Part shown: in pieces, positions 1 to 60,479 of the stretch
Layout of the letters: each line of letters begins with the position of its first letter
How positions within the stretch are numbered: position 1 is the stretch's first letter
NCBI GenBank assembly: GCA_021783475.1
Contig: JAJXTU010000002.1
Coordinates: forward strand, 1 to 60,479
DNA from: a bacterium
Lineage (GTDB): Bacteria > Thermodesulfobiota > Thermodesulfobiia > Thermodesulfobiales > Thermodesulfobiaceae
Length of the DNA stretch: 60,479 nucleotides
Direction of reading: 5' to 3'
The notes under the pieces: generated by a model
What the model saw: the letters and a program-made list of their open reading frames with translations, nothing else
The model's database searches: none
What the model was told of the DNA's origin: nothing
Program-made: the position numbers and the translations under genes

Positions 1-3
1 AGT

Positions 4-3000
4 GTTAGAGAAATTCCCTGATGAATAAGGGATTGCGACATACACCCTTGAAATCTCCTAAAGCATCTGCTATTATTGTTAGAGAAATTCCCTGATGAAT
101 AAGGGATTGCGACTTATTTAATATTCTCCTGAGTAAAATTCATTTTTAGTCAACTGGTTAGAGAAATTCCCTGATGAATAAGGGATTGCGACTTGGGATA
201 AACCCGTATTTATACAAAGACAAACTTAAGTTAGAGAAATTCCCTGATGAATAAGGGATTGCGACTAAATGTACAAGTTTTCAGTGTAACACTTTTCTTG
301 ATAACTGTTAGAGAAATTCCCTGATGAATAAGGGATTGCGACCCGTCATACTGTACGAAAAACCCTTGATCGGTTTTGACTGTTAGAGAAATTCCCTGAT
401 GAATAAGGGATTGCGACTCTATAATAGAACTCGGGATAACCCTTATCCCAAGTTAGTTAGAGAAATTCCCTGATGAATAAGGGATTGCGACCTGAATCGG
501 GGAAGTGAAGGTTTAAATCTCCACCACTCTTAGTTAGAGAAATTCCCTGATGAATAAGGGATTGCGACTATATATCAATAGTCATTCTAATTACCTTCCT
601 TTCTTGTATGTTAGAGAAATTCCCTGATGAATAAGGGATTGCGACCCAATTATTTCTATAGGCCTTAACGCCTATACAAGAAAGGTTAGAGAAATTCCCT
701 GATGAATAAGGGATTGCGACTTTATAGGGACTCTTTTGCGAGTCCCTTTTTCAATAACGTTAGAGAAATTCCCTGATGAATAAGGGATTGCGACTTTCAA
801 CTTGTCATTTTTCATTACTTTACCTCCCTAACATGTTAGAGAAATTCCCTGATGAATAAGGGATTGCGACTTTTTACCACTCTTAGACTCACTATACAGT
901 GAGTCTAAAGGTTAGAGAAATTCCCTGATGAATAAGGGATTGCGACTTGTATAGAGATTCAACCCAATGCTAACAATCTTATTATCGATGTTAGAGAAAT
1001 TCCCTGATGAATAAGGGATTGCGACTCATTGAGAATGACTTCAAGCTTAAAGTCCTTCAGGTCTATGTTAGAGAAATTCCCTGATGAATAAGGGATTGCG
1101 ACTTTATTATATTTTTCTTTCAAAATTCCAAATATTCTTTTAGTTAGAGAAATTCCCTGATGAATAAGGGATTGCGACTTTAATTGAATAGTATAATTAC
1201 CACCCATTTCTCCCATGTTAGAGAAATTCCCTGATGAATAAGGGATTGCGACTTTATGTTTATTTTTCTGTCTATTTCGTTTATTTCTATTTCTGTTAGA
1301 GAAATTCCCTGATGAATAAGGGATTGCGACTCTTTCTGAATAAGAATACCAGACAGGCATTTTATAAATGTTAGAGAAATTCCCTGATGAATAAGGGATT
1401 GCGACTTTTTTTAAGCGTTTTAGCAAAATCAGGATCGACCTCACTAATTAAAGTTAGAGAAATTCCCTGATGAATAAGGGATTGCGACTTGTTATCTATC
1501 ACTACTGCAAGCCTCTTAAACTTATCGTGTTAGAGAAATTCCCTGATGAATAAGGGATTGCGACTTCTCTATTAGACCATAAGAGTATCTTTCTATCATA
1601 TCGTTAGAGAAATTCCCTGATGAATAAGGGATTGCGACATATTTGCCATCTCTGGCAAATTGCAGTAACTCTTGTTAGAGAAATTCCCTGATGAATAAGG
1701 GATTGCGACTGTCATTTAATGCCAACTGGCGATTTCCGCCAGTTGTAAACGTTAGAGAAATTCCCTGATGAATAAGGGATTGCGACTCATTTTTCACTCT
1801 CCCTTGAATCAGATTTGTAAAACTACTAGTTAGAGAAATTCCCTGATGAATAAGGGATTGCGACTTTTGTTTTCCTTTTTCATTTTGCACTCTCCTAGTT
1901 AGAGAAATTCCCTGATGAATAAGGGATTGCGACCAATGCTTTCGAGGGATATCATTCTTTACTGGGCAATCCAGTGTTAGAGAAATTCCCTGATGAATAA
2001 GGGATTGCGACTACACCGAACATCTTTTCATACAGTTTTGTTATTCTATTGGTTAGAGAAATTCCCTGATGAATAAGGGATTGCGACAATCATACAAGTT
2101 GCATTTCTTACAAATTTGATAATATCAGTTAGAGAAATTCCCTGATGAATAAGGGATTGCGACTAATCTTCCAATGTCTATGGGGTATTTCATTCTTTAT
2201 AGTTAGAGAAATTCCCTGATGAATAAGGGATTGCGACTATGTTACATATTCCGATAACTCATCTAATAGTTCTGATGTTAGAGAAATTCCCTGATGAATA
2301 AGGGATTGCGACAAACTCTAACTCCACTGAAAACATAGGTAATCTTCCCTCAGGTTAGAGAAATTCCCTGATGAATAAGGGATTGCGACATCTAATAGTT
2401 CTGATATTCTTGTTATTGGTCTCATACTATAGTTAGAGAAATTCCCTGATGAATAAGGGATTGCGACTTAACTTCCTGTGCCAGGGTCTTGTTTTCTACA
2501 ATCGCTTTTAAGTTAGAGAAATTCCCTGATGAATAAGGGATTGCGACTTACTCATATTCACTTGACCAACTTTTTTAGACATTTTTTGTTAGAGAAATTC
2601 CCTGATGAATAAGGGATTGCGACTTGTTACCGCACACCCTACACTTCATTTTTTTCTCCTTCGTTAGAGAAATTCCCTGATGAATAAGGGATTGCGACAT
2701 AACCATATCTCCTACTCGGAACGGGTGGTTATTCTCGTTAGAGAAATTCCCTGATGAATAAGGGATTGCGACATAATTACTTCGTTACTCCCAATCTCTA
2801 AATATTCTATCTGTTAGAGAAATTCCCTGATGAATAAGGGATTGCGACTTAAAAGTATAAACTCCTTCGCTCATTTTTCTATAGGTTAGAGAAATTCCCT
2901 GATGAATAAGGGATTGCGACCCAAGAAAGGTAATCATATAACATTTACCAACTTCCATTTTGTTAGAGAAATTCCCTGATGAATAAGGGATTGCGACTCT

Positions 3001-3909
3001 GTATCACATTCTGCCAACTCATCTAACAAACCCGATATGTTAGAGAAATTCCCTGATGAATAAGGGATTGCGACCTACCGTTGGTATAAACCCGTGTTTA
3101 TACAGTAACAAGCTGTTAGAGAAATTCCCTGATGAATAAGGGATTGCGACTTTCTATTAGCTCAAGCCCAGCCTGATTAAACAATGCTAATGTTAGAGAA
3201 ATTCCCTGATGAATAAGGGATTGCGACTCATCAATCCTATTCCCGCATACCCTACACTTCATGTTAGAGAAATTCCCTGATGAATAAGGGATTGCGACGT
3301 AAACATAAAGATTTTCCGTGTAACCTTTTTCTTGATAGTTAGAGAAATTCCCTGATGAATAAGGGATTGCGACTATACTTTCTATTGCTAATCTATTTAC
3401 GATTAGCAAATTTCCAGGTTAGAGAAATTCCCTGATGAATAAGGGATTGCGACATTACCTCCTTTTATTTTTCCTTTAACAAAGGGACTCTCTGTTAGAG
3501 AAATTACCTGATGAATAAGGGATTGCGACTTAAAATAGAACTCTGAGAAAAATAAATTCAAAATCTGATGTGTTAGAGAAATTCCCTGATGAATAAGGGA
3601 TTGCGACGTTTTCTTGGTCTTCACTTTCATACATCTGAAGAAGTTTTGAGTTAGAGAAATTCCCTGATGAATAAGGGATTGCGACAGATAATCTGAAAAC
3701 AAATAATCTGGCATTGTATTGTTAGAGAAATTCCCTGATGAATAAGGGATTGCGACTTCAAAAACATAACCCCTGCCGCTCTTTAGACCAACCTTTGTTA
3801 GAGAAATTCCCTGATGAATAAGGGATTGCGACACATCTTCATATTTTGGTTTAAATATTTCTTCTGGTTTAATGTTAGAGAAATTCCCTGATGAATAAGG
3901 GATTGCGAC
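4..3909 (+). CRISPR. CRISPR array, 52 repeats / 51 spacers within the window, truncated at the left edge
   Basis: 36-bp repeat GTTAGAGAAATTCCCTGATGAATAAGGGATTGCGAC repeated at 4, 78, 157, 230, 307 ... 3874; spacers 33-47 nt. Repeat contains the inverted stem TCCCT/AGGGA and ends in ATTGCGAC, which resembles the 8-nt 5' tag of type I-B/III crRNAs. This suggests the + strand is the crRNA strand. The only variant repeat (3494) is near the right end, consistent with a trailer end there. Strand is inferred. Confidence 0.98.
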
Positions 3910-4025
3910 TAGCCCGATCCTCTGAGATCTTATATTTTGGGCGACGATACCCTTATTTCCATTTTTAAATTTTGCTTTTTTATTTATAAAATATCTTTTA
4001 AAAATTAAAAAAGGGAGGTTTTTTA

Positions 4026-4463
4026 ATGGGAAAAAATTCAAATATCTCTGAATTAGAAGCGTTTGATCAGGTTGAGGTTGAATCATCATCCATGGTTATT
4101 ATTGCAAGAATATTAAATGATGAATGTGATATTTTAGAGAAAAAATATGGTGGAACCCACCATTTATATAATCTATTTGAATGGGAAGATGATTTTTCTC
4201 AAATTACTACGCCAGATTTTTAAATATTACCAGATGGGGTAAGTAGACTTATAGCCTATTCTGGCTCAGATGAAAAATTCATACTTGATTTAAAAAGGTG
4301 TGCAGCTGTTTATGTGTCTTGCAGTAAAAAAGTTATGCCTGTATTTAAAGTTATAAAATATTTGCCTTTGCCAATATCAAATAATGATGTATTAAATTTT
4401 ATAAAAAAAGAAGGCGGCAAAGTCATCTATACAAAGAAAGTAAGCAAAAATGACATTAATTAA
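4026..4463 (+). pseudogene. Hypothetical protein ORF interrupted by a single in-frame TAA (4221-4223)
   Basis: AGGGAGG upstream of ATG 4026; 65 codons to TAA, then 79 further sense codons in the same frame (ILPDGVSRLIAYSGSDEKFILDLKRCAAVYVSCSKKVMPVFKVIKYLPL...) to TAA 4461-4463. Confidence 0.6.
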
Positions 4464-4502
4464 AAAATAAGTTTATACTTTATTATTATGTCGTTTTGAG
4501 GG

Positions 4503-4961
4503 GTGAATTATAAAATGTCAGTGGATCAAGATTTTAGTGAAAAGCTTGCTAAGAAATTTTTAATTGAATCTGAGCTGGTTAAAAAAATCTCTAAAGATAT
4601 CCGCAAAAAAGATTTTAAAAATATAAAAGATTCTTTAACTTCAGAATTGGTTGAAGAATCTTATGAGTTTAGTAAACAAATTGGATATTCTACCCAAGAA
4701 CTGCTATCAGATTTTGATAATGACGATTCTAATGAAATGATACTGAAAAATATTCTTAATAGGCTTAAAGCCGAGCTAAAATTAGAATCTAAAAAAGACG
4801 TTCAATTATCAAAAGATTTGCAGAATAAATATGAAACGAAGATATTATTACTTAAAAAATATTTTATCAAACCTTATAAGGAAGGCTATAACATAACTCC
4901 CAGGGATAGGTTGAAAGAAAAAGTTCTTTTAAATTTTATAAGAAATATTGTAGTGGTTTAA
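4503..4961 (+). CDS. Hypothetical charged/alpha-helical protein
   Basis: 152-aa ORF, GTG start or internal ATG at 4515; no family recognised. Confidence 0.6.
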   Translation: MNYKMSVDQDFSEKLAKKFLIESELVKKISKDIRKKDFKNIKDSLTSELVEESYEFSKQIGYSTQELLSDFDNDDSNEMILKNILNRLKAELKLESKKDVQLSKDLQNKYETKILLLKKYFIKPYKEGYNITPRDRLKEKVLLNFIRNIVVV

Positions 4962-5053
4962 AAATGATAATTATTAAAGGATCTGTAAAAGAGAAGTCAG
5001 TTATTTTTAATGAATTTATAATTATTTTGCAATAACAAATAGCTTTTATATTT

Positions 5054-8000
5054 TTATGATTTGCTTATTTCATTCGCGATTAATTCTGTTTGTTTTAATA
5101 CTGTTTCGGTAGCCAAGAGTTCCATATCTGGGGGATAGCCATATTTTCTTAGCGTTCTCTTTACTATAACGCGCAGCTTTGCTCTTGCGCTCTCTCTAAT
5201 CGTCCAGTCAATCGAGGCATTTTCTTTGACTCTTTGATATAGTACCACAGCAAGCTCTCTGAGCTTCTCTTTCCCCATCAAATCCTTTGCGCTTTGGTTA
5301 TCGGCCACAGCGGTATAAAAGGCATACTCGTAATCTGAAAGCCCCATTTCTTCTGGTTCTTTGTCTAAATCTTTGATTTCTTGGGCGAGCTTTATCAATT
5401 CATCTATTACTTGAACTGCAGTAAGTATTTTGTTTTGGTAGTTTTTTATGGATTTTTCCAGCATATTAAGTAAATTCTGACTCTGAACAAAACTTTTCAT
5501 TATTCTGCCCTTAATCTCATTATTAAGTAGTTTTTTTAAGATTTCGATAGCGATATTTTTGTGTTTCATATTTTTTACTTCCAGAAGAAATTCTTCTGAG
5601 AGAACAGAAATATCTGGTTTTTTAATGCCTGCAGCGTCAAATATATCGATTATCTGCTCGCTTACCAAAGCTTTATCTATTACCTGTCTTATGACTGTTT
5701 CCATCTCTTCATTTGTTTTTCCTCCCTCTTTAATCTCAAATTTCACCAATCTTGATTTTACCGCTTGGAAAAAAGCTACCTCCTCTTTAATAATCAATGC
5801 TTGCTCATGAGGGATTGCAATAGCAAATGATTTTGATAGAGCGCTTACCTCGTCTATAAACCTCTTTTTGCCATCTTCAAGGGAGAGAATGTGCTCTTCT
5901 GCAGCAAGAATTATAGATAACTTCTGTGATGTATCAGATGTAAAGTATTTTTGGTAATCAAAGCCATAAAACATCTGAGAGACGACTTCTCGTTTTTCCA
6001 TCATCACTGAAACGGCCTCATCTTGTATAATTGCCGGATCCCCTTTCCCGCCGCTTTCGGAATAGAAGGAAAGAGCCTCTTTGAGGTCAGATGCAAGCCC
6101 AAGATAGTCAACGATTAGGCCTGATGGTTTATCCTTGTAAACCCTATTTACTCTGGCAATGGCCTGCATTAGCGTATGACCCTTCATCGGCTTGTCAATA
6201 TACATTGTGTGCAAACAGGGGACGTCAAAACCAGTTAGCCACATATCGCGGACAATCACGAGCTTTAGCTCATCCTGGGGATTTTTCATCCTATCGCCAA
6301 GCAGTCTTCTTTGGCTTTTGTTGGTATGGTGTTTTGCAATTTCTGGGCCATCTGCTGATGATGAGGTTATTACCACTTTGATAGTGCCCCTTTTCAAGTC
6401 GTCGTTATGCCAGTTAGGGCGTATTTTGATTATCTCTTTGTATAGCTTGGCTGCACTTCTACGAGACATTGTTACAATCATTCCCTTTCCCTCAAACGCT
6501 TCCTGTCTTTGTTCGAAATGATACACAATGTCGCTGGCAAGCTGTTTTAAACGCTGTTTGCTCCCTACGATAGCTTCAAGCTTGGTCCATTTTGCTTTTA
6601 GCTTTTGTGTTTCTGTGAGCGTTTCATATTCAAGTTCTTCGTCCAATTCTTTTACTAATCTTTTGCCGTCCTCGGTTAAGCTTACCTTTACAAGCCGACT
6701 CTCATAGAATATGGGCACGGTGGATTTATCTCTTACTGCCTGAGCGATATCATATACATCAATATAGTTTCCAAAAACTGCAGGGGTATTTCTATCAGAT
6801 TTTTCAATTGGAGTTCCAGTAAATCCAATAAATGTGGCGTTGGGCAAGGCGTCACGTATGTATTTGGCAAAGCCGTATTTGATCTCTCCAGTTTGAGAGT
6901 CGATTTTAGCTTTAAATCCATATTGCGTCCTGTGTGCCTCATCAGCGATGACGATAATATTTTTTCGATCTGATAACATGTCGTAAGTATTATCATCATC
7001 GGGCTGAAATTTCTGGATAGTGGTAAAAACGATACCTCCGGACGCCACTTTCAAAAGTTGTTTTAAGTGCTCTCTATTTCTTGCCTGAACAGGATCTTGT
7101 CTTAGGATCTGTTTTGATGCTGCAAAGGTATCAAAGAGCTGATCGTCAAGGTCGTTTCTATCGGTAATTACCAAAATTGTAGGATTATCGAGCATCTGTA
7201 TAACCTTACCTGCATAAAAGACCATAGAAAGGGATTTTCCGCTTCCCTGGGTATGCCAGACAACGCCTGCTTTTTTGTCTCCTTTTGGTTGTGTTTTTGC
7301 GCTTGGGAGATAAGGATATTCGGGGTTGTCTTGAGAGATGTAGTCTGCATTAAGGCCTACAGCTCTTAGAGTGGACTCTGCTGCCTTGTTTACTGCATAA
7401 TACTGATGATATGCAGCAATCTTTTTACTTGTTTTTATATTAATTTGCCCTGTTTCTTCATCCTCTTTTTTGGATCTATCGAAAACAATAAAATATCTTA
7501 TCAAATCAAGAAGAGTCTCTTTATTAAGCATATTTGAAATTAATATTTCAATCTGACTTAAATGATGGGATGCTTCAGATCTACCATCGACTGTTTTCCA
7601 GGTCATAAAGCGATCGGTTCCGGCTGAAAGACTTCCAGCTTTTGCCTCAAGACCATCTGATATAATCAAAACTTCATTATATTTAAAAAGCGTTGGTATT
7701 GTATCTTTATAGGTTTCCAGCTGCCTAAATGCTGAGCGAATAGTAGCTTGTTCATCTGCAGGATTTTTTAGCTCCATTGTCACGATGGGTAGTCCATTTA
7801 TAAAAAGTATGATATCAGGCCTTTTATTAATATTATTTTCAACAACTTTAAATTGATTGACTACTAAAAATTCGTTGTTTTCTGGGTTGTTAAAATCTAT
7901 AAGCCAGACAAGATCTCCTCTTTCCTCTCCACCTTTACGATAGGTAACTTTAACGCCTTCTGTCAGCATACGATGAAATATCTCATTGCTGGCTATCAGT

Positions 8001-8242
8001 TCGGGGGAGTGAAATCGTCCAATCTCTTGAATGGCATATTTTAGAGCATCGAATGGGATCTTTGGGTTGATTCTCTCTAAGGCTTTTCCCAGCCTTTCAA
8101 ATAGGATCACATCTTCAAAGCTATTCCTTTCTGGATACTTTCCATCAGGTGCAATATCAGGTCCAAAAAGATAGCTATAGCCTTGATGTTTAAGAAGTTC
8201 AATTGCGAAGCTTTCAATTTGTGATTCAGATAATTTAGTCAT
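5054..8242 (-). CDS. hsdR: Type I restriction endonuclease subunit R
   Basis: 1062 aa; nuclease-like LFINGLPIVTMELKNP, Walker A HTQGSGKSLSM, DEAH box ADEAHRTQYG, SF2 motif GFTGTPI. Confidence 0.96.
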   Translation of the reverse strand: MTKLSESQIESFAIELLKHQGYSYLFGPDIAPDGKYPERNSFEDVILFERLGKALERINPKIPFDALKYAIQEIGRFHSPELIASNEIFHRMLTEGVKVTYRKGGEERGDLVWLIDFNNPENNEFLVVNQFKVVENNINKRPDIILFINGLPIVTMELKNPADEQATIRSAFRQLETYKDTIPTLFKYNEVLIISDGLEAKAGSLSAGTDRFMTWKTVDGRSEASHHLSQIEILISNMLNKETLLDLIRYFIVFDRSKKEDEETGQINIKTSKKIAAYHQYYAVNKAAESTLRAVGLNADYISQDNPEYPYLPSAKTQPKGDKKAGVVWHTQGSGKSLSMVFYAGKVIQMLDNPTILVITDRNDLDDQLFDTFAASKQILRQDPVQARNREHLKQLLKVASGGIVFTTIQKFQPDDDNTYDMLSDRKNIIVIADEAHRTQYGFKAKIDSQTGEIKYGFAKYIRDALPNATFIGFTGTPIEKSDRNTPAVFGNYIDVYDIAQAVRDKSTVPIFYESRLVKVSLTEDGKRLVKELDEELEYETLTETQKLKAKWTKLEAIVGSKQRLKQLASDIVYHFEQRQEAFEGKGMIVTMSRRSAAKLYKEIIKIRPNWHNDDLKRGTIKVVITSSSADGPEIAKHHTNKSQRRLLGDRMKNPQDELKLVIVRDMWLTGFDVPCLHTMYIDKPMKGHTLMQAIARVNRVYKDKPSGLIVDYLGLASDLKEALSFYSESGGKGDPAIIQDEAVSVMMEKREVVSQMFYGFDYQKYFTSDTSQKLSIILAAEEHILSLEDGKKRFIDEVSALSKSFAIAIPHEQALIIKEEVAFFQAVKSRLVKFEIKEGGKTNEEMETVIRQVIDKALVSEQIIDIFDAAGIKKPDISVLSEEFLLEVKNMKHKNIAIEILKKLLNNEIKGRIMKSFVQSQNLLNMLEKSIKNYQNKILTAVQVIDELIKLAQEIKDLDKEPEEMGLSDYEYAFYTAVADNQSAKDLMGKEKLRELAVVLYQRVKENASIDWTIRESARAKLRVIVKRTLRKYGYPPDMELLATETVLKQTELIANEISKS

Positions 8243-10943
8243 GGTTAATATCTTTTAACTTTGATTTTAATAAACCTATATCTTTTCCTATATTTTTTTT
8301 TGATGACTTTAAAATTTTTAAAACTTTATTTTCAGTTTCAGGTGTCCAATATATTTTCAATTTTTCTTTTGCTCTTGTTATTGCTGTATAAAAAATACTA
8401 TGCGTTATTAATTCGTCAATTTCATTAGATATAACAATCTTTACAGAATCATATTCTAAGCCTTGTGCTTTATGAATAGAAACAGCATATGCAATTTGAA
8501 AAGGAATTACTGTATTTGGTGATTCGTCATCTTCATCTGTGTTTTTATATTTATTAATACTAAATCTTATTATAGAATTGTTATTATCTAAATTTTCTAT
8601 CAATTCACAATCATAACCTGAGATATCTATCTCATTAATACTTTTACAAACTTCAATATCAAACTGAATTTTATCTTCAAAGTTATTTATGCCAACAATT
8701 TTTCCCTTTAAATTATTATATATCGCAGGACCAAATCTTTTTGTTTCATTAAATAAAATTGGGTCACCTATTTTAAATATTTGTTCTCCCAAGTATATTG
8801 GATTATTCCTATTGTTGGCTTGTAAAAAAATATTGATATTATTTATTCCATAAAAACCATCATAATTTAACAATAAAATTATTTCGTCTTCGTTTTCATT
8901 CTTTTCAAAAATAGAGTTATCTAATTTGGTGGTATAACCTTTTTTTACTAGATATTCTACTATATCATCGTTTAAACTTCTAACTTTATCCCATAAATCA
9001 AGTAATTCTTTATTCTTTGCACGATAAGGTTTTGTTAATTCAGCTATAGATTCTTCAGGAATAAATTTTTTTAAAATACTGAACCAATTACCAAATCTAA
9101 TTGCTTCAATTTGATAAGTATCACCTACCAATATAAGTAATTTATATGGAACTTTTTTTAAAATTTCAACCATATCCTTATTGCTAACAGTGCTACATTC
9201 ATCAACAAAGAGTAAACCATAATTATCTAACTGATTTTGTGATAAAAACTTGGTAATCGTTTTATATTCACAATTTGAAGCATGAACTTTCCCTTTTAAG
9301 TTGTCTACAGCAGGGTTTGTATTAGCTAAAAATAATTTTTTTTGCTCATTGAAAAATTGAGATATATGATTTATTAAGGTTGATTTTCCTGTTCCAGCCG
9401 CACCGTAAATAATAGCTACATGAGATTTTTCAAATATTTTTCTAATTGCCTCTTTTTTCTCATCACAATCAATTATATTTGGGGTTTCTTTTAACCAATA
9501 ATCAACAGAGTCTTTATAACCCCTTACTCCAGATGTAGTTAATTCTTTAATTTTTTTTATAATCTCAATAGTATCTGATTCATATTTAGAGATGTAAACA
9601 AAATTATTGTAAGTTTTTATACTTCGTATTTCATTATGTCCTTTATATAATGAATCATTGTATTTTTTTATTAAGCTATCTATATGTTCAAATCCACAGA
9701 TATCATCTTTTTTAGTATATAACTCTCCCTTTATTTCGGTATTATTTTTAATTATTCTTGCCAAAAATTCGTGTTCTCTATTAGTGAAATCTAAACATTC
9801 AAACAAATCACTTATACTCGGATTGTGATTCACAAGAGAAGTGCAAAATGGCATTTGGTCAAATGGTATACAACCATATTTTAATTTTAAGCCTTGTTTA
9901 TAGTTGCAAAAGTTATTATCGAATTGTTGTTGTTTAATAATTTTATTTTTAAGACTATACAGTAAGTATTTTATTACGTTACTACCATTAGCATTGTTTT
10001 GTATCAACTCATTACATTTGTCTAAAACAATTAAAAATTCTTTACTTTCACTGTTTTTAGTTAAACCAATTTTTAATTCTTCGTAATTTTCTGCAGTAAC
10101 TAAATCAACTAGATTATAATTAGATTTAGTTAAAAATCTCATTAAATTTTTGTATTCCTTATGCCCACTTGAAATATTTAAATTTAAACCGAAAATACTA
10201 GCAAAATTATTCAATTCACACGGGCGTATGGAAACTACCCAATCTTCTATTATTCTGATAGGCATATCTTTATCTAAGATATTAATAGAATCATTTCTTA
10301 GCCAAAGTTTTATAGCATAATGTGATGGTATATCAAATTTTGTATAAGCTATCAATCTATCAAATTTACTAATATTATCGCTTGCTCTTGTAAATGTTAC
10401 TTCGGAATATACTTTTTTGTTTACAAAAAATGGTTTTATCTTTTGAATATAATATCTGTCAGGATAGGAATTATTGTTCTGGTTATTAATTTTTTGAACT
10501 ATTTTTTCATAATATTCTTGTGTAGTTTGATCCATGTTAAGCGGAAATTTATCAATATTTTGAAGTACTTCTAAATTATATTTTTCTTTAAGATAAGATT
10601 TTATTTTTAATAGATATTCATAATATTTTAGCATTAATCGCTCTGAACTATCTTTGTCGTATGTATAGTGAGAAGATACATTCTGTAAAAAGTCATGAAA
10701 TTTGCTTAAAAAGCTAAAGTTTCCTTTTGATTTAATATAATTAATGGCTTTTTTTATATTATCATATGAATTATTAATTTCTTTTCCATCGCTGTAAGTT
10801 AATAGAGAAATATGTTCAACAAAGTCTCTCAGCTCCTTTAGAATGTTTTGTGAAAGTAATCCTCTTTCCTCTTTGTTAAATATTTCTATATTTTCACAAA
10901 TATTTTGATCAATTGTTAAAATATTTTTTTCTATTTCTTTCAT
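8235..10943 (-). CDS. SF1-type (RecD/TraA/UvrD-like) ATPase/helicase embedded in the hsd operon
   Basis: Walker A IIYGAAGTGKSTLINHI, Walker B LLFVDECSTV, LVGDTYQIEAI, C-terminal SIHKAQGLEYDSVKI and YTAITRAKEKLKIYW. Overlaps hsdR by 8 nt and hsdS by 4 nt. Confidence 0.85.
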   Translation of the reverse strand: MKEIEKNILTIDQNICENIEIFNKEERGLLSQNILKELRDFVEHISLLTYSDGKEINNSYDNIKKAINYIKSKGNFSFLSKFHDFLQNVSSHYTYDKDSSERLMLKYYEYLLKIKSYLKEKYNLEVLQNIDKFPLNMDQTTQEYYEKIVQKINNQNNNSYPDRYYIQKIKPFFVNKKVYSEVTFTRASDNISKFDRLIAYTKFDIPSHYAIKLWLRNDSINILDKDMPIRIIEDWVVSIRPCELNNFASIFGLNLNISSGHKEYKNLMRFLTKSNYNLVDLVTAENYEELKIGLTKNSESKEFLIVLDKCNELIQNNANGSNVIKYLLYSLKNKIIKQQQFDNNFCNYKQGLKLKYGCIPFDQMPFCTSLVNHNPSISDLFECLDFTNREHEFLARIIKNNTEIKGELYTKKDDICGFEHIDSLIKKYNDSLYKGHNEIRSIKTYNNFVYISKYESDTIEIIKKIKELTTSGVRGYKDSVDYWLKETPNIIDCDEKKEAIRKIFEKSHVAIIYGAAGTGKSTLINHISQFFNEQKKLFLANTNPAVDNLKGKVHASNCEYKTITKFLSQNQLDNYGLLFVDECSTVSNKDMVEILKKVPYKLLILVGDTYQIEAIRFGNWFSILKKFIPEESIAELTKPYRAKNKELLDLWDKVRSLNDDIVEYLVKKGYTTKLDNSIFEKNENEDEIILLLNYDGFYGINNINIFLQANNRNNPIYLGEQIFKIGDPILFNETKRFGPAIYNNLKGKIVGINNFEDKIQFDIEVCKSINEIDISGYDCELIENLDNNNSIIRFSINKYKNTDEDDESPNTVIPFQIAYAVSIHKAQGLEYDSVKIVISNEIDELITHSIFYTAITRAKEKLKIYWTPETENKVLKILKSSKKNIGKDIGLLKSKLKDINHD

Positions 10944-12148
10944 ATTCTTACTCTCACTTCTCCGCTCATGAGTTTTGGTAGCAGTATATCTCTAAGTTTT
11001 TCCAGTGCACTGATTTGATTATTGTTATTTATTATTATATTAAAATAATCACTCAATATTGATACCTTCTCTTTTATAATAGATAGTGGCGGCACAATTA
11101 ATTTTGTTTTATAAATATCGTTTTTATTAATATGAGGTTGGGCTCCTCCAGTTTCGTTTAAAATAATTTCTTTGATGGTATGTTTGATCCAAAAGAATAC
11201 AAATTCTTTCGGATAGTTTTTATTCGGTATTATGCCAACTACTGACTGATTTGTACAAGTATCTATTTCTAATAAGCTTATTTGTCCAAGAGTTGCCCCT
11301 GTAATAGCTATAACGATTGTTCCTTTTGGTAAAATTTTAGTATTCGAATTTTCAAGACCAAGTTTTGTTATATATCGTGTTGGTTTATATATTCTAAATT
11401 TATTTACCTCACCAGAATTTATCCAAGGCACATCCCCATCCCAATACTCTTGCTTAGTTGTTGATGGAGTCCCACCTAACACAGTTGTTAATTGTTCGCC
11501 AATTGTTGAGGTTCCCCACTCCTCTTTTGCCTCTTCTACAAACCACCTTCTAAAAAGCGTTTCTGCCATCTGCTCTAACGTATTGTTCTGGCGGTGGAGA
11601 AGGTCTATCTTGTCATCCAAAGATGAAAGCACAGAGGTAATGGCTTTTTGTTCGAGAAAGGGTGGCATATAAAATTCATAATTTTTTATTCTAGATGGCG
11701 ATGTATGCATAATAGATGTACCACTTGCAGAGTTTACTATAAAACAGTGATAATCTGGAGTTCTTGTTAGCCAGTATATAAATTCTTTACATACATTATT
11801 ATCAATAAAATCTAATAAACCAATTCGTTGATTGTGTAAGAATATTTTGTTTTTGTAAAAAGGTATCTTTGCAGAGTATCCAAGTGTATCAGAATTTCTA
11901 CTGAGGTCAGTCATTGTAATAATAAAACTTCCTTCAGACAATACGTATTCTCTTGGAAATTGACCTTTGTAATATTTCTGTTTTTCAGACTTAAAGCCTC
12001 CACCTATGTTGAAATTACCAGGAGTTAATAAAATGGCTTCTGTTTCGCCATAGGTAATACCCTCTCCTTTAAATGCGAAACCGTGTTTTATATCTACTAC
12101 TTCCCCCAACTTAACCCTTTTCCACCCATCAGGCACTTTTTCGTTCAT
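10940..12148 (-). CDS. hsdS: Type I restriction-modification specificity subunit S
   Basis: 402 aa, two TRD-like halves (VPDGWKRVKLGEVV...; EEWGTSTIGEQLTTVLGGTPSTTKQEYWDGDVPWINSGEV), LPKLMSGEVRV C-terminus. Confidence 0.93.
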   Translation of the reverse strand: MNEKVPDGWKRVKLGEVVDIKHGFAFKGEGITYGETEAILLTPGNFNIGGGFKSEKQKYYKGQFPREYVLSEGSFIITMTDLSRNSDTLGYSAKIPFYKNKIFLHNQRIGLLDFIDNNVCKEFIYWLTRTPDYHCFIVNSASGTSIMHTSPSRIKNYEFYMPPFLEQKAITSVLSSLDDKIDLLHRQNNTLEQMAETLFRRWFVEEAKEEWGTSTIGEQLTTVLGGTPSTTKQEYWDGDVPWINSGEVNKFRIYKPTRYITKLGLENSNTKILPKGTIVIAITGATLGQISLLEIDTCTNQSVVGIIPNKNYPKEFVFFWIKHTIKEIILNETGGAQPHINKNDIYKTKLIVPPLSIIKEKVSILSDYFNIIINNNNQISALEKLRDILLPKLMSGEVRVRI

Positions 12149-13298
12149 CGCAGGCTCCTATTATTTCAGCAAAATCAACCTTTTTTATGCTTTTTTGTAA
12201 AAATCCTAAAGCATATAGTTCTTCTTTACAATGTAAAATCCTTCCTGCAATTATGCTCTTATGAGTTTTAAACTTTTCTGCAAAATCTTCAATAATTTCT
12301 ATAATAGCTTCTTCATTTTTGCCCCCTGGCGGTAAAGAACTTATTTTGTCTAAAATTTGATTGAATTCCCTTTCGTCTAATAAATAGTTTGCTGCAAATC
12401 TATCTGCACCTCTTTCTTCTTCATTTTTATCTTCAATATCTTCAATATTTTCCAGAAAAATATTTTTTTTATTTCCGTGAAGAATTACATGTCCGAGTTC
12501 ATGAAAAAGAGAAAACCAGAATATATCATATCGTTTGTATTTGTCTGTAAGTTGGATTACAGGATTGTCATCTATCCATCTAACCACTCCATTTATGGAT
12601 GTTTTTGGTAAATTTACAGTATAAACGACCTTAACTCCAACCTTAAGGCAACATTCCTGAATCTTTTTTAAATAGTCTGATGTTTCTGATCTCATAATTT
12701 CTTTTAACTCTATTATAATATCTTTAAGTTTTTTCCTATTAAATGATTGTGCATTTAATTTACTTGCCTCTATTTCTCCCATTCTTAAAAGTGCAGAGAT
12801 GGCGTAAGGATTTTTTCTGTTTTTGAGAGATATTCTGAAAAAAACTGGAACTTCTTGATTAAAATAGATGTTTTTCCATGCTTCGGAAGTTGAAATATTG
12901 AAAAATGATAACAATTCTTTTGCTCTTTCTTTTAAATTGCGAACGCTTTTTACATATCCTAATTTTGCCAACATTGAATATGGAAAATTTTTAGACCAGG
13001 GAATATCAATATTTAACTTATCTCTTTCTTTTTCTCTTGCAATAAATTCGTTATAGCTTGATTGCTTTGATATCCAGAAACTTGCTGGTATATGTAATAC
13101 TTTCTCAAATTGAATTGCCATCTCTGGAGTAATTGAGCACTTTCCATTTAAGACGTTAGAGATAGTTTTTATAGGTTTCCCAATTCTTATTGCAAATTCC
13201 TTGGGAAAAATGTTTAATTCTTCCAGTTTCTCCCTTAAAGTTATTCCAGGATGAACTGCATAATCTGGTTTTAGCATATTTTTTTCTTCCTTAATCAT
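12129..13298 (-). CDS. HigA-type XRE antitoxin fused to ImmA/IrrE-like metallopeptidase domain
   Basis: N-terminal HPGITLREKLEELNIFPKEFAIRIGKPIKTISNVLNGKCSITPEMA (HigA-like HTH); C-terminal FHELGHVILH (HExxH). Confidence 0.88.
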   Translation of the reverse strand: MIKEEKNMLKPDYAVHPGITLREKLEELNIFPKEFAIRIGKPIKTISNVLNGKCSITPEMAIQFEKVLHIPASFWISKQSSYNEFIAREKERDKLNIDIPWSKNFPYSMLAKLGYVKSVRNLKERAKELLSFFNISTSEAWKNIYFNQEVPVFFRISLKNRKNPYAISALLRMGEIEASKLNAQSFNRKKLKDIIIELKEIMRSETSDYLKKIQECCLKVGVKVVYTVNLPKTSINGVVRWIDDNPVIQLTDKYKRYDIFWFSLFHELGHVILHGNKKNIFLENIEDIEDKNEEERGADRFAANYLLDEREFNQILDKISSLPPGGKNEEAIIEIIEDFAEKFKTHKSIIAGRILHCKEELYALGFLQKSIKKVDFAEIIGACDERKSA

Positions 13299-13308
13299 AA
13301 TGAACCCC

Positions 13309-13686
13309 TTAGTGATAATTTATAATCTCAATTATCTCAATTTCAGTAACTTCTGAATATATCAAGCTTCCATCTGCTCTTTTAGGCAAAGGATTGTTAG
13401 CTGGTTTATATATAAGTCTATACGGTTGTTTAAGATCACATGCAAAATATCCTTTTTTGTCGCCTTCTAAAAGATGATGACGTCCTGGTAACTCCATAAG
13501 ATTTTCAAGATTTTCAATCTTTGAAATATCGTCTATCCTTTGCATAATTTTGTCCGCCATATCATTGCCATATTGTTTTATTAGCTCTTTTTTAGAATTT
13601 AATATGTTTCTTAATTTTCTTTTCTTTACAATAATTTTCACAATAAATATAACCCTAACACAAAATAATGTCAATATTTTTAACAC
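13309..13686 (-). CDS. RelE/HigB-like toxin
   Basis: KKRKLRNILNSKKELIKQYGNDMADKIMQRIDDISKIENLENLMELPGRHHLLEGDKKGYFACDLKQPYRLIYKP. The annotated GTG lies inside a palindrome, so the real start is probably downstream (GTG AAA ATT ATT GTA AAG). Confidence 0.82.
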   Translation of the reverse strand: MLKILTLFCVRVIFIVKIIVKKRKLRNILNSKKELIKQYGNDMADKIMQRIDDISKIENLENLMELPGRHHLLEGDKKGYFACDLKQPYRLIYKPANNPLPKRADGSLIYSEVTEIEIIEIINYH

Positions 13687-13703
13687 TAAGTGTTAAAAAT
13701 ATT
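13673..13703. promoter_or_regulatory. 31-bp perfect palindrome, candidate toxin-antitoxin operator
   Basis: AATATTTTTAACACT-A-AGTGTTAAAAATATT: 15-bp arms, 1-nt centre, immediately upstream of the higB-like gene. Confidence 0.65.
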
Positions 13704-13774
13704 TTAACAGATTTTGCTTTATTGTTTGTCATAATTTTATATATATAAATATTTTCGATCATATTTTTAGAAAT

Positions 13775-15298
13775 TTATTTATCAATGTCATTTATTTGGA
13801 TTTTTTCCAGGTTTTCCAGTATTAACTTATTGAGATTCTCTTCTTCTTTTAGCTGTTCCATAAATTCTTTCCTTAGCTTTGAAAACCTCTCTACAAAGTC
13901 AAAGTCGTCTTCTTCTTCGGGTAGCCCCACATATCTGCCTGGAGTTAGCACATAGTCAAGAGCTTTTACCTCTTCAATGGTTGATGATTTACAAAAACCA
14001 GAGATATCTTCGTATTTGCCAGAGGCTGATTTTGTCTGTGCCCAGTTGTGATATGTTTGTGCTATCTTCTGTACATCTTCATCTGTCAAGATCTTTGTTC
14101 TTCGATTTATAAGTACCCCCATATCTCTTGCATCTAAAAAGAGAATCTCGCCTTGCCTGGTCGTCTTGTTCCTTCTCAAAAACCACAGTGAGGCAGGAAT
14201 CTGAGTATTTAGAAATAGCTTGGGTGGAAGATTTACAACACAATCTACTAAGTCATCTTCAATTATTTTTTTTCTGATTTCGTACTCTCCGTTTGTTTTG
14301 GTAGTTAGAGCCCCCTTCGCCAGAACAAAGCCAGCCCTTGCGCCAGGTGCAAGGTGATAGATGAAGTGTTGGATCCAGGCATAGTTGGCATTTCCTTCTG
14401 GAGGGATGCCATACTTCCAGCGCCCATCCTTTCGCAACAGTTCACCGTTCCAGTCGCTATCGTTAAACGGGGGATTGGCAATTACGAAATCTGCCTTTAG
14501 GTCTTTGTGGAGATCGTTTAAGAAAGATCCCTCATTGTTCCATTTAACCTGGGAGCTATCAATTCCTCTAATTGCAAGGTTCATTTTGCAGAGTCGCCAG
14601 GTGGTTTGGTTGCTCTCCTGACCATAGATGGATATATCGTTAACTTTTCCCTGATGGGCAAGAACGAACTTTTCAGATTGTATGAACATACCGCCTGAAC
14701 CGCAGCACGGGTCGAAAACTCTTCCTTTGTATGGCCCTAACATTTCAACAAGGAGTTCTACTACGCTTCGCGGTGTATAGAACTGTCCGCCTTTTCTGCC
14801 TTCTGCTAAAGCAAATTCGCCCAGGAAGTATTCGAAAACATGTCCCAGGACATCAGAACTTCTTTTTTTAGCTTCAATTAAAGTGATATTGCTTATAAGA
14901 TCGATTAATCCGCCCAAGCTTGTAATGTCCAGATTCCCTCTGGCATAAACCTTTGGCAAAACTCCTCTAAGTGAAGGGTTTTCTTTTTCTATAATATCCA
15001 TTGCATCATCAATGTATTTGCCAATCTCAGGAATCTTTGCATTAGCTTGTAGATATGACCAGCGCGCTTTTTGCGGCACATAGAAGACGTTTTCAGCTTT
15101 ATATTCGTCCCTATCTTCTGGATCGGAGAATTCCTTGACTTTCAACTTCTCGTATAAATCTTCAAATGCGCTTGATATGTATTTCAGAAAAATCAAACCT
15201 AAGACCACATGTTTGTATTCTGCAGCATCAATATTTTTCCTTAGCTTGTCTGCAGCCTTCCAGAGCTGTTTTTCCAGCGGTTCATTGTTATTTTTCAT
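13775..15298 (-). CDS. hsdM: Type I restriction-modification DNA methyltransferase subunit M
   Basis: 507 aa; GGQFYTPRSVVELLVEML, VFDPCCGSGGMFIQSE, DFVIANPPFNDSDW (NPPF). Confidence 0.97.
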   Translation of the reverse strand: MKNNNEPLEKQLWKAADKLRKNIDAAEYKHVVLGLIFLKYISSAFEDLYEKLKVKEFSDPEDRDEYKAENVFYVPQKARWSYLQANAKIPEIGKYIDDAMDIIEKENPSLRGVLPKVYARGNLDITSLGGLIDLISNITLIEAKKRSSDVLGHVFEYFLGEFALAEGRKGGQFYTPRSVVELLVEMLGPYKGRVFDPCCGSGGMFIQSEKFVLAHQGKVNDISIYGQESNQTTWRLCKMNLAIRGIDSSQVKWNNEGSFLNDLHKDLKADFVIANPPFNDSDWNGELLRKDGRWKYGIPPEGNANYAWIQHFIYHLAPGARAGFVLAKGALTTKTNGEYEIRKKIIEDDLVDCVVNLPPKLFLNTQIPASLWFLRRNKTTRQGEILFLDARDMGVLINRRTKILTDEDVQKIAQTYHNWAQTKSASGKYEDISGFCKSSTIEEVKALDYVLTPGRYVGLPEEEDDFDFVERFSKLRKEFMEQLKEEENLNKLILENLEKIQINDIDK

Positions 15299-15392
15299 TT
15301 TTTGCCCCTTTATCTTTATAGCCTTTTTTATAAACGCCGGCTGTGAAATTTTTAATATTCATTTTGCTCACCAAAGTAAATTATAAATTCTT

Positions 15393-15424
15393 TTATTTTA
15401 CTTTTAGGCCTAAAAGTAAAATAA
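15393..15424. promoter_or_regulatory. 32-bp perfect palindrome upstream of hsdM
   Basis: TTATTTTACTTTTAGG|CCTAAAAGTAAAATAA, 16-bp arms with no spacer, about 95 bp upstream of the hsdM start. Confidence 0.6.
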
Positions 15425-15932
15425 GAAAAACCATATTTTACCTTTACGAAGTTTTTATCAATCTTCTCAAAAATTGATTTCTTGTTTTTTCTCACCTATT
15501 TTCGCCCTCCAAAAGTGTCTTAAATAAACTTAAACTGTTCAATCATACCTTGCTATAAAGTATTTCGTTTATATTACCACCATTTTTCAATGTTTTTTAA
15601 ACCAACCTTGGTAGCAAATTAAATGGCTATTTAAAGATTTATAGTATTGGAATTTCTTAGAAATTTTGGAGGTTACATGCTCCTGACTTTTGCAGCAAAT
15701 AAAATAAAAAAAGCTAACAAATGCCTTTGTAGCAATGTTTTGTGGGTTTTTAATTTTACATATAGTTGTTGCATATTCAAGATTTATATTTACCTTATGA
15801 TTTACTCGTTTTATAGGGCACTGTCAATTTATAAGATCGGGATGGCGTGATGGCGATAGGCTGTAAATATTTAGAAGTGTTATTAAAATTTTATTCTTAC
15901 TTATTTGATTAATTCAGATTTTTATTTAATAC

Positions 15933-15959
15933 GGCCGAGGATATTTCACTTCCTCGGCC
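15933..15959. terminator. Rho-independent-like hairpin downstream of the autotransporter
   Basis: GGCCGAGG-atatttcactt-CCTCGGCC followed on + by TATTTATTTTG. Confidence 0.6.
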
Positions 15960-16026
15960 TATTTATTTTGTTCTTTATATCAAAAACTTTTCCAGATCTT
16001 GTATATCAAGTTTCTGTTGACCCTCT

Positions 16027-19000
16027 TTAGAACTTGAAACTTAGCTTTGCATCGACCATTGATGCGCTGTAATTGTCGCGTCCAATCTCCGTGTTGGAAT
16101 CGAGATGCACTGAAAAGTTCTTTCCTGAATATACATTGATATTTGCGCCAATTATTCCGAAGTCTCTGCCCAGTTGCTGGGACTGGAAATTGAATGGTAT
16201 TCCAACCTGTGCAAGGCTAGCATTAATGTTTCTGCTGTCATTGGCAAACTCATGTGCGTAGTTCGCATACAATTGAAATTTAACCAAAGACTTGCCGTAC
16301 TTTACGGTGCTAGCGAGCCTTACACCTGGGCTGAATTGGAGCGATTCGGCGTGCTGTGAACCAACTTGCAGATCGAGCGAGTTTGCCCCTGTTTCTCCAA
16401 GTCCATTGATCTTGATGCTGGAATATGAGAGGCTGGCCATAGGCGTGATTACAACGTTTCCAACTCTTAGATCGTAGCCTGCTTCTCCGTAACTATTCAA
16501 CATGTTGCCTGTTGTGGAGCCAGATGCTGTACGGTTGATAAAAGATATCTGACGATTCGTGTCAAAAGAGTTCACAACGTACCCTGCCGAACCGAATGCA
16601 TAGAATTTGCCTGGGAAGTAAGATGCATATAGTATGATTGGAACGGTTTGGTTTTGCACATTTCCCATATTATCGTTGAAGCCTGCATAAGTATGGGCAT
16701 ATCCGCTGGCTATACCGACAAGCAGATCCTTTCTTACTTTATAGTCTGCTCCTACAGTAAGACCGACAATGGAAAAGTTATACCCTGTTTCGTTTGCTGT
16801 AGAATCCTGAGAACCCCAGAAAACTTGTGGATCGGCATAGAAATTCCAACAGTTTAACTTTTTTGTTTCATTAGGTCCATAAGAACCAGTGTTTTCACCT
16901 GCAAGTCTGGCGTATCGGTTGCTTGTGATCCTATCGATGATATCTTGTTGGAAGAAGTTGGATGCTGCAAAACCCAGATTAGCTAAAGAGGCCGCCATGT
17001 CAGGTGAGATCTGTTGATAGGCGTTGGCAACTGAATTGGCTTGGGAAGTTGGTATACTGTCGATAGTGTGCAAAACAGTTCCTATGTCTCCTGTAGTGGT
17101 TGCGGAAATATCGTTCAGCATATTTCCAACCTGCAGTTGATTCTGTGTCAGAGTGAGCACCGAGTTAGTATAATTACGAGATACGCTGATTGATATTCCT
17201 GGGTCGGCTATATTCCCTGCTGTTCCCACCAATGTCGCTGTGAAATTGGCAACCGTAGGTATGCCTGTTATATTTTGTGCATCCTTAATAATATCAAATG
17301 TTTGGCCTGGAGTAGGTACAAAACCGCCCTGGAGCACAGGTTCTATTGTGCCACCATTGAACGTAACTGTTCCAGTGTTGGACATTTCGAGCCAGTTATA
17401 GTTGCTAGGCGAAGCTATTCCTATTTGCAAAGCTGAGTTTTTGCCCTGCGTATAATTGCCAGTAAAAATTGACCCAGCTTTTGAAGGCATAAAGACCCCG
17501 CCTTCATTGTCAAGGTTTCCGTCGATTGAGTTTGTGCTAAGTGTCCCGCCATTTAGGTGATAGGTTCCACCGTTCATTTCGATGCCGTATTGAGCATTAT
17601 TGCCGGTAACTATATTGATTCCACCGGTCTGGGTGAACGTTCCTGCACTAGCGCCTCCTACCCATTCGAAATCGGACTGTAAGGTGCCCCCGCTGAGATT
17701 GTAGGTTCCTTTGCCCGCACCAGCGTTAATTGAGTCAAATAAGTCCGTACCCAGAACCAGGCCGTTGGTTACTATATTTATCCCACCCGTTTGATTGAAT
17801 GTTCCCGTACTGCCTGCATCGCCTATATCCTCACCGGGTATGTAACCTGAGGAGCCGAGCGCTCCGTTTCCGCTGGCAGTAAGTGTCCCGCCGCTGAGAT
17901 TATAAATACCCGTGCCGGGCGAGATGTTTTTGGTTGGAGCCAAAGGATAAGTGACTTGGGATCCAACAAACAGCCCAACCAGGACTGTATTTGTCCCGCC
18001 TGTCTGATTGAACGTTCCAAATCCCTGACATGTGCCGATGACTTCGCCGCCTGTAGAGTTAACGATTCCGCCGTTTGCAGAGCCAACCAATCCGGAAGCA
18101 ATAAGGCTGCCTCCACTGAGGTTAAATGTGCCTATGCCACCCACACCTGCTCCGTAAATGTCTGACCCGACAGCCAAGCCGCCATCTGTGGCAATATTTT
18201 GTCCGCCTGTTTGATTAAAGGTCCCTGTACCTCCTGCATCTCCGACGACCTCGCCACCATCGCCACTAAGGCCTGCCACTGCATTTCCGCCTGTGTTAAG
18301 GATGCCGCCGCTGAGGTTATATATACCTATACTTCCTGTAGCTAATTTATTAGAATAGCGCCATGCAGCGTCAGATCCTATAAATACCCCATTGTTGTCC
18401 AGATTTTGTCCGCCTGTCTGATTGAACGTTCCTATACCTGAGCTATCTCCTATTAGCTCAGCTCCGGAAGCCTCGAGTAATCTGGTGACAATAATTGTGC
18501 CTCCGCTGAGATTATATGTGCCAGTTGATGTCTTACCCGATACGAAAACGTCTGATCCGACAAACATTGTGCCACCTGTAATAGTATTTGTTCCACCTGT
18601 CTGTTTGAACGTCCCTGTGCCTCCGCTGACTCCTATGTATTCCCACGAAAAACCAGCGCTTGTTCCCAGTGCTTGTAGATTGCCAGTCCCGCTGAGGTTG
18701 TAGGTTCCAAGAGCGTTGTATTGTGCGCCTACATTGAGCGCATTGTAGACTGTATTTAAGTAACCCGCCTGGTTCATTATTCCGCCGTTCAAGCTTAGAC
18801 CAACCGATTCATTGTTGTATGAAGTGTTCCCAGTGATACTATAGGGCGAGTTGCCTACGCTTGTGTCAACGGTGAGGTTTGCTGCTCTGACAGGGATCTG
18901 CCCCCATAGCTGTGCAACTGCCAGAAATGAAAGGGAGAAAAACAAAATTTTCACACTTCTGCCAAACTGCACAGAGTTTGCTTCTTTCCACCCCTTATTT

Positions 19001-19122
19001 TTGAAGAATTTTAAGTAAATTGGACATATTATAAAGCGATTTTTTCTAAAACATTCCTGTAATACTTCCCGAATCAAATTAATATTATCCTGAATATGCC
19101 CCCGAATGTAACTTTGACCCAT
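16027..19122 (-). CDS. Autotransporter (type Va-like) with repetitive passenger and C-terminal beta-barrel
   Basis: Repeated GTYNLSGG.L / GTFNQTGGxN modules; C-terminal barrel ending VDAKLSFKF; signal-like VKILFFSLSFLAVAQLWGQIPVRAAN. Start uncertain: the first ~35 codons lie in a duplicated 90-bp element. Confidence 0.88.
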   Translation of the reverse strand: MGQSYIRGHIQDNINLIREVLQECFRKNRFIICPIYLKFFKNKGWKEANSVQFGRSVKILFFSLSFLAVAQLWGQIPVRAANLTVDTSVGNSPYSITGNTSYNNESVGLSLNGGIMNQAGYLNTVYNALNVGAQYNALGTYNLSGTGNLQALGTSAGFSWEYIGVSGGTGTFKQTGGTNTITGGTMFVGSDVFVSGKTSTGTYNLSGGTIIVTRLLEASGAELIGDSSGIGTFNQTGGQNLDNNGVFIGSDAAWRYSNKLATGSIGIYNLSGGILNTGGNAVAGLSGDGGEVVGDAGGTGTFNQTGGQNIATDGGLAVGSDIYGAGVGGIGTFNLSGGSLIASGLVGSANGGIVNSTGGEVIGTCQGFGTFNQTGGTNTVLVGLFVGSQVTYPLAPTKNISPGTGIYNLSGGTLTASGNGALGSSGYIPGEDIGDAGSTGTFNQTGGINIVTNGLVLGTDLFDSINAGAGKGTYNLSGGTLQSDFEWVGGASAGTFTQTGGINIVTGNNAQYGIEMNGGTYHLNGGTLSTNSIDGNLDNEGGVFMPSKAGSIFTGNYTQGKNSALQIGIASPSNYNWLEMSNTGTVTFNGGTIEPVLQGGFVPTPGQTFDIIKDAQNITGIPTVANFTATLVGTAGNIADPGISISVSRNYTNSVLTLTQNQLQVGNMLNDISATTTGDIGTVLHTIDSIPTSQANSVANAYQQISPDMAASLANLGFAASNFFQQDIIDRITSNRYARLAGENTGSYGPNETKKLNCWNFYADPQVFWGSQDSTANETGYNFSIVGLTVGADYKVRKDLLVGIASGYAHTYAGFNDNMGNVQNQTVPIILYASYFPGKFYAFGSAGYVVNSFDTNRQISFINRTASGSTTGNMLNSYGEAGYDLRVGNVVITPMASLSYSSIKINGLGETGANSLDLQVGSQHAESLQFSPGVRLASTVKYGKSLVKFQLYANYAHEFANDSRNINASLAQVGIPFNFQSQQLGRDFGIIGANINVYSGKNFSVHLDSNTEIGRDNYSASMVDAKLSFKF
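19016..19105. repeat. 90-bp direct repeat copy A, at the 5' end of the autotransporter ORF
   Basis: taaattggacatattataaagcgattttttctaaaacatt...atcctgaatatgcccccga, matching copy B at 19158-19247 with few mismatches. Confidence 0.9.
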
Positions 19123-19157
19123 ATATTATTCCTCCCTGTTGTTTGAAAAACTGAAAT

Positions 19158-19247
19158 TAAATTGGACATATTATAAAGCGATTTTTTCTAAAAAAATCCT
19201 TTGGCAATTCCCGAATCAAATTAATATTATCCTGAATATGCCCCCGA
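19158..19247. repeat. 90-bp direct repeat copy B, upstream of the autotransporter
   Basis: taaattggacatattataaagcgattttttctaaaaaaat...atcctgaatatgcccccga. Confidence 0.9.
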
Positions 19248-19482
19248 TTTTAATGTTGTCTTATATGAGGAGCCTCCCTTAAATTGCCTCCCTGCGATAA
19301 AAGTACTATATTATATTTTTTTTGTCAAATTTAGTTTTAATATTGTATAAAAATTTAAATCATTGTTGAGCATTACTGGGATAGCGCATATCAAATATAT
19401 TTAATTCTGAGGACTACATCGCATTTTAAAGACCTCTCAGGAATTTTTGAAGAAATATAATTATAAATTTACCTAAAATAAA

Positions 19483-19511
19483 AAAGAGCTGGCTTAAAAG
19501 GCCAGCTCTTT
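19483..19511 (-). terminator. Terminator hairpin downstream of the MBL hydrolase gene
   Basis: AAAGAGCTGGC-ttaaaag-GCCAGCTCTTT. Confidence 0.75.
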
Positions 19512-19526
19512 AATGATTAGATTTGT

Positions 19527-20276
19527 CTAAATTGTATCTATTTTTGCAAATCTTGGCTCGTGCAGTGGAACTATGATGTCGGCCATCTCTTTAACTTTTA
19601 CTAAAATATCGTATGCTTCGTATGAATTTATCAGGGTTCCTGGAGGTATTACTTCCATTCCCATTCCTATTACATTTGGCGGTGGGTTAAAGTTCTCGTC
19701 TATTACGCAAAAGCCTGTTATTAACACTTTGCCTTTTTCAGTATTTACCAGTACAGACATACCGCCGGGTGAGTGTGCTGGCGTGAATATCATCTTTATG
19801 CCAGGTAGGATATCCGCATCGCCTTTCAGAGAGATGATCTGGTTGTTTTCCTCGGCGTCTAAGATAAAGTCTTCCATATATCTAAAGTCGAGCGGATGCG
19901 GGTCATGGATCTGTTTTAGCTCATTTTCATGAACGTAAAATGTTGCGTTCTTACACTTTGAATCATTTTCACAGTGGTCGTTATGTAGATGAGTATGAAT
20001 TACTATGTCTATATCTTCGGGGGTGAGATTATACTTTGAGAGTCCTTCTTCGAAGCTATATATTTTTGCCCCCAGGGCATCAACTCTATCTTTTGACTTT
20101 AGAGGCATAAACTCGCCTGTGTCAATGAGAATATTCTTGCTGCCACCTTCTAAATACCAGCTATAAATAGGCACTATAAAAGGTTTGCCATAGTTAAACT
20201 GATACGTCATCATACTCTTGTCAAAGCTTTTGCTCCCTAAAACTATTGGATGGATCTTATATGTAATTTCTTCCAA
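19527..20276 (-). CDS. MBL-fold metallohydrolase (N-acyl homoserine lactonase-like)
   Basis: HTHLHNDHCEND motif; TPAHSPGGMSV. Confidence 0.85.
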   Translation of the reverse strand: MEEITYKIHPIVLGSKSFDKSMMTYQFNYGKPFIVPIYSWYLEGGSKNILIDTGEFMPLKSKDRVDALGAKIYSFEEGLSKYNLTPEDIDIVIHTHLHNDHCENDSKCKNATFYVHENELKQIHDPHPLDFRYMEDFILDAEENNQIISLKGDADILPGIKMIFTPAHSPGGMSVLVNTEKGKVLITGFCVIDENFNPPPNVIGMGMEVIPPGTLINSYEAYDILVKVKEMADIIVPLHEPRFAKIDTI

Positions 20277-20498
20277 TCTAATTGCCTCCTAAATGTTGTT
20301 ATATATATTATTCTATCACAATATATGTATATAGTTATAATAATATTTCTTATAGAAATTTTAGCTTTCATGACTTTTTGTAGATTTTTACACACCAGAT
20401 ATAATTTCTGATTTATAATGTAATTTATCTGAACGCTTTTTTGAAGTGAGTTTTACTGAAATAGCACAAGAAGAATAAATTAAATAAGGAGGCTTGTT

Positions 20499-21149
20499 AT
20501 GAACATAGTAGCCGTGAATGGCAGTCCGAGAAAAGATTTTAATACAGGAACACTGTTAAAATGGGCCGTTGATGGGGCGCTTTCAATGGGTGCGAGTGCT
20601 GAGATAGTTCATCTTTATGACTTAAATTACAAGGGGTGCATAAGCTGCTTTAACTGTAAGCTTAAGAATGGCAAGAGCTATGGCAGGTGCTCAGTAAAAG
20701 ATGACTTAGAGCCTGTTTTAAGAAAAATTGAAGAGGCAGACGCTCTTATTTTAGGCTCTCCAATATATTTCTCCAATGTAACTGGTCAGATGAGATGCTT
20801 CATAGAAAGACTTGCGTTTCCATATTTGGTTTACGATGAGCAGTATTCTACCCTTTTTAAGAGAAAGATCCCTGTTGGATTTATTTATACTATGGGCGTG
20901 AACGAGAAGATGATGGAGGAGCTCTCATACAAGAAGATATTTGAAAGGACAGAATTTTCGCTTGCAAGAATATTTGGCTCTATAGAGACAATGTATGTCA
21001 CAGACACCTATCAGTTTAGCACTTATTCGAAATATGTGGCGCCAAAGTTTGACGTAGAATCAAAGGCGAAAAGGAGAGCAGAGGAATTTCCAAAAGACTG
21101 TCAAAAGGCTTATGAAATGGGTGAGAGGTTTGCTGAGTCGAAAAAATAA
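20499..21149 (+). CDS. NADPH-dependent FMN reductase / flavodoxin-like NAD(P)H oxidoreductase
   Basis: MNIVAVNGSPRKDFNTGTLLKW, ADALILGSPIYFSNVTGQMR; SD AAGGAGG. Confidence 0.88.
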   Translation: MNIVAVNGSPRKDFNTGTLLKWAVDGALSMGASAEIVHLYDLNYKGCISCFNCKLKNGKSYGRCSVKDDLEPVLRKIEEADALILGSPIYFSNVTGQMRCFIERLAFPYLVYDEQYSTLFKRKIPVGFIYTMGVNEKMMEELSYKKIFERTEFSLARIFGSIETMYVTDTYQFSTYSKYVAPKFDVESKAKRRAEEFPKDCQKAYEMGERFAESKK

Positions 21150-21152
21150 CTT

Positions 21153-22043
21153 TTAATTGGAGCTCTTGTTCATAAGCCAATATACTATGCCAAGTATCAA
21201 CACCAGAAATCCAAGCACGATTACTTCTGTAGAGTTGTGAGGTTCTAAGGAAAATATCAATATTTTTCTGAGCATAGCTGCCATTGCAAGGCTTATAAAT
21301 ATATTGAGGGCAAATTTTTTGCCTTTTAGCCTTTTTAGCTCTTCTTCTAAAAGCTCTCTAATAGTCCAGATTATAAGCATAGCTCCAAGTATATTTATTA
21401 CGCTGCTCTCAAACGATGAAGTGCTCCTTAAGAAGTTATAAATATCAGATAGAAACAGGACAAATATCATAAAGCTTGTGAATACAAGGGCCAATATCAG
21501 GGCAATGTCAAAGTAATAAGATATCTTTGAGCTGATCCTAACTATCTTGCTTTCTATGTTTGTTCGAGCAATATAAATCTTATTTTCGTCTACATAAGAG
21601 CTGGTTAGTATGTCAAGATTTATGTCTAAGATCTTGTCGACTGACTCTCTACAGTTTATTCTTTCTTCCTCGCTTGGACAGGACAAAAGAATTGTCTGAT
21701 GAATGTAATTTCTTACAAAGCTCATTGTTGCGCTAACGTAGTGTGTAGGCAGGCCCATATCGGCATGAACGTGTCCAATCTTTTGAGTTCTTATAATATA
21801 GCTTTCGTCGTATTTTCCACAGAATAGTTCCAAAAACCAGGCTTTGAACTTTTCTCTGTGTCTTTTTCTGACTTCAGTATTGCCGAGAAATTTGTTATAA
21901 TCTGGAAACGTGCTCAAAAAGCTATAAAGGGCATCTAAAAAGTTGTCAGCGTTTTGTCTCGCAGCAGGGCACAGGGATTCAAGGTTGTCCTTATCTATTT
22001 CTTTGAAATTATAAATTTTTTTTATGCTTTCAGAGCTTTCCAA
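21153..22043 (-). CDS. Protoglobin-like sensor domain with PsiE-like C-terminal membrane domain
   Basis: N-terminal RTQKIGHVHADMGLPTHYVSATMSFVRNYI (protoglobin-like proximal His region); C-terminal four TM segments including ILGAMLIIWTIRELLEEELKRLKGKKFALNIFISLAMAAMLRKILI. Confidence 0.7.
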   Translation of the reverse strand: MESSESIKKIYNFKEIDKDNLESLCPAARQNADNFLDALYSFLSTFPDYNKFLGNTEVRKRHREKFKAWFLELFCGKYDESYIIRTQKIGHVHADMGLPTHYVSATMSFVRNYIHQTILLSCPSEEERINCRESVDKILDINLDILTSSYVDENKIYIARTNIESKIVRISSKISYYFDIALILALVFTSFMIFVLFLSDIYNFLRSTSSFESSVINILGAMLIIWTIRELLEEELKRLKGKKFALNIFISLAMAAMLRKILIFSLEPHNSTEVIVLGFLVLILGIVYWLMNKSSN

Positions 22044-22156
22044 GTGTTTCCCCCTTTTTCAAAAATTAATTTAATTTTAACATAAAAAAATATTTGTTTG
22101 TGTAAGATTTGCTGATAAGCTTTATAGGGTTTTCGAAGAGATTCCAAGGAGGTACT

Positions 22157-23101
22157 ATGTTTGATATAGAGAACTTTGATCCAGAAAATAGATTAAACGA
22201 ATCGGCTATATATGGTCTTTTAAATCTTGATGCCCATCGTTTGCTTATGATTGCCAGGAAGATAAAGGATAAGTATTCTTCATCTTTTGAGGTCTGTTCG
22301 ATTATCAGCTATAAGACGGGCAGTTGTACTGAAAATTGCTCTTTTTGCGCTCAATCCTCTCATTTCAATACAGGAGTGAACTTTAGAAAAGTTAGCACTG
22401 AAGATGTGATTTCAAAGGCAAGATTGATGAAAAATTATGGATCTAAGAGGTTTTCTTTGGTATCAAGTGGCAGAGGCCCTACAAGTGCTGAAATGGATGA
22501 AATATTGCCAGTTTTTGAGAAACTTAAAGATGAAGTGGATATTGGGCTCTGCGCGTCTTTGGGGATAATTAGCGAAAGAGATCTGATTAGATTAAAGGAT
22601 GTCGGAGTTTCTACATATCACCACAATCTCGAGACTTCAAGAAGTTTTTTTGAGAATATATGCAGCACTCATTCGTATGATGAGAGAATTGAGACTATCG
22701 AGGCTGTTAAGAGAGTAGGCCTCACCCCTTGTGTCGGTGGGATCATAGGCTTGGGAGAGACCTTTGAGCAAAGGGTAGAATTTGCAATTACTCTTAAGAA
22801 CCTTGGTATAAAATCTGTGCCATTTAACGTTCTGATACCTATTAAGGGCACTCCGCTTGGAGGCATTAAAGTTCTTGAGAAATCAGATGTGTTGAAAACA
22901 CTGGCAATATTTAGGATTGTTTTGCCCTTTGCTACCATCAGGCTTTGTGCTGGGCGAGAAAGTATTCTTGGAAAATATCAAAAGTTAGCGCTAAATTCCG
23001 CCGCCAATGCATTAATGATAGGGGGATATCTTACCAGACCAGGAGAAGAGATAGAAAGAGACCTTGAGCTAATAAGAGATTTAGAGCTAATTAAAGTTTA
23101 A
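22157..23101 (+). CDS. bioB: Biotin synthase
   Basis: Radical SAM motif CTENCSFCAQSSHF; GLCASLG; SD GGAGG before ATG 22157. Confidence 0.95.
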   Translation: MFDIENFDPENRLNESAIYGLLNLDAHRLLMIARKIKDKYSSSFEVCSIISYKTGSCTENCSFCAQSSHFNTGVNFRKVSTEDVISKARLMKNYGSKRFSLVSSGRGPTSAEMDEILPVFEKLKDEVDIGLCASLGIISERDLIRLKDVGVSTYHHNLETSRSFFENICSTHSYDERIETIEAVKRVGLTPCVGGIIGLGETFEQRVEFAITLKNLGIKSVPFNVLIPIKGTPLGGIKVLEKSDVLKTLAIFRIVLPFATIRLCAGRESILGKYQKLALNSAANALMIGGYLTRPGEEIERDLELIRDLELIKV

Positions 23102-23149
23102 AGGAATGTAATTTGCCCAGAGAACATATCTGCCATCTGGGCAATAAAA

Positions 23150-24403
23150 TTATGATGGGAGTAAATTTGGGAAGATAGAAGTGATTACCATAAGCAAGGT
23201 TAAGACTATTAAGATGATAGTTGTGAGCCATGCGATTATGTTAAATGTCCTTGAATTTGTATATTCGCCCATTATATCTTTGTTATTTATGATCTTTAGC
23301 ATATATAGAAGCACAAATGGCAGTATTACACCGTTTATAACCTGGGACCAAAACATTATAGGTATTAAGGGTGCGTGTGGTATCAATATTGCAATTGCGC
23401 CAACCAGGATTAAAAAAGTTGTTAAAGCATAGAAAACTGGCGCCTCTTTCCAGGTAAAATCGAGTCCTGCGTTAAAACCAATAGCCTCACACACATAATA
23501 AGCGGTGGCAAGGGGGAGTATACAAGCAGAAAAAATAGACGCGTTGAAAAGTCCTATTGCAAATAGTGTGGACGCAAAATTTCCCGCAAAAGGTGCCAGA
23601 GAGAGAGCTGCATCCTTTGCATCAACTATATTTACCTTGTGCACAAAAAGAGTTGCCGCACAGCTAACAACAATGAAAAGGGCTATCACGTTTGTCATTA
23701 TGTTTCCTGTTATTACGTCTAACCTTATATACTTGTACTCTTTTTCTGTTAGGCCCTTCTCTACAGTAGCAGATTGAATATAGAATTGCATCCAGGGGGT
23801 AATGGTAGTTCCTATAAAACCTATAAGTATAGATAAGAACGAGGCACTAAATTCGATATGAGGTGTAACCATATTTCTTGCAACCTCTCCCCAAGGTGGG
23901 TTTGCCATAAAGGCAGATGGTATATAACAAAGATATATAAGACATGCAAATAAAAATATTCTCTCTACAAATCTATACGAGCCTTTTAAAACCGTCCACC
24001 ATATAAATATTGCGCAAATAGGAATTGAAATGTATTTGCTTATATTAAAGATTTCCATACTTGCAGCAATGCCTGCAAATTCAGATATAGTATTTCCAAA
24101 GTCGGCTATTAATATCCCTATGAGTATCAAGAAGGTCATTTTCACGCCAAAGTTTTCGCGAATCAGGTCCGCTAATCCCTTTCGAGTTACTGCACCCATT
24201 CTTGCAGCCATTTCTTGAACGACGATAAGCGCGATTGTCATAGGGATTAATACCCAGAGAAGCTTATAACCTGTTGTAGCACCAGCTATAGAATAGGTAG
24301 CTATTCCACCGGCGTCGTTGTCTACATTTGCTGTAATTATCCCAGGACCCATTATGGCTAAAAATAGCAGAATTCTTTTAAATATAGAGAGTTTGTTTTC
24401 CAT
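23150..24403 (-). CDS. Divergent NRAMP-family metal transporter
   Basis: GPGIITANVDNDAGGIATYSIAG (position of canonical DPGN), GTTITPWMQFYIQSA (position of canonical MPHN), multiple TM segments. Confidence 0.85.
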   Translation of the reverse strand: MENKLSIFKRILLFLAIMGPGIITANVDNDAGGIATYSIAGATTGYKLLWVLIPMTIALIVVQEMAARMGAVTRKGLADLIRENFGVKMTFLILIGILIADFGNTISEFAGIAASMEIFNISKYISIPICAIFIWWTVLKGSYRFVERIFLFACLIYLCYIPSAFMANPPWGEVARNMVTPHIEFSASFLSILIGFIGTTITPWMQFYIQSATVEKGLTEKEYKYIRLDVITGNIMTNVIALFIVVSCAATLFVHKVNIVDAKDAALSLAPFAGNFASTLFAIGLFNASIFSACILPLATAYYVCEAIGFNAGLDFTWKEAPVFYALTTFLILVGAIAILIPHAPLIPIMFWSQVINGVILPFVLLYMLKIINNKDIMGEYTNSRTFNIIAWLTTIILIVLTLLMVITSIFPNLLPS

Positions 24404-24404
24404 C

Positions 24405-25739
24405 TTATTCTCCTCCTTCTCGCAAAAACTTTTTCAGTGAGTCAAATCTTGAGAAGGTGTCAGCATCGCTTCTATCGGGCATAAGAAGTCTCAGCACATC
24501 ATCTACCGTAATCATTCCGAGAAGTTTATTTTCGTTATCTACTACGGGCATTGTAAAGAGATTGTATTTAGCGAATATTTCAAGAGCTTTGTCGTGATGA
24601 TCGAAATGATTAAGACTTATAATGTTTTTTTGCATAACATCTTTTATTTTTTCGTCTGGCCTGGATATCAATATCTCCCTTAAAGACACTACCCCTATGA
24701 GTCTTTCCTCGCTGTCAACTACGTATGAAACATAGATGGTCTCTACCTCTTCTGCTATTTTTTTAATTTTGTTTAGTGCCTCTTCTGAAGTCTCATCTCC
24801 AGTAAGGGTTATGTAGTCTTTTGTCATCAACGATCCTACGTCTTCGTCTTCATAGTTCATCAGTTCTATTACTTCATTTGCTTCCTCTGGATCCATGTGC
24901 TCGAGTATTTCTTGGGATTTTTCTTCATCTAACTCGCTCAAAATGTCTGCTGCGTCATCAGATGGCATTTCTTCCAAAATATCTGCAGCCCTCTCTGCGT
25001 CAAGAGAATCAATGACGTTTACCTGAGTTTCAATATCAGCCTCTGCCAATACCTCTGCAGCGCTTTCTATGTCAAGACTTTCTATTATTTTGTCCCTATC
25101 TGTCTGGCTAAGGTCTTCAATAATATCGGCAATATCAGCAGGATGAAGGTCTTTTAGCCCTTTGTATTCAGTAGATAGCTGCAGGCTCGATGTTCTTTTG
25201 CTGATTGGAGCAAGATAGCTCCAGCTAATCAGTTGAGGCCTGACCTTATTTTCTAAAAAATTTATACCCAGTCTTCTTAAAATCCCTGAAAAACCTATAT
25301 CGATCGCAAGGAGTATCAATTTTTTTTCTAGTCCCTTAACAAAAAAAGAAACTTTTATGTCATTTACTCTGACTATTTTCTTTCCTTTAAGGTTTATGAG
25401 CTGTTTGTCAAGTATCCACTTTACTATGTAGATATCTTCATCTCTTGCCACGATATCTGCAGCCTTTTCAAGGGTAGTATCAAGAATTATTGAATCTTTA
25501 GTCCACTCTTTTATGTGGTTTATGTTTATTAGTTTATTAGAGCCTTTTAAAAACTTGATGCCTCTTCCAATCGGGATATTTTTGTCCCAACAAATAGCTA
25601 TATCTCTGAGATTGGCAACTTTCTTTTTATCTTTATCAAATATTGCTTGATTGATCTGTGTACTTAGATAAAATTCTGAAATAAGTTTCACATAAGACAC
25701 AATATACCTCCTTACATTTTGGTGATTTGCAAAATTCAA
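24405..25739 (-). CDS. PRC-barrel-like/MgtE_N/CBS protein without a transport domain
   Basis: LHPADIADIIEDLSQTDRDKIIESLDIESAAEVLAE... MgtE_N repeats, tandem CBS (MTKDYITLTGDETSEEAL; MQKNIISLNHFDHHDKAL). Likely true start GTG at 25700 (AAGGAGGTATATT-GTG). Confidence 0.85.
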   Translation of the reverse strand: MNFANHQNVRRYIVSYVKLISEFYLSTQINQAIFDKDKKKVANLRDIAICWDKNIPIGRGIKFLKGSNKLININHIKEWTKDSIILDTTLEKAADIVARDEDIYIVKWILDKQLINLKGKKIVRVNDIKVSFFVKGLEKKLILLAIDIGFSGILRRLGINFLENKVRPQLISWSYLAPISKRTSSLQLSTEYKGLKDLHPADIADIIEDLSQTDRDKIIESLDIESAAEVLAEADIETQVNVIDSLDAERAADILEEMPSDDAADILSELDEEKSQEILEHMDPEEANEVIELMNYEDEDVGSLMTKDYITLTGDETSEEALNKIKKIAEEVETIYVSYVVDSEERLIGVVSLREILISRPDEKIKDVMQKNIISLNHFDHHDKALEIFAKYNLFTMPVVDNENKLLGMITVDDVLRLLMPDRSDADTFSRFDSLKKFLREGGE

Positions 25740-25782
25740 ATTCTAAGAATTTTAAACAGCATAAATCTGGTATATCATCCAT
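25636..25782 (-). CDS. Small cysteine-rich ORF (48 aa), overlapping the MgtE_N/CBS gene
   Basis: GGAGGTGatttgcATG; MDDIPDLCCLKFLEFEFCKSPKCKEVYCVLCETYFRILSKYTDQSSNI*. Confidence 0.5.
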   Translation of the reverse strand: MDDIPDLCCLKFLEFEFCKSPKCKEVYCVLCETYFRILSKYTDQSSNI

Positions 25783-25951
25783 GCAAATCACCTCCGTAAG
25801 AAAATATATTCAATTTGAAAGTTTAACAGATTTAAATTGCTATGTAAACATTGTAAAGTCTATTCTAAATTCTGAGAATTTATAATATAATAATATAAAT
25901 ATTTGGAATTTTTTTTCTTAAAATCTATGAATATTATGTTAGGAGGATAGC

Positions 25952-26281
25952 ATGAAGAAGGTTTTGGCATACCAAATGATATCTGAAGTTTTTAAGACTT
26001 TGGCTCACCCCCTCAGAATTCAGATATTGTTAACGTTAAGTGAACAGGAAAGGTGCGTATGCGAGCTCTTAAGAGAGATAGGTGTAGAGCAGTCAAATCT
26101 GTCCCAGCACCTTAGGATTCTTAAAAAGCAAGGCATTATAGATTCCAGAAAAGATGGCCAAAAAGTTTTTTATAAAATATTATTGCCGTCAGTTATGGAT
26201 CTTGTCATAGATGCAAAGAAGACTTTGAACGATCAGGCAAAAGGGCACGAAGAATTGTATAAAAATTTAAGAAGTATTTAA
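25952..26281 (+). CDS. ArsR-family transcriptional regulator
   Basis: FKTLAHPLRIQILLTLSEQERCVCELLREIGVEQSNLSQHLRILKKQGIIDSRKDGQKVFYKI; SD AGGAGG. Confidence 0.93.
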   Translation: MKKVLAYQMISEVFKTLAHPLRIQILLTLSEQERCVCELLREIGVEQSNLSQHLRILKKQGIIDSRKDGQKVFYKILLPSVMDLVIDAKKTLNDQAKGHEELYKNLRSI

Positions 26282-26341
26282 TCGTTTTGCAATTTTGATA
26301 TGTTAGAATTATTATAATTATCAAATATGTGGAGGTAGGTT

Positions 26342-26461
26342 ATGGAATGGTTTAGGTCTCTTTTTTGCACTACTTGAGCCACATCTACCTTTCAGATGGC
26401 ATGGATTGCTATCACTTGCTTGTTTAGTATGAAATTATGGATTAGAGGGCGCAAAAAATAA
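26342..26461 (+). other. Short ORF with in-frame TGA (possible CxxU selenoprotein or pseudogene)
   Basis: TGGAGGTAGGTT-ATG; MEWFRSLFCTT[TGA]ATSTFQMAWIAITCLFSMKLWIRGRKK*, ending inside a terminator hairpin. Confidence 0.3.
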
Positions 26462-26476
26462 TTTGTGCCCTCTTAC
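26443..26476 (+). terminator. Terminator hairpin after the ArsR transcription unit
   Basis: GAGGGCGCAAA-aaataa-TTTGTGCCCTC (one G-U pair). Confidence 0.6.
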
Positions 26477-26490
26477 TGTGTTGACACATA

Positions 26491-27057
26491 TTAAATTTCT
26501 ATTTTTGCTCCGAGCAGTTTGACGAATTCTCTAAGCCAAAGCGGGTGGTTTGGCCACGCTTGAGCTGTTACAAGATTTTTATCTACCACTACGTCTTGAT
26601 CAACCCAATTGGCACCTGCAATCATACATTCAGTAGCACATGCTGGATAGCTTGTGATCTTTCTGCCAGCCAATACACCGCAAGCGGCTAATAGTTGGGA
26701 ACCGTGGCAGATAGATGCAACTGGTTTGTCCAAGCTAAAGAATTTTTTTGTAACCTCTACAACTTCGCTGTACCTTCTGATGTACTCAGGGGCCCTTCCT
26801 CCAGGTATTACCAATCCTAAATAATCTTCTACCTTGACATCCTTTGTGGCTATGTCCACTGGTATCCTGTGGCCTGTTAACTCAATGTAGGTATCAAGGT
26901 TTGTAAAGTCGTGCACTACAAGCTGGAGCGTGTCGCCTGCCTTTTTGTTTGGGGCGCTAATCTCTACGTCATAGCCCAAAAGCATCAAGGCCTGTTGTGG
27001 GACTTTTACTTCATAATCTTCTGCACAATCGCCTGTTAAAATTAAAATTTTTGGCAT
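26491..27057 (-). CDS. DJ-1/PfpI family protein
   Basis: GLVIPGGRAPEYIRRYSEVVEV; ICHGSQLLAACGVLAGRKITSYPA. Confidence 0.93.
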   Translation of the reverse strand: MPKILILTGDCAEDYEVKVPQQALMLLGYDVEISAPNKKAGDTLQLVVHDFTNLDTYIELTGHRIPVDIATKDVKVEDYLGLVIPGGRAPEYIRRYSEVVEVTKKFFSLDKPVASICHGSQLLAACGVLAGRKITSYPACATECMIAGANWVDQDVVVDKNLVTAQAWPNHPLWLREFVKLLGAKIEI

Positions 27058-27121
27058 AAAATACCTCCTTAAGACTATATTAGTAATTGTTTATATTTTA
27101 ACACGTTAGGCTTATTAAAGC

Positions 27122-27973
27122 TTAAGTTAATACTTTCATCGATACGTCTATATATCTTGCTCTTCTAATAAGAGAAGACATAGATACAAATTCCACTCCT
27201 GTTTTAGCTATATCTTTGATATTCTCTTCTTTTACTCCTGACGCCTCGACAAGATATTTCTTTTTCGATTGGGATATGATTTCGGTTGCAAGCTTTAGTT
27301 CCTGCGCCGACATATTGTCTAACAATATCGCGTCCACTCTGCCATCTGACAGAACAGCTTTCAGGTCTTCAATATTGCCAACCTCTATCTCGACTTTGGT
27401 TAAGAGCTTTGAAGTCTTTATTGAGTTATCAATGGCAGATTTTATTGAACCAAATATAGCTATATCGTTGTCCTTTATAAGTATACCGTCAAAAAAACCT
27501 GATCTGTGATTTCTCCCTCCTGCAAGATTTATGGCGTATTTGTGCTCTGGCCTAAACAATGGATCATTTTTTCGTGTATCGAGCAAGAATACGCTGCCTT
27601 CTGAGTCTGACAGAATTTCGTTTACGTGAGTGGCTATTCCTGACAGTTCAGATAAAATATTGCAAATTGTCCTTTCAGCTTTCAAAAGAACGTTTGCGTT
27701 TCCATGTATATACATAATGGTCTCTCTTGAAGATGTCTTTTCTCCATCTCTTTTTATAATGTCAAATTTATAACTTTCAGATTCTTCAAAGCTTTCAAGA
27801 AAAAATCCCTCTTCAACAATTTTTATAATTGTAGGTATGAATATTGTTCCTGCAATTAATGCGCCCTCTTTGAATATTATTTCAAATTTTGAATATGGAT
27901 AGCCATCTTTTCTATAAAAATCAAAACCTAAGTCGTGATGTATTCTCTCTTTCAGAACATCCTTGAAGTTCAT
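27122..27973 (-). CDS. nadC: Nicotinate-nucleotide pyrophosphorylase (carboxylating)
   Basis: ICNILSELSGIATHVNEI, LLDTRKNDPLFRPEHKYAINLAGGRNHRSGFFDGILIKDND. Confidence 0.95.
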   Translation of the reverse strand: MNFKDVLKERIHHDLGFDFYRKDGYPYSKFEIIFKEGALIAGTIFIPTIIKIVEEGFFLESFEESESYKFDIIKRDGEKTSSRETIMYIHGNANVLLKAERTICNILSELSGIATHVNEILSDSEGSVFLLDTRKNDPLFRPEHKYAINLAGGRNHRSGFFDGILIKDNDIAIFGSIKSAIDNSIKTSKLLTKVEIEVGNIEDLKAVLSDGRVDAILLDNMSAQELKLATEIISQSKKKYLVEASGVKEENIKDIAKTGVEFVSMSSLIRRARYIDVSMKVLT

Positions 27974-29529
27974 AAAGTGTCCTCCCTGTAATGCGCTCCT
28001 TTGCTTAGCCTATTTCTTCTTGCGCAAGACGTGATCTCGATTGCTATTTCAATAGTATTTCTCAGACCGATTAGCTCGTCAGAAAGTTTTGACGTTCTGT
28101 ACATCTCCACGATCTCTACAGATAGCATCATCAGATCTCTCATTGCTCTTAGAAGCTCTGTTTCAGATCGAACAATGCCCACTCTTTCCCACATTATATT
28201 TTTTATTTTTGAAAGATATTCGTCAATTAGTTTAAAATCTGGCTCTTTTAAAATAAATCTTTCGTCCCAGTCTGATATCTGAAAGGCTTCTATATCTTCT
28301 TTGGAGAAATTGCCAATGATATTTTCAGCAGATCTTATCCCCCAGACAAGACCCTCCAAAAGAGAAGTGGAGGCTAGCCTGTTTGCTCCGTGGAGTCCTG
28401 TGCACGATGCCTCTCCTATAGCATAAAGCCTTGCTAGGTTAGTTTTTCCCCACTCATCTACTCTTATGCCGCCGCACAGATAATGAGATGCTGGCGCCAC
28501 TGGTATGAGGTCTTTTCTTATGTCAATCCCGCATTCAAGACAGTCAGAAAATATCTTTGGGAATCTCTCTTCGAGCTTTATACCCTTTTTCATAATTGGT
28601 TCGCATGAGAGCCATACATTTTTTGTACCTCTTTTTTTCATTTCTTTATATATAAGTCTGGTTAGCTCATCCCTGGGCAAGAGTTCAGATTCTACAAATC
28701 TTTCTTTTTCATCATTTAGCAGTATTGCACCCTCTCCTCTAACCGATTCTGATATAAGAAATGATTTGCAGTTGTCCTTTTTAAAAGCTGTTGGGTGAAA
28801 TTGAATGTATTCCATATTGATTACGTGAGCTCCTGCTCTTTTTGCCATTACGATCCCATCGCCTCTGGCACCTTCAGGGTTGGTAGTGTACTCGTAAACT
28901 GCTCCAACTCCACCACTCGCAATGATCGTATAGGAAGCGAGCACTTTACTTATTTTTTTAGAGCCTCTCTCAAGGATGTATGCTCCGAGAATTTTTGTGC
29001 TTTGATATATCGCATCTCTATTTTTTGAATGGTGGGTTGTGCTTATCAGATCTATGGCGGTAGTTGACGAGAGTATGTTTATATTTGGGTGCTTTTTTGC
29101 CTCTTGAAAAAGTGCCTTCTGAATGGCAAGTCCTGTTTGATCTGCTACATGTATAATTCTATTTTTTGAGTGGCCTCCTTCAAGTGTTTTGTGAAGGTTG
29201 CCAAAAGAATCCTTATCGAAATTTACCCTAAGCCTATCTATCAAAAGATATTTAACCAGAACAGGTCCGTCTTCTGCGATAATCCTTATAGCGCTTTCTC
29301 TTCCAACCTCGTCTCCTGCCTCCTCAATATCTGTTTCTATTAGTTCGACCGAGTCGTCTTCTCCCCACCAAACTATGCCTCCTTGCGCGTATTTGGTGTT
29401 AGACTCTTCTGGATCCTCTGAGCGATTGATTACTACTACATTCTTACCTCTGTCTGCCAGCTTTATTGCGCATGTAAGACCTGCAATGCCTGCCCCTATT
29501 ATCAAAATTTCGCATTCAATTGTGCTCAC
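27970..29529 (-). CDS. nadB: L-aspartate oxidase
   Basis: ILIIGAGIAGLTCAIKLADRGKNVVVINRS; HPTAF; GANRLASTSLLEGLVWG. Confidence 0.95.
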   Translation of the reverse strand: MSTIECEILIIGAGIAGLTCAIKLADRGKNVVVINRSEDPEESNTKYAQGGIVWWGEDDSVELIETDIEEAGDEVGRESAIRIIAEDGPVLVKYLLIDRLRVNFDKDSFGNLHKTLEGGHSKNRIIHVADQTGLAIQKALFQEAKKHPNINILSSTTAIDLISTTHHSKNRDAIYQSTKILGAYILERGSKKISKVLASYTIIASGGVGAVYEYTTNPEGARGDGIVMAKRAGAHVINMEYIQFHPTAFKKDNCKSFLISESVRGEGAILLNDEKERFVESELLPRDELTRLIYKEMKKRGTKNVWLSCEPIMKKGIKLEERFPKIFSDCLECGIDIRKDLIPVAPASHYLCGGIRVDEWGKTNLARLYAIGEASCTGLHGANRLASTSLLEGLVWGIRSAENIIGNFSKEDIEAFQISDWDERFILKEPDFKLIDEYLSKIKNIMWERVGIVRSETELLRAMRDLMMLSVEIVEMYRTSKLSDELIGLRNTIEIAIEITSCARRNRLSKGAHYREDTL

Positions 29530-30686
29530 TTGATTTCTAACATCCTCATTATTGCAATTCTTGCTTTTTCGGCGATTTTCTGAGGTAGGTAGATGATATT
29601 TTCTTTAATTTCTGTTTTTTCTGTATCTGCAATAAGGATTTCATACTTATCATCTTTCAGGGATTCAAGGAGTTTCTCAAATGTATTCGCTTTCATGTAT
29701 TCGCATTCTGCGAAATCAATTGGCAAAAATTCTTTTTCTGGCACCTCTTTCCTAAGTCTATATATCATCCCCTTCTCGGTGCCCACTATAAAGCTTTTTG
29801 CTGAAGAATTTTTTGCAGAAGATATCATCTGCTCGGTGGAAACTATGTATACTCTCTTTTGAAGATCTTTATCTTTTTTTGTCATATTGTATAGTTCAAA
29901 ACTGCAATTAGATTCGGGGTGTATTAAAAAGTCGCTTTCTGGGTGCTTTTCTATTGCTTTTAAGATATAGTTTAGATCTATTTTCTCATGTACATGACAA
30001 TATGATTTTTCTAAGTCATATACGTCTATGATATCTGGATCTACATTTATACCTTCTCCCTGTAATATGTCTATCGCCCTTGCCTTCATTACCGTCCCTA
30101 GGTTCCTATCTGGCAGTATCAATATCCTTTTTCCGTTGAATCTCTTTATAGCATTTATAATTACCATGTCAGCGTTTCGCGATGTGCATATATAGTCACT
30201 TAAGGATTTTGTAAATATGTCGCTGTTAATGTAGCTTATTACGATACCATCATACTTTTCTTTCCATCTTTTTATATACGATATATCGATTGAGTCTACA
30301 AGCGAGCAGCCTAAATTCTCTGGTTTATCTGGCACAAACAGCCTCTTTTCTTCTCCGACCACAATCTTACTGTTTGACCCCATAAAAAAGACTCCCTGAA
30401 AATCCACTCTTTTACACTGTCTTTCTTTTACAAATAGACTCAGTCCTAAAGAGTCGCCTATGCTATCTGAAATCTCATGAAATTCAGGATAAAGGTAGTT
30501 GTGAGAGAGTATTGCAGAATCTTTTTTGTTCTTTAGTTCATTTATTTCTGAATAAATTTCTGCAAGATCTCTGCACATCTCCAGAGTGTATCTTCCAGGA
30601 TAAAGATCATCTGCGTATTTATTAAATAGATCGTACCATTTAGTGCCTAAAGAATTGACAGAAATCTTCTCGTACAAAATTTTCAC
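29526..30686 (-). CDS. nadA: Quinolinate synthase-like protein with altered cysteine pattern
   Basis: AILSHNYLYPEFHEISDSIGDSLGLS, FFMGSNSKIV, LPDRNLGTVM, LIHPES, FIVGTEKGMIYRLRKE; operon with nadB and nadC. Confidence 0.88.
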   Translation of the reverse strand: MKILYEKISVNSLGTKWYDLFNKYADDLYPGRYTLEMCRDLAEIYSEINELKNKKDSAILSHNYLYPEFHEISDSIGDSLGLSLFVKERQCKRVDFQGVFFMGSNSKIVVGEEKRLFVPDKPENLGCSLVDSIDISYIKRWKEKYDGIVISYINSDIFTKSLSDYICTSRNADMVIINAIKRFNGKRILILPDRNLGTVMKARAIDILQGEGINVDPDIIDVYDLEKSYCHVHEKIDLNYILKAIEKHPESDFLIHPESNCSFELYNMTKKDKDLQKRVYIVSTEQMISSAKNSSAKSFIVGTEKGMIYRLRKEVPEKEFLPIDFAECEYMKANTFEKLLESLKDDKYEILIADTEKTEIKENIIYLPQKIAEKARIAIMRMLEIK

Positions 30687-31052
30687 CCCTTGGTTTAGAT
30701 TGTCTTAGTTTAAGTTTATATTTTAGATTGGGATTTGTACATATCAATTTCTTATGAGTATATCAATTTTCTTTATACATGGTCAAATAACTCAACAAAT
30801 AGCTTACATTTCTATATTGAGCATATAACTATATTTATATAAATATATTTGACTTATCAATTTTATAAGATATACAATATATTTATTATAAACATCTATT
30901 TGACTTATGTTTGTAATTTAGGAGGTGGTGGATTATAGAATTTATTCTGGTTTTATGCGCTTTAGAATAGATGCAGATGTCAAGAGCAATCGAGTTTGTA
31001 TGTTTTTGTTGCAGCGATTAAATTATTACTTAATCTAGATGGAGGTAACAAC

Positions 31053-32434
31053 ATGTCAAACAGTAAAGATGATGTTGTACAAAGTGCTCCGCCAAAATCA
31101 AGATGGACCGATCTTTACCTAAAAGAAGATTGGTGGGCTATTTGGCTTGGGCTTTTTGTTGTTTTGGCTGCATATTTTGCTTTTACTTCGGGGAGTTCTT
31201 TTGTAAAAGCAATTGCTATTAACCCAGGGGGTCTAAAGTGGGACAATGTAGGTCAGATTTTTGCACACCTTGGAGCAAATGCCCCTCAGTACATTATGCA
31301 GTATGTATTTTGGTTGATCTTTTTTACCATTTCTACAGCAATTATGGGGGTTAAGCCTTCCAAATTTATACCATCTTTTACCCTTCTTTATATCTTTTCT
31401 ATTATAATTTTTGCTATTGGTGGCTGGAAATATGCACAATATTTCAACCTTGAGCCCCCGTTAGTTGCCCTTGTTCTAGGTCTTCTCCTTGCAAACGTTT
31501 TGCCCATCCCGCGTTGGTTGGACGATGGTTTTAGAGTTGAATATTATATCAAGACTGGTATAGTCCTTCTTGGCGCCACATTCCCTATTGCGCTTGTTGT
31601 TTCCGCTGGGCCAGTTGCATTGACGCAGGCTACAGTAATCTCTGTGATAACCTGTTTAACTATATTTTTTGTTGGGACAAAGTATTTTAAACTCGACAAG
31701 AGATTTGCAACAATTTTAGGCATGGGCGGTGCAATATGCGGCGTCTCAGCAGCTATGGCTGGAGCTAGTGCAGTTGGAGCAAAGAAAGAGCACCTTTATT
31801 CTACGGTTACTTTGGTTGTTATAGCTGCATTGATAATGATCATCGTGCTTCCATTTGTATCGAAGGCGCTTGGTTTACCTGCTGGTGTTGCGGGTGCATG
31901 GATTGGAACTTCAGAGTTTGCTGATGCAGCGGGTTTTGCTGCTGCAGTATCCTATGGTCACATGGTTGGCAATGAAACTTCGGCACTACATGCCTTTACC
32001 TTGATGAAGGTTATAGGTAGAGATATGTGGATAGGTATCTGGTCATTTGTCTTTGCACTTATAGCATGTATGAAGTGGGAAAAGGAAGAGTGTGGAGTAG
32101 CCCCTTCTCCAATGGAGATATGGTGGCGCTTTCCGAAGTTTGTTATAGGATTTTTTGTGGCATCTATCATAATGACTTTAGTTACATCAGGATATTCAGC
32201 TGCAGAGTTCGCTAAGAGCGTTAACCCTAACTTGATAGCTCCTATATCTTCTCTTAGAACATGGACCTTTATATTCTGTTTTGCAAGCATAGGTTTGACT
32301 ACCAGATTCAAGGATCTTAAGTCGGTTGGATGGGCTGCCACTGCTGCATTTTCAATAGGAGTTGTGGTAAACGTGTTCCTTGGATGGTTTATGTCTACAC
32401 AGGTGTTTTATGGCTTCTGGAGCGTTTTAAAATA
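31053..32434 (+). CDS. YeiH/UPF0324-family putative sulfate exporter
   Basis: Multi-TM; KTGIVLLGATFPIALVVSAGP, GMGGAICGVSAAMAGASAVGAKKEH, SFASIGLTTRFKDLKSVG-like C-terminus. SD GGAGG before ATG 31053. Confidence 0.85.
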
Positions 32435-32629
32435 ATGAAAAGTTTGCAAAATTGTTCCAAGTGTTCTTTTTTTATGAACGATCCTGGGAAATTTGAGAAA
32501 ACCTTTCCAGGATTTACGGTATTGAGCTCTGCATACGGCAGCACTAGGGCAGATGCAGGACTTTGTATGAAGAATGACAGAATTTTTCTTCCATCAAGGA
32601 AGGTTTGTAAGGAATTCGTTCCAAAGTAA
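32435..32629 (+). CDS. Small cysteine-containing protein downstream of the YeiH-like exporter
   Basis: TAATG stop/start overlap; MKSLQNCSKCSFFMNDPGKFEKTFPGFTVLSSAYGSTRADAGLCMKNDRIFLPSRKVCKEFVPK. Confidence 0.7.
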   Translation: MKSLQNCSKCSFFMNDPGKFEKTFPGFTVLSSAYGSTRADAGLCMKNDRIFLPSRKVCKEFVPK

Positions 32630-32632
32630 AAA

Positions 32633-32671
32633 AATGCCACGAGACAAGATAAAAGTTTGTCTCGTGGCATT
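32633..32671 (+). terminator. Strong terminator hairpin
   Basis: AATGCCACGAGACAA ... TTGTCTCGTGGCATT, 15-bp perfect stem. Confidence 0.8.
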
Positions 32672-32767
32672 AATAAATCTACTTCAAAATCTTAAGTGAA
32701 TTATTTCCCACCTATATAAGAGGGGAGATTCTCATACTAGTTTGATTAAAACATTTGCTCTTTAAAT

Positions 32768-32875
32768 TTAATACTTAAAACCTTTTCCCCCTGCTATTAT
32801 AAATATGCTCATACTGGTTCCCAAAAAGAACAATATCAAAAGTATAATATTAATAAATGACTTACCCTTTTTCAT
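32768..32875 (-). CDS. Small membrane protein ORF (35 aa)
   Basis: GGGAGGaaaaaATG; MKKGKSFINIILLILFFLGTSMSIFIIAGGKGFKY*. Confidence 0.45.
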   Translation of the reverse strand: MKKGKSFINIILLILFFLGTSMSIFIIAGGKGFKY

Positions 32876-33120
32876 TTTTTCCTCCCAACACCTAAAGATC
32901 GATAATTTTTCTATTACGATATACCTTTCAGGTTTTAAAAGTTTTATAATAAAATTAAAGTTTTTTAATTTTTGTTTAATGCTAATATAAGGTTCAGGTG
33001 TTTAAATCTATTTTTAGTTTACAGATTCCTAATGGTCTGGAAGTTTTAGTCCTAAGTTTAATTTGTTTCTAATCTATGCTGTATTAAAATTAACTAAATA
33101 CTTATAAATTGGTGGTGTTT

Positions 33121-33813
33121 ATGGAAAACGAGTATAGAATTCTCGTGGTTGAAGATGAATACAATCTTGCAAGATACTTGCAGTTAGAGCTTGAGCACGA
33201 AGGGTATGCCGTTGATACTGCTGACAATGGCTATGAGGCAATAGGTTTGTTTTCAGAAAAAGATTTTGATTTAGTTCTGCTGGACTTAATGATTCCCGGC
33301 ATTGACGGCTTTGAAGTTTGTAAGAGGATGAAAACGCAAAAAGACGTTGCAATAATTATTCTGACCGCAAGAGACGCCGTAAAGGATAAAGTTAAAGGGC
33401 TTGATTTCGGTGCAGACGACTATGTGACAAAACCCTTTGTTATTGACGAACTGATAGCAAGAATAAGGGCAAGATTAAGAAAGGGAACGAAAGACCTTGA
33501 AAAGCTTGTGGTGGGAGATCTAACTATATCCCCCCAGACAAGAGAGGTAAAAAGATCAGACAAGTCAGTAAGCCTCTCAAAAAAGGAATTTGACTTGCTA
33601 AAGTACCTAGCTGAAAATGTGGGCAAGGTTCTAAATAGAGATACTATCTTAAACCACGTTTGGGGCTATGACTATTATGGCAGCGAAAACGTTGTAGACG
33701 TTTACATTAGATACCTTAGAGCAAAAATAGATGACCCTTTTGAAAGCAAGATTTTGCATACAGTAAGAGGAGTGGGATACGCCCTAAAAATAGATTCGAA
33801 TGAAAAGATTTAG
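33121..33813 (+). CDS. OmpR-family response regulator
   Basis: ILVVEDEYNLARYLQLEL, DLVLLDLMIPG, GADDYVTKPF, winged-helix C-terminus. Confidence 0.95.
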   Translation: MENEYRILVVEDEYNLARYLQLELEHEGYAVDTADNGYEAIGLFSEKDFDLVLLDLMIPGIDGFEVCKRMKTQKDVAIIILTARDAVKDKVKGLDFGADDYVTKPFVIDELIARIRARLRKGTKDLEKLVVGDLTISPQTREVKRSDKSVSLSKKEFDLLKYLAENVGKVLNRDTILNHVWGYDYYGSENVVDVYIRYLRAKIDDPFESKILHTVRGVGYALKIDSNEKI

Positions 33814-35176
33814 GGATTATATTGATGGTTCAATAGGTCTCAGACTTACCCTATACTACTGTGCAATACTTCTTACCACATTAGTCTTATGCGGCTTTGT
33901 GGTAATTTTCGGCATGAACTTCGCCCTTACGAAAGAGGCGAACTCGAAAATAAGGGTGGCTATTTTAAATGTTCAAAACACCCTGCAAAATGAGGAGAAC
34001 CCAAATTTAAGCGATCCAGAGTTAGTAGATCAGGCGGGGAGCCTGGAGCTTTGGATACAAGTATATAAAAATGGAGAGATAATAAATAAATCTCCTAACT
34101 TTGGTAATATAAAAATCCCTTACTACGATGGTCCCGTAAAGCCTATTTTGATCAATGGTCAAGAAGTTCTGGTGTCTGGTAAGGACATTGGAGATGGGGT
34201 ATTCGTTGAGGTGGCGCATCCGCTGAAAAGAGAAAAGCACTTTCTTGCTGTTTTATCGGGACTTCTAATATTCCTTATGATGGGGGCCACATTGTTTGCA
34301 ATGGTAAGCGGATATATAAGCGTAACGAATACCCTTGGGCCCCTTGCTATTTTGACTCGTAAGGTAAAAGAGATAAATACAGGCAAACTTGATGAGAGGA
34401 TACCCCTATCTGGCCCCAAGGACGAACTGTATCTATTGGCTCAGGCTTTCAACGAGATGCTCGAAAGGCTCGAAAAAGGGTTTAAGAGCCAGCAAGAATT
34501 TGTGGCTGCTGCCTCTCACGATCTGAGAACTCCCCTTGCAGTAATAAAAAGTTACAACGATCTCTTGAAGAGGTGGGGCAAAGACGATAAAAAAATACTT
34601 GAGGAGTCAATTCAGACTATCTCAGGCGCTACCCAAAGAATGGAGAGGCTGGTAAACGACCTTTTATTTCTGGCAAGAGTGGAATCAAAACCAAGAATAA
34701 ACTTTGTGAAGCTAAATATAAAAGAGCTCATTGAAGAGATTGGCAAGGAGGCTCAGGCACTCTCGCAAAACATAAGCGTTACATTTAACTCGTGTGATCT
34801 CTTTGTCAATGCAGATGAGGACTATCTTAGAAGGGCGCTTTGGGCATTGGTTGACAACGCCATAAAATACAATAAAGAAAACGGCGAAGTAAAAATAATT
34901 TCAAGGCAAGAAGGAAATTTTGCCGTTATAGATATAATCGATTCAGGAATAGGCATAAAAGAAGACGTTCTGCCCAGGTTATTCGAAAAGTTTTACAGAG
35001 TAGACTCATCCAGACAGAGCGCTGGCTTTGGTTTGGGTCTTGCGCTTTCAAAAGAAATAATTCAACTGCATGGTGGAGATATAAGGGTAACAAGTAGATA
35101 TAAAGAGGGCAGTAAATTTTCTATTTATCTGCCTATCTATCCTCCTGCTATCAAAGGAAAGAACGCTACTCTTTGA
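33800..35176 (+). CDS. Sensor histidine kinase
   Basis: HAMP, AAASHDLRTPLAVIKSY, DNAIKYNKENGEV, GFGLGLALSKEII. Confidence 0.95.
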   Translation: MKRFRDYIDGSIGLRLTLYYCAILLTTLVLCGFVVIFGMNFALTKEANSKIRVAILNVQNTLQNEENPNLSDPELVDQAGSLELWIQVYKNGEIINKSPNFGNIKIPYYDGPVKPILINGQEVLVSGKDIGDGVFVEVAHPLKREKHFLAVLSGLLIFLMMGATLFAMVSGYISVTNTLGPLAILTRKVKEINTGKLDERIPLSGPKDELYLLAQAFNEMLERLEKGFKSQQEFVAAASHDLRTPLAVIKSYNDLLKRWGKDDKKILEESIQTISGATQRMERLVNDLLFLARVESKPRINFVKLNIKELIEEIGKEAQALSQNISVTFNSCDLFVNADEDYLRRALWALVDNAIKYNKENGEVKIISRQEGNFAVIDIIDSGIGIKEDVLPRLFEKFYRVDSSRQSAGFGLGLALSKEIIQLHGGDIRVTSRYKEGSKFSIYLPIYPPAIKGKNATL

Positions 35177-35376
35177 CCGTCTTTTACTATAAATTCTCTA
35201 TCTTTTATTGATCTGTCTACAAAGATATTTGCAACTTCGTCGTCAGGAAGGTCCAAAAGTTTTATTATATCGCCTATCTTAGACCCTTCTGGAATATCTA
35301 AGTCGAACTCGCTCGCGCCCTGAGGGGCAAGGGCGCGAGCTTTAAGTCCAGCATAAAGTGCAACTGTTATTTTCAA
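35137..35376 (-). CDS. MoaD/ThiS-family sulfur carrier protein
   Basis: 79 aa ending in AFFPLIAGG (C-terminal GG). Confidence 0.88.
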   Translation of the reverse strand: MKITVALYAGLKARALAPQGASEFDLDIPEGSKIGDIIKLLDLPDDEVANIFVDRSIKDREFIVKDGQRVAFFPLIAGG

Positions 35377-35377
35377 A

Positions 35378-37114
35378 CTACTTCCACATAGAATCTAATT
35401 CAGAATCAGCCATATCCCAAACCATATTGTGTGGAGGAACTGGTTCAAGTTTCATAAATTCAGGTGGTCTATCGTCGTTTGCGCTAAAACCTGCAGACAG
35501 ATTATATTGATGTTCCATTTTTAGAACGTTTAACCCTATTTCGTATGCTTCACTGGTAGTCCAGTTGGCTCCCGTGACTGCATTGCATGCCTCTACCATT
35601 CCTTCGAAACCGCTAGGGATGTCAAGGATGGCGAAAGCTGTAAATACGCAGCATCCGGTCGAGTCGATAAAGCAAGTGGTTGCCTGGAAGTCTTTTGACA
35701 ACTTCACCTTGCCCTCGTTCGTGTGTGGATCTGGTTTGCCACCAACGCCCAATATCTCTGGAGCGATTGAATATCCTGCTGTGTGGTCTGCGCCCATTGG
35801 GGTGGTGATGTATGTCACACCTATACCCTTGATTACTCTTGGTTCATAAGCAGGCATGCCTTGATTCTTTACAGCTGGCACTCTTCTGACGCCGAAGACT
35901 TTTCCTACTGTGCCGCAGCCAGAACCTATGATCTTTCCAAGCGGGCTGCCTTTCTTTACCTCTTCAAGGAGCGCTATTGCACCCTTTGCATCTCCAAAGG
36001 GCAGCAAGCCTCCTTCCATTGCTACTGCTACTGCATCTCCAAATTCTATTGTGTCAAGACCAATATCGTTACACATAGAATTCATCTGCGCTATAGCGTC
36101 AAGGTCGTCTATTTCACAGTTTGCGCCAATTGCCCATAAAGTTTCGTATTCAACTGAAGTATGAGACTTTCCTTGTGCATCTGGATATATTACGCTGCAG
36201 CCTATCACGCAGCCTGGATGGCATCTGTGGCCCATCATGCCTGCCTTTGGATTTTTGGCTGCTGCTTCTGCCATAGCTTCACCAGATATCTTTTTTGCTC
36301 CATCAAAGGTTCCTCTTGAGAAGTTCCTTGTTGGAAGTGCTCCTGCCTCATTTAAAATATTTACCAAAACAGCAGTGCCATAAGTGTTTAGGGCACCCTT
36401 TGGCTTTGTAACTGCGTGTTCCTGGAGAGCGGCAAGAAGTTTTTTCCTGCCAGTCTCAAAAAGTTCATGATTGAGAATTGCAGCCTGTCCCGTTACGGCT
36501 TCGGTAACTATTGCCTTCAAGCCTTTTGACGCAAATACGGCTCCTACGCCGCCTCTGCCTGCATACCTGGCTGGCGCGTTCTCAATGTCATTGAACGCAA
36601 TGCCTGTTCCAGCAAGAAGGTGTTCGGCAGCTGGACCTACAGAAGCAATTCCTGCATCTTTTCCGTATTTTGAGGCCAATTTTCCGCTTAACTCATATAG
36701 CCCCATAAACCTGTACTCGGCTGCGTCGACTAGCTCTAGTTTCTCTTTGCTGATGTTTAAAAGGTACCTTGACTCTTTGTCCTTTGGCTGGCCCTCAATG
36801 ATAATGGCACTGTAGCCCATTCTTTTGAGATACTGGCCGAACTTTGCTCCTGCATTTGCCTCTTTTATTCCGCCTGTCAAAGGAGATTTGGTGCCCACAG
36901 AAATCCTTCCTGAGGACGGAGCTGTAGTACCGCTCAGGATACCCGGTGCAATTACCACTTTGTTCAAAGGGCCTAGAGGGTGACATGTAGCTGGCACTTC
37001 ATCTGCTACTACAGAAGATGTTAGCCATCTACCCCCCATCTGTTCGTACTTCTTTGGTGCCTCTTCGACCTTGATAGAAAGGTCTGACATGTTAACGCGA
37101 ATCCATTTCATCAA
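35378..37114 (-). CDS. Aldehyde:ferredoxin oxidoreductase family (tungsten/molybdopterin) protein
   Basis: GRISVGTKSPLTGGIKEANAGAKFGQYLKRMGYSAIIIEG; YAGRGGVGAVFASKGLKAI; GADHTAGYS. Confidence 0.93.
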   Translation of the reverse strand: MMKWIRVNMSDLSIKVEEAPKKYEQMGGRWLTSSVVADEVPATCHPLGPLNKVVIAPGILSGTTAPSSGRISVGTKSPLTGGIKEANAGAKFGQYLKRMGYSAIIIEGQPKDKESRYLLNISKEKLELVDAAEYRFMGLYELSGKLASKYGKDAGIASVGPAAEHLLAGTGIAFNDIENAPARYAGRGGVGAVFASKGLKAIVTEAVTGQAAILNHELFETGRKKLLAALQEHAVTKPKGALNTYGTAVLVNILNEAGALPTRNFSRGTFDGAKKISGEAMAEAAAKNPKAGMMGHRCHPGCVIGCSVIYPDAQGKSHTSVEYETLWAIGANCEIDDLDAIAQMNSMCNDIGLDTIEFGDAVAVAMEGGLLPFGDAKGAIALLEEVKKGSPLGKIIGSGCGTVGKVFGVRRVPAVKNQGMPAYEPRVIKGIGVTYITTPMGADHTAGYSIAPEILGVGGKPDPHTNEGKVKLSKDFQATTCFIDSTGCCVFTAFAILDIPSGFEGMVEACNAVTGANWTTSEAYEIGLNVLKMEHQYNLSAGFSANDDRPPEFMKLEPVPPHNMVWDMADSELDSMWK

Positions 37115-37268
37115 AATCCCCCCTTTAGGGATAATTTTTTTATATACAACAATATATTATAACATTTTTGAAATAACTAGATAATACTGTTAGAACTTTA
37201 TAATTTACTTATAATTATAGATTATTTTAAAATAATGCTTAAAATTTTATATATTTTTATCCATAAAA

Positions 37269-38429
37269 CTACGATTTTCCTATAAACGAAAGAGAGTCAT
37301 GAGCCCATTTTATGCTTTCATAAATGATAATCTCAATTTTATTTGGATTTATGCCTAACTTTTCGGAAATCTTCTTCATCTCGATCCAGTTAGCATTTTC
37401 TATTGAAAGCCTTAGGCTAAATAAGTCTGTAAATATTCCATTTCCAAGAAGTGACGTTTTTACGTCTTCTGAGAGCGGTATCTCGTTCACGAATTCTTTT
37501 ATATCAATATCTGTCATTGCTGGTGCCAGTGAAAATAGACCAAATAGGAATGCTTCCTGAGATCTTTCGTAAAGCCCTACATAATTAGATATTAGCTCCA
37601 TAAATCTGGCTCTTTCTGACGCACGATAAACTATTTCTTCTGGTTTGCCTTCATTCAATTTTCCAAGGATTACAAGGGTTAACCATCTGACAAACTCTTG
37701 CTGACCGAGTATTACAAGCGCTTGTCTTATAGAATTTATTGTAGTTTTAAAGCTAAAGAATGCAGAATTTATAAATTTTAAAAGCTTCATTGTCAAATAT
37801 GGGTCTCTTTTTATCTTTTCTTCGATCTTGGAGAAATCAAAATCTTTTTGCCTGACATCTCCCAATATGCTCAAAATAATGGTTTTTTGAGGAGATAACT
37901 CCTTCCTTGCTACTATCTCTGGTTGGATAAAGAAATCGCCTTCGAAAAGCTCGTAGCCAGAGCCCAGAGCCCTATTAAATACACTCTTTTCATCGACTTC
38001 AACGAGAAGCTTGCCTCCCTTGAAGAGATTTGGTATTTGAGTCCAATCTCCTTGGAAGCTCGAAGACGCAATCTTTATGTAGTCAAAATCTTTAATGCTA
38101 TCAAGCTCTTGAAGCGATGAAATGTTTGCACATAGCATTATTCCCTGGTCTTTTAGTTTTTTAAATATCTCTTTATCAACTATCTGTGATGGTTTAATTA
38201 TAAAAATTGCTTTTTTTGGAGGGATCATATCTCTTAAGTTATCAAACTCAAATATTTCAGAAGGAACGTTCAAAAAAAGAAATTTATCCTTGCTTAAGAC
38301 GTCTAATCCTATAGAGTTAAGGCACTCCTCAAGGCAAGACATAAATGAACCTTCGTAAAAACCCTTTATTTCATACGCAAAAAGCTCAAGGTTTTTTTTA
38401 AAAACAGGAATCCTAGTTATCACAGACAT
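37269..38429 (-). CDS. EAL-like/HDOD-domain signalling protein
   Basis: N-terminal MSVITRIPVFKKNLELFAYEIKGF (degenerate EAL start), HDOD-like DPYLTMKLLKFINSAFFSFKTTINSIRQALVILGQQEFVRWL. Confidence 0.78.
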   Translation of the reverse strand: MSVITRIPVFKKNLELFAYEIKGFYEGSFMSCLEECLNSIGLDVLSKDKFLFLNVPSEIFEFDNLRDMIPPKKAIFIIKPSQIVDKEIFKKLKDQGIMLCANISSLQELDSIKDFDYIKIASSSFQGDWTQIPNLFKGGKLLVEVDEKSVFNRALGSGYELFEGDFFIQPEIVARKELSPQKTIILSILGDVRQKDFDFSKIEEKIKRDPYLTMKLLKFINSAFFSFKTTINSIRQALVILGQQEFVRWLTLVILGKLNEGKPEEIVYRASERARFMELISNYVGLYERSQEAFLFGLFSLAPAMTDIDIKEFVNEIPLSEDVKTSLLGNGIFTDLFSLRLSIENANWIEMKKISEKLGINPNKIEIIIYESIKWAHDSLSFIGKS

Positions 38430-38462
38430 TTCTTACCCCCAGAGGTATTTAATTATTATTAA

Positions 38463-40391
38463 TTATAATACGACAATAGGGATCTTGAGTTGAAGTATAT
38501 TTTCATCTGTCTCTTTTTTGTGTAAGAGAATTCCATTAAGATAAGTCAATGTTAAGGAAGATGCAGCCTGTAAGTCCTTTGACATAACATCTTTGATGTA
38601 TTTCGAGGTTTTCTCACTATCGTAATCAATAATTGAATTATCACAAAATTCTATGTTAACAAATTTATCGCTTCTTGTTAGCAAAACTCTTATTTCAAAA
38701 TTTTTGTTCTCATCCTGTTTGGAAGCCTCAATTATGTTTTTGGTTATAATAGAATATATTGACATGATAACGTCTCTAAGTATTGTCTCATCTTTTGAGT
38801 ATGATTGAAAATTCTCACCTATTGATAAGTCATATTTTATTTTTTTGATGTCCCAAATTGGCATAAACATATCAGTACAATTTATTAGAGTGCTATAGAT
38901 ATCATCTTTAGGTTCATCAACTTTTAAAGATTTCAATTTTTTAGACTTTATTATGTTTTCTTTAATAAGCCCAAAAGAATTTTTACATTCTTTGAAAAGA
39001 TTTGATAAAAGTTCATCAGATAAGTCTTTGTCTTTTAAGGAGCTTTCAATTTTATCAATCACCTGGTAAAGTTTATTTATTTTTAAGTCCATGTAGTCAC
39101 AAATAAAATCTGTTGAAAACTTTAACGCATCGTATCCAGAACGAATTAGCTGGGCTCTCTGATCTGTTAATTTCTTTTCGCACTCAAGGTTTACTATTGA
39201 TTGTAAGCTCTCTTTAAACTTGTTGTTTTCCCTTTCTCTTTCAAACAGCTTTCTTATGGATAGATTTTTTTCTGTTTGATCTTCGAGTACACAAAGTACA
39301 AATTTTGTTTTGCCAGTTCTGTGGAAGGAGCAATTCATTGATACGTCTTTTATTCTTGAGTTTTTGCACCTGATGTGGGTGTTATATGAACCGGAGTTAT
39401 TCGAGCAGACCTCTTTAGAAATGATTATTAGCTTTTGACTTTCTACGGGAAATAGTTCAAAGAGGTCTTTGTCTTTTACTTCTTCACTGAGAAATCCCGT
39501 TATTTTTAGAAATGCCTTGTTAAAATCAAGTATTTTTAGGCTATTTGGGTCAAAAGTAAACATAGCAGAAGGATTTTTCTCCATGATATCTGCATGTGAA
39601 TCTTTGTATCTTTCTTCAAGAGCCTCATCGTCTTCAACCTGGAATGTGACTCCAGATAGATATGTTATGCCGCCCTTTTTGGTGACTTTTGCTTTTGCTG
39701 CGCTGACTAATTCTATCTTTCCTTTTAAAGATTCTATGGAGTATCTTACCTCTTTTATCCCTTCTCCCTCAAAGAAGTTTATAAAGTCTATTAAAGCCTT
39801 GCTTGCTGCATTGTCCATGCATTTATCGAGAGATTCAAGGGTGTCTAACTTAGCGTTTTTTTCAATGTTATGTAGTTTTTTCCATTTGCATGATGAGCGA
39901 ATTTTTTTGGTTTTAAAGTTATAGCTGAAAAAAGCACAGGGAGTCTTTGAAGATACCAGATCCATACTCTGTTCATTTCTCAAAATGCGTTCTTTTTTCA
40001 AAAGTAGATCGCTGATGTCTGTAATTACGGCAAAAATTCCAAATAATGAAGAATCTCCCAATCTAAGATAATTCCATCTTACCCATAAATTTATTATTTC
40101 TCCGTTTGATTTCAGTCCTCGCATTGGGATCGAATGAGGTCTTTTTCCCTTATTAACAATTTCTCTAAACAGATCGCGGGCACGATTTCTGTCTTCTTTC
40201 GGGAGCAATTCATACCAATATTTGCCTACAAGTGAGTTTGTATCATATCCGAATAAGCTTTTATGCGTTTCATTGCAGAAGAAAAGCTTTCCTTCTAGAT
40301 CTATTACCTCTACACAGTTTGGAGAAAGGTTCAAAAGATGAAGGTACCATTCGCCGTCTTGCTCTATAAGCTTTAGCATATTACTTTTCAT
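38463..40391 (-). CDS. Multi-PAS sensor protein with degenerate kinase-like C-terminus
   Basis: PAS: LHLLNLSPNCVEVIDLEGKLFFCNETHKSLFGYD; second PAS: IMEKNPSAMFTFDPNSLKILDFNKAFLKITGF. No clear DHp histidine motif. Confidence 0.75.
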   Translation of the reverse strand: MKSNMLKLIEQDGEWYLHLLNLSPNCVEVIDLEGKLFFCNETHKSLFGYDTNSLVGKYWYELLPKEDRNRARDLFREIVNKGKRPHSIPMRGLKSNGEIINLWVRWNYLRLGDSSLFGIFAVITDISDLLLKKERILRNEQSMDLVSSKTPCAFFSYNFKTKKIRSSCKWKKLHNIEKNAKLDTLESLDKCMDNAASKALIDFINFFEGEGIKEVRYSIESLKGKIELVSAAKAKVTKKGGITYLSGVTFQVEDDEALEERYKDSHADIMEKNPSAMFTFDPNSLKILDFNKAFLKITGFLSEEVKDKDLFELFPVESQKLIIISKEVCSNNSGSYNTHIRCKNSRIKDVSMNCSFHRTGKTKFVLCVLEDQTEKNLSIRKLFERERENNKFKESLQSIVNLECEKKLTDQRAQLIRSGYDALKFSTDFICDYMDLKINKLYQVIDKIESSLKDKDLSDELLSNLFKECKNSFGLIKENIIKSKKLKSLKVDEPKDDIYSTLINCTDMFMPIWDIKKIKYDLSIGENFQSYSKDETILRDVIMSIYSIITKNIIEASKQDENKNFEIRVLLTRSDKFVNIEFCDNSIIDYDSEKTSKYIKDVMSKDLQAASSLTLTYLNGILLHKKETDENILQLKIPIVVL

Positions 40392-40672
40392 AATATTTGA
40401 TTCGAATTGTTCCAGTTTTTTTACATACTCCTTAATACTTAACTAAAATTAAAAATTTATTATACTATATGTTTTAATTTTCCAACAAATTTTAGTCAAG
40501 GTAGATCTTAGAAGTATGTTTTCGGTATCAAATTTTGTCTATTGTGTCTTTGCTGAGGATTAGATCGGAATTTTTAATGCTAAATCTCAGCATTTAGTTC
40601 TAAAATAATATCTTGAGCCTGTCGATAACTATATTGTATGTAAATATTCATAACAGTTAAGGAGGTGAGATA

Positions 40673-41428
40673 TTGGTTAGAGGTATAGAGTCAGCTGCGA
40701 GCGGTATGATAACTCTCTCTGATAAGCTTGATACTGTTACGAACAACCTGGCGAACATATCTACACCTGGTTTTAAACGTCTAATCCAAAACATTTCTGA
40801 GAGCAATAGCCAACCTGTCAACAGGGTGTTCCTGCAAACCGATGGAGATGTAGAACCATTTATGGGATATTTAGGAAGTGGTTCTCAGCTATCTACTCAG
40901 GCAGTAGACCTTTCTACTGGAAGTCTTGAGCATACATCGTCTAAACTCGATGTTGCTATTACTCTTAACAAAAACGCTTTTTTTCAGGTTCAGACACCAA
41001 ACGGTATTAGATACACAAGAGACGGAAATTTTGCTCTAAATAACAATGATGAGTTGGTTACACAGTATGGCTATCCTGTTCTATCGAGTGCCAATACGCC
41101 CATTACTATTGATGGTCAAAATGTAACTATAGCCTCAGACGGTTCTATCCAGGTTGATGGTCAGCAGACCGATACCCTTGGGGTAGTTAGCCTTAATAAT
41201 TCATCCCAAATAATTCCCCAGGGTTCGAACCTTTTTAATTATACCGGGCAGGTTGCGAGCACATCTAATTTTAAGATAGAGCAGGGATATTTAGAAAGTT
41301 CAAATGTGAATACTGTTAAGGAAATGGTAGACATGATTTCTATGGAGAGAGCTTATGAGAGTGGTCAGAAGGCAATAATTACCGAAGATAATGAAACGGG
41401 TCAAATGTTGACACAATTTAGAATTTAA
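40673..41428 (+). CDS. flgF: Flagellar basal-body rod protein (FlgF/FlgG family)
   Basis: TTG start after GGAGGTGAGATA; VRGIESAASGMITLSDKLDTVTNNLANISTPGFKR. Confidence 0.85.
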   Translation: MVRGIESAASGMITLSDKLDTVTNNLANISTPGFKRLIQNISESNSQPVNRVFLQTDGDVEPFMGYLGSGSQLSTQAVDLSTGSLEHTSSKLDVAITLNKNAFFQVQTPNGIRYTRDGNFALNNNDELVTQYGYPVLSSANTPITIDGQNVTIASDGSIQVDGQQTDTLGVVSLNNSSQIIPQGSNLFNYTGQVASTSNFKIEQGYLESSNVNTVKEMVDMISMERAYESGQKAIITEDNETGQMLTQFRI

Positions 41429-41480
41429 AAATAAATTTTGGGCTGGACCGCATGTCGGGGGCCCTTTTATGGAGGATTAG

Positions 41481-42269
41481 ATGCGAGCTCTTTGGACAGC
41501 AGCATCTGGCATGATTAGCCAGACTACGAATGTTGACGTTATTACAAACAATCTTGCGAACGTAAATACTACTGGTTTTAAAGACGCAAGGGCAGAATTT
41601 GAAGATCTTATGTACCAGGAAGTCAGACCTGCTGGCGCTACCAGTGCATCGGGCAATATGCTTCCTACGGGTTTAGAAGTTGGCTTGGGCTCGAGGCCTG
41701 TATCTACTGTTAGAATATTTACAGAAGGTCCACTTCAGCAAACGGGGAACCAGTTGGATATGGCTATACAGGGAGATGGCTTTTTTCAGGTTACACTACC
41801 TGATGGCTCTACTGCCTATACGAGGGCAGGAGATTTTTCACTTGACTCAGCAGGTGAGATTGTGACACCCGAAGGCTATCTATTGCAGCCCTCTATTGTG
41901 GTTCCGACAAACGCTGTTTCGATAAGTGTTGGCAAAGATGGTTCTGTCTCAGCCAAGATGCAGGATGGGACAGTGCAAGATCTGGGGACAATTCAACTTG
42001 CAAGGTTTATTAACCCATCAGGACTTACATCTCTTGGATCTAACCTTTATCAAAACACTCCTGCTTCTGGAGATGCCATACTTGGGACGCCTGGCACTCA
42101 GGGTATTGGTTGGGTAGAGCAGGGAATGCTGGAAATGAGTAATGTCCAGGTCGTAGAAGAGATGGTAAATCTTATAACCGCTGAAAGGGCATATGAATCT
42201 TGTGCAAAAGGGATGACGGTTTGTGATCAAATGCTTAGCGACGCAAACAATGTCAAGCAACTCCCATAA
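41481..42269 (+). CDS. flgG: Flagellar basal-body rod protein FlgG
   Basis: MRALWTAASGMISQTTNVDVITNNLANVNTTGFKDARAEFEDLMYQ. Confidence 0.95.
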   Translation: MRALWTAASGMISQTTNVDVITNNLANVNTTGFKDARAEFEDLMYQEVRPAGATSASGNMLPTGLEVGLGSRPVSTVRIFTEGPLQQTGNQLDMAIQGDGFFQVTLPDGSTAYTRAGDFSLDSAGEIVTPEGYLLQPSIVVPTNAVSISVGKDGSVSAKMQDGTVQDLGTIQLARFINPSGLTSLGSNLYQNTPASGDAILGTPGTQGIGWVEQGMLEMSNVQVVEEMVNLITAERAYESCAKGMTVCDQMLSDANNVKQLP

Positions 42270-42281
42270 ATAATTATTAAG

Positions 42282-42959
42282 ATGTTTAAGCTTTTAATAA
42301 GATTTTTAATATTTTCTCTAATTTTTATATCATTAAATATTGGCTATAGAGCTATGGCAAGCAGTCCTGACTCTTTGGTGCTTTCTGCTGTGAAAGATTC
42401 CCTTACCTTTCAGCCATCAAAGCTTGCAATAGAGCCTATTTATGCCCTCCCAGATCTGGACTATACCAAGGCGATGAGTATGGGTGCCATTCATTCTGGA
42501 GTTAATAAGTTCGTAATATTCTATAACCAGGATGGTGTACAAAGATTTCTTGAAGCCGATTACCTAGTTAGAATATGGTTAAACGTTTACGTGGCAAAAA
42601 TCCCCTTGAAAGCTGGTAGCGTATTAAGCATTAACGATAACGTTGTAAAAGATGAAAGAGAGCTTTCAACCCTTCCAAAAGACTTTGTGATAGATGATAA
42701 TATAAATGGATCTACTATAAATACAAACGTTGCAATGGGGCAGGTAATAAGATTGAATTTGATTTCAAAGCGAATTGATATAAAATTAGGGCAAAGAATA
42801 GTGGTAGTAGGCAAGGTAGGCAGTGCTACCTTCTCTTTGCCTGCGGTAGCTCTTGGATCGGGTTCAATTGGCGATGATATAAAAGTTAGGTGTACTACAA
42901 ATAACAAGATTTTTACAGGAAAAATAATATCCTCAAGTGAGGTTCAGACAGGTGATTAA
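42282..42959 (+). CDS. flgA: Flagella basal-body P-ring formation protein FlgA
   Basis: Signal peptide, SAF-like C-terminus VAMGQVIRLNLISKRIDIKLGQRIVVVGKVG; position between flgG and flgH. Confidence 0.85.
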   Translation: MFKLLIRFLIFSLIFISLNIGYRAMASSPDSLVLSAVKDSLTFQPSKLAIEPIYALPDLDYTKAMSMGAIHSGVNKFVIFYNQDGVQRFLEADYLVRIWLNVYVAKIPLKAGSVLSINDNVVKDERELSTLPKDFVIDDNINGSTINTNVAMGQVIRLNLISKRIDIKLGQRIVVVGKVGSATFSLPAVALGSGSIGDDIKVRCTTNNKIFTGKIISSSEVQTGD

Positions 42960-42960
42960 T

Positions 42961-43557
42961 ATGAAGAAAATATTATTTGGGATTTTATTGTTTTTGTTTT
43001 TCGTTTCTCCTGCTTGGGCGGATATGTTTAAGCCAGATCCGTCATATGTCAATCTTTACTCTGATGTAAAGGCGCATGCGGTGGGAGATACTGTAATGGT
43101 TCTTTTGTCTGAAAATCTTAATTCTTCTACATCTACCTCAACCAAAAAACAGGGAAGTTATTCTAATTCGAATAGCAACATACAGGTACCCTTTGTAAAA
43201 AATCCCCTAAAGACGAATATGTCAGCATCTGGAAGCGGGCAGTATTCCGATCAAGGTTCCAATGGCAGATCGGCAACTATCACTGGCAATATTGAAGCAA
43301 GGGTTGTTGAGGTTTTGCCTAGCGGTCTTTTGAGAATAGAAGGTACTAAGAATATCCAGGTTAACAAAGAAAAGCAAAGCATTGTTGTAAACGGTCTTAT
43401 AAGACCGGAAGACATTAGCGATAATAATACTATTTACTCATATCAGATATCTGATGCCCAACTTACAATAAAGGGCACATCCCCAACTGGAGCAAAGGGC
43501 ATATTGGGCGCCATAGGAAACTTTTTTGGCAACGTAATAGGGATAGTTTTTCCTTAG
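42961..43557 (+). CDS. flgH: Flagellar L-ring protein FlgH
   Basis: YSDVKAHAVGDTVMVLLSENLNSSTSTSTKKQG; ITGNIEARVVEVLPSGLLRIEGTKNIQVNKEKQSIVVNGLIRPEDI. Confidence 0.92.
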   Translation: MKKILFGILLFLFFVSPAWADMFKPDPSYVNLYSDVKAHAVGDTVMVLLSENLNSSTSTSTKKQGSYSNSNSNIQVPFVKNPLKTNMSASGSGQYSDQGSNGRSATITGNIEARVVEVLPSGLLRIEGTKNIQVNKEKQSIVVNGLIRPEDISDNNTIYSYQISDAQLTIKGTSPTGAKGILGAIGNFFGNVIGIVFP

Positions 43558-43558
43558 G

Positions 43559-44668
43559 ATGATCGCTATGAAAAACTTTCTATCAATCACCTTAATATTC
43601 ATATTTATTTTAGCCTTTGGTGTAAGGGGTGCTAATGCAGAGGCCAGAATAAAAGATATATGTTATACAGACGGTACGAATTCATTTCAGCTTATAGGCT
43701 ATGGATTGGTTGTAGGATTAAATGGGACTGGAGATTCTGACAAGATTCAATCTACAATTAATTCTTATGCAAATATGCTCCAGAGGTTTGGTGTAAATTT
43801 TAATTATTCTCAGCTTAAAGCGAAAAATGTGGCTGCAGTAATAGTTAGCAGAAGAGTTTCGACCCAAAGTATGTCGGGAGAGAGGACTGATGCTGTAATA
43901 TCGAGTATGGGCGATGCGACCTCTATTGCAGGCGGGACGCTCTTGATGACCCCTATGTTTGGTCCTGATGGTGTGCAATACGGTTTCGCACAAGGACCGA
44001 TATCTGTGGGCGGCGCGTATTCGGTAGGAGGCGGTGGAAACAGGACAATAAAGAATTTTCCAACAGTGGCCAACCTTAACAATGGCTTAGTGCTGATAAA
44101 AAATATTCCTGCAATGTCTCAACCGTCGAACACCATAAAGCTCTTTCTTAGAAAAGGAGATTATACTACCGCAGAGAGGGTTGCAAGCGCTATAAACTCG
44201 TCATATGGAGATATTGCAAAGGCTGTGGATGCGAAAACTATTGAGGTTGCGATTCCAACTGAGTTTGCAAATAATAGTGTGGCCTTTATATCGAATATAG
44301 AACAGCTTCCCATAAATCCTGATAACAAAGCAACTGTAGTTGTGAACGAAAGGACTGGGACGGTAGTAATCGGTTCGAACGTTACACTGAAGAGTGCTGT
44401 CATAGCTCATGGCAATCTTACAGTGCAGATAAAGACTACCCCTACTGTATCTCAGCCAAACCCTCTTTCGGGTGGTACTACAACGACTACTCCTAATACC
44501 CAGGTAACTGCTACGGAATCGGCTGGATCTTTAGTTCTTGTAAATGGTACAGTAGACGATCTGGTTAAGGCTCTAAACAGTATAGGTGCGACACCAAGGG
44601 ACATAATAGCGATACTCCAAGCTCTGAAAGAGGCAGGCTCTCTTGAGGCAGATTTAATTGTTATGTAG
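43559..44668 (+). CDS. flgI: Flagellar P-ring protein FlgI
   Basis: ARIKDICYTDGTNSFQLIGYGLVVGLNGTGDSDKIQSTINSYANMLQRFGV. Confidence 0.96.
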   Translation: MIAMKNFLSITLIFIFILAFGVRGANAEARIKDICYTDGTNSFQLIGYGLVVGLNGTGDSDKIQSTINSYANMLQRFGVNFNYSQLKAKNVAAVIVSRRVSTQSMSGERTDAVISSMGDATSIAGGTLLMTPMFGPDGVQYGFAQGPISVGGAYSVGGGGNRTIKNFPTVANLNNGLVLIKNIPAMSQPSNTIKLFLRKGDYTTAERVASAINSSYGDIAKAVDAKTIEVAIPTEFANNSVAFISNIEQLPINPDNKATVVVNERTGTVVIGSNVTLKSAVIAHGNLTVQIKTTPTVSQPNPLSGGTTTTTPNTQVTATESAGSLVLVNGTVDDLVKALNSIGATPRDIIAILQALKEAGSLEADLIVM

Positions 44669-44710
44669 TAGCTTTTGCTTTGAATTAATTTTAAGGCAGG
44701 TGATCTTAGT

Positions 44711-45088
44711 TTGAGTTTAAATAACATAGGCAATCTTCAAGGCGCTTTGGATAAACCAGTTCAATCGCAAAAGAGCACTGATGTCCAAAGCAATAAGAAT
44801 TCTGCCAAGCTACAAAAGGTGGCTGAGGGCTTTGAATCACTGTTTATATATCAGCTTCTTGAAGAGATGAAAAGGACTATACCCGGAGAGGATTCTTGGA
44901 AGCCAGATAAGGGTATAGAGTATGATATGTTGTTTCAAAATATTGCCGATACTGTCAGTAAAGGTGGCGGAATAGGCATAGCAGATTTTCTAAAAAATAA
45001 ACTTGTTGGAGGTGATGAGGGTGCCGTTGATAAATTGCGCTCGATGCAATCGACTGTTCAACTCTCTGGGCTACGACCTTTGCCCTGA
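44711..45088 (+). CDS. flgJ: Rod-binding (FlgJ N-terminal-type) protein
   Basis: LQKVAEGFESLFIYQLLEEMKRTIPGEDSW...YDMLFQNIADTVSKGGGIGIADFL. Confidence 0.88.
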   Translation: MSLNNIGNLQGALDKPVQSQKSTDVQSNKNSAKLQKVAEGFESLFIYQLLEEMKRTIPGEDSWKPDKGIEYDMLFQNIADTVSKGGGIGIADFLKNKLVGGDEGAVDKLRSMQSTVQLSGLRPLP

Positions 45089-45365
45089 GCACGTAAAAGA
45101 AGAAGATGAGGTGTTTAGAAAGGTCAATGAATATCTTAGGAAAAATCCAAATTCTAGTCCAAATGAGGTTTCTGAGGGCGCTCAAGTGGACGAATTTTGG
45201 ATTCTTCGCTTCATAAAGCAGGGAAGAATAAAGACTGTGGCCTCTTCAGGCGATATAGATAGAGATGCTCTATTGAGGCACAAGCTTGGCAAGGATCTTA
45301 AGAAGGTTGCTGAAGATTTAAAAAAGGAAACAGATAAGAAAAAGGGATTTTACATTGATAGATAG
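45015..45365 (+). CDS. YvyF-like flagellar operon zinc-ribbon protein
   Basis: MRVPLINCARCNRLFNSLGYDLCPEHVKEEDEVFRKVNEYLRKNPNSSPNEVSEGAQVDEFWILRFIKQGRI; overlaps flgJ out of frame. Confidence 0.8.
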   Translation: MRVPLINCARCNRLFNSLGYDLCPEHVKEEDEVFRKVNEYLRKNPNSSPNEVSEGAQVDEFWILRFIKQGRIKTVASSGDIDRDALLRHKLGKDLKKVAEDLKKETDKKKGFYIDR

Positions 45366-45425
45366 GTTAAAAAATGAAAGCCTCCTGTCGATATATTATT
45401 ATAGAAAACTAACAAGGAGGTAAAT

Positions 45426-45692
45426 ATGAAAATATATGGAGTTTTTCCATCTGGATCTTCCACTGGAATTTCAAAATTAGGTAAATCTGACAAAACTCAA
45501 ACATTTAAAGACAGCTTGGCTCAAAGTGTAAGCGTTGTCGACCTACAAAAGAAGGCTATGGACGTTTTGCCTCTTACTAAGAGCAACGAAGATTTAAGCT
45601 CTATAGCTTCAAGGCTAAGCTCTAACGGAGTAAAATCAAACGCTGAGCTTTCTGACGCAATAAACTCTTATTTAGGTAATTCGAAACAATGA
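45426..45692 (+). CDS. flgM: Anti-sigma-28 factor FlgM-like
   Basis: 88 aa; position upstream of flgN/flgK; DLSSIASRLSSNGVKSNAELSDAINSYL. Confidence 0.7.
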   Translation: MKIYGVFPSGSSTGISKLGKSDKTQTFKDSLAQSVSVVDLQKKAMDVLPLTKSNEDLSSIASRLSSNGVKSNAELSDAINSYLGNSKQ

Positions 45693-46015
45693 AGCTTTTG
45701 GACGATGCGATAGATCTTTTGGAGCAGGAAAAGGATATTTTGATTGCTGATGACGTAAAAGGGCTTGTTGAGATCACGCAAAAGAAAGAGAGGGTGTTCA
45801 ACCTTGTCGGTAATGCGCTCAAAAATAGAAGATTTTCACCCGCTGAAAAAAAAGAAGTTCTTTTTCTCCTCGAAAAGGTAAAGAAGCTAAATGAAAGAAA
45901 TATGCACCTTCTTAGCATTGCAAAATCTTTGAACGAGTATACCTTGAAGATTTGTGGCATTCCAATGCTGGAAGGTAAGCCTGTAAAAAACTTTTCTTTT
46001 GAGGCAAAAATATAA
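45689..46015 (+). CDS. flgN: FlgN-like flagellar chaperone
   Basis: Coiled-coil MKLLDDAIDLLEQEKDILIADDVKGLVEITQKKERVFNLVGNALKNRRFSP; between flgM and flgK. Confidence 0.75.
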   Translation: MKLLDDAIDLLEQEKDILIADDVKGLVEITQKKERVFNLVGNALKNRRFSPAEKKEVLFLLEKVKKLNERNMHLLSIAKSLNEYTLKICGIPMLEGKPVKNFSFEAKI

Positions 46016-48855
46016 TGAGCACAATATCTTCCTTTTTAGGCCTTCAGATTGCACAGAGCGCTCTTGCCTCCAACCAACTTGCAATGGACGTTACAGGCCA
46101 CAACGTAGCAAACGCAAACACAACTGGTTATTCAAGACAGTCGCCTGTTTTTGATCAGGGCACCCCGTTAAACTATCCCAATGCTGGAGAGGTTGGCACG
46201 GGTGTAAACATCTCTACCATAAAAAGATATAGAGACAGTTTTATAGACTCTGAAGTGAGGACTGCGACTAGCTCTCAATCTTATTACAACACTTCATCTA
46301 CCCTGCTTCAACAGGTTCAGACTGCCTTAGCAGAGCCCAGCAGTAATGGATTGCAGACCAGTCTGCAAAACTTTTTCACGGCTTTTCAGTCTTTGTCAAC
46401 CAACCCATCCGATCTGTCTACCAGACAGCTGGCGGTATCAGATTCACAGAATCTTATTTTTTCTTATCAGAACCTATATAGCTCTATTACAGGTTTAAGG
46501 AATCAGTTAAATAGCAGCCTGTCTACTCTTTCCACTAACGTGAATACAATTGCCCAAAATATATACACCTTGAATCAACAGATTGCTGTAGTAAATGCGA
46601 GCGGTCAGCAGCCAAACGATTTGATGGATCAAAGAGATAGCTTGGTTAATCAGCTTTCACAATTGGTGAACGTAAACTATACCACTGATAAATCAGGCAA
46701 TTTGCTCGTTTCTATTGGCGGGCACTCTCTTGTCTCAACTTCTGGCTATGACTCGCTTAGTGTTATCCCTGACACTTCCAATCCGTCTGATCCAAATGAC
46801 TCCACGTCTCAGCCTATGTCAAAACTTGTGTGGTCAAGCGATGGCATGAATGCAAGCGTTTCTGGTGGCCAGATAGGGGCTACTCTGGATATGAGGGACA
46901 ATAATCTTGTAAGCTATATGAATCAGCTAAATAGTCAGGCCACCTCTCTTATGTCAGCGGTAAACAACTTAAATTCACAGGGATACCCTCTTAACTCGAC
47001 ATCGCTTGTAAGCGATATAAACCCCACGCTGAATTTTTTCACAGGCAGTAGCATTACGACTATGGGCATAGATTCTAGAATAGTTAATAATCCTAGCCTT
47101 ATAGGCGCTTCTGCCACAGGCGGCAGTGGGGATGGCCAGATAGCTCAAGCAATTGCAAATTTGCAAAATGAAAATATCTATGGCTCTCCTACGAATCAGA
47201 CAAGTGTTTCTGGTTCTGTCTTGCCCGTTCAATACCTTAGCTCTACGGGATATAATCTCTCAAGCGCGAATACCGACGTGGGAACGAGCGGAATTTATAA
47301 CCTGGACTTTTCCAAAGCAACCGCAGCCCAGAGGACTCTTACTGTCCAGTTGGGAGGACTTGCTTCCCAGAGCATTATCATAGATCCAAATACATATACC
47401 CAAATTGCATCTGCTGGCACTCCGCCAAGTCCTACAACGAGCTTGATAGATCAGATTAACTCTAAAATAATGGCGAATAGTGCTCTGACATCTACCCCTC
47501 ATGCGATAGAAGACTCTCCATCTACTTTAAACCTTGCTTTGGGATCGGCAACCGCAGCCCAGAGGACATTAACCATAAATGGCAGTACTATCACTGCTGA
47601 TGCTGCTAATTACAATTCAGTTAATGATTTAATCAGCAATATAAATACTCAAATAGCCGCAAATTCTTCTCTTTCTGGCCATGTCCAGGCCTATAATGAT
47701 GGTGGACTTTTAGGATTTAAGGTTTTAGATTCTACTGCGTCTTTATCTGTGTCTGGTGACACAAGTGGCCTTATGGGATTTAGTTCTACTGGAGTGCAAA
47801 ATGCAACTGTTACGCCACTTATACAGGCCTATCAGGACGGTAATCTTTTGGCATTTAAGCTGGTAGATAATCTACAGGGTAATACTCCTATACAGGACTC
47901 TACTTTCCAAGGATCATCTTTTATGGCATCAGGACTTCAAGCACTTGCATTTCCTACCGCTGTGGGCAGTTCTGTAACATTTCCTCTTAATGTATCCACA
48001 ACAAGCAATGCGACGCTTAACTTTACAATTAACAATGCTTCAAGTCCGACGACCATAAGCATACCAACAGGAAGCTATACGAGCGTTGATTCTCTGGCAA
48101 GTGCATGGAATAGCGCTTTTAGCTCATCTTCGCTTAGCGGTCAAGTTTATGCAGAGAACAACAACGGCAAGCTGGCTTTTTATACTCCAAGTCTTGGCAT
48201 TTCGTCTTTAACAGTGGCTGGCGATGGTACCCAGGGTTTTGACTCTACTGGAGTTACTAATTCGGCGCAGTCAGATAGTAATCTATATAATTTTGCAATG
48301 TATGGTTCCACCGCAAACGGTGTGGATCCCAGAGCAAGGACTTTGTCTATTATCTCTACCAATACTTTGACAGATCAGAGTACTACCAGCAATATATATC
48401 TCCCATCTGGCAGTTATTCTAATTCTGCTTCAATTGCCAGCGAGCTAAATACCCTTTACGGTGGAAGCGGCATGCCTCTTAATGGCATTACTGTTGGGAC
48501 GAATGGAGAGGCCTTGACATTTAATTCGACTAGCCAAAATCAGTCCATAAGGGTTTTGGGAGATTATACGTCTGCACTAGGTTTCAACAGTTATGATGGT
48601 TCTTCAACAGTTGCAAATGCATATATAGGCATGACAAGCAATATAGGAACTCAGGGTCAGCAGGCATCCACAAATTATACAGATCAAAGCAATGTGGTCA
48701 CCCTTTTACAAAATCAACAGCAAAGCGTTGAGGGCGTAAGTATGGATGAGGAGATGACTAACCTTATACAGTATCAAACAGCTTATTCTGCCTCTGCAAG
48801 GGTGATAAATACTATCAACTCAATGTTAGATAAGCTTATAAATAGCACAGGGTAG
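46015..48855 (+). CDS. flgK: Flagellar hook-associated protein 1, enlarged
   Basis: MSTISSFLGLQIAQSALASNQLAMDVTGHNVANANTTGYSRQSPVF; C-terminal VSMDEEMTNLIQYQTAYSASARVINTINSMLDKLIN; 946 aa. Confidence 0.95.
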   Translation: MSTISSFLGLQIAQSALASNQLAMDVTGHNVANANTTGYSRQSPVFDQGTPLNYPNAGEVGTGVNISTIKRYRDSFIDSEVRTATSSQSYYNTSSTLLQQVQTALAEPSSNGLQTSLQNFFTAFQSLSTNPSDLSTRQLAVSDSQNLIFSYQNLYSSITGLRNQLNSSLSTLSTNVNTIAQNIYTLNQQIAVVNASGQQPNDLMDQRDSLVNQLSQLVNVNYTTDKSGNLLVSIGGHSLVSTSGYDSLSVIPDTSNPSDPNDSTSQPMSKLVWSSDGMNASVSGGQIGATLDMRDNNLVSYMNQLNSQATSLMSAVNNLNSQGYPLNSTSLVSDINPTLNFFTGSSITTMGIDSRIVNNPSLIGASATGGSGDGQIAQAIANLQNENIYGSPTNQTSVSGSVLPVQYLSSTGYNLSSANTDVGTSGIYNLDFSKATAAQRTLTVQLGGLASQSIIIDPNTYTQIASAGTPPSPTTSLIDQINSKIMANSALTSTPHAIEDSPSTLNLALGSATAAQRTLTINGSTITADAANYNSVNDLISNINTQIAANSSLSGHVQAYNDGGLLGFKVLDSTASLSVSGDTSGLMGFSSTGVQNATVTPLIQAYQDGNLLAFKLVDNLQGNTPIQDSTFQGSSFMASGLQALAFPTAVGSSVTFPLNVSTTSNATLNFTINNASSPTTISIPTGSYTSVDSLASAWNSAFSSSSLSGQVYAENNNGKLAFYTPSLGISSLTVAGDGTQGFDSTGVTNSAQSDSNLYNFAMYGSTANGVDPRARTLSIISTNTLTDQSTTSNIYLPSGSYSNSASIASELNTLYGGSGMPLNGITVGTNGEALTFNSTSQNQSIRVLGDYTSALGFNSYDGSSTVANAYIGMTSNIGTQGQQASTNYTDQSNVVTLLQNQQQSVEGVSMDEEMTNLIQYQTAYSASARVINTINSMLDKLINSTG

Positions 48856-48870
48856 ATTGGAGGATAAACA

Positions 48871-49746
48871 ATGTCAAGAGTAACTATGAATATGATGGTA
48901 AATCAATTTAATTCGGATTTAAATAGTCAGCTCACATCTATTTCAAAGGATTCTTATGAGCTATCTTCTGGAAACGCCATTCAACTTCCTCAAGACGATC
49001 CGGTGGCGAATAACTATATTATGAGCTTCAAAGAGAAGATTAATGGCATAACTAATTATCAGAGCAATATTACTGCTGGTCAGTCTATTTTGAACTCAAC
49101 CGATTCTGCTCTTGGTTCAATATCCACTATACTAAATAATGCAAACACCATTGCTTTGCAGGGCGCAAACGTAACGAATTCAGACTCATTGACGTCTCTT
49201 GAGAAAAGCGTGGAATCTCTGAAACAATCTCTTCTTTCTGTTGCAAATACCTCTGTAGGAAACACGTATATATTTGCGGGCTCGAAAAGCTCTAAGGCTC
49301 CTTTTTCTCTTGACTCAGATGGAAACGTTGTATATTCAGGCGATGCGTCAGCTATAACCTATTCGGTGGAACCAGGTGCCACTACTACTGTAAACATAGA
49401 TGGCACTCAGTTGCTGCCTATTTTTAAGTCTCTTGATAATCTTGAACTCGCACTGAAGTCTGGAAACCAACAAACCATTTCAAACTCAGTTTCTGACATT
49501 CAAAGTGCAATTACCACAAACAATGACCTCCAGTCGACTGTTGGTTCACGACAAAACATGATGCAATATCTATCCAGCTATTACTCTAATGCGACCACAA
49601 ATTACAACACTATTCTCGCCAGTTATCAAGATGTAAATTTTCCCACAGTAGTTACTGACTATTCTACTCGTCAAACAGCGTATCAAGCGGCTTTGAAGGT
49701 TGGTGCTCAGATATTGCCCCAATCGCTTGTAAACTATTTGCAATAA
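48871..49746 (+). CDS. flgL: Flagellar hook-associated protein 3
   Basis: MSRVTMNMMVNQFNSDLNSQLTSISKDSYELSSGNAIQLPQDDPVANNYIMSFK. Confidence 0.93.
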   Translation: MSRVTMNMMVNQFNSDLNSQLTSISKDSYELSSGNAIQLPQDDPVANNYIMSFKEKINGITNYQSNITAGQSILNSTDSALGSISTILNNANTIALQGANVTNSDSLTSLEKSVESLKQSLLSVANTSVGNTYIFAGSKSSKAPFSLDSDGNVVYSGDASAITYSVEPGATTTVNIDGTQLLPIFKSLDNLELALKSGNQQTISNSVSDIQSAITTNNDLQSTVGSRQNMMQYLSSYYSNATTNYNTILASYQDVNFPTVVTDYSTRQTAYQAALKVGAQILPQSLVNYLQ

Positions 49747-49786
49747 CTTTTGTTTAAAAAAAACTTTTTAACCTAAAGAGGGTAAA

Positions 49787-50209
49787 ATGCAAAAAGAGAA
49801 AGAAACTTTTAGCGAGATTGAAAATATAAAATTTCCAAAAGGCATTTATGGCTTTGACGGGGAGAGAGAATTTAAGATATTGATTCCTGACAAATCTTCT
49901 CCTTTAGCCTATCTGCAAGACATGTCTTCAAATCTTAGATTTATAGTCGTGGAGGCTTTTAGCGCATTTAAGGATTATGATGTCATAATAGACAAATTTT
50001 ATGCTGATATGCTGGAGCTTGAAAAGGAAGAAGATGCGATAGTTCTTTGTATCGTAAATATGAAAGACCCTGCAAAGGATTCTACTGTTAATCTCTTGGC
50101 TCCTATTGTTATTAATAAAAATAACAAGATGGGCATGCAAATAATATTGGATAAATCCTCATATTCTCTTGAGGAGTCTCTCTTTTTGGCAATGAAAAAC
50201 GGCAAATAA
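49787..50209 (+). CDS. fliW: Flagellar assembly factor FliW
   Basis: IKFPKGIYGFDGEREFKILIPDKSSPLAYLQDMSSNLRFIVVEAF; VNLLAPIVINKNNKMGMQIIL. Confidence 0.92.
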   Translation: MQKEKETFSEIENIKFPKGIYGFDGEREFKILIPDKSSPLAYLQDMSSNLRFIVVEAFSAFKDYDVIIDKFYADMLELEKEEDAIVLCIVNMKDPAKDSTVNLLAPIVINKNNKMGMQIILDKSSYSLEESLFLAMKNGK

Positions 50210-50274
50210 TTTAAAATCTACTTTTTTTGTGTATAATATTATGAATGGTATATCCTGCTAAAGGGAGTGATTTT

Positions 50275-50679
50275 ATGTTTTTAAAGACTTTAGAAATAGC
50301 TGGATCTGGCTTGACGGCACAAAGACTGAAGATGGATGTGGCTGCAAACAATTTAGCTAACGCATATAGCTCTGTCAAAGACGGCAATGGTCAAATATTT
50401 AAAAGGCAAATAGTAGAATTACAAGAGTCTACTGGCAAGAACGGCAGCTTTCTTGGAGTAAAGGTGGCAGGTATTGCAAGCGATAACTCTCCTCCCAGGA
50501 TGGTGTACGATCCTGGCAACCCTGAAGCAAATGCTGATGGTTATGTGGAGTACCCAAATGTAAATCCTATTAAAGAAATGGTTTCTTTAATTAACGCGTC
50601 TCGTTCTTATGAGGCTGATCTGAACGCTGTAAGCGCTACAAAATCTATGATAGGTCAGACCCTGGATCAGTTGAAATGA
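50275..50679 (+). CDS. flgC: Flagellar basal-body rod protein FlgC
   Basis: MFLKTLEIAGSGLTAQRLKMDVAANNLANAYSSVKDGNGQIFKRQIV; VNPIKEMVSLINASRSYEADLNA. Confidence 0.95.
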   Translation: MFLKTLEIAGSGLTAQRLKMDVAANNLANAYSSVKDGNGQIFKRQIVELQESTGKNGSFLGVKVAGIASDNSPPRMVYDPGNPEANADGYVEYPNVNPIKEMVSLINASRSYEADLNAVSATKSMIGQTLDQLK

Positions 50680-50969
50680 AACCTATTGAACCCATTAGTA
50701 CTAATCTCGGTTCTATTGGTTCTATTGGCTTGGGCGGGAAAAGTGAACCTACGTCTAGCTTTAAGGATACATTGATGGATTTTGTGAGCAACGTAAATTC
50801 ATCCCTTAAAGAAGGCGATCGATCTGCAGAGCAGCTTGCAGCAGGCCAAATTGATCTTCCTACAGCTCTTATAAAGCAACAGGACGCAGTTCTTTCTATG
50901 CAACTTTTAATGAGCGTAAGAAGCGAGCTTATAGGGGCATATCAGGATCTGTCTAGAATAACAACCTAA
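50676..50969 (+). CDS. fliE: Flagellar hook-basal body complex protein FliE
   Basis: SFKDTLMDFVSNVNSSLKEGDRSAEQLAAGQIDLPTALIKQQDAVLSMQLLMSVRSELIGAYQDLSRI. Confidence 0.92.
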   Translation: MKPIEPISTNLGSIGSIGLGGKSEPTSSFKDTLMDFVSNVNSSLKEGDRSAEQLAAGQIDLPTALIKQQDAVLSMQLLMSVRSELIGAYQDLSRITT

Positions 50970-50973
50970 TAAA

Positions 50974-52521
50974 ATGGACAGAGTTCGCGCGTTTTTTTTC
51001 AGTTTGCGTGATCGATTTTTAGCGCTTTCTCCTGGGAAGCGCTTTTTGTTGTTATCTGGCGTTGCGCTCGCCTTTATTCTAGTAATTTTTACCTCTATAT
51101 TTCTCCTAAAGCCTCAAATGGCACCCCTATTTACAAATCTATCCCCAACTGATGGGGCTGCTATTGTAGCAAAGCTCAAAGATCAAAAAATTCCCTATGA
51201 GCTGAAAGATTCTGGCACTACTATTCTGGTGCCAAAAGATAAGGTTTATGATTTAAGGCTTTCTATGGCTGCTCAAGGTCTTCCAGAGGGTTCAGGTATA
51301 GGATTTGAGATTTTTGACAAAAACAATCTTTTTACCACTGATTTTACCCAAAGAGTTGATTATATTAGAGCTTTGCAGGGAGAACTTGCGAGGACTATTT
51401 CTCAGATAAATGGCGTAGAGGGGGCAAGAGTACATATTGTGCTTCCCAAGAAAGAGCTCTTTGTGTCTCAGGATATGCCAGCTACCGCGTCAGTTATGCT
51501 AAATTTGAAACCAGGGCAGAGCATCTCTGAAAGAGAGACTGAGGCCATAGCATTTCTAATTTCTAGAGCTGTTGAAGGTCTTAAGCCAGAAAATGTGACT
51601 ATTATGGATACAAGAGGGGAGCTTCTTTCTGCCAATCTCTCCTTTAACAGGTCTGGACTCTCACAAAGAGAATTTGATATGAAAAGAAAATACGAGAGCG
51701 AAGTCCAAAGGAAAATTCAGACGATGCTTGACACAATGCTTGGCCCCGGGAAATCAGTTGTCAGGGTTTCTGCCGAGCTCAATCTTGCTTCATCTGAAGT
51801 TAAAAAGGTGACATATACACCAGTAGTCGGTCAGAATGGCATAGTAAGATCGAGTAAGGTATCTACCGATTCCTCAAAAAGTCAGAATGCTGCTCCTCAG
51901 ACACAGTCAACAACATCGCCTCAGGGCATACCTTCCTATCAGACTCCTGCGCCAAGCTCTACATCATCGAGCAGAAAAACAGAGGATATTACAAATTATG
52001 AGATAAACCAACAGGAAGAAATGATCAAAAACCCTGCTGGAGATATAAAAAGGCTTACTGTTTCAGTAATGGTTGACGGTACGCCTCAAACAATAAACCT
52101 GCAGTCACTGACTACTGCGGTATCCAATGCAGCAGGCATATTGCCCCAAAGAGGTGACAGTGTAGATGTTCAGGCAATGCCATTTGATAGGGCATATCAG
52201 CAAAGTGAGATCAAGGCTATGCAACAAGCTCAACTGATGGACACGATAAAAAGCATTGCTATGTGGGCTGCAATAATTATCGTTGCCATAATAGCGTTTG
52301 TATTTATAAGAAAAGCTCTGGCTTCCATGAAAAAAGAATCAGGTCAACAAGGTGCACATATTCTTGATGCGACAATTGGCGCTGAAGGCATAAGACATGA
52401 AAAACCTCTTACCCCTGAAGAGTTAGCAAGAAGAAAGGCAAGGGATGAAGTTGAAAGGCTTGCCAAAGACAAGCCTTCAGAGGTTGCCAATCTCATAAAA
52501 ACGTGGTTGAGAGAGGAATAA
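50974..52521 (+). CDS. fliF: Flagellar M-ring protein FliF
   Basis: LFTNLSPTDGAAIVAKLKDQKIPYELKDSGTTILVPKDKVYDLRLSMAAQGLPEGSGIGFEIFDK. Confidence 0.97.
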   Translation: MDRVRAFFFSLRDRFLALSPGKRFLLLSGVALAFILVIFTSIFLLKPQMAPLFTNLSPTDGAAIVAKLKDQKIPYELKDSGTTILVPKDKVYDLRLSMAAQGLPEGSGIGFEIFDKNNLFTTDFTQRVDYIRALQGELARTISQINGVEGARVHIVLPKKELFVSQDMPATASVMLNLKPGQSISERETEAIAFLISRAVEGLKPENVTIMDTRGELLSANLSFNRSGLSQREFDMKRKYESEVQRKIQTMLDTMLGPGKSVVRVSAELNLASSEVKKVTYTPVVGQNGIVRSSKVSTDSSKSQNAAPQTQSTTSPQGIPSYQTPAPSSTSSSRKTEDITNYEINQQEEMIKNPAGDIKRLTVSVMVDGTPQTINLQSLTTAVSNAAGILPQRGDSVDVQAMPFDRAYQQSEIKAMQQAQLMDTIKSIAMWAAIIIVAIIAFVFIRKALASMKKESGQQGAHILDATIGAEGIRHEKPLTPEELARRKARDEVERLAKDKPSEVANLIKTWLREE

Positions 52522-53529
52522 GTGAAAGGACAACATTTTTCAAATAGACAGAAGGCAGCTGCTCTCCTCTTGCAGCTTGGCCCGGCTGAGGCCGCAAACG
52601 TTTTGAAACATCTTTCTGACGAAGATGTGGACCTTCTAACGCTTGAAATCGCCGGCCTGGGAAAGATAGAGAACAATGAAATAGATGAAGTTTTAGAAGA
52701 GGCTTTTCAGACCATGTATGCTAGAGAGATTGCATCAAGAGGAGGAGTGAACTACGCAAAGGAGCTTTTGGAAAAGGCATTCGGCGTAGAAAGGGCCCAG
52801 GAAATTTTGACAAGGCTTTCTTCTTCCCTCCAGGTAAGACCCTTTGAAATTGCAAGGAAAGCTGATGCAAGGCAGCTTTTAAACTTTCTCCAGAACGAGC
52901 ATCCGCAAACTATTGCTCTTGTTCTGGCTCACCTAAAACCAGAACAGGCTGGGGCAATCATAAGTGAGTTGTCGCCTGCTATCCAGTCAGATGTATCTTT
53001 TAGGTTGGCTACTATGGACCGAACTTCTCCAGATGTTATTCGCGAAGTCGAAAGCGTTCTTGAAAGGAAACTTTCGACCATTGTTAGTCAGGACTTTACT
53101 GAAGTAGGCGGGGTTCAGACTTTAGCTCAAATCTTATCAAGGTCGGGTAGGGCAGTTGAAAAATCTGTCTTAGAGGCTCTGGACGAAAAGGATCCAGAAT
53201 TAGCTGAAAATGTCAGAAAGTTGATGTTCACATTTGATGATATTGTAAACCTTGACGATCGTTCAATTCAGGTAGTACTTAGAGAGGTAGACTCGAAGGA
53301 TCTCGGTATTGCCCTCAAAGGTAGTTCTGAAGAGGTTAAAGAGAGAATACTGAAAAATCTTTCTCAAAGAGCTGCGCAGATGTTAAAGGAAGAATTGGAA
53401 TATATGGGTCCAGTAAGGTTAAAACAGGTTGAGGAGGCACAAAGCAAGATCGTCGCGATAATAAGAAGGCTTGAAGAAGCAGGTACTATAGTTGTATCGC
53501 GTGGCGGAGAAGATGAGATCGTATACTAA
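52522..53529 (+). CDS. fliG: Flagellar motor switch protein FliG
   Basis: FLQNEHPQTIALVLAHLKPEQAGAIISELSPAIQSDVSFRLATMDRTSPDVIREVE; GTG start. Confidence 0.97.
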   Translation: MKGQHFSNRQKAAALLLQLGPAEAANVLKHLSDEDVDLLTLEIAGLGKIENNEIDEVLEEAFQTMYAREIASRGGVNYAKELLEKAFGVERAQEILTRLSSSLQVRPFEIARKADARQLLNFLQNEHPQTIALVLAHLKPEQAGAIISELSPAIQSDVSFRLATMDRTSPDVIREVESVLERKLSTIVSQDFTEVGGVQTLAQILSRSGRAVEKSVLEALDEKDPELAENVRKLMFTFDDIVNLDDRSIQVVLREVDSKDLGIALKGSSEEVKERILKNLSQRAAQMLKEELEYMGPVRLKQVEEAQSKIVAIIRRLEEAGTIVVSRGGEDEIVY

Positions 53530-53981
53530 TGAAGAAATTTGCTTTTAAGTTTGAGAAGATAAAAAAACTCAGAGATATAGAAAGAGATACCTCTCTAGGT
53601 GTTTTTGCAAAGTCATTGAGCGATTTTATGATTAAAGAAAAAGAATACAAACTCTTTTTTAAGAAAGTATTGACTGCAAGAGAAGAATTGAACCTTGCCT
53701 TAGAAAATGGCTCGAGCGTTGAGAATATTAATATTTTATTAAACAATATGTATGTATCTGAAGAAATACTGAAGAGGAAAAGAGACGAATTATATTCAGC
53801 CTATTTAAAAGCAAAAGAAGATAAATCTGACTTTCTTTTGAAAGATGTAAAAAGAAAGATTATGGAGAAAATCAAAGACCAACATCTAAAATTATACGTA
53901 AGGGAATTTTTAAAAGAAGATCAGTCGCATATTGACGAAGCCTCAATCAACATGCATGAGTTAAAAAGGAAATCTAATTAG
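53529..53981 (+). CDS. fliJ: FliJ-like flagellar export chaperone
   Basis: MKKFAFKFEKIKKLRDIERDTSLGVFAKSLSDFMIKEKEYKLF coiled coil; between fliG and flhA. Confidence 0.65.
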   Translation: MKKFAFKFEKIKKLRDIERDTSLGVFAKSLSDFMIKEKEYKLFFKKVLTAREELNLALENGSSVENINILLNNMYVSEEILKRKRDELYSAYLKAKEDKSDFLLKDVKRKIMEKIKDQHLKLYVREFLKEDQSHIDEASINMHELKRKSN

Positions 53982-56009
53982 GTGAGCAGCGTTTTTTCGC
54001 GATCGGAGACCGTTCTTGCAGCATTAATTATGCTTATTTTGGGAATTATGATGATTCCTTTGCCCCCAGTAATGATGGATATATTACTGTCACTGAATAT
54101 ATCTCTTGCAATTATCACTCTTATGGTGACGCTAAGCGTAACTACTCCACTTGATTTCTCAGTCTTTCCAACGCTCATTTTAATAATGACAATATTTAGG
54201 ATTGCGTTAGAAATAGCAGCGACAAGGCTAATACTTTTGCACGCTTTTGCTGGTGAGGTAATTTACTCATTTGGTAACTTTGTGGTTGGCGGCAACTACG
54301 TGGTTGGTCTTATTATATTTTTGATCCTTATAGTCATCCAATATCTTGTTATTACAAGCGGTGCAACGCGTACGGCAGAAGTGGCAGCCAGGTTTACATT
54401 GGATTCGATGCCAGGTAAACAAATGGGAATAGATGCAGATCTAAATGCTGGCTTAATAAACGATGATCAGGCAAGGGAAAGAAGAAGAGATATCCAAAGA
54501 GAAGCAGATTTTTATGGCAGCATGGACGGCGCATCTAAATTTGTAAGAGGTGATGCAATATCTGCCATTGTAATAATGTTTATTAACATAATAGGCGGTT
54601 TTATCATTGGTATAGTACAACACAATATGGATATCGGACAGGCCTTAAGTACATATACGCTTCTAACGGTCGGAGAAGGTCTTGTCTCTCAAATTCCAGC
54701 ACTTCTTCTGTCCACTTCTACTGGCATAATTATAACAAGGGCATCGAGTAAAGGAGGACTTGGCTCAGACACCTTTACTCAGATGGTGGCTCAGCCCTCT
54801 GCAATACTTTTTGCTGCCTTGATAATGTTAATTATGGGACTGATTCCTGGTTTGCCAAAGCTCCCATTTTTCATTCTTGCTGCTGCTTTTGGTTTTGCTG
54901 GGTATCTTCTTGTAAAGAAAGGCAAAGAAGAGGTGATCTCTGAAGAGGAATCTCAAGCTGAAATTCCAGTAGTTCTTCCACCTGTAGAAATTGATCCTTC
55001 AATTCTCAAAGTTGAAACACTGGAGCTTGAAATGGGATATTCTTTGGTGCAACTGGCCGATGTGAGTAGAGGGGAGGGAATACTCCACAGACTGGCCCTC
55101 ACCAGGAGAAAGCTCTCAGAGGAAATGGGCTTTATAGTCCCACCAATCAGAGTAAGAGACAACTTACAACTTAATTCTACCAGATACCAGGTAAAAATCA
55201 GGGGAAATATAGTCGCCGTTGGAGATGCATATCCAAATAAACTGCTTGCCATGCCTCCGGCTGGGCAAGAGGTTACAATAAGCGGAATAAAGGTTAAAGA
55301 ACCAGTTTTCGGCCTTAACGCAGTTTGGATAGACTTAGAACAAAAAGAAGTTGCTGAATTATCAAGTTATACTGTAGTAGACCCATCTTCTGTCATTGTG
55401 ACCCATATGACAGAAGTCATAAAATCCAATGCTGTTCTGATACTTGGCAGACAAGAGACGTCAACTCTTATTGATTCTCTAAAAGCAACTCACCCCGTGT
55501 TGGTTGAAGAGGTTGTGCCCGAATTGCTCTCAATTGGAGATGTCCAGAAGGTCTTGCACGCCCTCTTAAGCGAAGGCATTTCTATCAGAGATATGGTGAC
55601 AATTTTTGAAGCCCTTGCTGATAATGCTAGGCAATTGAGGGACGTGGCCACGCTCACTGAGGCTGTTAGAAAAAGGATAGGAAAATCAATTACTCAGATT
55701 TATGAAGACTCTCCTGGAGAAATAAGCGCAATCGTAATAGACGCTAATCTTGAGAGCGAGATTAATTCTAGTTTGACTGAAAATAAAGTTTTGGACAATC
55801 AATTTGCACAGACTATCGTAAACAATATCACAGCATCAGTGCAGGAAGCCCTGTCTCAGGGCAAGAGATTCGTAGTTTTGACGACATCAAGAATAAGACC
55901 TCATATCAGAACCCTCACATTAAGAGCCCTGCCGAAAATACCAATTTTGTCATTTGAAGAGCTTGATCCAAATGTAAAGCTCAAGGTTATAGCGACAGTT
56001 AAAAAATAA
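53982..56009 (+). CDS. flhA: Flagellar biosynthesis protein FlhA
   Basis: GTG start; FIPRE/FHIPEP-type protein: FSVFPTLILIMTIFRIALEIAATRLIL; FVRGDAISAIVIMFINIIGGFIIG. Confidence 0.97.
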   Translation: MSSVFSRSETVLAALIMLILGIMMIPLPPVMMDILLSLNISLAIITLMVTLSVTTPLDFSVFPTLILIMTIFRIALEIAATRLILLHAFAGEVIYSFGNFVVGGNYVVGLIIFLILIVIQYLVITSGATRTAEVAARFTLDSMPGKQMGIDADLNAGLINDDQARERRRDIQREADFYGSMDGASKFVRGDAISAIVIMFINIIGGFIIGIVQHNMDIGQALSTYTLLTVGEGLVSQIPALLLSTSTGIIITRASSKGGLGSDTFTQMVAQPSAILFAALIMLIMGLIPGLPKLPFFILAAAFGFAGYLLVKKGKEEVISEEESQAEIPVVLPPVEIDPSILKVETLELEMGYSLVQLADVSRGEGILHRLALTRRKLSEEMGFIVPPIRVRDNLQLNSTRYQVKIRGNIVAVGDAYPNKLLAMPPAGQEVTISGIKVKEPVFGLNAVWIDLEQKEVAELSSYTVVDPSSVIVTHMTEVIKSNAVLILGRQETSTLIDSLKATHPVLVEEVVPELLSIGDVQKVLHALLSEGISIRDMVTIFEALADNARQLRDVATLTEAVRKRIGKSITQIYEDSPGEISAIVIDANLESEINSSLTENKVLDNQFAQTIVNNITASVQEALSQGKRFVVLTTSRIRPHIRTLTLRALPKIPILSFEELDPNVKLKVIATVKK

Positions 56010-57250
56010 TGAATATGGTACCTATAAAATTTGAAAAGATAGTTTGTTCTGGTAAGACTCTTGGAAAAACATCTGGCAAAGTCGTATTCTGCTATGGAGT
56101 TTTGCCTGAAGAAATTGCTGAAGTTAATTTCGTTAAAGAAAAGAAAGACTATATTGAAGCAGAACTCGTCAATATAATTGAACCATCTATATTTAGAGTC
56201 TCCCCGAAAGAAACACATTATCTTAACTGTTCACCCTGGCAGACTATAAGCTATGGCTACCAGGTTGATTTGAAAAAAAATATAACTGAAGATGCAATAT
56301 TTCAAACTGTAAAAAAAGACTTAAGACTTGATTCGTTTTATAAAGCAAGTGATATATATGGATACAGAACAAAGATTGAATATAAGTTAGATGATAGCGG
56401 TCCTAATTTAAAATATGCCTTTTATAAGAGAGGGACAAAAAATCTTGTGCCTCTTGAATACGGATGTGCTCTGATAGACGATATGGTAAATCGCCTTGCA
56501 TATAAATTTTTAGATTTCATTAATTCTTTAAATATAGACAGAAAGGCTCTTGACAGGATTGTTTTTAGAAAAGGGGTAAATGGCGAAGTATTGGGAATAA
56601 TTTATTTAAATTATAAGATTGATAAAATTATTTTACCCAAAATTGAAAATTTAGTTGGTCTTGTTGTGATTGACGGGAATAATAAAAAAATATATGGTCA
56701 GGAGTTTATAGAACAAGATCTTTTGGGCACTCAGATAAAGTATGGTTATGATTGTTTCTTCCAAAACAACATTGAGCTATTTTCTAAGGTGTTAGAAATT
56801 ATTAGAAGTGAGATTAATAATACGGGAAAGATAGTAGATTTATATTCTGGAGTTGGATCTATAGGGTTTAGCCTCAGAGATTTAGCAAGTAAAATAATTT
56901 TAATAGAGTCTTTTAGAAATTCACACCTTTATTCAATTAAGAATATAGAAGCGCTTGGTGCAAAAAATGTGATGTCAATTCTCTCTAACTCTGAAAAAGT
57001 TGGTGAAGATATTTTGAAAGAAGCTGACGTTGTTATCCTTGACCCTCCAAGGGCTGGAGCTGAAAAAATACTATTAGAAAAAATATTGAGAGTTCTACCA
57101 AAAAAAATTATTTATCTTTCCTGCAATCCCATAACCCTTGGCAGAGATATGTCATATTTGTTGCAGAAATATGATTTAAAAAAGATTTACGGTTTTGATT
57201 TTTATCCAAACACCGTTCACACTGAAACACTTGCTATTTTTGAGAGGTAG
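56009..57250 (+). CDS. TrmA/RumA-family RNA (uracil-5-)-methyltransferase
   Basis: KIVDLYSGVGSIGFSL, VVILDPPRAGAEKILL, IIYLSCNPITLGRDMSYL. Confidence 0.9.
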   Translation: MNMVPIKFEKIVCSGKTLGKTSGKVVFCYGVLPEEIAEVNFVKEKKDYIEAELVNIIEPSIFRVSPKETHYLNCSPWQTISYGYQVDLKKNITEDAIFQTVKKDLRLDSFYKASDIYGYRTKIEYKLDDSGPNLKYAFYKRGTKNLVPLEYGCALIDDMVNRLAYKFLDFINSLNIDRKALDRIVFRKGVNGEVLGIIYLNYKIDKIILPKIENLVGLVVIDGNNKKIYGQEFIEQDLLGTQIKYGYDCFFQNNIELFSKVLEIIRSEINNTGKIVDLYSGVGSIGFSLRDLASKIILIESFRNSHLYSIKNIEALGAKNVMSILSNSEKVGEDILKEADVVILDPPRAGAEKILLEKILRVLPKKIIYLSCNPITLGRDMSYLLQKYDLKKIYGFDFYPNTVHTETLAIFER

Positions 57251-57289
57251 ACAGCCAACTATTATAAAATTAAATGAAAAAAGCTAATT

Positions 57290-57496
57290 TTATGGCTTTT
57301 CTATACTCACATTAGTTGCTTTTATTAATGCATTTACCTCGTCTCCAACTTTTAGCATAAGTTTTTCCACGCTTCTGGTAGTGACTATAGAAGCTATAAT
57401 TCCAGCAGTGGTTTCTACGTTTACTTCAGATACCACATCACCCTTAACAATTTCAACAATCTTGCCTTTTAAGTGATTTCTTAAAGTGCTTTCCAC
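57290..57496 (-). CDS. Molybdenum-pterin binding protein (Mop/TOBE molbindin)
   Basis: LKGKIVEIVKGDVVSEVNVETTAGIIASIVTTRSVEKLMLKVGDEVNALIKATNVSIEK. Confidence 0.92.
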   Translation of the reverse strand: MESTLRNHLKGKIVEIVKGDVVSEVNVETTAGIIASIVTTRSVEKLMLKVGDEVNALIKATNVSIEKP

Positions 57497-57686
57497 AAAA
57501 ACCTCCCCAAACAGAATTTGATGACTTTATTATATGGGTAATTATAAAATAATGTCAAATTTAATTAGTGATAAGATTAATTAACTTTATTTTATTAATT
57601 ATATGTTAAAAATGAAATTAACTCAAAAAATAGTAAGTCAAAGAATATTTGCATTTTTTATAATCATTATTTAACCTCTATTAGTC

Positions 57687-58020
57687 CTTGACAAATAGTT
57701 TGTTTTCTCATATATAATATAAACAGCCTTTAAGAGGGTTTGCTAAGTTAAATAAACGTCGATGGCGACTTCATCTTAGCTTGAGCTTGGAGTTCTTCAC
57801 TCATATCAAAGTTTGAGTAAAAAATTTGAAGTTTGCGGGTGAGATTTCATCGCCCACATCCTGCGCGCCCGTAGCTTAGCTGAGCAGAGCGACGGACTTG
57901 GAGTCCAAAGTTCGAGGATTCTCCGAGTTATATATCCTAAAACGTTTGTCATGGATATATAACCTGGGCTTTATTAAGCCCACGGGGTATGTTTGGAAAC
58001 GAACACACCTTCACATATGA
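57687..58020 (+). promoter_or_regulatory. Promoter plus structured leader upstream of modA (element E1 and its expression platform)
   Basis: TTGACA (57688) ... TATAAT (57713); GCTAAG/CTTAGC stem enclosing GTCG-ATGG-CGAC; further hairpins to the modA RBS. The first ~150 nt recur at 60323. Confidence 0.65.
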
Positions 58021-58036
58021 AAAGGAGGAAATAATT

Positions 58037-58846
58037 ATGAAAAAGATTGTTATTGTATGCTTTGCTTGTTTGATTGTCGTTTCTTCTGTGTTTTTGATTT
58101 CAGGCTGTTCGTCTAGTAAATCCACTAACTCTAAACAAACAACCATTACCATTTCAGCAGCAGCAAGTCTTACCGAATCTTTGAATAAGATTGTTGCAAA
58201 TTTTGAAAAAACTTATCCCAATGTTTTAGTTAGGGTTAACTATGGTGCATCTGGTGCTTTGAGACAACAAATAGAGCAGGGAGCCAAGGTAGATCTGTTC
58301 CTTCCTGTTTCTTTAAAAGATCTACAAACCTTAGAGTCTGAAAAATTAATAGATCCATCTAAATCAGAAGTTTTTGCTAAGAACATACTTGTTTTAATAG
58401 TTCCAAAGGGCAATCCGTTGAACATAAAGGGCGTTGATGATTTGAAGAGGGAGGACGTTAAGCGTATAGCTATTGGTGCAGTCCCAAGTGTGCCAGCTGG
58501 TGTTTATGCCAAAGAAAGCATGGAAAAAGTAGGATTGTTTAACGAGCTTAAAGATAAATTTATTTATGCAAAGGATGTTAGGCAGGTTCTTGATTATGTA
58601 AACACTTCAAACGTTGATGCTGGTTTTGTATATAGGACTGATGCAGCGATTGTTAAAGATGTGGAAATTGCAAGTACGATTCCCGATCTAAATCATAAAC
58701 CGATCGAATATTATGCAGCTATTATTAATTCGTCAAAAAATCAAGATATTTCCACAGAATTTATGAAATACCTGTTAGACAAGGACTCACAAAAGATTCT
58801 TAGTGGATATGGCTTTTTGCCTCCTAAGACTTCAAGCGAAAATTAA
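58037..58846 (+). CDS. modA: Molybdate/tungstate ABC transporter substrate-binding protein
   Basis: Lipoprotein signal ending SGCSS; ITISAAASLTESLNKIVANFEKTYPNVLVRVNYGASGALRQQIEQGAKVDLFLPVS; SD AAGGAGG. Confidence 0.93.
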   Translation: MKKIVIVCFACLIVVSSVFLISGCSSSKSTNSKQTTITISAAASLTESLNKIVANFEKTYPNVLVRVNYGASGALRQQIEQGAKVDLFLPVSLKDLQTLESEKLIDPSKSEVFAKNILVLIVPKGNPLNIKGVDDLKREDVKRIAIGAVPSVPAGVYAKESMEKVGLFNELKDKFIYAKDVRQVLDYVNTSNVDAGFVYRTDAAIVKDVEIASTIPDLNHKPIEYYAAIINSSKNQDISTEFMKYLLDKDSQKILSGYGFLPPKTSSEN

Positions 58847-58866
58847 AGAGCACATATTAAAATAGT

Positions 58867-59562
58867 ATGAACAGTATAGACTATACCCCAATATGGCTTT
58901 CTTTAGAGGCGTCGCTAATGTCTTCTATCTTTCTTGTAATATTTGGCATTTTAGTTGCAAAATTTATGTCAGAGAATAATTTTAAAGGTAAAGATGTGCT
59001 AGATGGACTGTTTGTCCTGCCATTAGTGGTGCCGCCTGTTGTTGTGGGATTTATTTTGCTTGTCTTATTTGGAAAATATGGACCTCTTGGCATTTTTTTA
59101 AAAAATACTTTTGGCATTTCAATTGTCTTTACTATTTATGCAGCAGCAATAGCATCCTTTATAGTATCTTTTCCTTTAATGTATAAAAGCGCAAGATCAG
59201 CTTTTGAAGAAGTAGATGACAATCTAAAAGACGCAGCTAAGACTTTAGGTGCCGGTAATTGGAAAATATTCTTTACAATTACCGTTCCTCTTTCATCTCG
59301 TGGCTTAATTTCTGGGTTTATCATTGCTTTTGCAAGGGCATTAGGAGAATTTGGAGCGACTATAATGGTAGCGGGTGATATTCCTGGCGTTACAAATACC
59401 ATTCCTATTCAGATTTTTTTTGCAACAGAAAATGGCCAAATGCACGAGGCCCTTTTTTATGTGGCCATCATTTGCTTAATAAATTTGATCTTAATATTTA
59501 TTTCAAACAAAATATCTAGAAAAAAAGCTTCTTATAAGGGGTTAGAAAATGCTAAAAGTTAA
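58867..59562 (+). CDS. modB: Molybdate ABC transporter permease
   Basis: LFVLPLVVPPVVVGFILLVLFGKYGPLG; ITVPLSSRGLISGFIIAFARALGEFGATIMVAG. Confidence 0.95.
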   Translation: MNSIDYTPIWLSLEASLMSSIFLVIFGILVAKFMSENNFKGKDVLDGLFVLPLVVPPVVVGFILLVLFGKYGPLGIFLKNTFGISIVFTIYAAAIASFIVSFPLMYKSARSAFEEVDDNLKDAAKTLGAGNWKIFFTITVPLSSRGLISGFIIAFARALGEFGATIMVAGDIPGVTNTIPIQIFFATENGQMHEALFYVAIICLINLILIFISNKISRKKASYKGLENAKS

Positions 59563-60199
59563 CATATTTCAAAAACTTTCTAATTTTGATTTGCAAATAT
59601 GCTTTGAAGCAGAAAATCAAGTCTTAGTTTTGTTTGGTCCATCTGGCTGCGGAAAAACTACAACCCTTAAACTTTTGTCTGGTCTAAGAAAGCTTCACAA
59701 AGGAAGTATTGTTTTTAAAGAGACTGCTTTTGCAGATACAGATAAAGGGATTTTTATTTCTCCCCAGAAAAGAAAATTTAGTATGATGTTTCAAGACTAT
59801 GCTCTTTTTCCACATCTTAGTGTATACAATAACATTCTTTATGGTTCAAAGAAGAACAAGGTTGATCATTTAAGGGCTCAAGAGCTGATGTCTAAATTTA
59901 ATATAACCCAATTAAAAGACTCATTTCCATTGCTGATATCTGGTGGAGAGAGGCAAAGGGTAGCTCTTGCAAGGGCTCTTATGACAGAACCAAATGCCAT
60001 ATTATTAGACGAGCCATTGTCTGCACTTGACTCGGAAACGCGTGTTAGACTTGGAGAAGAAATTAGAAATTTTCAAGAGAGCTTCAACATATTGTTCATT
60101 TTAGTTACACACGATAAAGAAGAGGCTAATCGCATTGGTGACAGAATTATATATCTTAATTCGGGCAGAATTACTAATGATGTCGTAGTGCAGCATTAA
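59549..60199 (+). CDS. modC: Molybdate ABC transporter ATP-binding protein
   Basis: LFGPSGCGKTTTLKLLSGL, ISGGERQRVALARALMTEPNAILLDEPLSALD. Confidence 0.94.
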   Translation: MLKVNIFQKLSNFDLQICFEAENQVLVLFGPSGCGKTTTLKLLSGLRKLHKGSIVFKETAFADTDKGIFISPQKRKFSMMFQDYALFPHLSVYNNILYGSKKNKVDHLRAQELMSKFNITQLKDSFPLLISGGERQRVALARALMTEPNAILLDEPLSALDSETRVRLGEEIRNFQESFNILFILVTHDKEEANRIGDRIIYLNSGRITNDVVVQH

Positions 60200-60322
60200 T
60201 TTTTTATTTGTCTCTTTTCATAAAATCTTATCGTAACGAGATATGTATTTATTCAATAAGTTACACAGTGCTATTATAGCCAGTATTACAATGGTTATAC
60301 TATTTACATATAATGCAAAACA

Positions 60323-60479
60323 CTTGACAAATAGCATAAGATCTCATATATAATATAAATAGCCTTTTAGGGGCAGATATTTGCTAAGATCAATAAACGT
60401 CGATGGCGACTTCATCTTAGCTTGAACTTGGAGTTCTTCACTCTTAATCAAAGTTTAAGTAAAAAAAACAAATTTGGAG
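60323..60479 (+). promoter_or_regulatory. Second copy (E2) of the mod promoter/leader element, truncated by the window end
   Basis: CTTGACAAATAG...CTCATATATAATATAAA.AGCCTTT.AG...GCTAAG..AATAAACGTCGATGGCGACTTCATCTTAGCTTGA.CTTGGAGTTCTTCACTC, near-identical to 57687-57830. Confidence 0.75.

Follow-up and report, generated by a model that had tools for sequence, protein, structure and literature searches.

Strand-polarized and hairpin-rich spacers in a predicted type III-A CRISPR array of Thermodesulfobiaceae

The window analyzed here, a stretch of 60,479 nucleotides from a Thermodesulfobiaceae genome (assembly GCA_021783475.1, contig JAJXTU010000002.1), begins with a CRISPR array in which many spacers, when read on the reverse strand, resemble the start of a gene. 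The question raised by this locus is why its spacers face transcripts with a single polarity, and whether gene starts as such have any part in it. A first-pass annotation of the sequence had offered RNA-targeting (type III) interference, RNA-derived acquisition (RT-Cas1) or strong selection for gene-start targets; of these, the type III assignment held, whereas RT-Cas1 and a strong selection of starts did not. We consider it quite probable that the array is the memory of a III-A system, antisense to mRNA by selection, with the start pattern following from polarity and with an adaptation machinery that prefers hairpins.

The array and the strand of its crRNAs

The array occupies positions 4-3909 of the window and is truncated at the left contig end. 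It consists of 52 repeats (GTTAGAGAAATTCCCTGATGAATAAGGGATTGCGAC), with the copy at 3494 being the sole variant (1-base change), and of 51 spacers of 33-47 bp. Its orientation was derived from congeners, in which the leader is conserved and each copy ends in a sigma-70-like promoter directed toward the array, with transcription running along the repeats as GTTAGA...ATTGCGAC; in the congener G001, this promoter has 11/12 sigma-70-like matches and adjoins the first repeat. Given this direction in the congeners, + would by homology be the crRNA strand of the window array as well, as the first-pass annotation had supposed, and the crRNAs would be antisense to mRNA. Mature crRNAs would then derive from the + strand and are predicted to bear AUUGCGAC as a tag of 8 nt.

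The spacers singled out earlier were all recovered among the 51, with positions and reverse-strand sequences as reported. A Shine-Dalgarno motif followed by a start codon (SD+ATG) is present on the reverse strand of spacers 8 (569-609, MTID), 11 (795-834, MKNDKLK), 25 (1865-1897, MKKENK) and 35 (2624-2662, MKCRVCGN), four of the five cases that had been called clear; in the fifth, spacer 24 (1787-1828), where the reverse strand ends in GGGAGAgtgaaaaATGA, the SD-like match is only 4 nt long. The reverse strand of spacer 46 (3454-3493) does end in AAAAGGAGGTaat, an SD without a start codon. The starts proposed without an SD are individually weak, but two of them receive further backing, both on the reverse strand. 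Spacer 43 (3228-3262) starts at the ATG (MKCRVCGNRID) of a homologue of the spacer 35 target gene, both reading MKCRVCGN, and the two spacers have a 14-nt stretch in common in the same orientation. In spacer 32 (2390-2431), the frame MRPITRISELLD continues into the peptide SELLDELSEYVT of spacer 30 (2238-2276), with which it has a common target; judged by translation, this target is also common to spacer 40 (2998-3038).

The cas genes and the adaptation module

In this genome of 1.9 Mb in 138 contigs (95% complete), the single copy of cas1 lies on contig C14, whose end truncates it. On this contig, PADLOC and Pfam identified the partial Cas1, a TPR + primase-polymerase protein (CAPP), Csm5, Csm4, Csm3, Csm2, Cas10 and Cas6, together with a divergent CARF-HEPN gene and a second CARF-HEPN protein with a Csx3-like tail. 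As Cas10 and all of Csm2, Csm3, Csm4 and Csm5 are present, the CRISPR system of this genome is, as judged from its genes, type III-A (Csm) with a CAPP-linked adaptation module, and the effector is predicted to be of the RNA-sensing kind, which bears out the type III interference proposed before. Cas1 is encoded by an ORF of its own, which overlaps the CAPP gene; its N-terminus is complete and without RT, and the RVT_1 profile gave zero matches in the 95%-complete genome, which speaks against RT-Cas1. The cas2 gene was not found in this assembly, where cas1 is cut at the contig end, and it is seen in congeners; thus, the TPR-AEP primase-polymerase adjoins cas1 here and its adjacency to cas2 is observed only in the congeners.

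The comparison within the genus comprised four genomes. The CAPP proteins of two congeners are 87% and 76% identical to that of this genome and are accompanied by a complete Cas1, in the order CAPP, Cas1, Cas2, PD-(D/E)XK nuclease ORF, conserved leader and arrays of the same repeat family. The array lies beside the module in these two congeners; we infer that the contig with the array joins physically onto the cas contig, on which Cas6 is present. The III-A arrays of the congeners hold 93 spacers in G001, 49 in G002 and 91 on a second G002 contig. This last array (contig C29, L098:2-6987, 92 repeats) has its own leader copy and is located away from cas genes, beside restriction-modification-like genes. 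The same genus carries a second, type I-B-like system with Cas8b/TM1802, Cas7, Cas3 and Cas4.

In common with type III-A (Csm) systems with CARF-HEPN, the locus has Cas10, Csm2-5, Cas6, CARF-HEPN effectors, 33-47 bp spacers and the 3' repeat end ATTGCGAC, but here the array and the cas genes are on separate contigs and the polarity exceeds the type III average in PMC8482600. It also resembles the CAPP-linked type III modules (PMC8211822), in which TPR + AEP primase-polymerase is directly upstream of cas1 and cas2; the difference is the PD-(D/E)XK nuclease ORF added in the congeners, and the activity of the module here is putative. In a separate locus (L048, genome G090), reverse transcriptase and CAPP domains are joined with TPR repeats within a single 1003-aa protein.

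From these gene families, Cas6 would process the + strand transcript, and the resulting crRNAs would be antisense to mobile-element mRNAs. Csm with its crRNA would bind the matching transcript, upon which Cas10 would become active and signal to the CARF-HEPN ribonucleases, with cyclic oligoadenylates as the putative signal to the CARF effectors whose genes are present.

Strand polarity and the gene-start pattern

Within the window array, the reverse complement is purine-rich in 46/51 spacers (46:5, P=2e-9) and ATG occurs 47 times on the reverse strand versus 11 on +; as the quoted SD+ATG junctions are likewise confined to the reverse strand, the single polarity described in the first-pass annotation stands. 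Over the four III-A arrays of the genus, the purine polarity is 226:48, counted over spacers that, within one array, are not independent of each other. Two tests independent of base composition agree. Among the four arrays, 55 pairs of homologous spacers are oriented the same way versus 2 opposite, both of the latter being palindromes, and the ratio is 22:0 when hairpin spacers are removed; spacer-to-spacer homology can gauge polarity without a known target genome. Likewise, 49/50 spacers translating to the recurrent target genes A (MKNFKKLTVLIDGQEVLSLPY...) and B (MLYAVFEGKDGLVYVRPVV...), composites pieced by hand from overlapping spacers, are antisense. An example is spacer 20 (1489-1528), with DKFKRLAVVIDN on its reverse strand as the start of gene A (score 32). 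In contrast, the I-B arrays of the genus, with 120 distinct spacers, show no bias (51:64), and the ratio is 909:851 in 53 type I-like arrays, a class defined by a fetched stretch with neither Cas10 nor CAPP, such that some arrays may be misfiled. Type III arrays reach 60% without CAPP and, in other lineages, 66% with CAPP, the orientation in the comparison set being assigned by the repeat end.

Searches for the targets themselves were run at several levels. The whole array gave no usable protospacer against phages and plasmids; the spacers gave only marginal and mostly AT-rich or simple-sequence matches against 196 relatives, and nothing but arrays in the genus genomes. In IMG/VR, neither an exact pattern nor degenerate ones led to a usable protospacer, and two composite peptides likewise found nothing usable there; the composites gave the same outcome in Pfam, PHROGs, phages, plasmids and genomes. 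The viral and plasmid search that had been suggested thus yielded no protospacer in any collection covered, and the readings of strand and gene position come from the spacers themselves. Composition, homologous pairs and recurrent genes, which do not rely on protospacers, point to mRNA-complementary spacers with near-absolute polarity. Judged in this indirect manner, neither a random strand choice nor a DNA-only type I system, the outcomes that would have told against the earlier claim, was found.

III-A targets are also matched by two I-B spacers, one over 23/24 nt and the other being a gene A homologue, and the targets therefore have a DNA stage. This weighs against the idea that spacers were acquired from RNA (RT-Cas1) or against an RNA virus, which would suit spacers that are all antisense to coding strands, the conserved coding hairpins (see below) and the lack of any DNA match in the searches. 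Since the I-B spacers share these targets, and considering that the genome has no RT, that Cas1 is stand-alone and that CAPPs copy RNA poorly (PMC8211822), such an origin is very improbable. The RNA-virus target, raised by the conserved coding hairpins, was dropped because of the same I-B matches.

The preferred reading attributes the single orientation to selection: because only mRNA-complementary crRNAs work, wrong-way spacers would be useless and would be lost, with biased capture possibly helping. In Thermus type III systems, phage-selected spacers complementary to transcripts are credited to selection (Artamonova 2020, PMC7515739), and unselected type III spacers are described there as derived from both strands. 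The present arrays resemble that case in having spacers complementary to transcripts, there of phages; it was a short-term experiment with known phages, and the available text notes no hairpin or start signature. The average spacer polarity of type III, ~65% (PMC8482600), agrees with such selection; these III-A arrays are far above it, so that something besides selection may be at work.

A different proposal is a preference for initiation regions, either in the capture or in the retention of spacers. In the window array, the reverse strand holds 4 spacers with a 5-nt SD and ATG versus 1.7 in dinucleotide shuffles (P=0.09) and 2 with a 6-nt SD versus 0.39 (P=0.06); the + strand of the 51 spacers holds none at k=4, 5 or 6, just as the first-pass annotation had found. 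Pooling the four arrays of the genus makes the excess significant (SD+ATG 17 versus 8.8 shuffled; 6-nt SD 10 versus 2.0), and other CAPP arrays have 13 6-nt SD+ATG versus 2.3 in dinucleotide shuffles. Since shuffles ignore the gene starts of real elements, real type I-like spacers, trimmed to an equal length of 35 nt, were used as the control. Counted in either orientation and length-matched, SD+ATG is found in 58/1119 type III spacers (5.2%) and 59/1529 type I-like ones (3.9%; OR 1.36, P=0.10), 6-nt SD+ATG in 2.1% versus 1.5% (P=0.24), and the frequency is not significantly above that of the in-genus I-B arrays either (P=0.79). What does differ is the orientation, 48:11 in type III versus 27:32 in type I-like (P=1e-4). 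Gene-start enrichment thus looked strong against shuffles and was not significant against type I-like spacers.

With a frequency close to that of type I-like spacers and a skewed orientation, the gene-start pattern is mainly a consequence of strand polarity, and start junctions enriched in themselves, let alone the strong selection for gene-start targets that had been suggested, are not borne out. The share of SD and ATG would be about that of random slices of elements with close-packed genes, viewed from the mRNA side; a striking SD/start-codon pattern can therefore arise from strand polarity alone. Many G002 spacers match the first codons of two gene families, which would favor a preference for initiation regions, but these may be short genes, in which near-start matches weigh little. 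A review of laboratory III-A spacers does give an enrichment 10-50 bp downstream of start codons (PMC9048733), and a small true excess of this kind may accompany the polarity, although it is not significant here. A preference for starts as the cause of the pattern is, overall, unlikely.

Hairpin-forming spacers and their acquisition

The hairpin share is a stronger signal than the gene starts and was overlooked in the first-pass annotation. A perfect stem of at least 7 bp occurs in 8/51 window spacers versus 0.9 expected, and one of at least 8 bp in 6 versus 0.23. These are spacers 6 (418-455) and 9 (646-684), with 7-bp stems; 10 (721-758), 22 (1639-1673) and 41 (3075-3114, a homologue of spacer 3 at 193-229), with 8 bp; 23 (1710-1750) and 45 (3374-3417), with 9 bp; and 12 (871-910), with 11 bp. 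No strand is assigned to the hairpins, and several sit within reading frames: the reverse strand of spacer 23 reads FTTGGNRQLALND, part of gene A, and that of spacer 12 reads LDSLYSESKSGK, homologous to a G001 spacer (LDSLYSESSTG) that runs into ESSTGKSTIVFT of gene A. Intergenic terminators were considered as their source and rejected, as only spacer 10, with TTTTT after the stem on +, fits.

The other III-A arrays have hairpins in 13/93, 11/49 and 13/91 spacers, and random host-DNA 40-mers in 2.0-2.4%. Length-matched, the share is 12.2% in III-A, 4.5% in the genus I-B arrays (P=0.024) and 1.5% in type I-like arrays, with 5.1% in other CAPP arrays and 3.5% in type III without CAPP; when only one spacer per family is kept, III-A differs from I-B with P=0.08 and from type I-like with P=3e-9. 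Several tests, that for hairpins among them, were picked after the data had been seen, and the other CAPP and I-B arrays are checks unused in forming the idea.

These numbers suggest that the CAPP-Cas1-Cas2 adaptation module would favor hairpin-forming DNA. In S. thermophilus III-A, acquisition favors hairpin-forming DNA, as relayed by a review (Zhang 2021, via PMC9048733), and the present case is alike in its hairpin preference and in having no RT; going by that summary, it differs in that its arrays are natural and belong to an unrelated, CAPP-bearing lineage, in being mRNA-antisense and in a start-codon excess that is not significant. The hairpins could instead come from a hairpin-rich pool, e.g., structured or single-stranded DNA elements, sampled without preference. 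I-B spacers of the genus are also somewhat raised, above shuffles, and at the coding site WVTTW the stem pairing is kept through three pair types (C-G, A-T, G-C), which suggests structure in the elements. As only captured variants are visible, this conservation may reflect selection on the element or a capture filter. Against such a pool stand the excess of III-A over in-genus I-B given above and that of other CAPP arrays over type I-like ones (P=4e-5), so we regard it as the lesser possibility, albeit one to be kept in mind.

Polarity and hairpins might also arise together at acquisition, if CAPP-Cas1-Cas2 drew on transcribed genes whose single-stranded DNA is folded or displaced, and inserted the captured pieces in a fixed orientation. 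The near-absolute polarity above the ~65% average, the association of hairpins with type III and CAPP, and the ability of CAPPs to prime and extend on single-stranded DNA agree with this. As CAPPs act on DNA in priming and extension and are poor at copying RNA (Zabrady 2021, PMC8211822), capture of single-stranded DNA is more plausible than that of RNA. However, CAPP arrays of other lineages reach only ~66% polarity, and the unselected Thermus spacers came from both strands; directional capture as the source of both features is therefore not likely. That CAPP-bearing III-A modules in general build an mRNA-complementary memory at acquisition, by fixed-orientation capture of single-stranded DNA and without reverse transcriptase, is a yet more speculative notion. 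Selection as the cause of polarity, combined with capture of folded DNA, remains what we infer.

The array is a natural case of known type III behavior, with polarity and hairpins that are unusually extreme. Selection versus directional capture as the source of transcript-facing spacers can be asked directly in these arrays, and the combination of near-absolute polarity and hairpin share, beside unbiased I-B arrays of the same genus, is testable with one adaptation module.

Some further observations concern the spacers and the rest of the window. The 5' spacer ends (40-3873) carry T in 65% of cases versus 39% predicted by composition, and in 55% versus 34% over the four III-A arrays, an excess absent in the I-B arrays; this may be a trace of prespacer trimming. 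The array is adjoined by a type I restriction-modification cluster (HsdR, HsdS, HsdM; 5054-15298), in which HsdR and HsdS flank a superfamily 1 helicase of 902 aa, and HsdS and HsdM flank an HTH/IrrE-peptidase protein and a small toxin-like ORF. Further along, the window contains an autotransporter of 1031 aa whose repeat units are of the GTF(N/K)QTGG type (16027-19122) and a molybdenum/tungsten cofactor riboswitch (57909-58043; Rfam RF01055, 83 bits) immediately upstream of the ORF at 57989-58846.

Follow-up and report, generated by a model that had tools for sequence, protein, structure and literature searches.

Spacers of the CRISPR array that opens a 60,479-nt stretch of bacterial DNA, the whole of which we call the window, pair up on the same codons of homologous, diverged genes, are almost uniform in strand and are rich in hairpins. 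The concentration on few sites was found in type III-A arrays, whereas type I-B arrays from the same hosts lacked it. With moderate confidence, we read these features as the record of a type III-A system immunised repeatedly against diverged relatives via a small (3–10 kb), transcribed and RNA-structured territory.

The class of this bacterium comprises four genomes of one genus, possibly Thermodesulfobium. The contig start falls inside the array (Table 1), and the leader is missing beyond the left contig end. The only cas locus detected in the genome is of type III-A with a CRISPR-associated primase-polymerase (CAPP). In this locus (L016, contig C14), Csm1 (539 bits), Csm2, Csm3, Csm4 and Csm5 all scored above cut-off, hence its type, and the gene of a type A1 CAPP (NF040561, 284 bits vs. 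a cut-off of 200) abuts cas1, which is truncated at the contig end and is the sole cas1 detected in the genome. Contig C14 ends in cas1, and contig C88 begins in the array. In the complete genome of a sister species, G002, the genes csm2-csm3-csm4-csm5-CAPP-cas1-cas2-cas4 (the csm names being assigned by position and by homology to the csm genes of the genome studied here) lie upstream of a same-strand array with a near-identical repeat. Judging from this link through sister genomes, the window array probably belongs to the III-A/CAPP locus, operon and array being on different contigs. Because of the layout in G002, the window leader is placed off the left end and the high-numbered spacers are taken as older, which bears out the leader-distal orientation that the preliminary description of this DNA had given them. 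No reverse transcriptase (RVT_1) was found in this genome or in G002; a second sister species, G003, has one on another contig.

Some features around the array and operon were recorded in passing. The repeat at 3494–3529 is the sole variant in the array (C to A at repeat position 13). Genes of the CRISPR-associated families TIGR02710 (CARF) and TIGR02221 adjoin the Csm operon (L016:8302–11003), hinting at cyclic-oligoadenylate signalling. A defence cluster adjoins the array: a type I restriction-modification locus (HsdR, HsdS, HsdM; window positions 5054–15298), within which lie a helicase-domain gene (8235–10943) and an HTH/ImmA-like peptidase gene (12129–13298).

Spacers are named W1–W51 in the window (here by number alone), N (93 spacers) in the III-A array of G002 (L028), A (91) and B (49) in the two III-A arrays of G003 (L029, L030), I (84) and J (37) in the type I-B arrays of G002 (L092) and G003 (L093), and C and D in G161 (L072) and G142 (L075), respectively.

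Table 1. The window array and those of its spacers that are discussed individually.
Feature	Position	Strand	Sequence and remarks
CRISPR array	4..3909	+	52 repeats GTTAGAGAAATTCCCTGATGAATAAGGGATTGCGAC, 36 nt; 51 spacers of 33–47 nt
Spacer 3	193..229	-	SLSLYKYGFIP; partner spacer 41
Spacer 4	266..306	-	YQEKCYTENLYI; partner spacer 44
Spacer 9	646..684	+	PIISIGLNAYTRK; hairpin; gene common to spacer 13, orientation opposite
Spacer 12	871..910	-	LDSLYSESKSGK; hairpin; resembles sister-species spacer N67
Spacer 13	947..989	-	IDNKIVSIGLNLYT; partners spacer 9 and sister spacer A53
Spacer 18	1331..1369	-	IYKMPVWYSYSER; resembles sister spacers N76/N78
Spacer 20	1489..1528	-	DKFKRLAVVIDN; gene G1, common to sister arrays A/B
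Spacer 23	1710..1750	-	FTTGGNRQLALND; gene G3, common to sister arrays; strong hairpin
Spacer 26	1934..1975	-	VKNDIPRKH; partner spacer 29
Spacer 29	2164..2201	-	IKNEIPHRH; partner spacer 26
Spacer 30	2238..2276	-	ISELLDELSEYVT; 16-nt overlap with spacer 32; weaker partner spacer 40
Spacer 32	2390..2431	-	YSMRPITRISELLD
Spacer 35	2624..2662	-	gene start and ribosome-binding site, MKCRVCGN; partner spacer 43
Spacer 40	2998..3038	-	SGLLDELAECDT
Spacer 41	3075..3114	-	SLLLYKHGFIPTV
Spacer 42	3151..3191	-	LALFNQAGLELIE; weak match to sister spacer N34
Spacer 43	3228..3262	-	MKCRVCGNRID
Spacer 44	3299..3337	-	YQEKGYTENLYVY

The reverse-strand translations quoted in the preliminary description were all recovered at their positions. 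Of the homologous pairs that it had claimed, 4/44, 3/41 and 35/43 stood far above shuffled arrays: their ungapped nucleotide scores were 22, 22 and 19, a value that no pair reached in 60 dinucleotide-shuffled arrays, and their protein scores were 56, 47 and 49, compared with a null maximum of 36. The pair 30/40 was weaker (nucleotide score 15, matched by 15% of shuffles; protein score 31–34). Its region is also hit by spacer 32, which has 16 identical nt in common with spacer 30 and extends its frame. Two pairs had been missed before, 26/29 and 9/13 (opposite orientations, protein score 42), as had the likeness of spacers 12, 18, 20, 23 and 42 to spacers of the sister species. Among the codons aligned in the five same-strand pairs, 24 were identical, 16 differed synonymously and 12 non-synonymously; for the four pairs that exceeded the sense-frame cut-off, codon positions 1, 2 and 3 were mismatched in 15%, 7% and 40% of cases, as expected if the pairs derive from homologous coding sequence. 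The five same-strand pairs start at offsets of -1, -6, -9, -8 and 0 nt in spacer orientation. Acquisition at nearly the same nucleotide, as had been suggested, thus describes two pairs only, the offsets of the others reaching -9 nt. The notion of a special block of old spacers 40–44, four of which had been given partners elsewhere, was discarded, as 32% of random placements of the 13 paired spacers did as well (permutation P about 0.32).

The same effect was stronger in the two sister species than in the window array. The pooled 284 III-A spacers of the three species gave 148 sense-strand pairs at a score of at least 33, and shuffles gave 0–2; same-site pairs numbered 105 among the 140 spacers of G003 and 15 among the 93 of G002. 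Mismatches in the strong pooled pairs were at 21%, 16% and 47% of codon positions 1–3. At least 24 of the 140 G003 spacers fell on one short region of a single gene, G2 (consensus MLYAVFEGKDGLIYVRPVVKVGTKWVTTWF...), and other III-A targets of G003 were the genes G1, G3, G5 and one starting MKC-x2-CG. As window spacers 12, 18, 20, 23, 35 and 43 map to G1, G3 and the MKC gene, the window array and those of its relatives record the same gene families. This recurrence supports the proposal that diverged relatives from one element family were met repeatedly. In the array of the distant genome G142 (L075), three spacers seem to be duplicated in tandem (D25–27 = D28–30) and D59/D61 and D60/D62 are repeated; it also has diverged same-site pairs of its own.

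Both sister species also carry a type I-B system, and the I-B and III-A systems of one host match some of the same elements (L029/L093 in G003; L028/L092 in G002). The I-B locus of G002 encodes Cas6, Cas8b, Cas7, Cas5, Cas3 and Cas1b and has 84 spacers; that of G003, with 37 spacers, uses an identical repeat and has a cas1 that matches. The I-B arrays contained near-identical repeats of a site, and diverged same-site pairs were essentially absent: about 4,150 within-array comparisons gave five strong pairs, and in four of these the peptides were identical. A pattern like that of III-A is therefore not general to the parasites of the host, and the lack of comparable diverged same-site pairs in the I-B arrays of the same hosts supports acquisition or retention from a small territory, as the preliminary description had it. 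The two kinds of array may draw largely on different elements, and the contrast may then reflect their targets and not selection.

Strand usage separated the two kinds of arrays as well. The antisense strand was purine-rich in 90% of window spacers, and in 77% of sister III-A spacers vs. 44% of same-host I-B spacers (P = 1.5e-10). Matches to a ribosome-binding site with a start codon in the four III-A arrays numbered 28 on the antisense strand, 14 of which are expected from composition alone, and 0 on the other. Moreover, III-A spacers out-folded their dinucleotide shuffles on both strands. Hairpins at p <= 0.01 were formed by 14–18% of sister III-A spacers and 8–16% of window spacers (for example, 6, 9, 10, 12, 22, 23 and 45), compared with 1–2% in lambda, phiX and host (window) genes, under 1% in M13 and 8–9% in MS2/Qbeta. 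The contrast with I-B arrays was moderate by count (8–9 of 121 I-B vs. 37 of 233 sister III-A spacers, P = 0.01–0.03) and not significant in a rank test. Spacers paired at the same site were more structured than the others (24% vs. 11%). At a hot site inside a gene that encodes WVTTWF, the hairpin persists while one of its stem pairs alternates between C-G, A-U and G-C; 96% of cells were paired, and the covariation score was reached by 1 of 500 shuffles. A copy-paste (snap-back) origin of the hairpins was discarded, since overlapping or codon-homologous spacers share the position of the hairpin in the gene and differ in their ends.

Searches for the source of the spacers were negative. Protospacers were found neither in the own genome nor in the genus (blastn and protein search), and no source was found, at the sensitivities used, in 85,488 GTDB genomes, 2.9 million IMG/VR contigs, phages and plasmids. 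Pfam and PHROG scans of the assembled peptides gave nothing above chance and no known levivirus families, and an Rfam scan gave no RNA family match of relevance. The spacers contained no convincing context for a GDD-type RdRP motif (only a chance-like KGDDDEL), and GYxDxG, which we take to be the Oblin-1 motif, was absent from their sense translations.

It is a minor possibility that the targets are small ssRNA-phage-like RNA replicons, recorded by the CAPP-assisted III-A system without a reverse transcriptase. The spacer hairpin density, at least that of MS2/Qbeta and above that of phiX, M13 and lambda, would agree with it, as would the covarying hairpin inside a gene, the stronger structure of paired spacers, the small effective territory and the lack of a DNA copy in the genomes, viral contigs, phages and plasmids searched; RNA-targeted type III spacers also have precedents (PMC10847044, PMC13096302). 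Points against replicons of this kind are the missing RdRP and Oblin-1 motifs, a genome in which no reverse transcriptase was found, and the biochemistry of CAPPs, which use RNA templates poorly in vitro (PMC8211822). Moreover, some I-B spacers resemble or overlap III-A protospacers. Three such likenesses, J36/A59 (score 22), I83/B37 (21) and I40/N19 (20), exceeded the null maximum of 17; J13/A39, with an exact 17-mer in common in opposite orientation, equalled it, and J9/A3 have a terminal 14-mer in common. I83 lies within the main-family gene G1, with a consensus score of 34 vs. a null maximum of 29 (7,260 trials). Type I-B systems acquire from DNA and cleave DNA. To judge from these contacts of I-B spacers with III-A protospacers, some at least of the III-A targets probably have a DNA form, and the view that the targets must be RNA phages is weakened. 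We also consider it unlikely that the CAPP-linked III-A arrays of the genus record fast-evolving, tiny, hairpin-rich RNA replicons that are copied without a dedicated reverse transcriptase. We infer the DNA nature of the family and, likewise, a role of CAPP.

Another doubtful reading places the cause in capture: Cas1-Cas2-Cas4 and CAPP would prefer hairpin-forming ssDNA, which would fix acquisition sites in ordinary DNA phages. CAPPs prime on ssDNA (PMC8211822), and a hairpin excess was seen in the CAPP-linked arrays of three distant genomes (fractions of.14/.20 in G161,.09/.09 in G142 and.12/.06 in G089), and in arrays without a CAPP link the fraction was mostly.00–.08; however, the CAPP-linked array of G129 had no excess. 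Hairpin positions within spacers are broad, like those in random Qbeta windows, which argues against capture of this kind, and the strand uniformity would need extra assumptions. The spacer ends fit it better. In the four III-A arrays, the 3' base of the protospacer (sense) is A in 55% of cases vs. 34% overall, and G is depleted at both ends; this composition bias could be an acquisition signature. Additionally, same-site spacers have coinciding ends at about twice the frequency of a rough uniform expectation. The distant genome G161 (L072:39–5400) has a very similar repeat, GTAAGAATATTTCCCTGATTTATAAGGGATTGCGAC, a CAPP and hairpin-rich, strand-uniform spacers, and the genome G262 (L082) has Cas1 within an 894-aa frame, possibly a fusion, and arrays with strongly strand-biased spacers.

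When same-site pairs were treated as recaptures, with a 24-nt overlap assumed for detection, the effective territory came to about 10 kb for the window, 9 kb for G002 and 3 kb for G003, sizes that are rough upper bounds because pair detection is incomplete. The coincidences in the window array agree with random draws from some 10 kb or less and do not call for nucleotide-precise hotspots. This fit comes close to the outcome that the preliminary description had itself named as speaking against its reading, namely coincidence no better than random sampling of a very small element. Random sampling alone of a single small element family, with no site being special, is nevertheless improbable. The 9–10 kb upper bound from the W and N arrays and the non-significance of block 40–44 speak for it, but the G003 spacers, with their single short gene region and small effective size, show a strong concentration on one gene, beyond uniform sampling. 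Since no protospacer was found, we infer the size of the territory, the order of its genes and the timing of their expression.

Primed adaptation of the type I kind, starting from older spacers with mismatches, which the coexistence of diverged older and newer spacers at the same sites might suggest, is very improbable and was discarded: no Cas3_HD match was found in this genome (95% complete), although the domain is present in G002 and G003, the sole Cas1 stands in the III-A/CAPP locus, and the I-B arrays of the sister species lack diverged same-site pairs. Repeated spacers against escaping relatives are common to such adaptation and the window array, which differs in that acquisition is at the same site and not at neighbouring ones, and in that neither Cas3 nor Cascade was found in its genome.

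Type III systems require transcription of the target, and the crRNA must pair with the transcript. Under the preferred reading of repeated type III-A immunisation, the III-A (Csm)/CAPP array would gather, one after another, spacers against diverged relatives from one or few mobile-element families. A small transcribed territory of about 3–10 kb would supply these spacers, or be the only one for which they survive, and nearly always they are oriented so that mRNA and crRNA pair. Each relative that has diverged would escape older crRNAs, and new spacers against the same genes would then be added or kept, giving rise to same-codon pairs; the population would keep those spacers that target transcripts where targeting protects. 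No PAM and no type-I priming would then be needed to account for the uniform strand, the few genes hit and the same-codon pairs; the cause of the concentration would be selection for targeting early or abundant transcripts, which is known from type III biology, and not such priming. Transcript selection alone leaves the hairpin excess unexplained; its source would be the territory, with structured transcripts or a structured genome, or else the capture step of the CAPP module. Multi-copy gene families within one element could conceivably yield pairs as well.

CAPP-type III-A systems (PMC8211822) and type III spacer sets without a detectable source (PMC5513706) are already known. The locus studied here shares with the CAPP-A1 type III-A system (PMC8211822) csm1–5, a CAPP above the NF040561 cut-off, cas1-cas2 next to CAPP and CARF-type accessory genes nearby; the published work is biochemical, whereas the pattern reported here concerns the spacer repertoire. 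Hyperdiverse source-less spacers of reverse transcriptase-linked type III systems (PMC5513706) likewise have no detectable protospacers, but here CAPP takes the place of a reverse transcriptase, and the spacers cluster on few gene families. Type III spacers on RNA replicons (HsRV/HsPV, PMC10847044; Obelisks, PMC13096302) have in common with ours the strong RNA structure, a small target and a plausible hot-spring context; in contrast, no RdRP or Oblin motif was found here, and I-B spacers suggest a DNA form. A literature search found no paper that describes a CAPP array with same-site clusters, enriched hairpins and a uniform strand and sets it against a same-host type I control.

Most CRISPR spacers, those of type III above all, are without a known source. 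The comparison made here, of same-codon pairs, strand uniformity and hairpin excess with a same-host type I control, works without protospacers, and it shows one type III-A/CAPP system drawing on a small, structured, coding-strand territory. Two questions are thereby made testable: whether CAPP biases capture, and whether the targets are transcripts of DNA or RNA genomes.

Follow-up and report, generated by a model that had tools for sequence, protein, structure and literature searches.

Hairpin-rich spacers in type III-A CRISPR arrays associated with a putative primase-polymerase

The window analysed here, a stretch of 60,479 nucleotides at the start of contig JAJXTU010000002.1 of a Thermodesulfobiaceae genome (GCA_021783475.1), opens at the contig end within a CRISPR array. 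The array (4-3909, + strand) comprises 52 copies of a 36-nt repeat (GTTAGAGAAATTCCCTGATGAATAAGGGATTGCGAC, with the 5' handle ATTGCGAC) and 51 spacers. Its left side, which carried the leader, is truncated by the contig end and absent, and a repeat copy with one mismatch (3494-3529, + strand) lies close to the right, trailer end. We take the + strand of the window as the guide strand because an array of the sister species G002, which belongs to the same repeat family and sits directly behind its cas operon, has the cas genes and the leader upstream.

A type I restriction-modification cluster (HsdR, HsdS and HsdM; 5054-15298) lies directly past the trailer end, with a RecD2-like helicase and a regulator of the HigA/IrrE type interspersed among the Hsd subunits. 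It is followed by a 1031-aa protein with a C-terminal autotransporter beta-domain (16027-19122) and by genes of 249, 216, 296, 330, 417 and 444 aa (19527-25739). Order and size of the latter match the flank of the G002 array locus (L054, 1197-7386) and partly that of the sister G001, which, judged from ORF sizes alone, suggests an orthologous locus with inserted defence genes. G001 has one repeat copy left (L056, 13478-13513) and no match to Cas1 or to a CRISPR-associated primase-polymerase (CAPP), and it apparently lost the whole CRISPR system.

The cas genes of this genome are found outside the window. Contig C14 (L060) encodes csm1 (Cas10), csm2, csm3, csm4, csm5, a 620-aa protein and a cut-off cas1; a Cas10/Csm1 with HD and palm domains together with Csm2 to Csm5 identifies a type III-A operon. 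The 620-aa protein combines tetratricopeptide repeats (TPR; a weak profile match) with an archaeo-eukaryotic primase (AEP) domain, which matches AEP-TOTE (E = 1e-48) and carries an FDID sequence as its DxD motif. PADLOC assigns the protein to its 'adaptation polymerase' family (PDLC01101, E = 1e-192), and from these matches we predict a TPR-type CAPP as described by Zabrady et al. 2021 (PMC8211822), where primase-polymerase activity on ssDNA was established biochemically for CAPP relatives. The complete G002 genome has the contiguous order csm1-5, CAPP, cas1, cas2, a small gene, a PD-(D/E)XK Cas4-like gene, leader and array. With cas2 taken from this sister, the module shows the N-terminal TPR and the AEP domain with DxD beside cas1/cas2 that define CAPP_A (TPR). 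Both the array contig and C14 break off where the junction would lie, and the contiguous arrangement in G002 leads us to assign the window array to the C14 csm/CAPP/cas1 operon, which probably serves it. The array would then serve as the immune memory of a type III-A system associated with CAPP, and the features described below would be statistical features of a system whose kind is known.

The locus resembles CAPP_A modules of the TPR type, for example that of Marinitoga piezophila, in which TPR and archaeo-eukaryotic primase share an operon with cas1 and cas2, with a type III effector and an array nearby (PMC8211822); the present locus additionally has csm1-5 and a Cas4-like gene. That paper does not mention the hairpin content of spacers (the word 'hairpin' is absent). 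A reverse transcriptase (RT) was not found by the RVT_1 profile in the four genomes of the genus, whereas three control genomes were positive, and the RT fused or adjacent to Cas1 that marks the RNA-acquiring class is thus missing from the genus. As far as the available text of PMC5576922 and PMC11014452 goes, the RT-Cas1 type III system of Marinomonas mediterranea is alike in targeting RNA but differs in having an RT and in taking up spacers in either orientation, which are one-sided here. The RT-less type III adaptation of Thermus thermophilus is comparable in that conventional adaptation genes serve a type III system, according to the available part of PMC7515739.

Perfect stems of 7 bp or more, with loops of 3-7 nt, occur in eight of the 51 window spacers. 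S06 (418-455; this and all following on the + strand) has the stem GGGATAA/TTATCCC with a loop of 3 nt and an open antisense frame (TWDKGYPEFYYR), and S09 (646-684) has TATAGGC/GCCTATA with a loop of 6 nt, its antisense frame likewise open. The stem of S10 (721-758), AGGGACTC/GAGTCCCT, is followed by TTTTT and is the sole terminator-like hairpin among the eight. S12 (871-910) carries an 11-bp stem, with LDSLYSESKSGK as its antisense translation, and S22 (1639-1673) pairs ATTTGCCA with TGGCAAAT while all three antisense frames stay open. A 9-bp stem in S23 (1710-1750) reads FTTGGNRQLALND in antisense. S41 (3075-3114) has the stem GTATAAAC/GTTTATAC and the antisense translation SLLLYKHGFIPTV, and S45 (3374-3417) has a 9-bp stem with the antisense translation GNLLIVNRLAIESI. 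Each of the eight has one or more open antisense frames.

These eight stems were all present as the original prediction had written them, and its rough estimate that chance would yield well under one was borne out. When perfect stems of 7 bp or more with loops of 3-8 nt are scored against dinucleotide-preserving shuffles of each spacer, the shuffled mean is 0.62-0.66, and none of 500 and none of 1000 shuffled arrays reaches eight. Stems of at least 8 bp number six in the window array against 0.16 expected, and 40-mers from the remaining window give 0.95 hairpins per 51. Folding-energy z-scores were unstable owing to near-zero variances and were not used.

The same null, which had been proposed for related arrays, gives 40 hairpins in 283 deduplicated spacers against 3.7 expected over four type III-A arrays: 8/51 in the window (0.62 expected), 12/92 in G002 (1.13), and 10/91 (1.48) and 10/49 (0.47) in the sister species G003. 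The type I-B arrays of the two sisters have 3/84 in G002 (1.10) and 2/35 in G003 (0.33), together 5/119 against 1.4. Before deduplication, the type III count of 40/284 differs from the I-B count of 5/122 with a Fisher p of 0.0016; in the examined sequence of the window genome no I-B array was seen. Natural baselines also lie above their shuffles, by 3.5-fold in the sister I-B arrays and 3.0-fold in control arrays of genomes without CAPP. The window array exceeds its shuffles 13-fold; part of this is ordinary, since natural DNA has a somewhat higher hairpin content than its shuffles, and the specific excess is about 3-4-fold over the natural baseline. The hairpin excess is confirmed as real and recurring, and it is weak in the DNA-targeting I-B arrays of the two sister species.

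A profile search located CAPP genes in unrelated genomes, and we read the arrays close to four of these genes. The CAPP-linked arrays have 6/71 (0.75 expected), 10/71 (1.49), 2/40 (0.31) and 2/16 (0.18) hairpin spacers, pooled 20/198 against 2.73, or 6- to 11-fold over shuffles. As controls we used 22 arrays that neighbour Cas10 genes in genomes lacking a CAPP match; these include other types lying nearby, are not composition-matched and give 13/554 against 4.37. The two sets differ at p = 2e-5 (Fisher). One control array, in G020, is equally enriched (4/39 against 0.23 expected), which rules out CAPP as a necessary cause. CAPP is associated with the hairpin excess and is not required for it.

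Several features indicate which strand the guides recognise. The GC skew of type III spacers is -0.23 to -0.33 and that of I-B spacers about 0, overlapping type III spacers have the same orientation in nearly all cases, and 97% of type III spacers, compared with 80% in shuffles, have one or more open antisense frames. One-sided spacers with open antisense frames argue that the guides are antisense to mRNA. The bias by itself does not reveal the route of acquisition, as selection in type III systems can produce it. The first base of spacers in the four type III arrays (window 4-3909, L054, L058 and L070) is T in 55% (T overall, 34%) and G in 5%, possibly an end preference of the adaptation module. 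Spacers covering gene starts, a further element of the original prediction, stand on weaker ground than the hairpins: antisense signatures of a ribosome-binding site plus start codon occur in 5/51 window spacers against 2.0 in shuffles (maximum 6). Over the four arrays such signatures are found 20 times in antisense and never in sense, and there is little excess over shuffles because the composition of the spacers itself favours the motif.

Many of the G003 spacers sample two coding sequences, gene A (MLYAVFEGREGLIYVRPVVKVGARWVTTWFREDNLASVVPF) and gene B (MKKLVVTIDGKEVLSLPYVGKDSSTGKNVILFTTGGNVPVVNNEIVNSIEG..GLGVYEVV), whose references we assembled from the spacers themselves and which are probably small genes of viruses that were not themselves recovered. 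Under the stricter cut, 46 spacers match alleles of A or B in antisense, and G003 supplies 44 of these. At least 44 of the 140 G003 spacers (arrays L058 and L070) hence target alleles of just two small genes, an unusually narrow hotspot. Three of the window hairpins fit gene B in frame: S23 clearly, S12 by way of a sister spacer (G002_67) that shares its hairpin with synonymous compensatory changes, and S45 weakly. At the place homologous to the S23 hairpin, spacer G003a_86 has a different stem. This is typical of gene B, where hairpins recur at homologous places with differing stems, and at its DGK site pairing occurs in only some of six alleles. The hairpin at site A (WVTTWF) is better kept; its nine alleles retain 96.5% of 85 pair cells, and one pair occurs as CG, AU and GC. 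The covariation score at this site, from alleles that are few and related, is 0.225 against 0.148 in shuffles (1/500); with the partner slid it does not exceed 0.096.

The source viruses were sought in several collections. Neither the phage collection, searched with the window spacers, nor scans of IMG/VR nor the genus genomes yielded a source virus; the plasmid search gave no protospacers, and neither did the phage collection for the arrays of the Marinitoga-like host and of the unrelated host G162. The gene B peptide matched only the arrays themselves among 386 genomes. Two weak matches of the gene A peptide to capsid-annotated streptococcal phage genes (E = 2) were disregarded, and the protospacer candidates L073 and L077 were chance matches.

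We favour the explanation that the hairpin excess is inherited from the targets, with a probability of about 0.48. The III-A guides would be antisense to transcripts, and many of them would be drawn from a small set of transcribed genes in uncultured viruses, the coding sequence of which would be dense in short hairpins before any capture. The same hairpin is found in independently bounded spacers (G002_50/51, G002_20/27 and G003a_9/11), which indicates that hairpins pre-existed in the source and were not made during capture. Hairpin centres are spread along the spacer, and the stem reaches the spacer edge exactly in 11/40, as if randomly cut. The hairpin site of gene A is contained in 7/23 spacers against 5.8 for uniform sampling (P = 0.37), and at least one of the three hairpin sites of gene B in 9/23 against 8.8 (P = 0.55). 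Containment at the uniform rate suggests that the hairpins belong to the target and do not act as an acquisition signal. In view of the compensatory change at one site at least, a viral function probably maintains them, for example a role in the structure of the mRNA or the genome. Conservation is not general: S03 (193-229) is an allele of the S41 site in which the stem is broken that is full in S41, and the DGK site is unpaired in some alleles. As scored, 30 of the 40 hairpin spacers fall outside genes A and B, and we presume that the same cause covers these. If hairpins belong to the targets, the arrays would indicate an unseen virus group with conserved genic hairpins, and the spacers would be sequence tags for finding those viruses.

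A bias in acquisition is a tentative alternative that we consider possible but improbable. CAPP-Cas1-Cas2(-Cas4) would take ssDNA prespacers from R-loops, replication intermediates or nuclease products, and folded segments would survive or prime better. CAPPs act on ssDNA, priming and extending short strands, and have been proposed to make double-stranded prespacers from them (PMC8211822). The enrichment of CAPP-linked arrays in four unrelated hosts over non-CAPP arrays and the much weaker I-B arrays are in line with this, and an excess in unrelated hosts with other viruses fits a cause on the side of the system more easily than one in the targets. Against it, spacers within genes A and B are blind to hairpins, the G020 array is as enriched without CAPP, an RT is also present in three of the four other CAPP hosts, and the comparison rests on few lineages, incomplete contigs and controls unmatched for composition. 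The original prediction of acquisition from structured nucleic acid is supported in so far as the source sequences are structured; that hairpins drive the acquisition finds no support where genes A and B allow a test. For the role of CRISPR-associated primase-polymerases in adaptation, spacers that are rich in hairpins and come from one strand, as seen in several type III arrays linked to CAPP, provide a concrete signature to be tested in acquisition experiments. A broader proposal, that RT-less CAPP type III-A modules harvest folded single-stranded nucleic acid and that a hidden virus group has conserved coding hairpins, we regard as doubtful; structure-linked spacer acquisition, if true, was not described before.

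The targets could instead be viruses with structured single-stranded genomes, either ssDNA or RNA captured without RT. Spacers from one strand, in-frame hairpins with compensatory change and the failure of DNA phages to match are compatible with such viruses. The I-B spacers weigh against them: G003_IB_2 overlaps the type III spacer G003a_59 in 23/24 nt, G003_IB_25 overlaps G003a_39 in 17/17, and G002_IB_83 overlaps gene B in 25/29 nt. As I-B systems target DNA, the overlaps with type III spacers imply a DNA form for some of the targets at least, which sets back a pure RNA-virus source. The genus also lacks an RT, and CAPPs use RNA templates poorly (PMC8211822). Altogether, we consider single-stranded genomes unlikely.

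Selection after random acquisition appears less probable again. Type III immunity requires complementarity to the transcript, and the orientation of a spacer therefore matters. A self-complementary guide would pair with transcripts of either strand, work in both orientations and so be retained more often. The dependence on orientation speaks for such retention, but the gene-assigned hairpin spacers are antisense like the others, and self-folded guides or folded targets should perform worse.

Capture of intrinsic terminators or gene-boundary hairpins at transcript ends, one of the sources originally proposed, is very unlikely. The hairpins share a GC-containing stem and a short loop with rho-independent terminators, and S10 has the full form with its T5. 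The T-run is missing from the other seven window hairpins and present in 5/40 over the four arrays, and many of the hairpins lie within open antisense frames, as do all eight in the window. The further claim that hairpins mark gene boundaries finds no support either, given that several lie in coding sequence, antisense to mRNA, among them the three that fit gene B. Fold-back copying of one arm by the primase-polymerase, by which the hairpin would arise at capture, would accord with the ability of CAPP to extend primed ends (PMC8211822) and is rejected as scarcely credible, both arms being coding and in frame in S12 and S23 and the same hairpins recurring in independently bounded spacers.

On the guide strand, S10 (721-758) would itself fold as a terminator, which might stop transcription of the remaining array. 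The unrelated host G162 (L110-L111) has a nearly identical repeat (GTAAGAATATTTCCCTGATTTATAAGGGATTGCGAC) together with csm genes, Card1- and Csx1-like genes and an RT-CAPP protein, and its spacers include paired alleles of a single hairpin, CCCG-CGTC-CGGG and CTCG-CGTC-CGAG.
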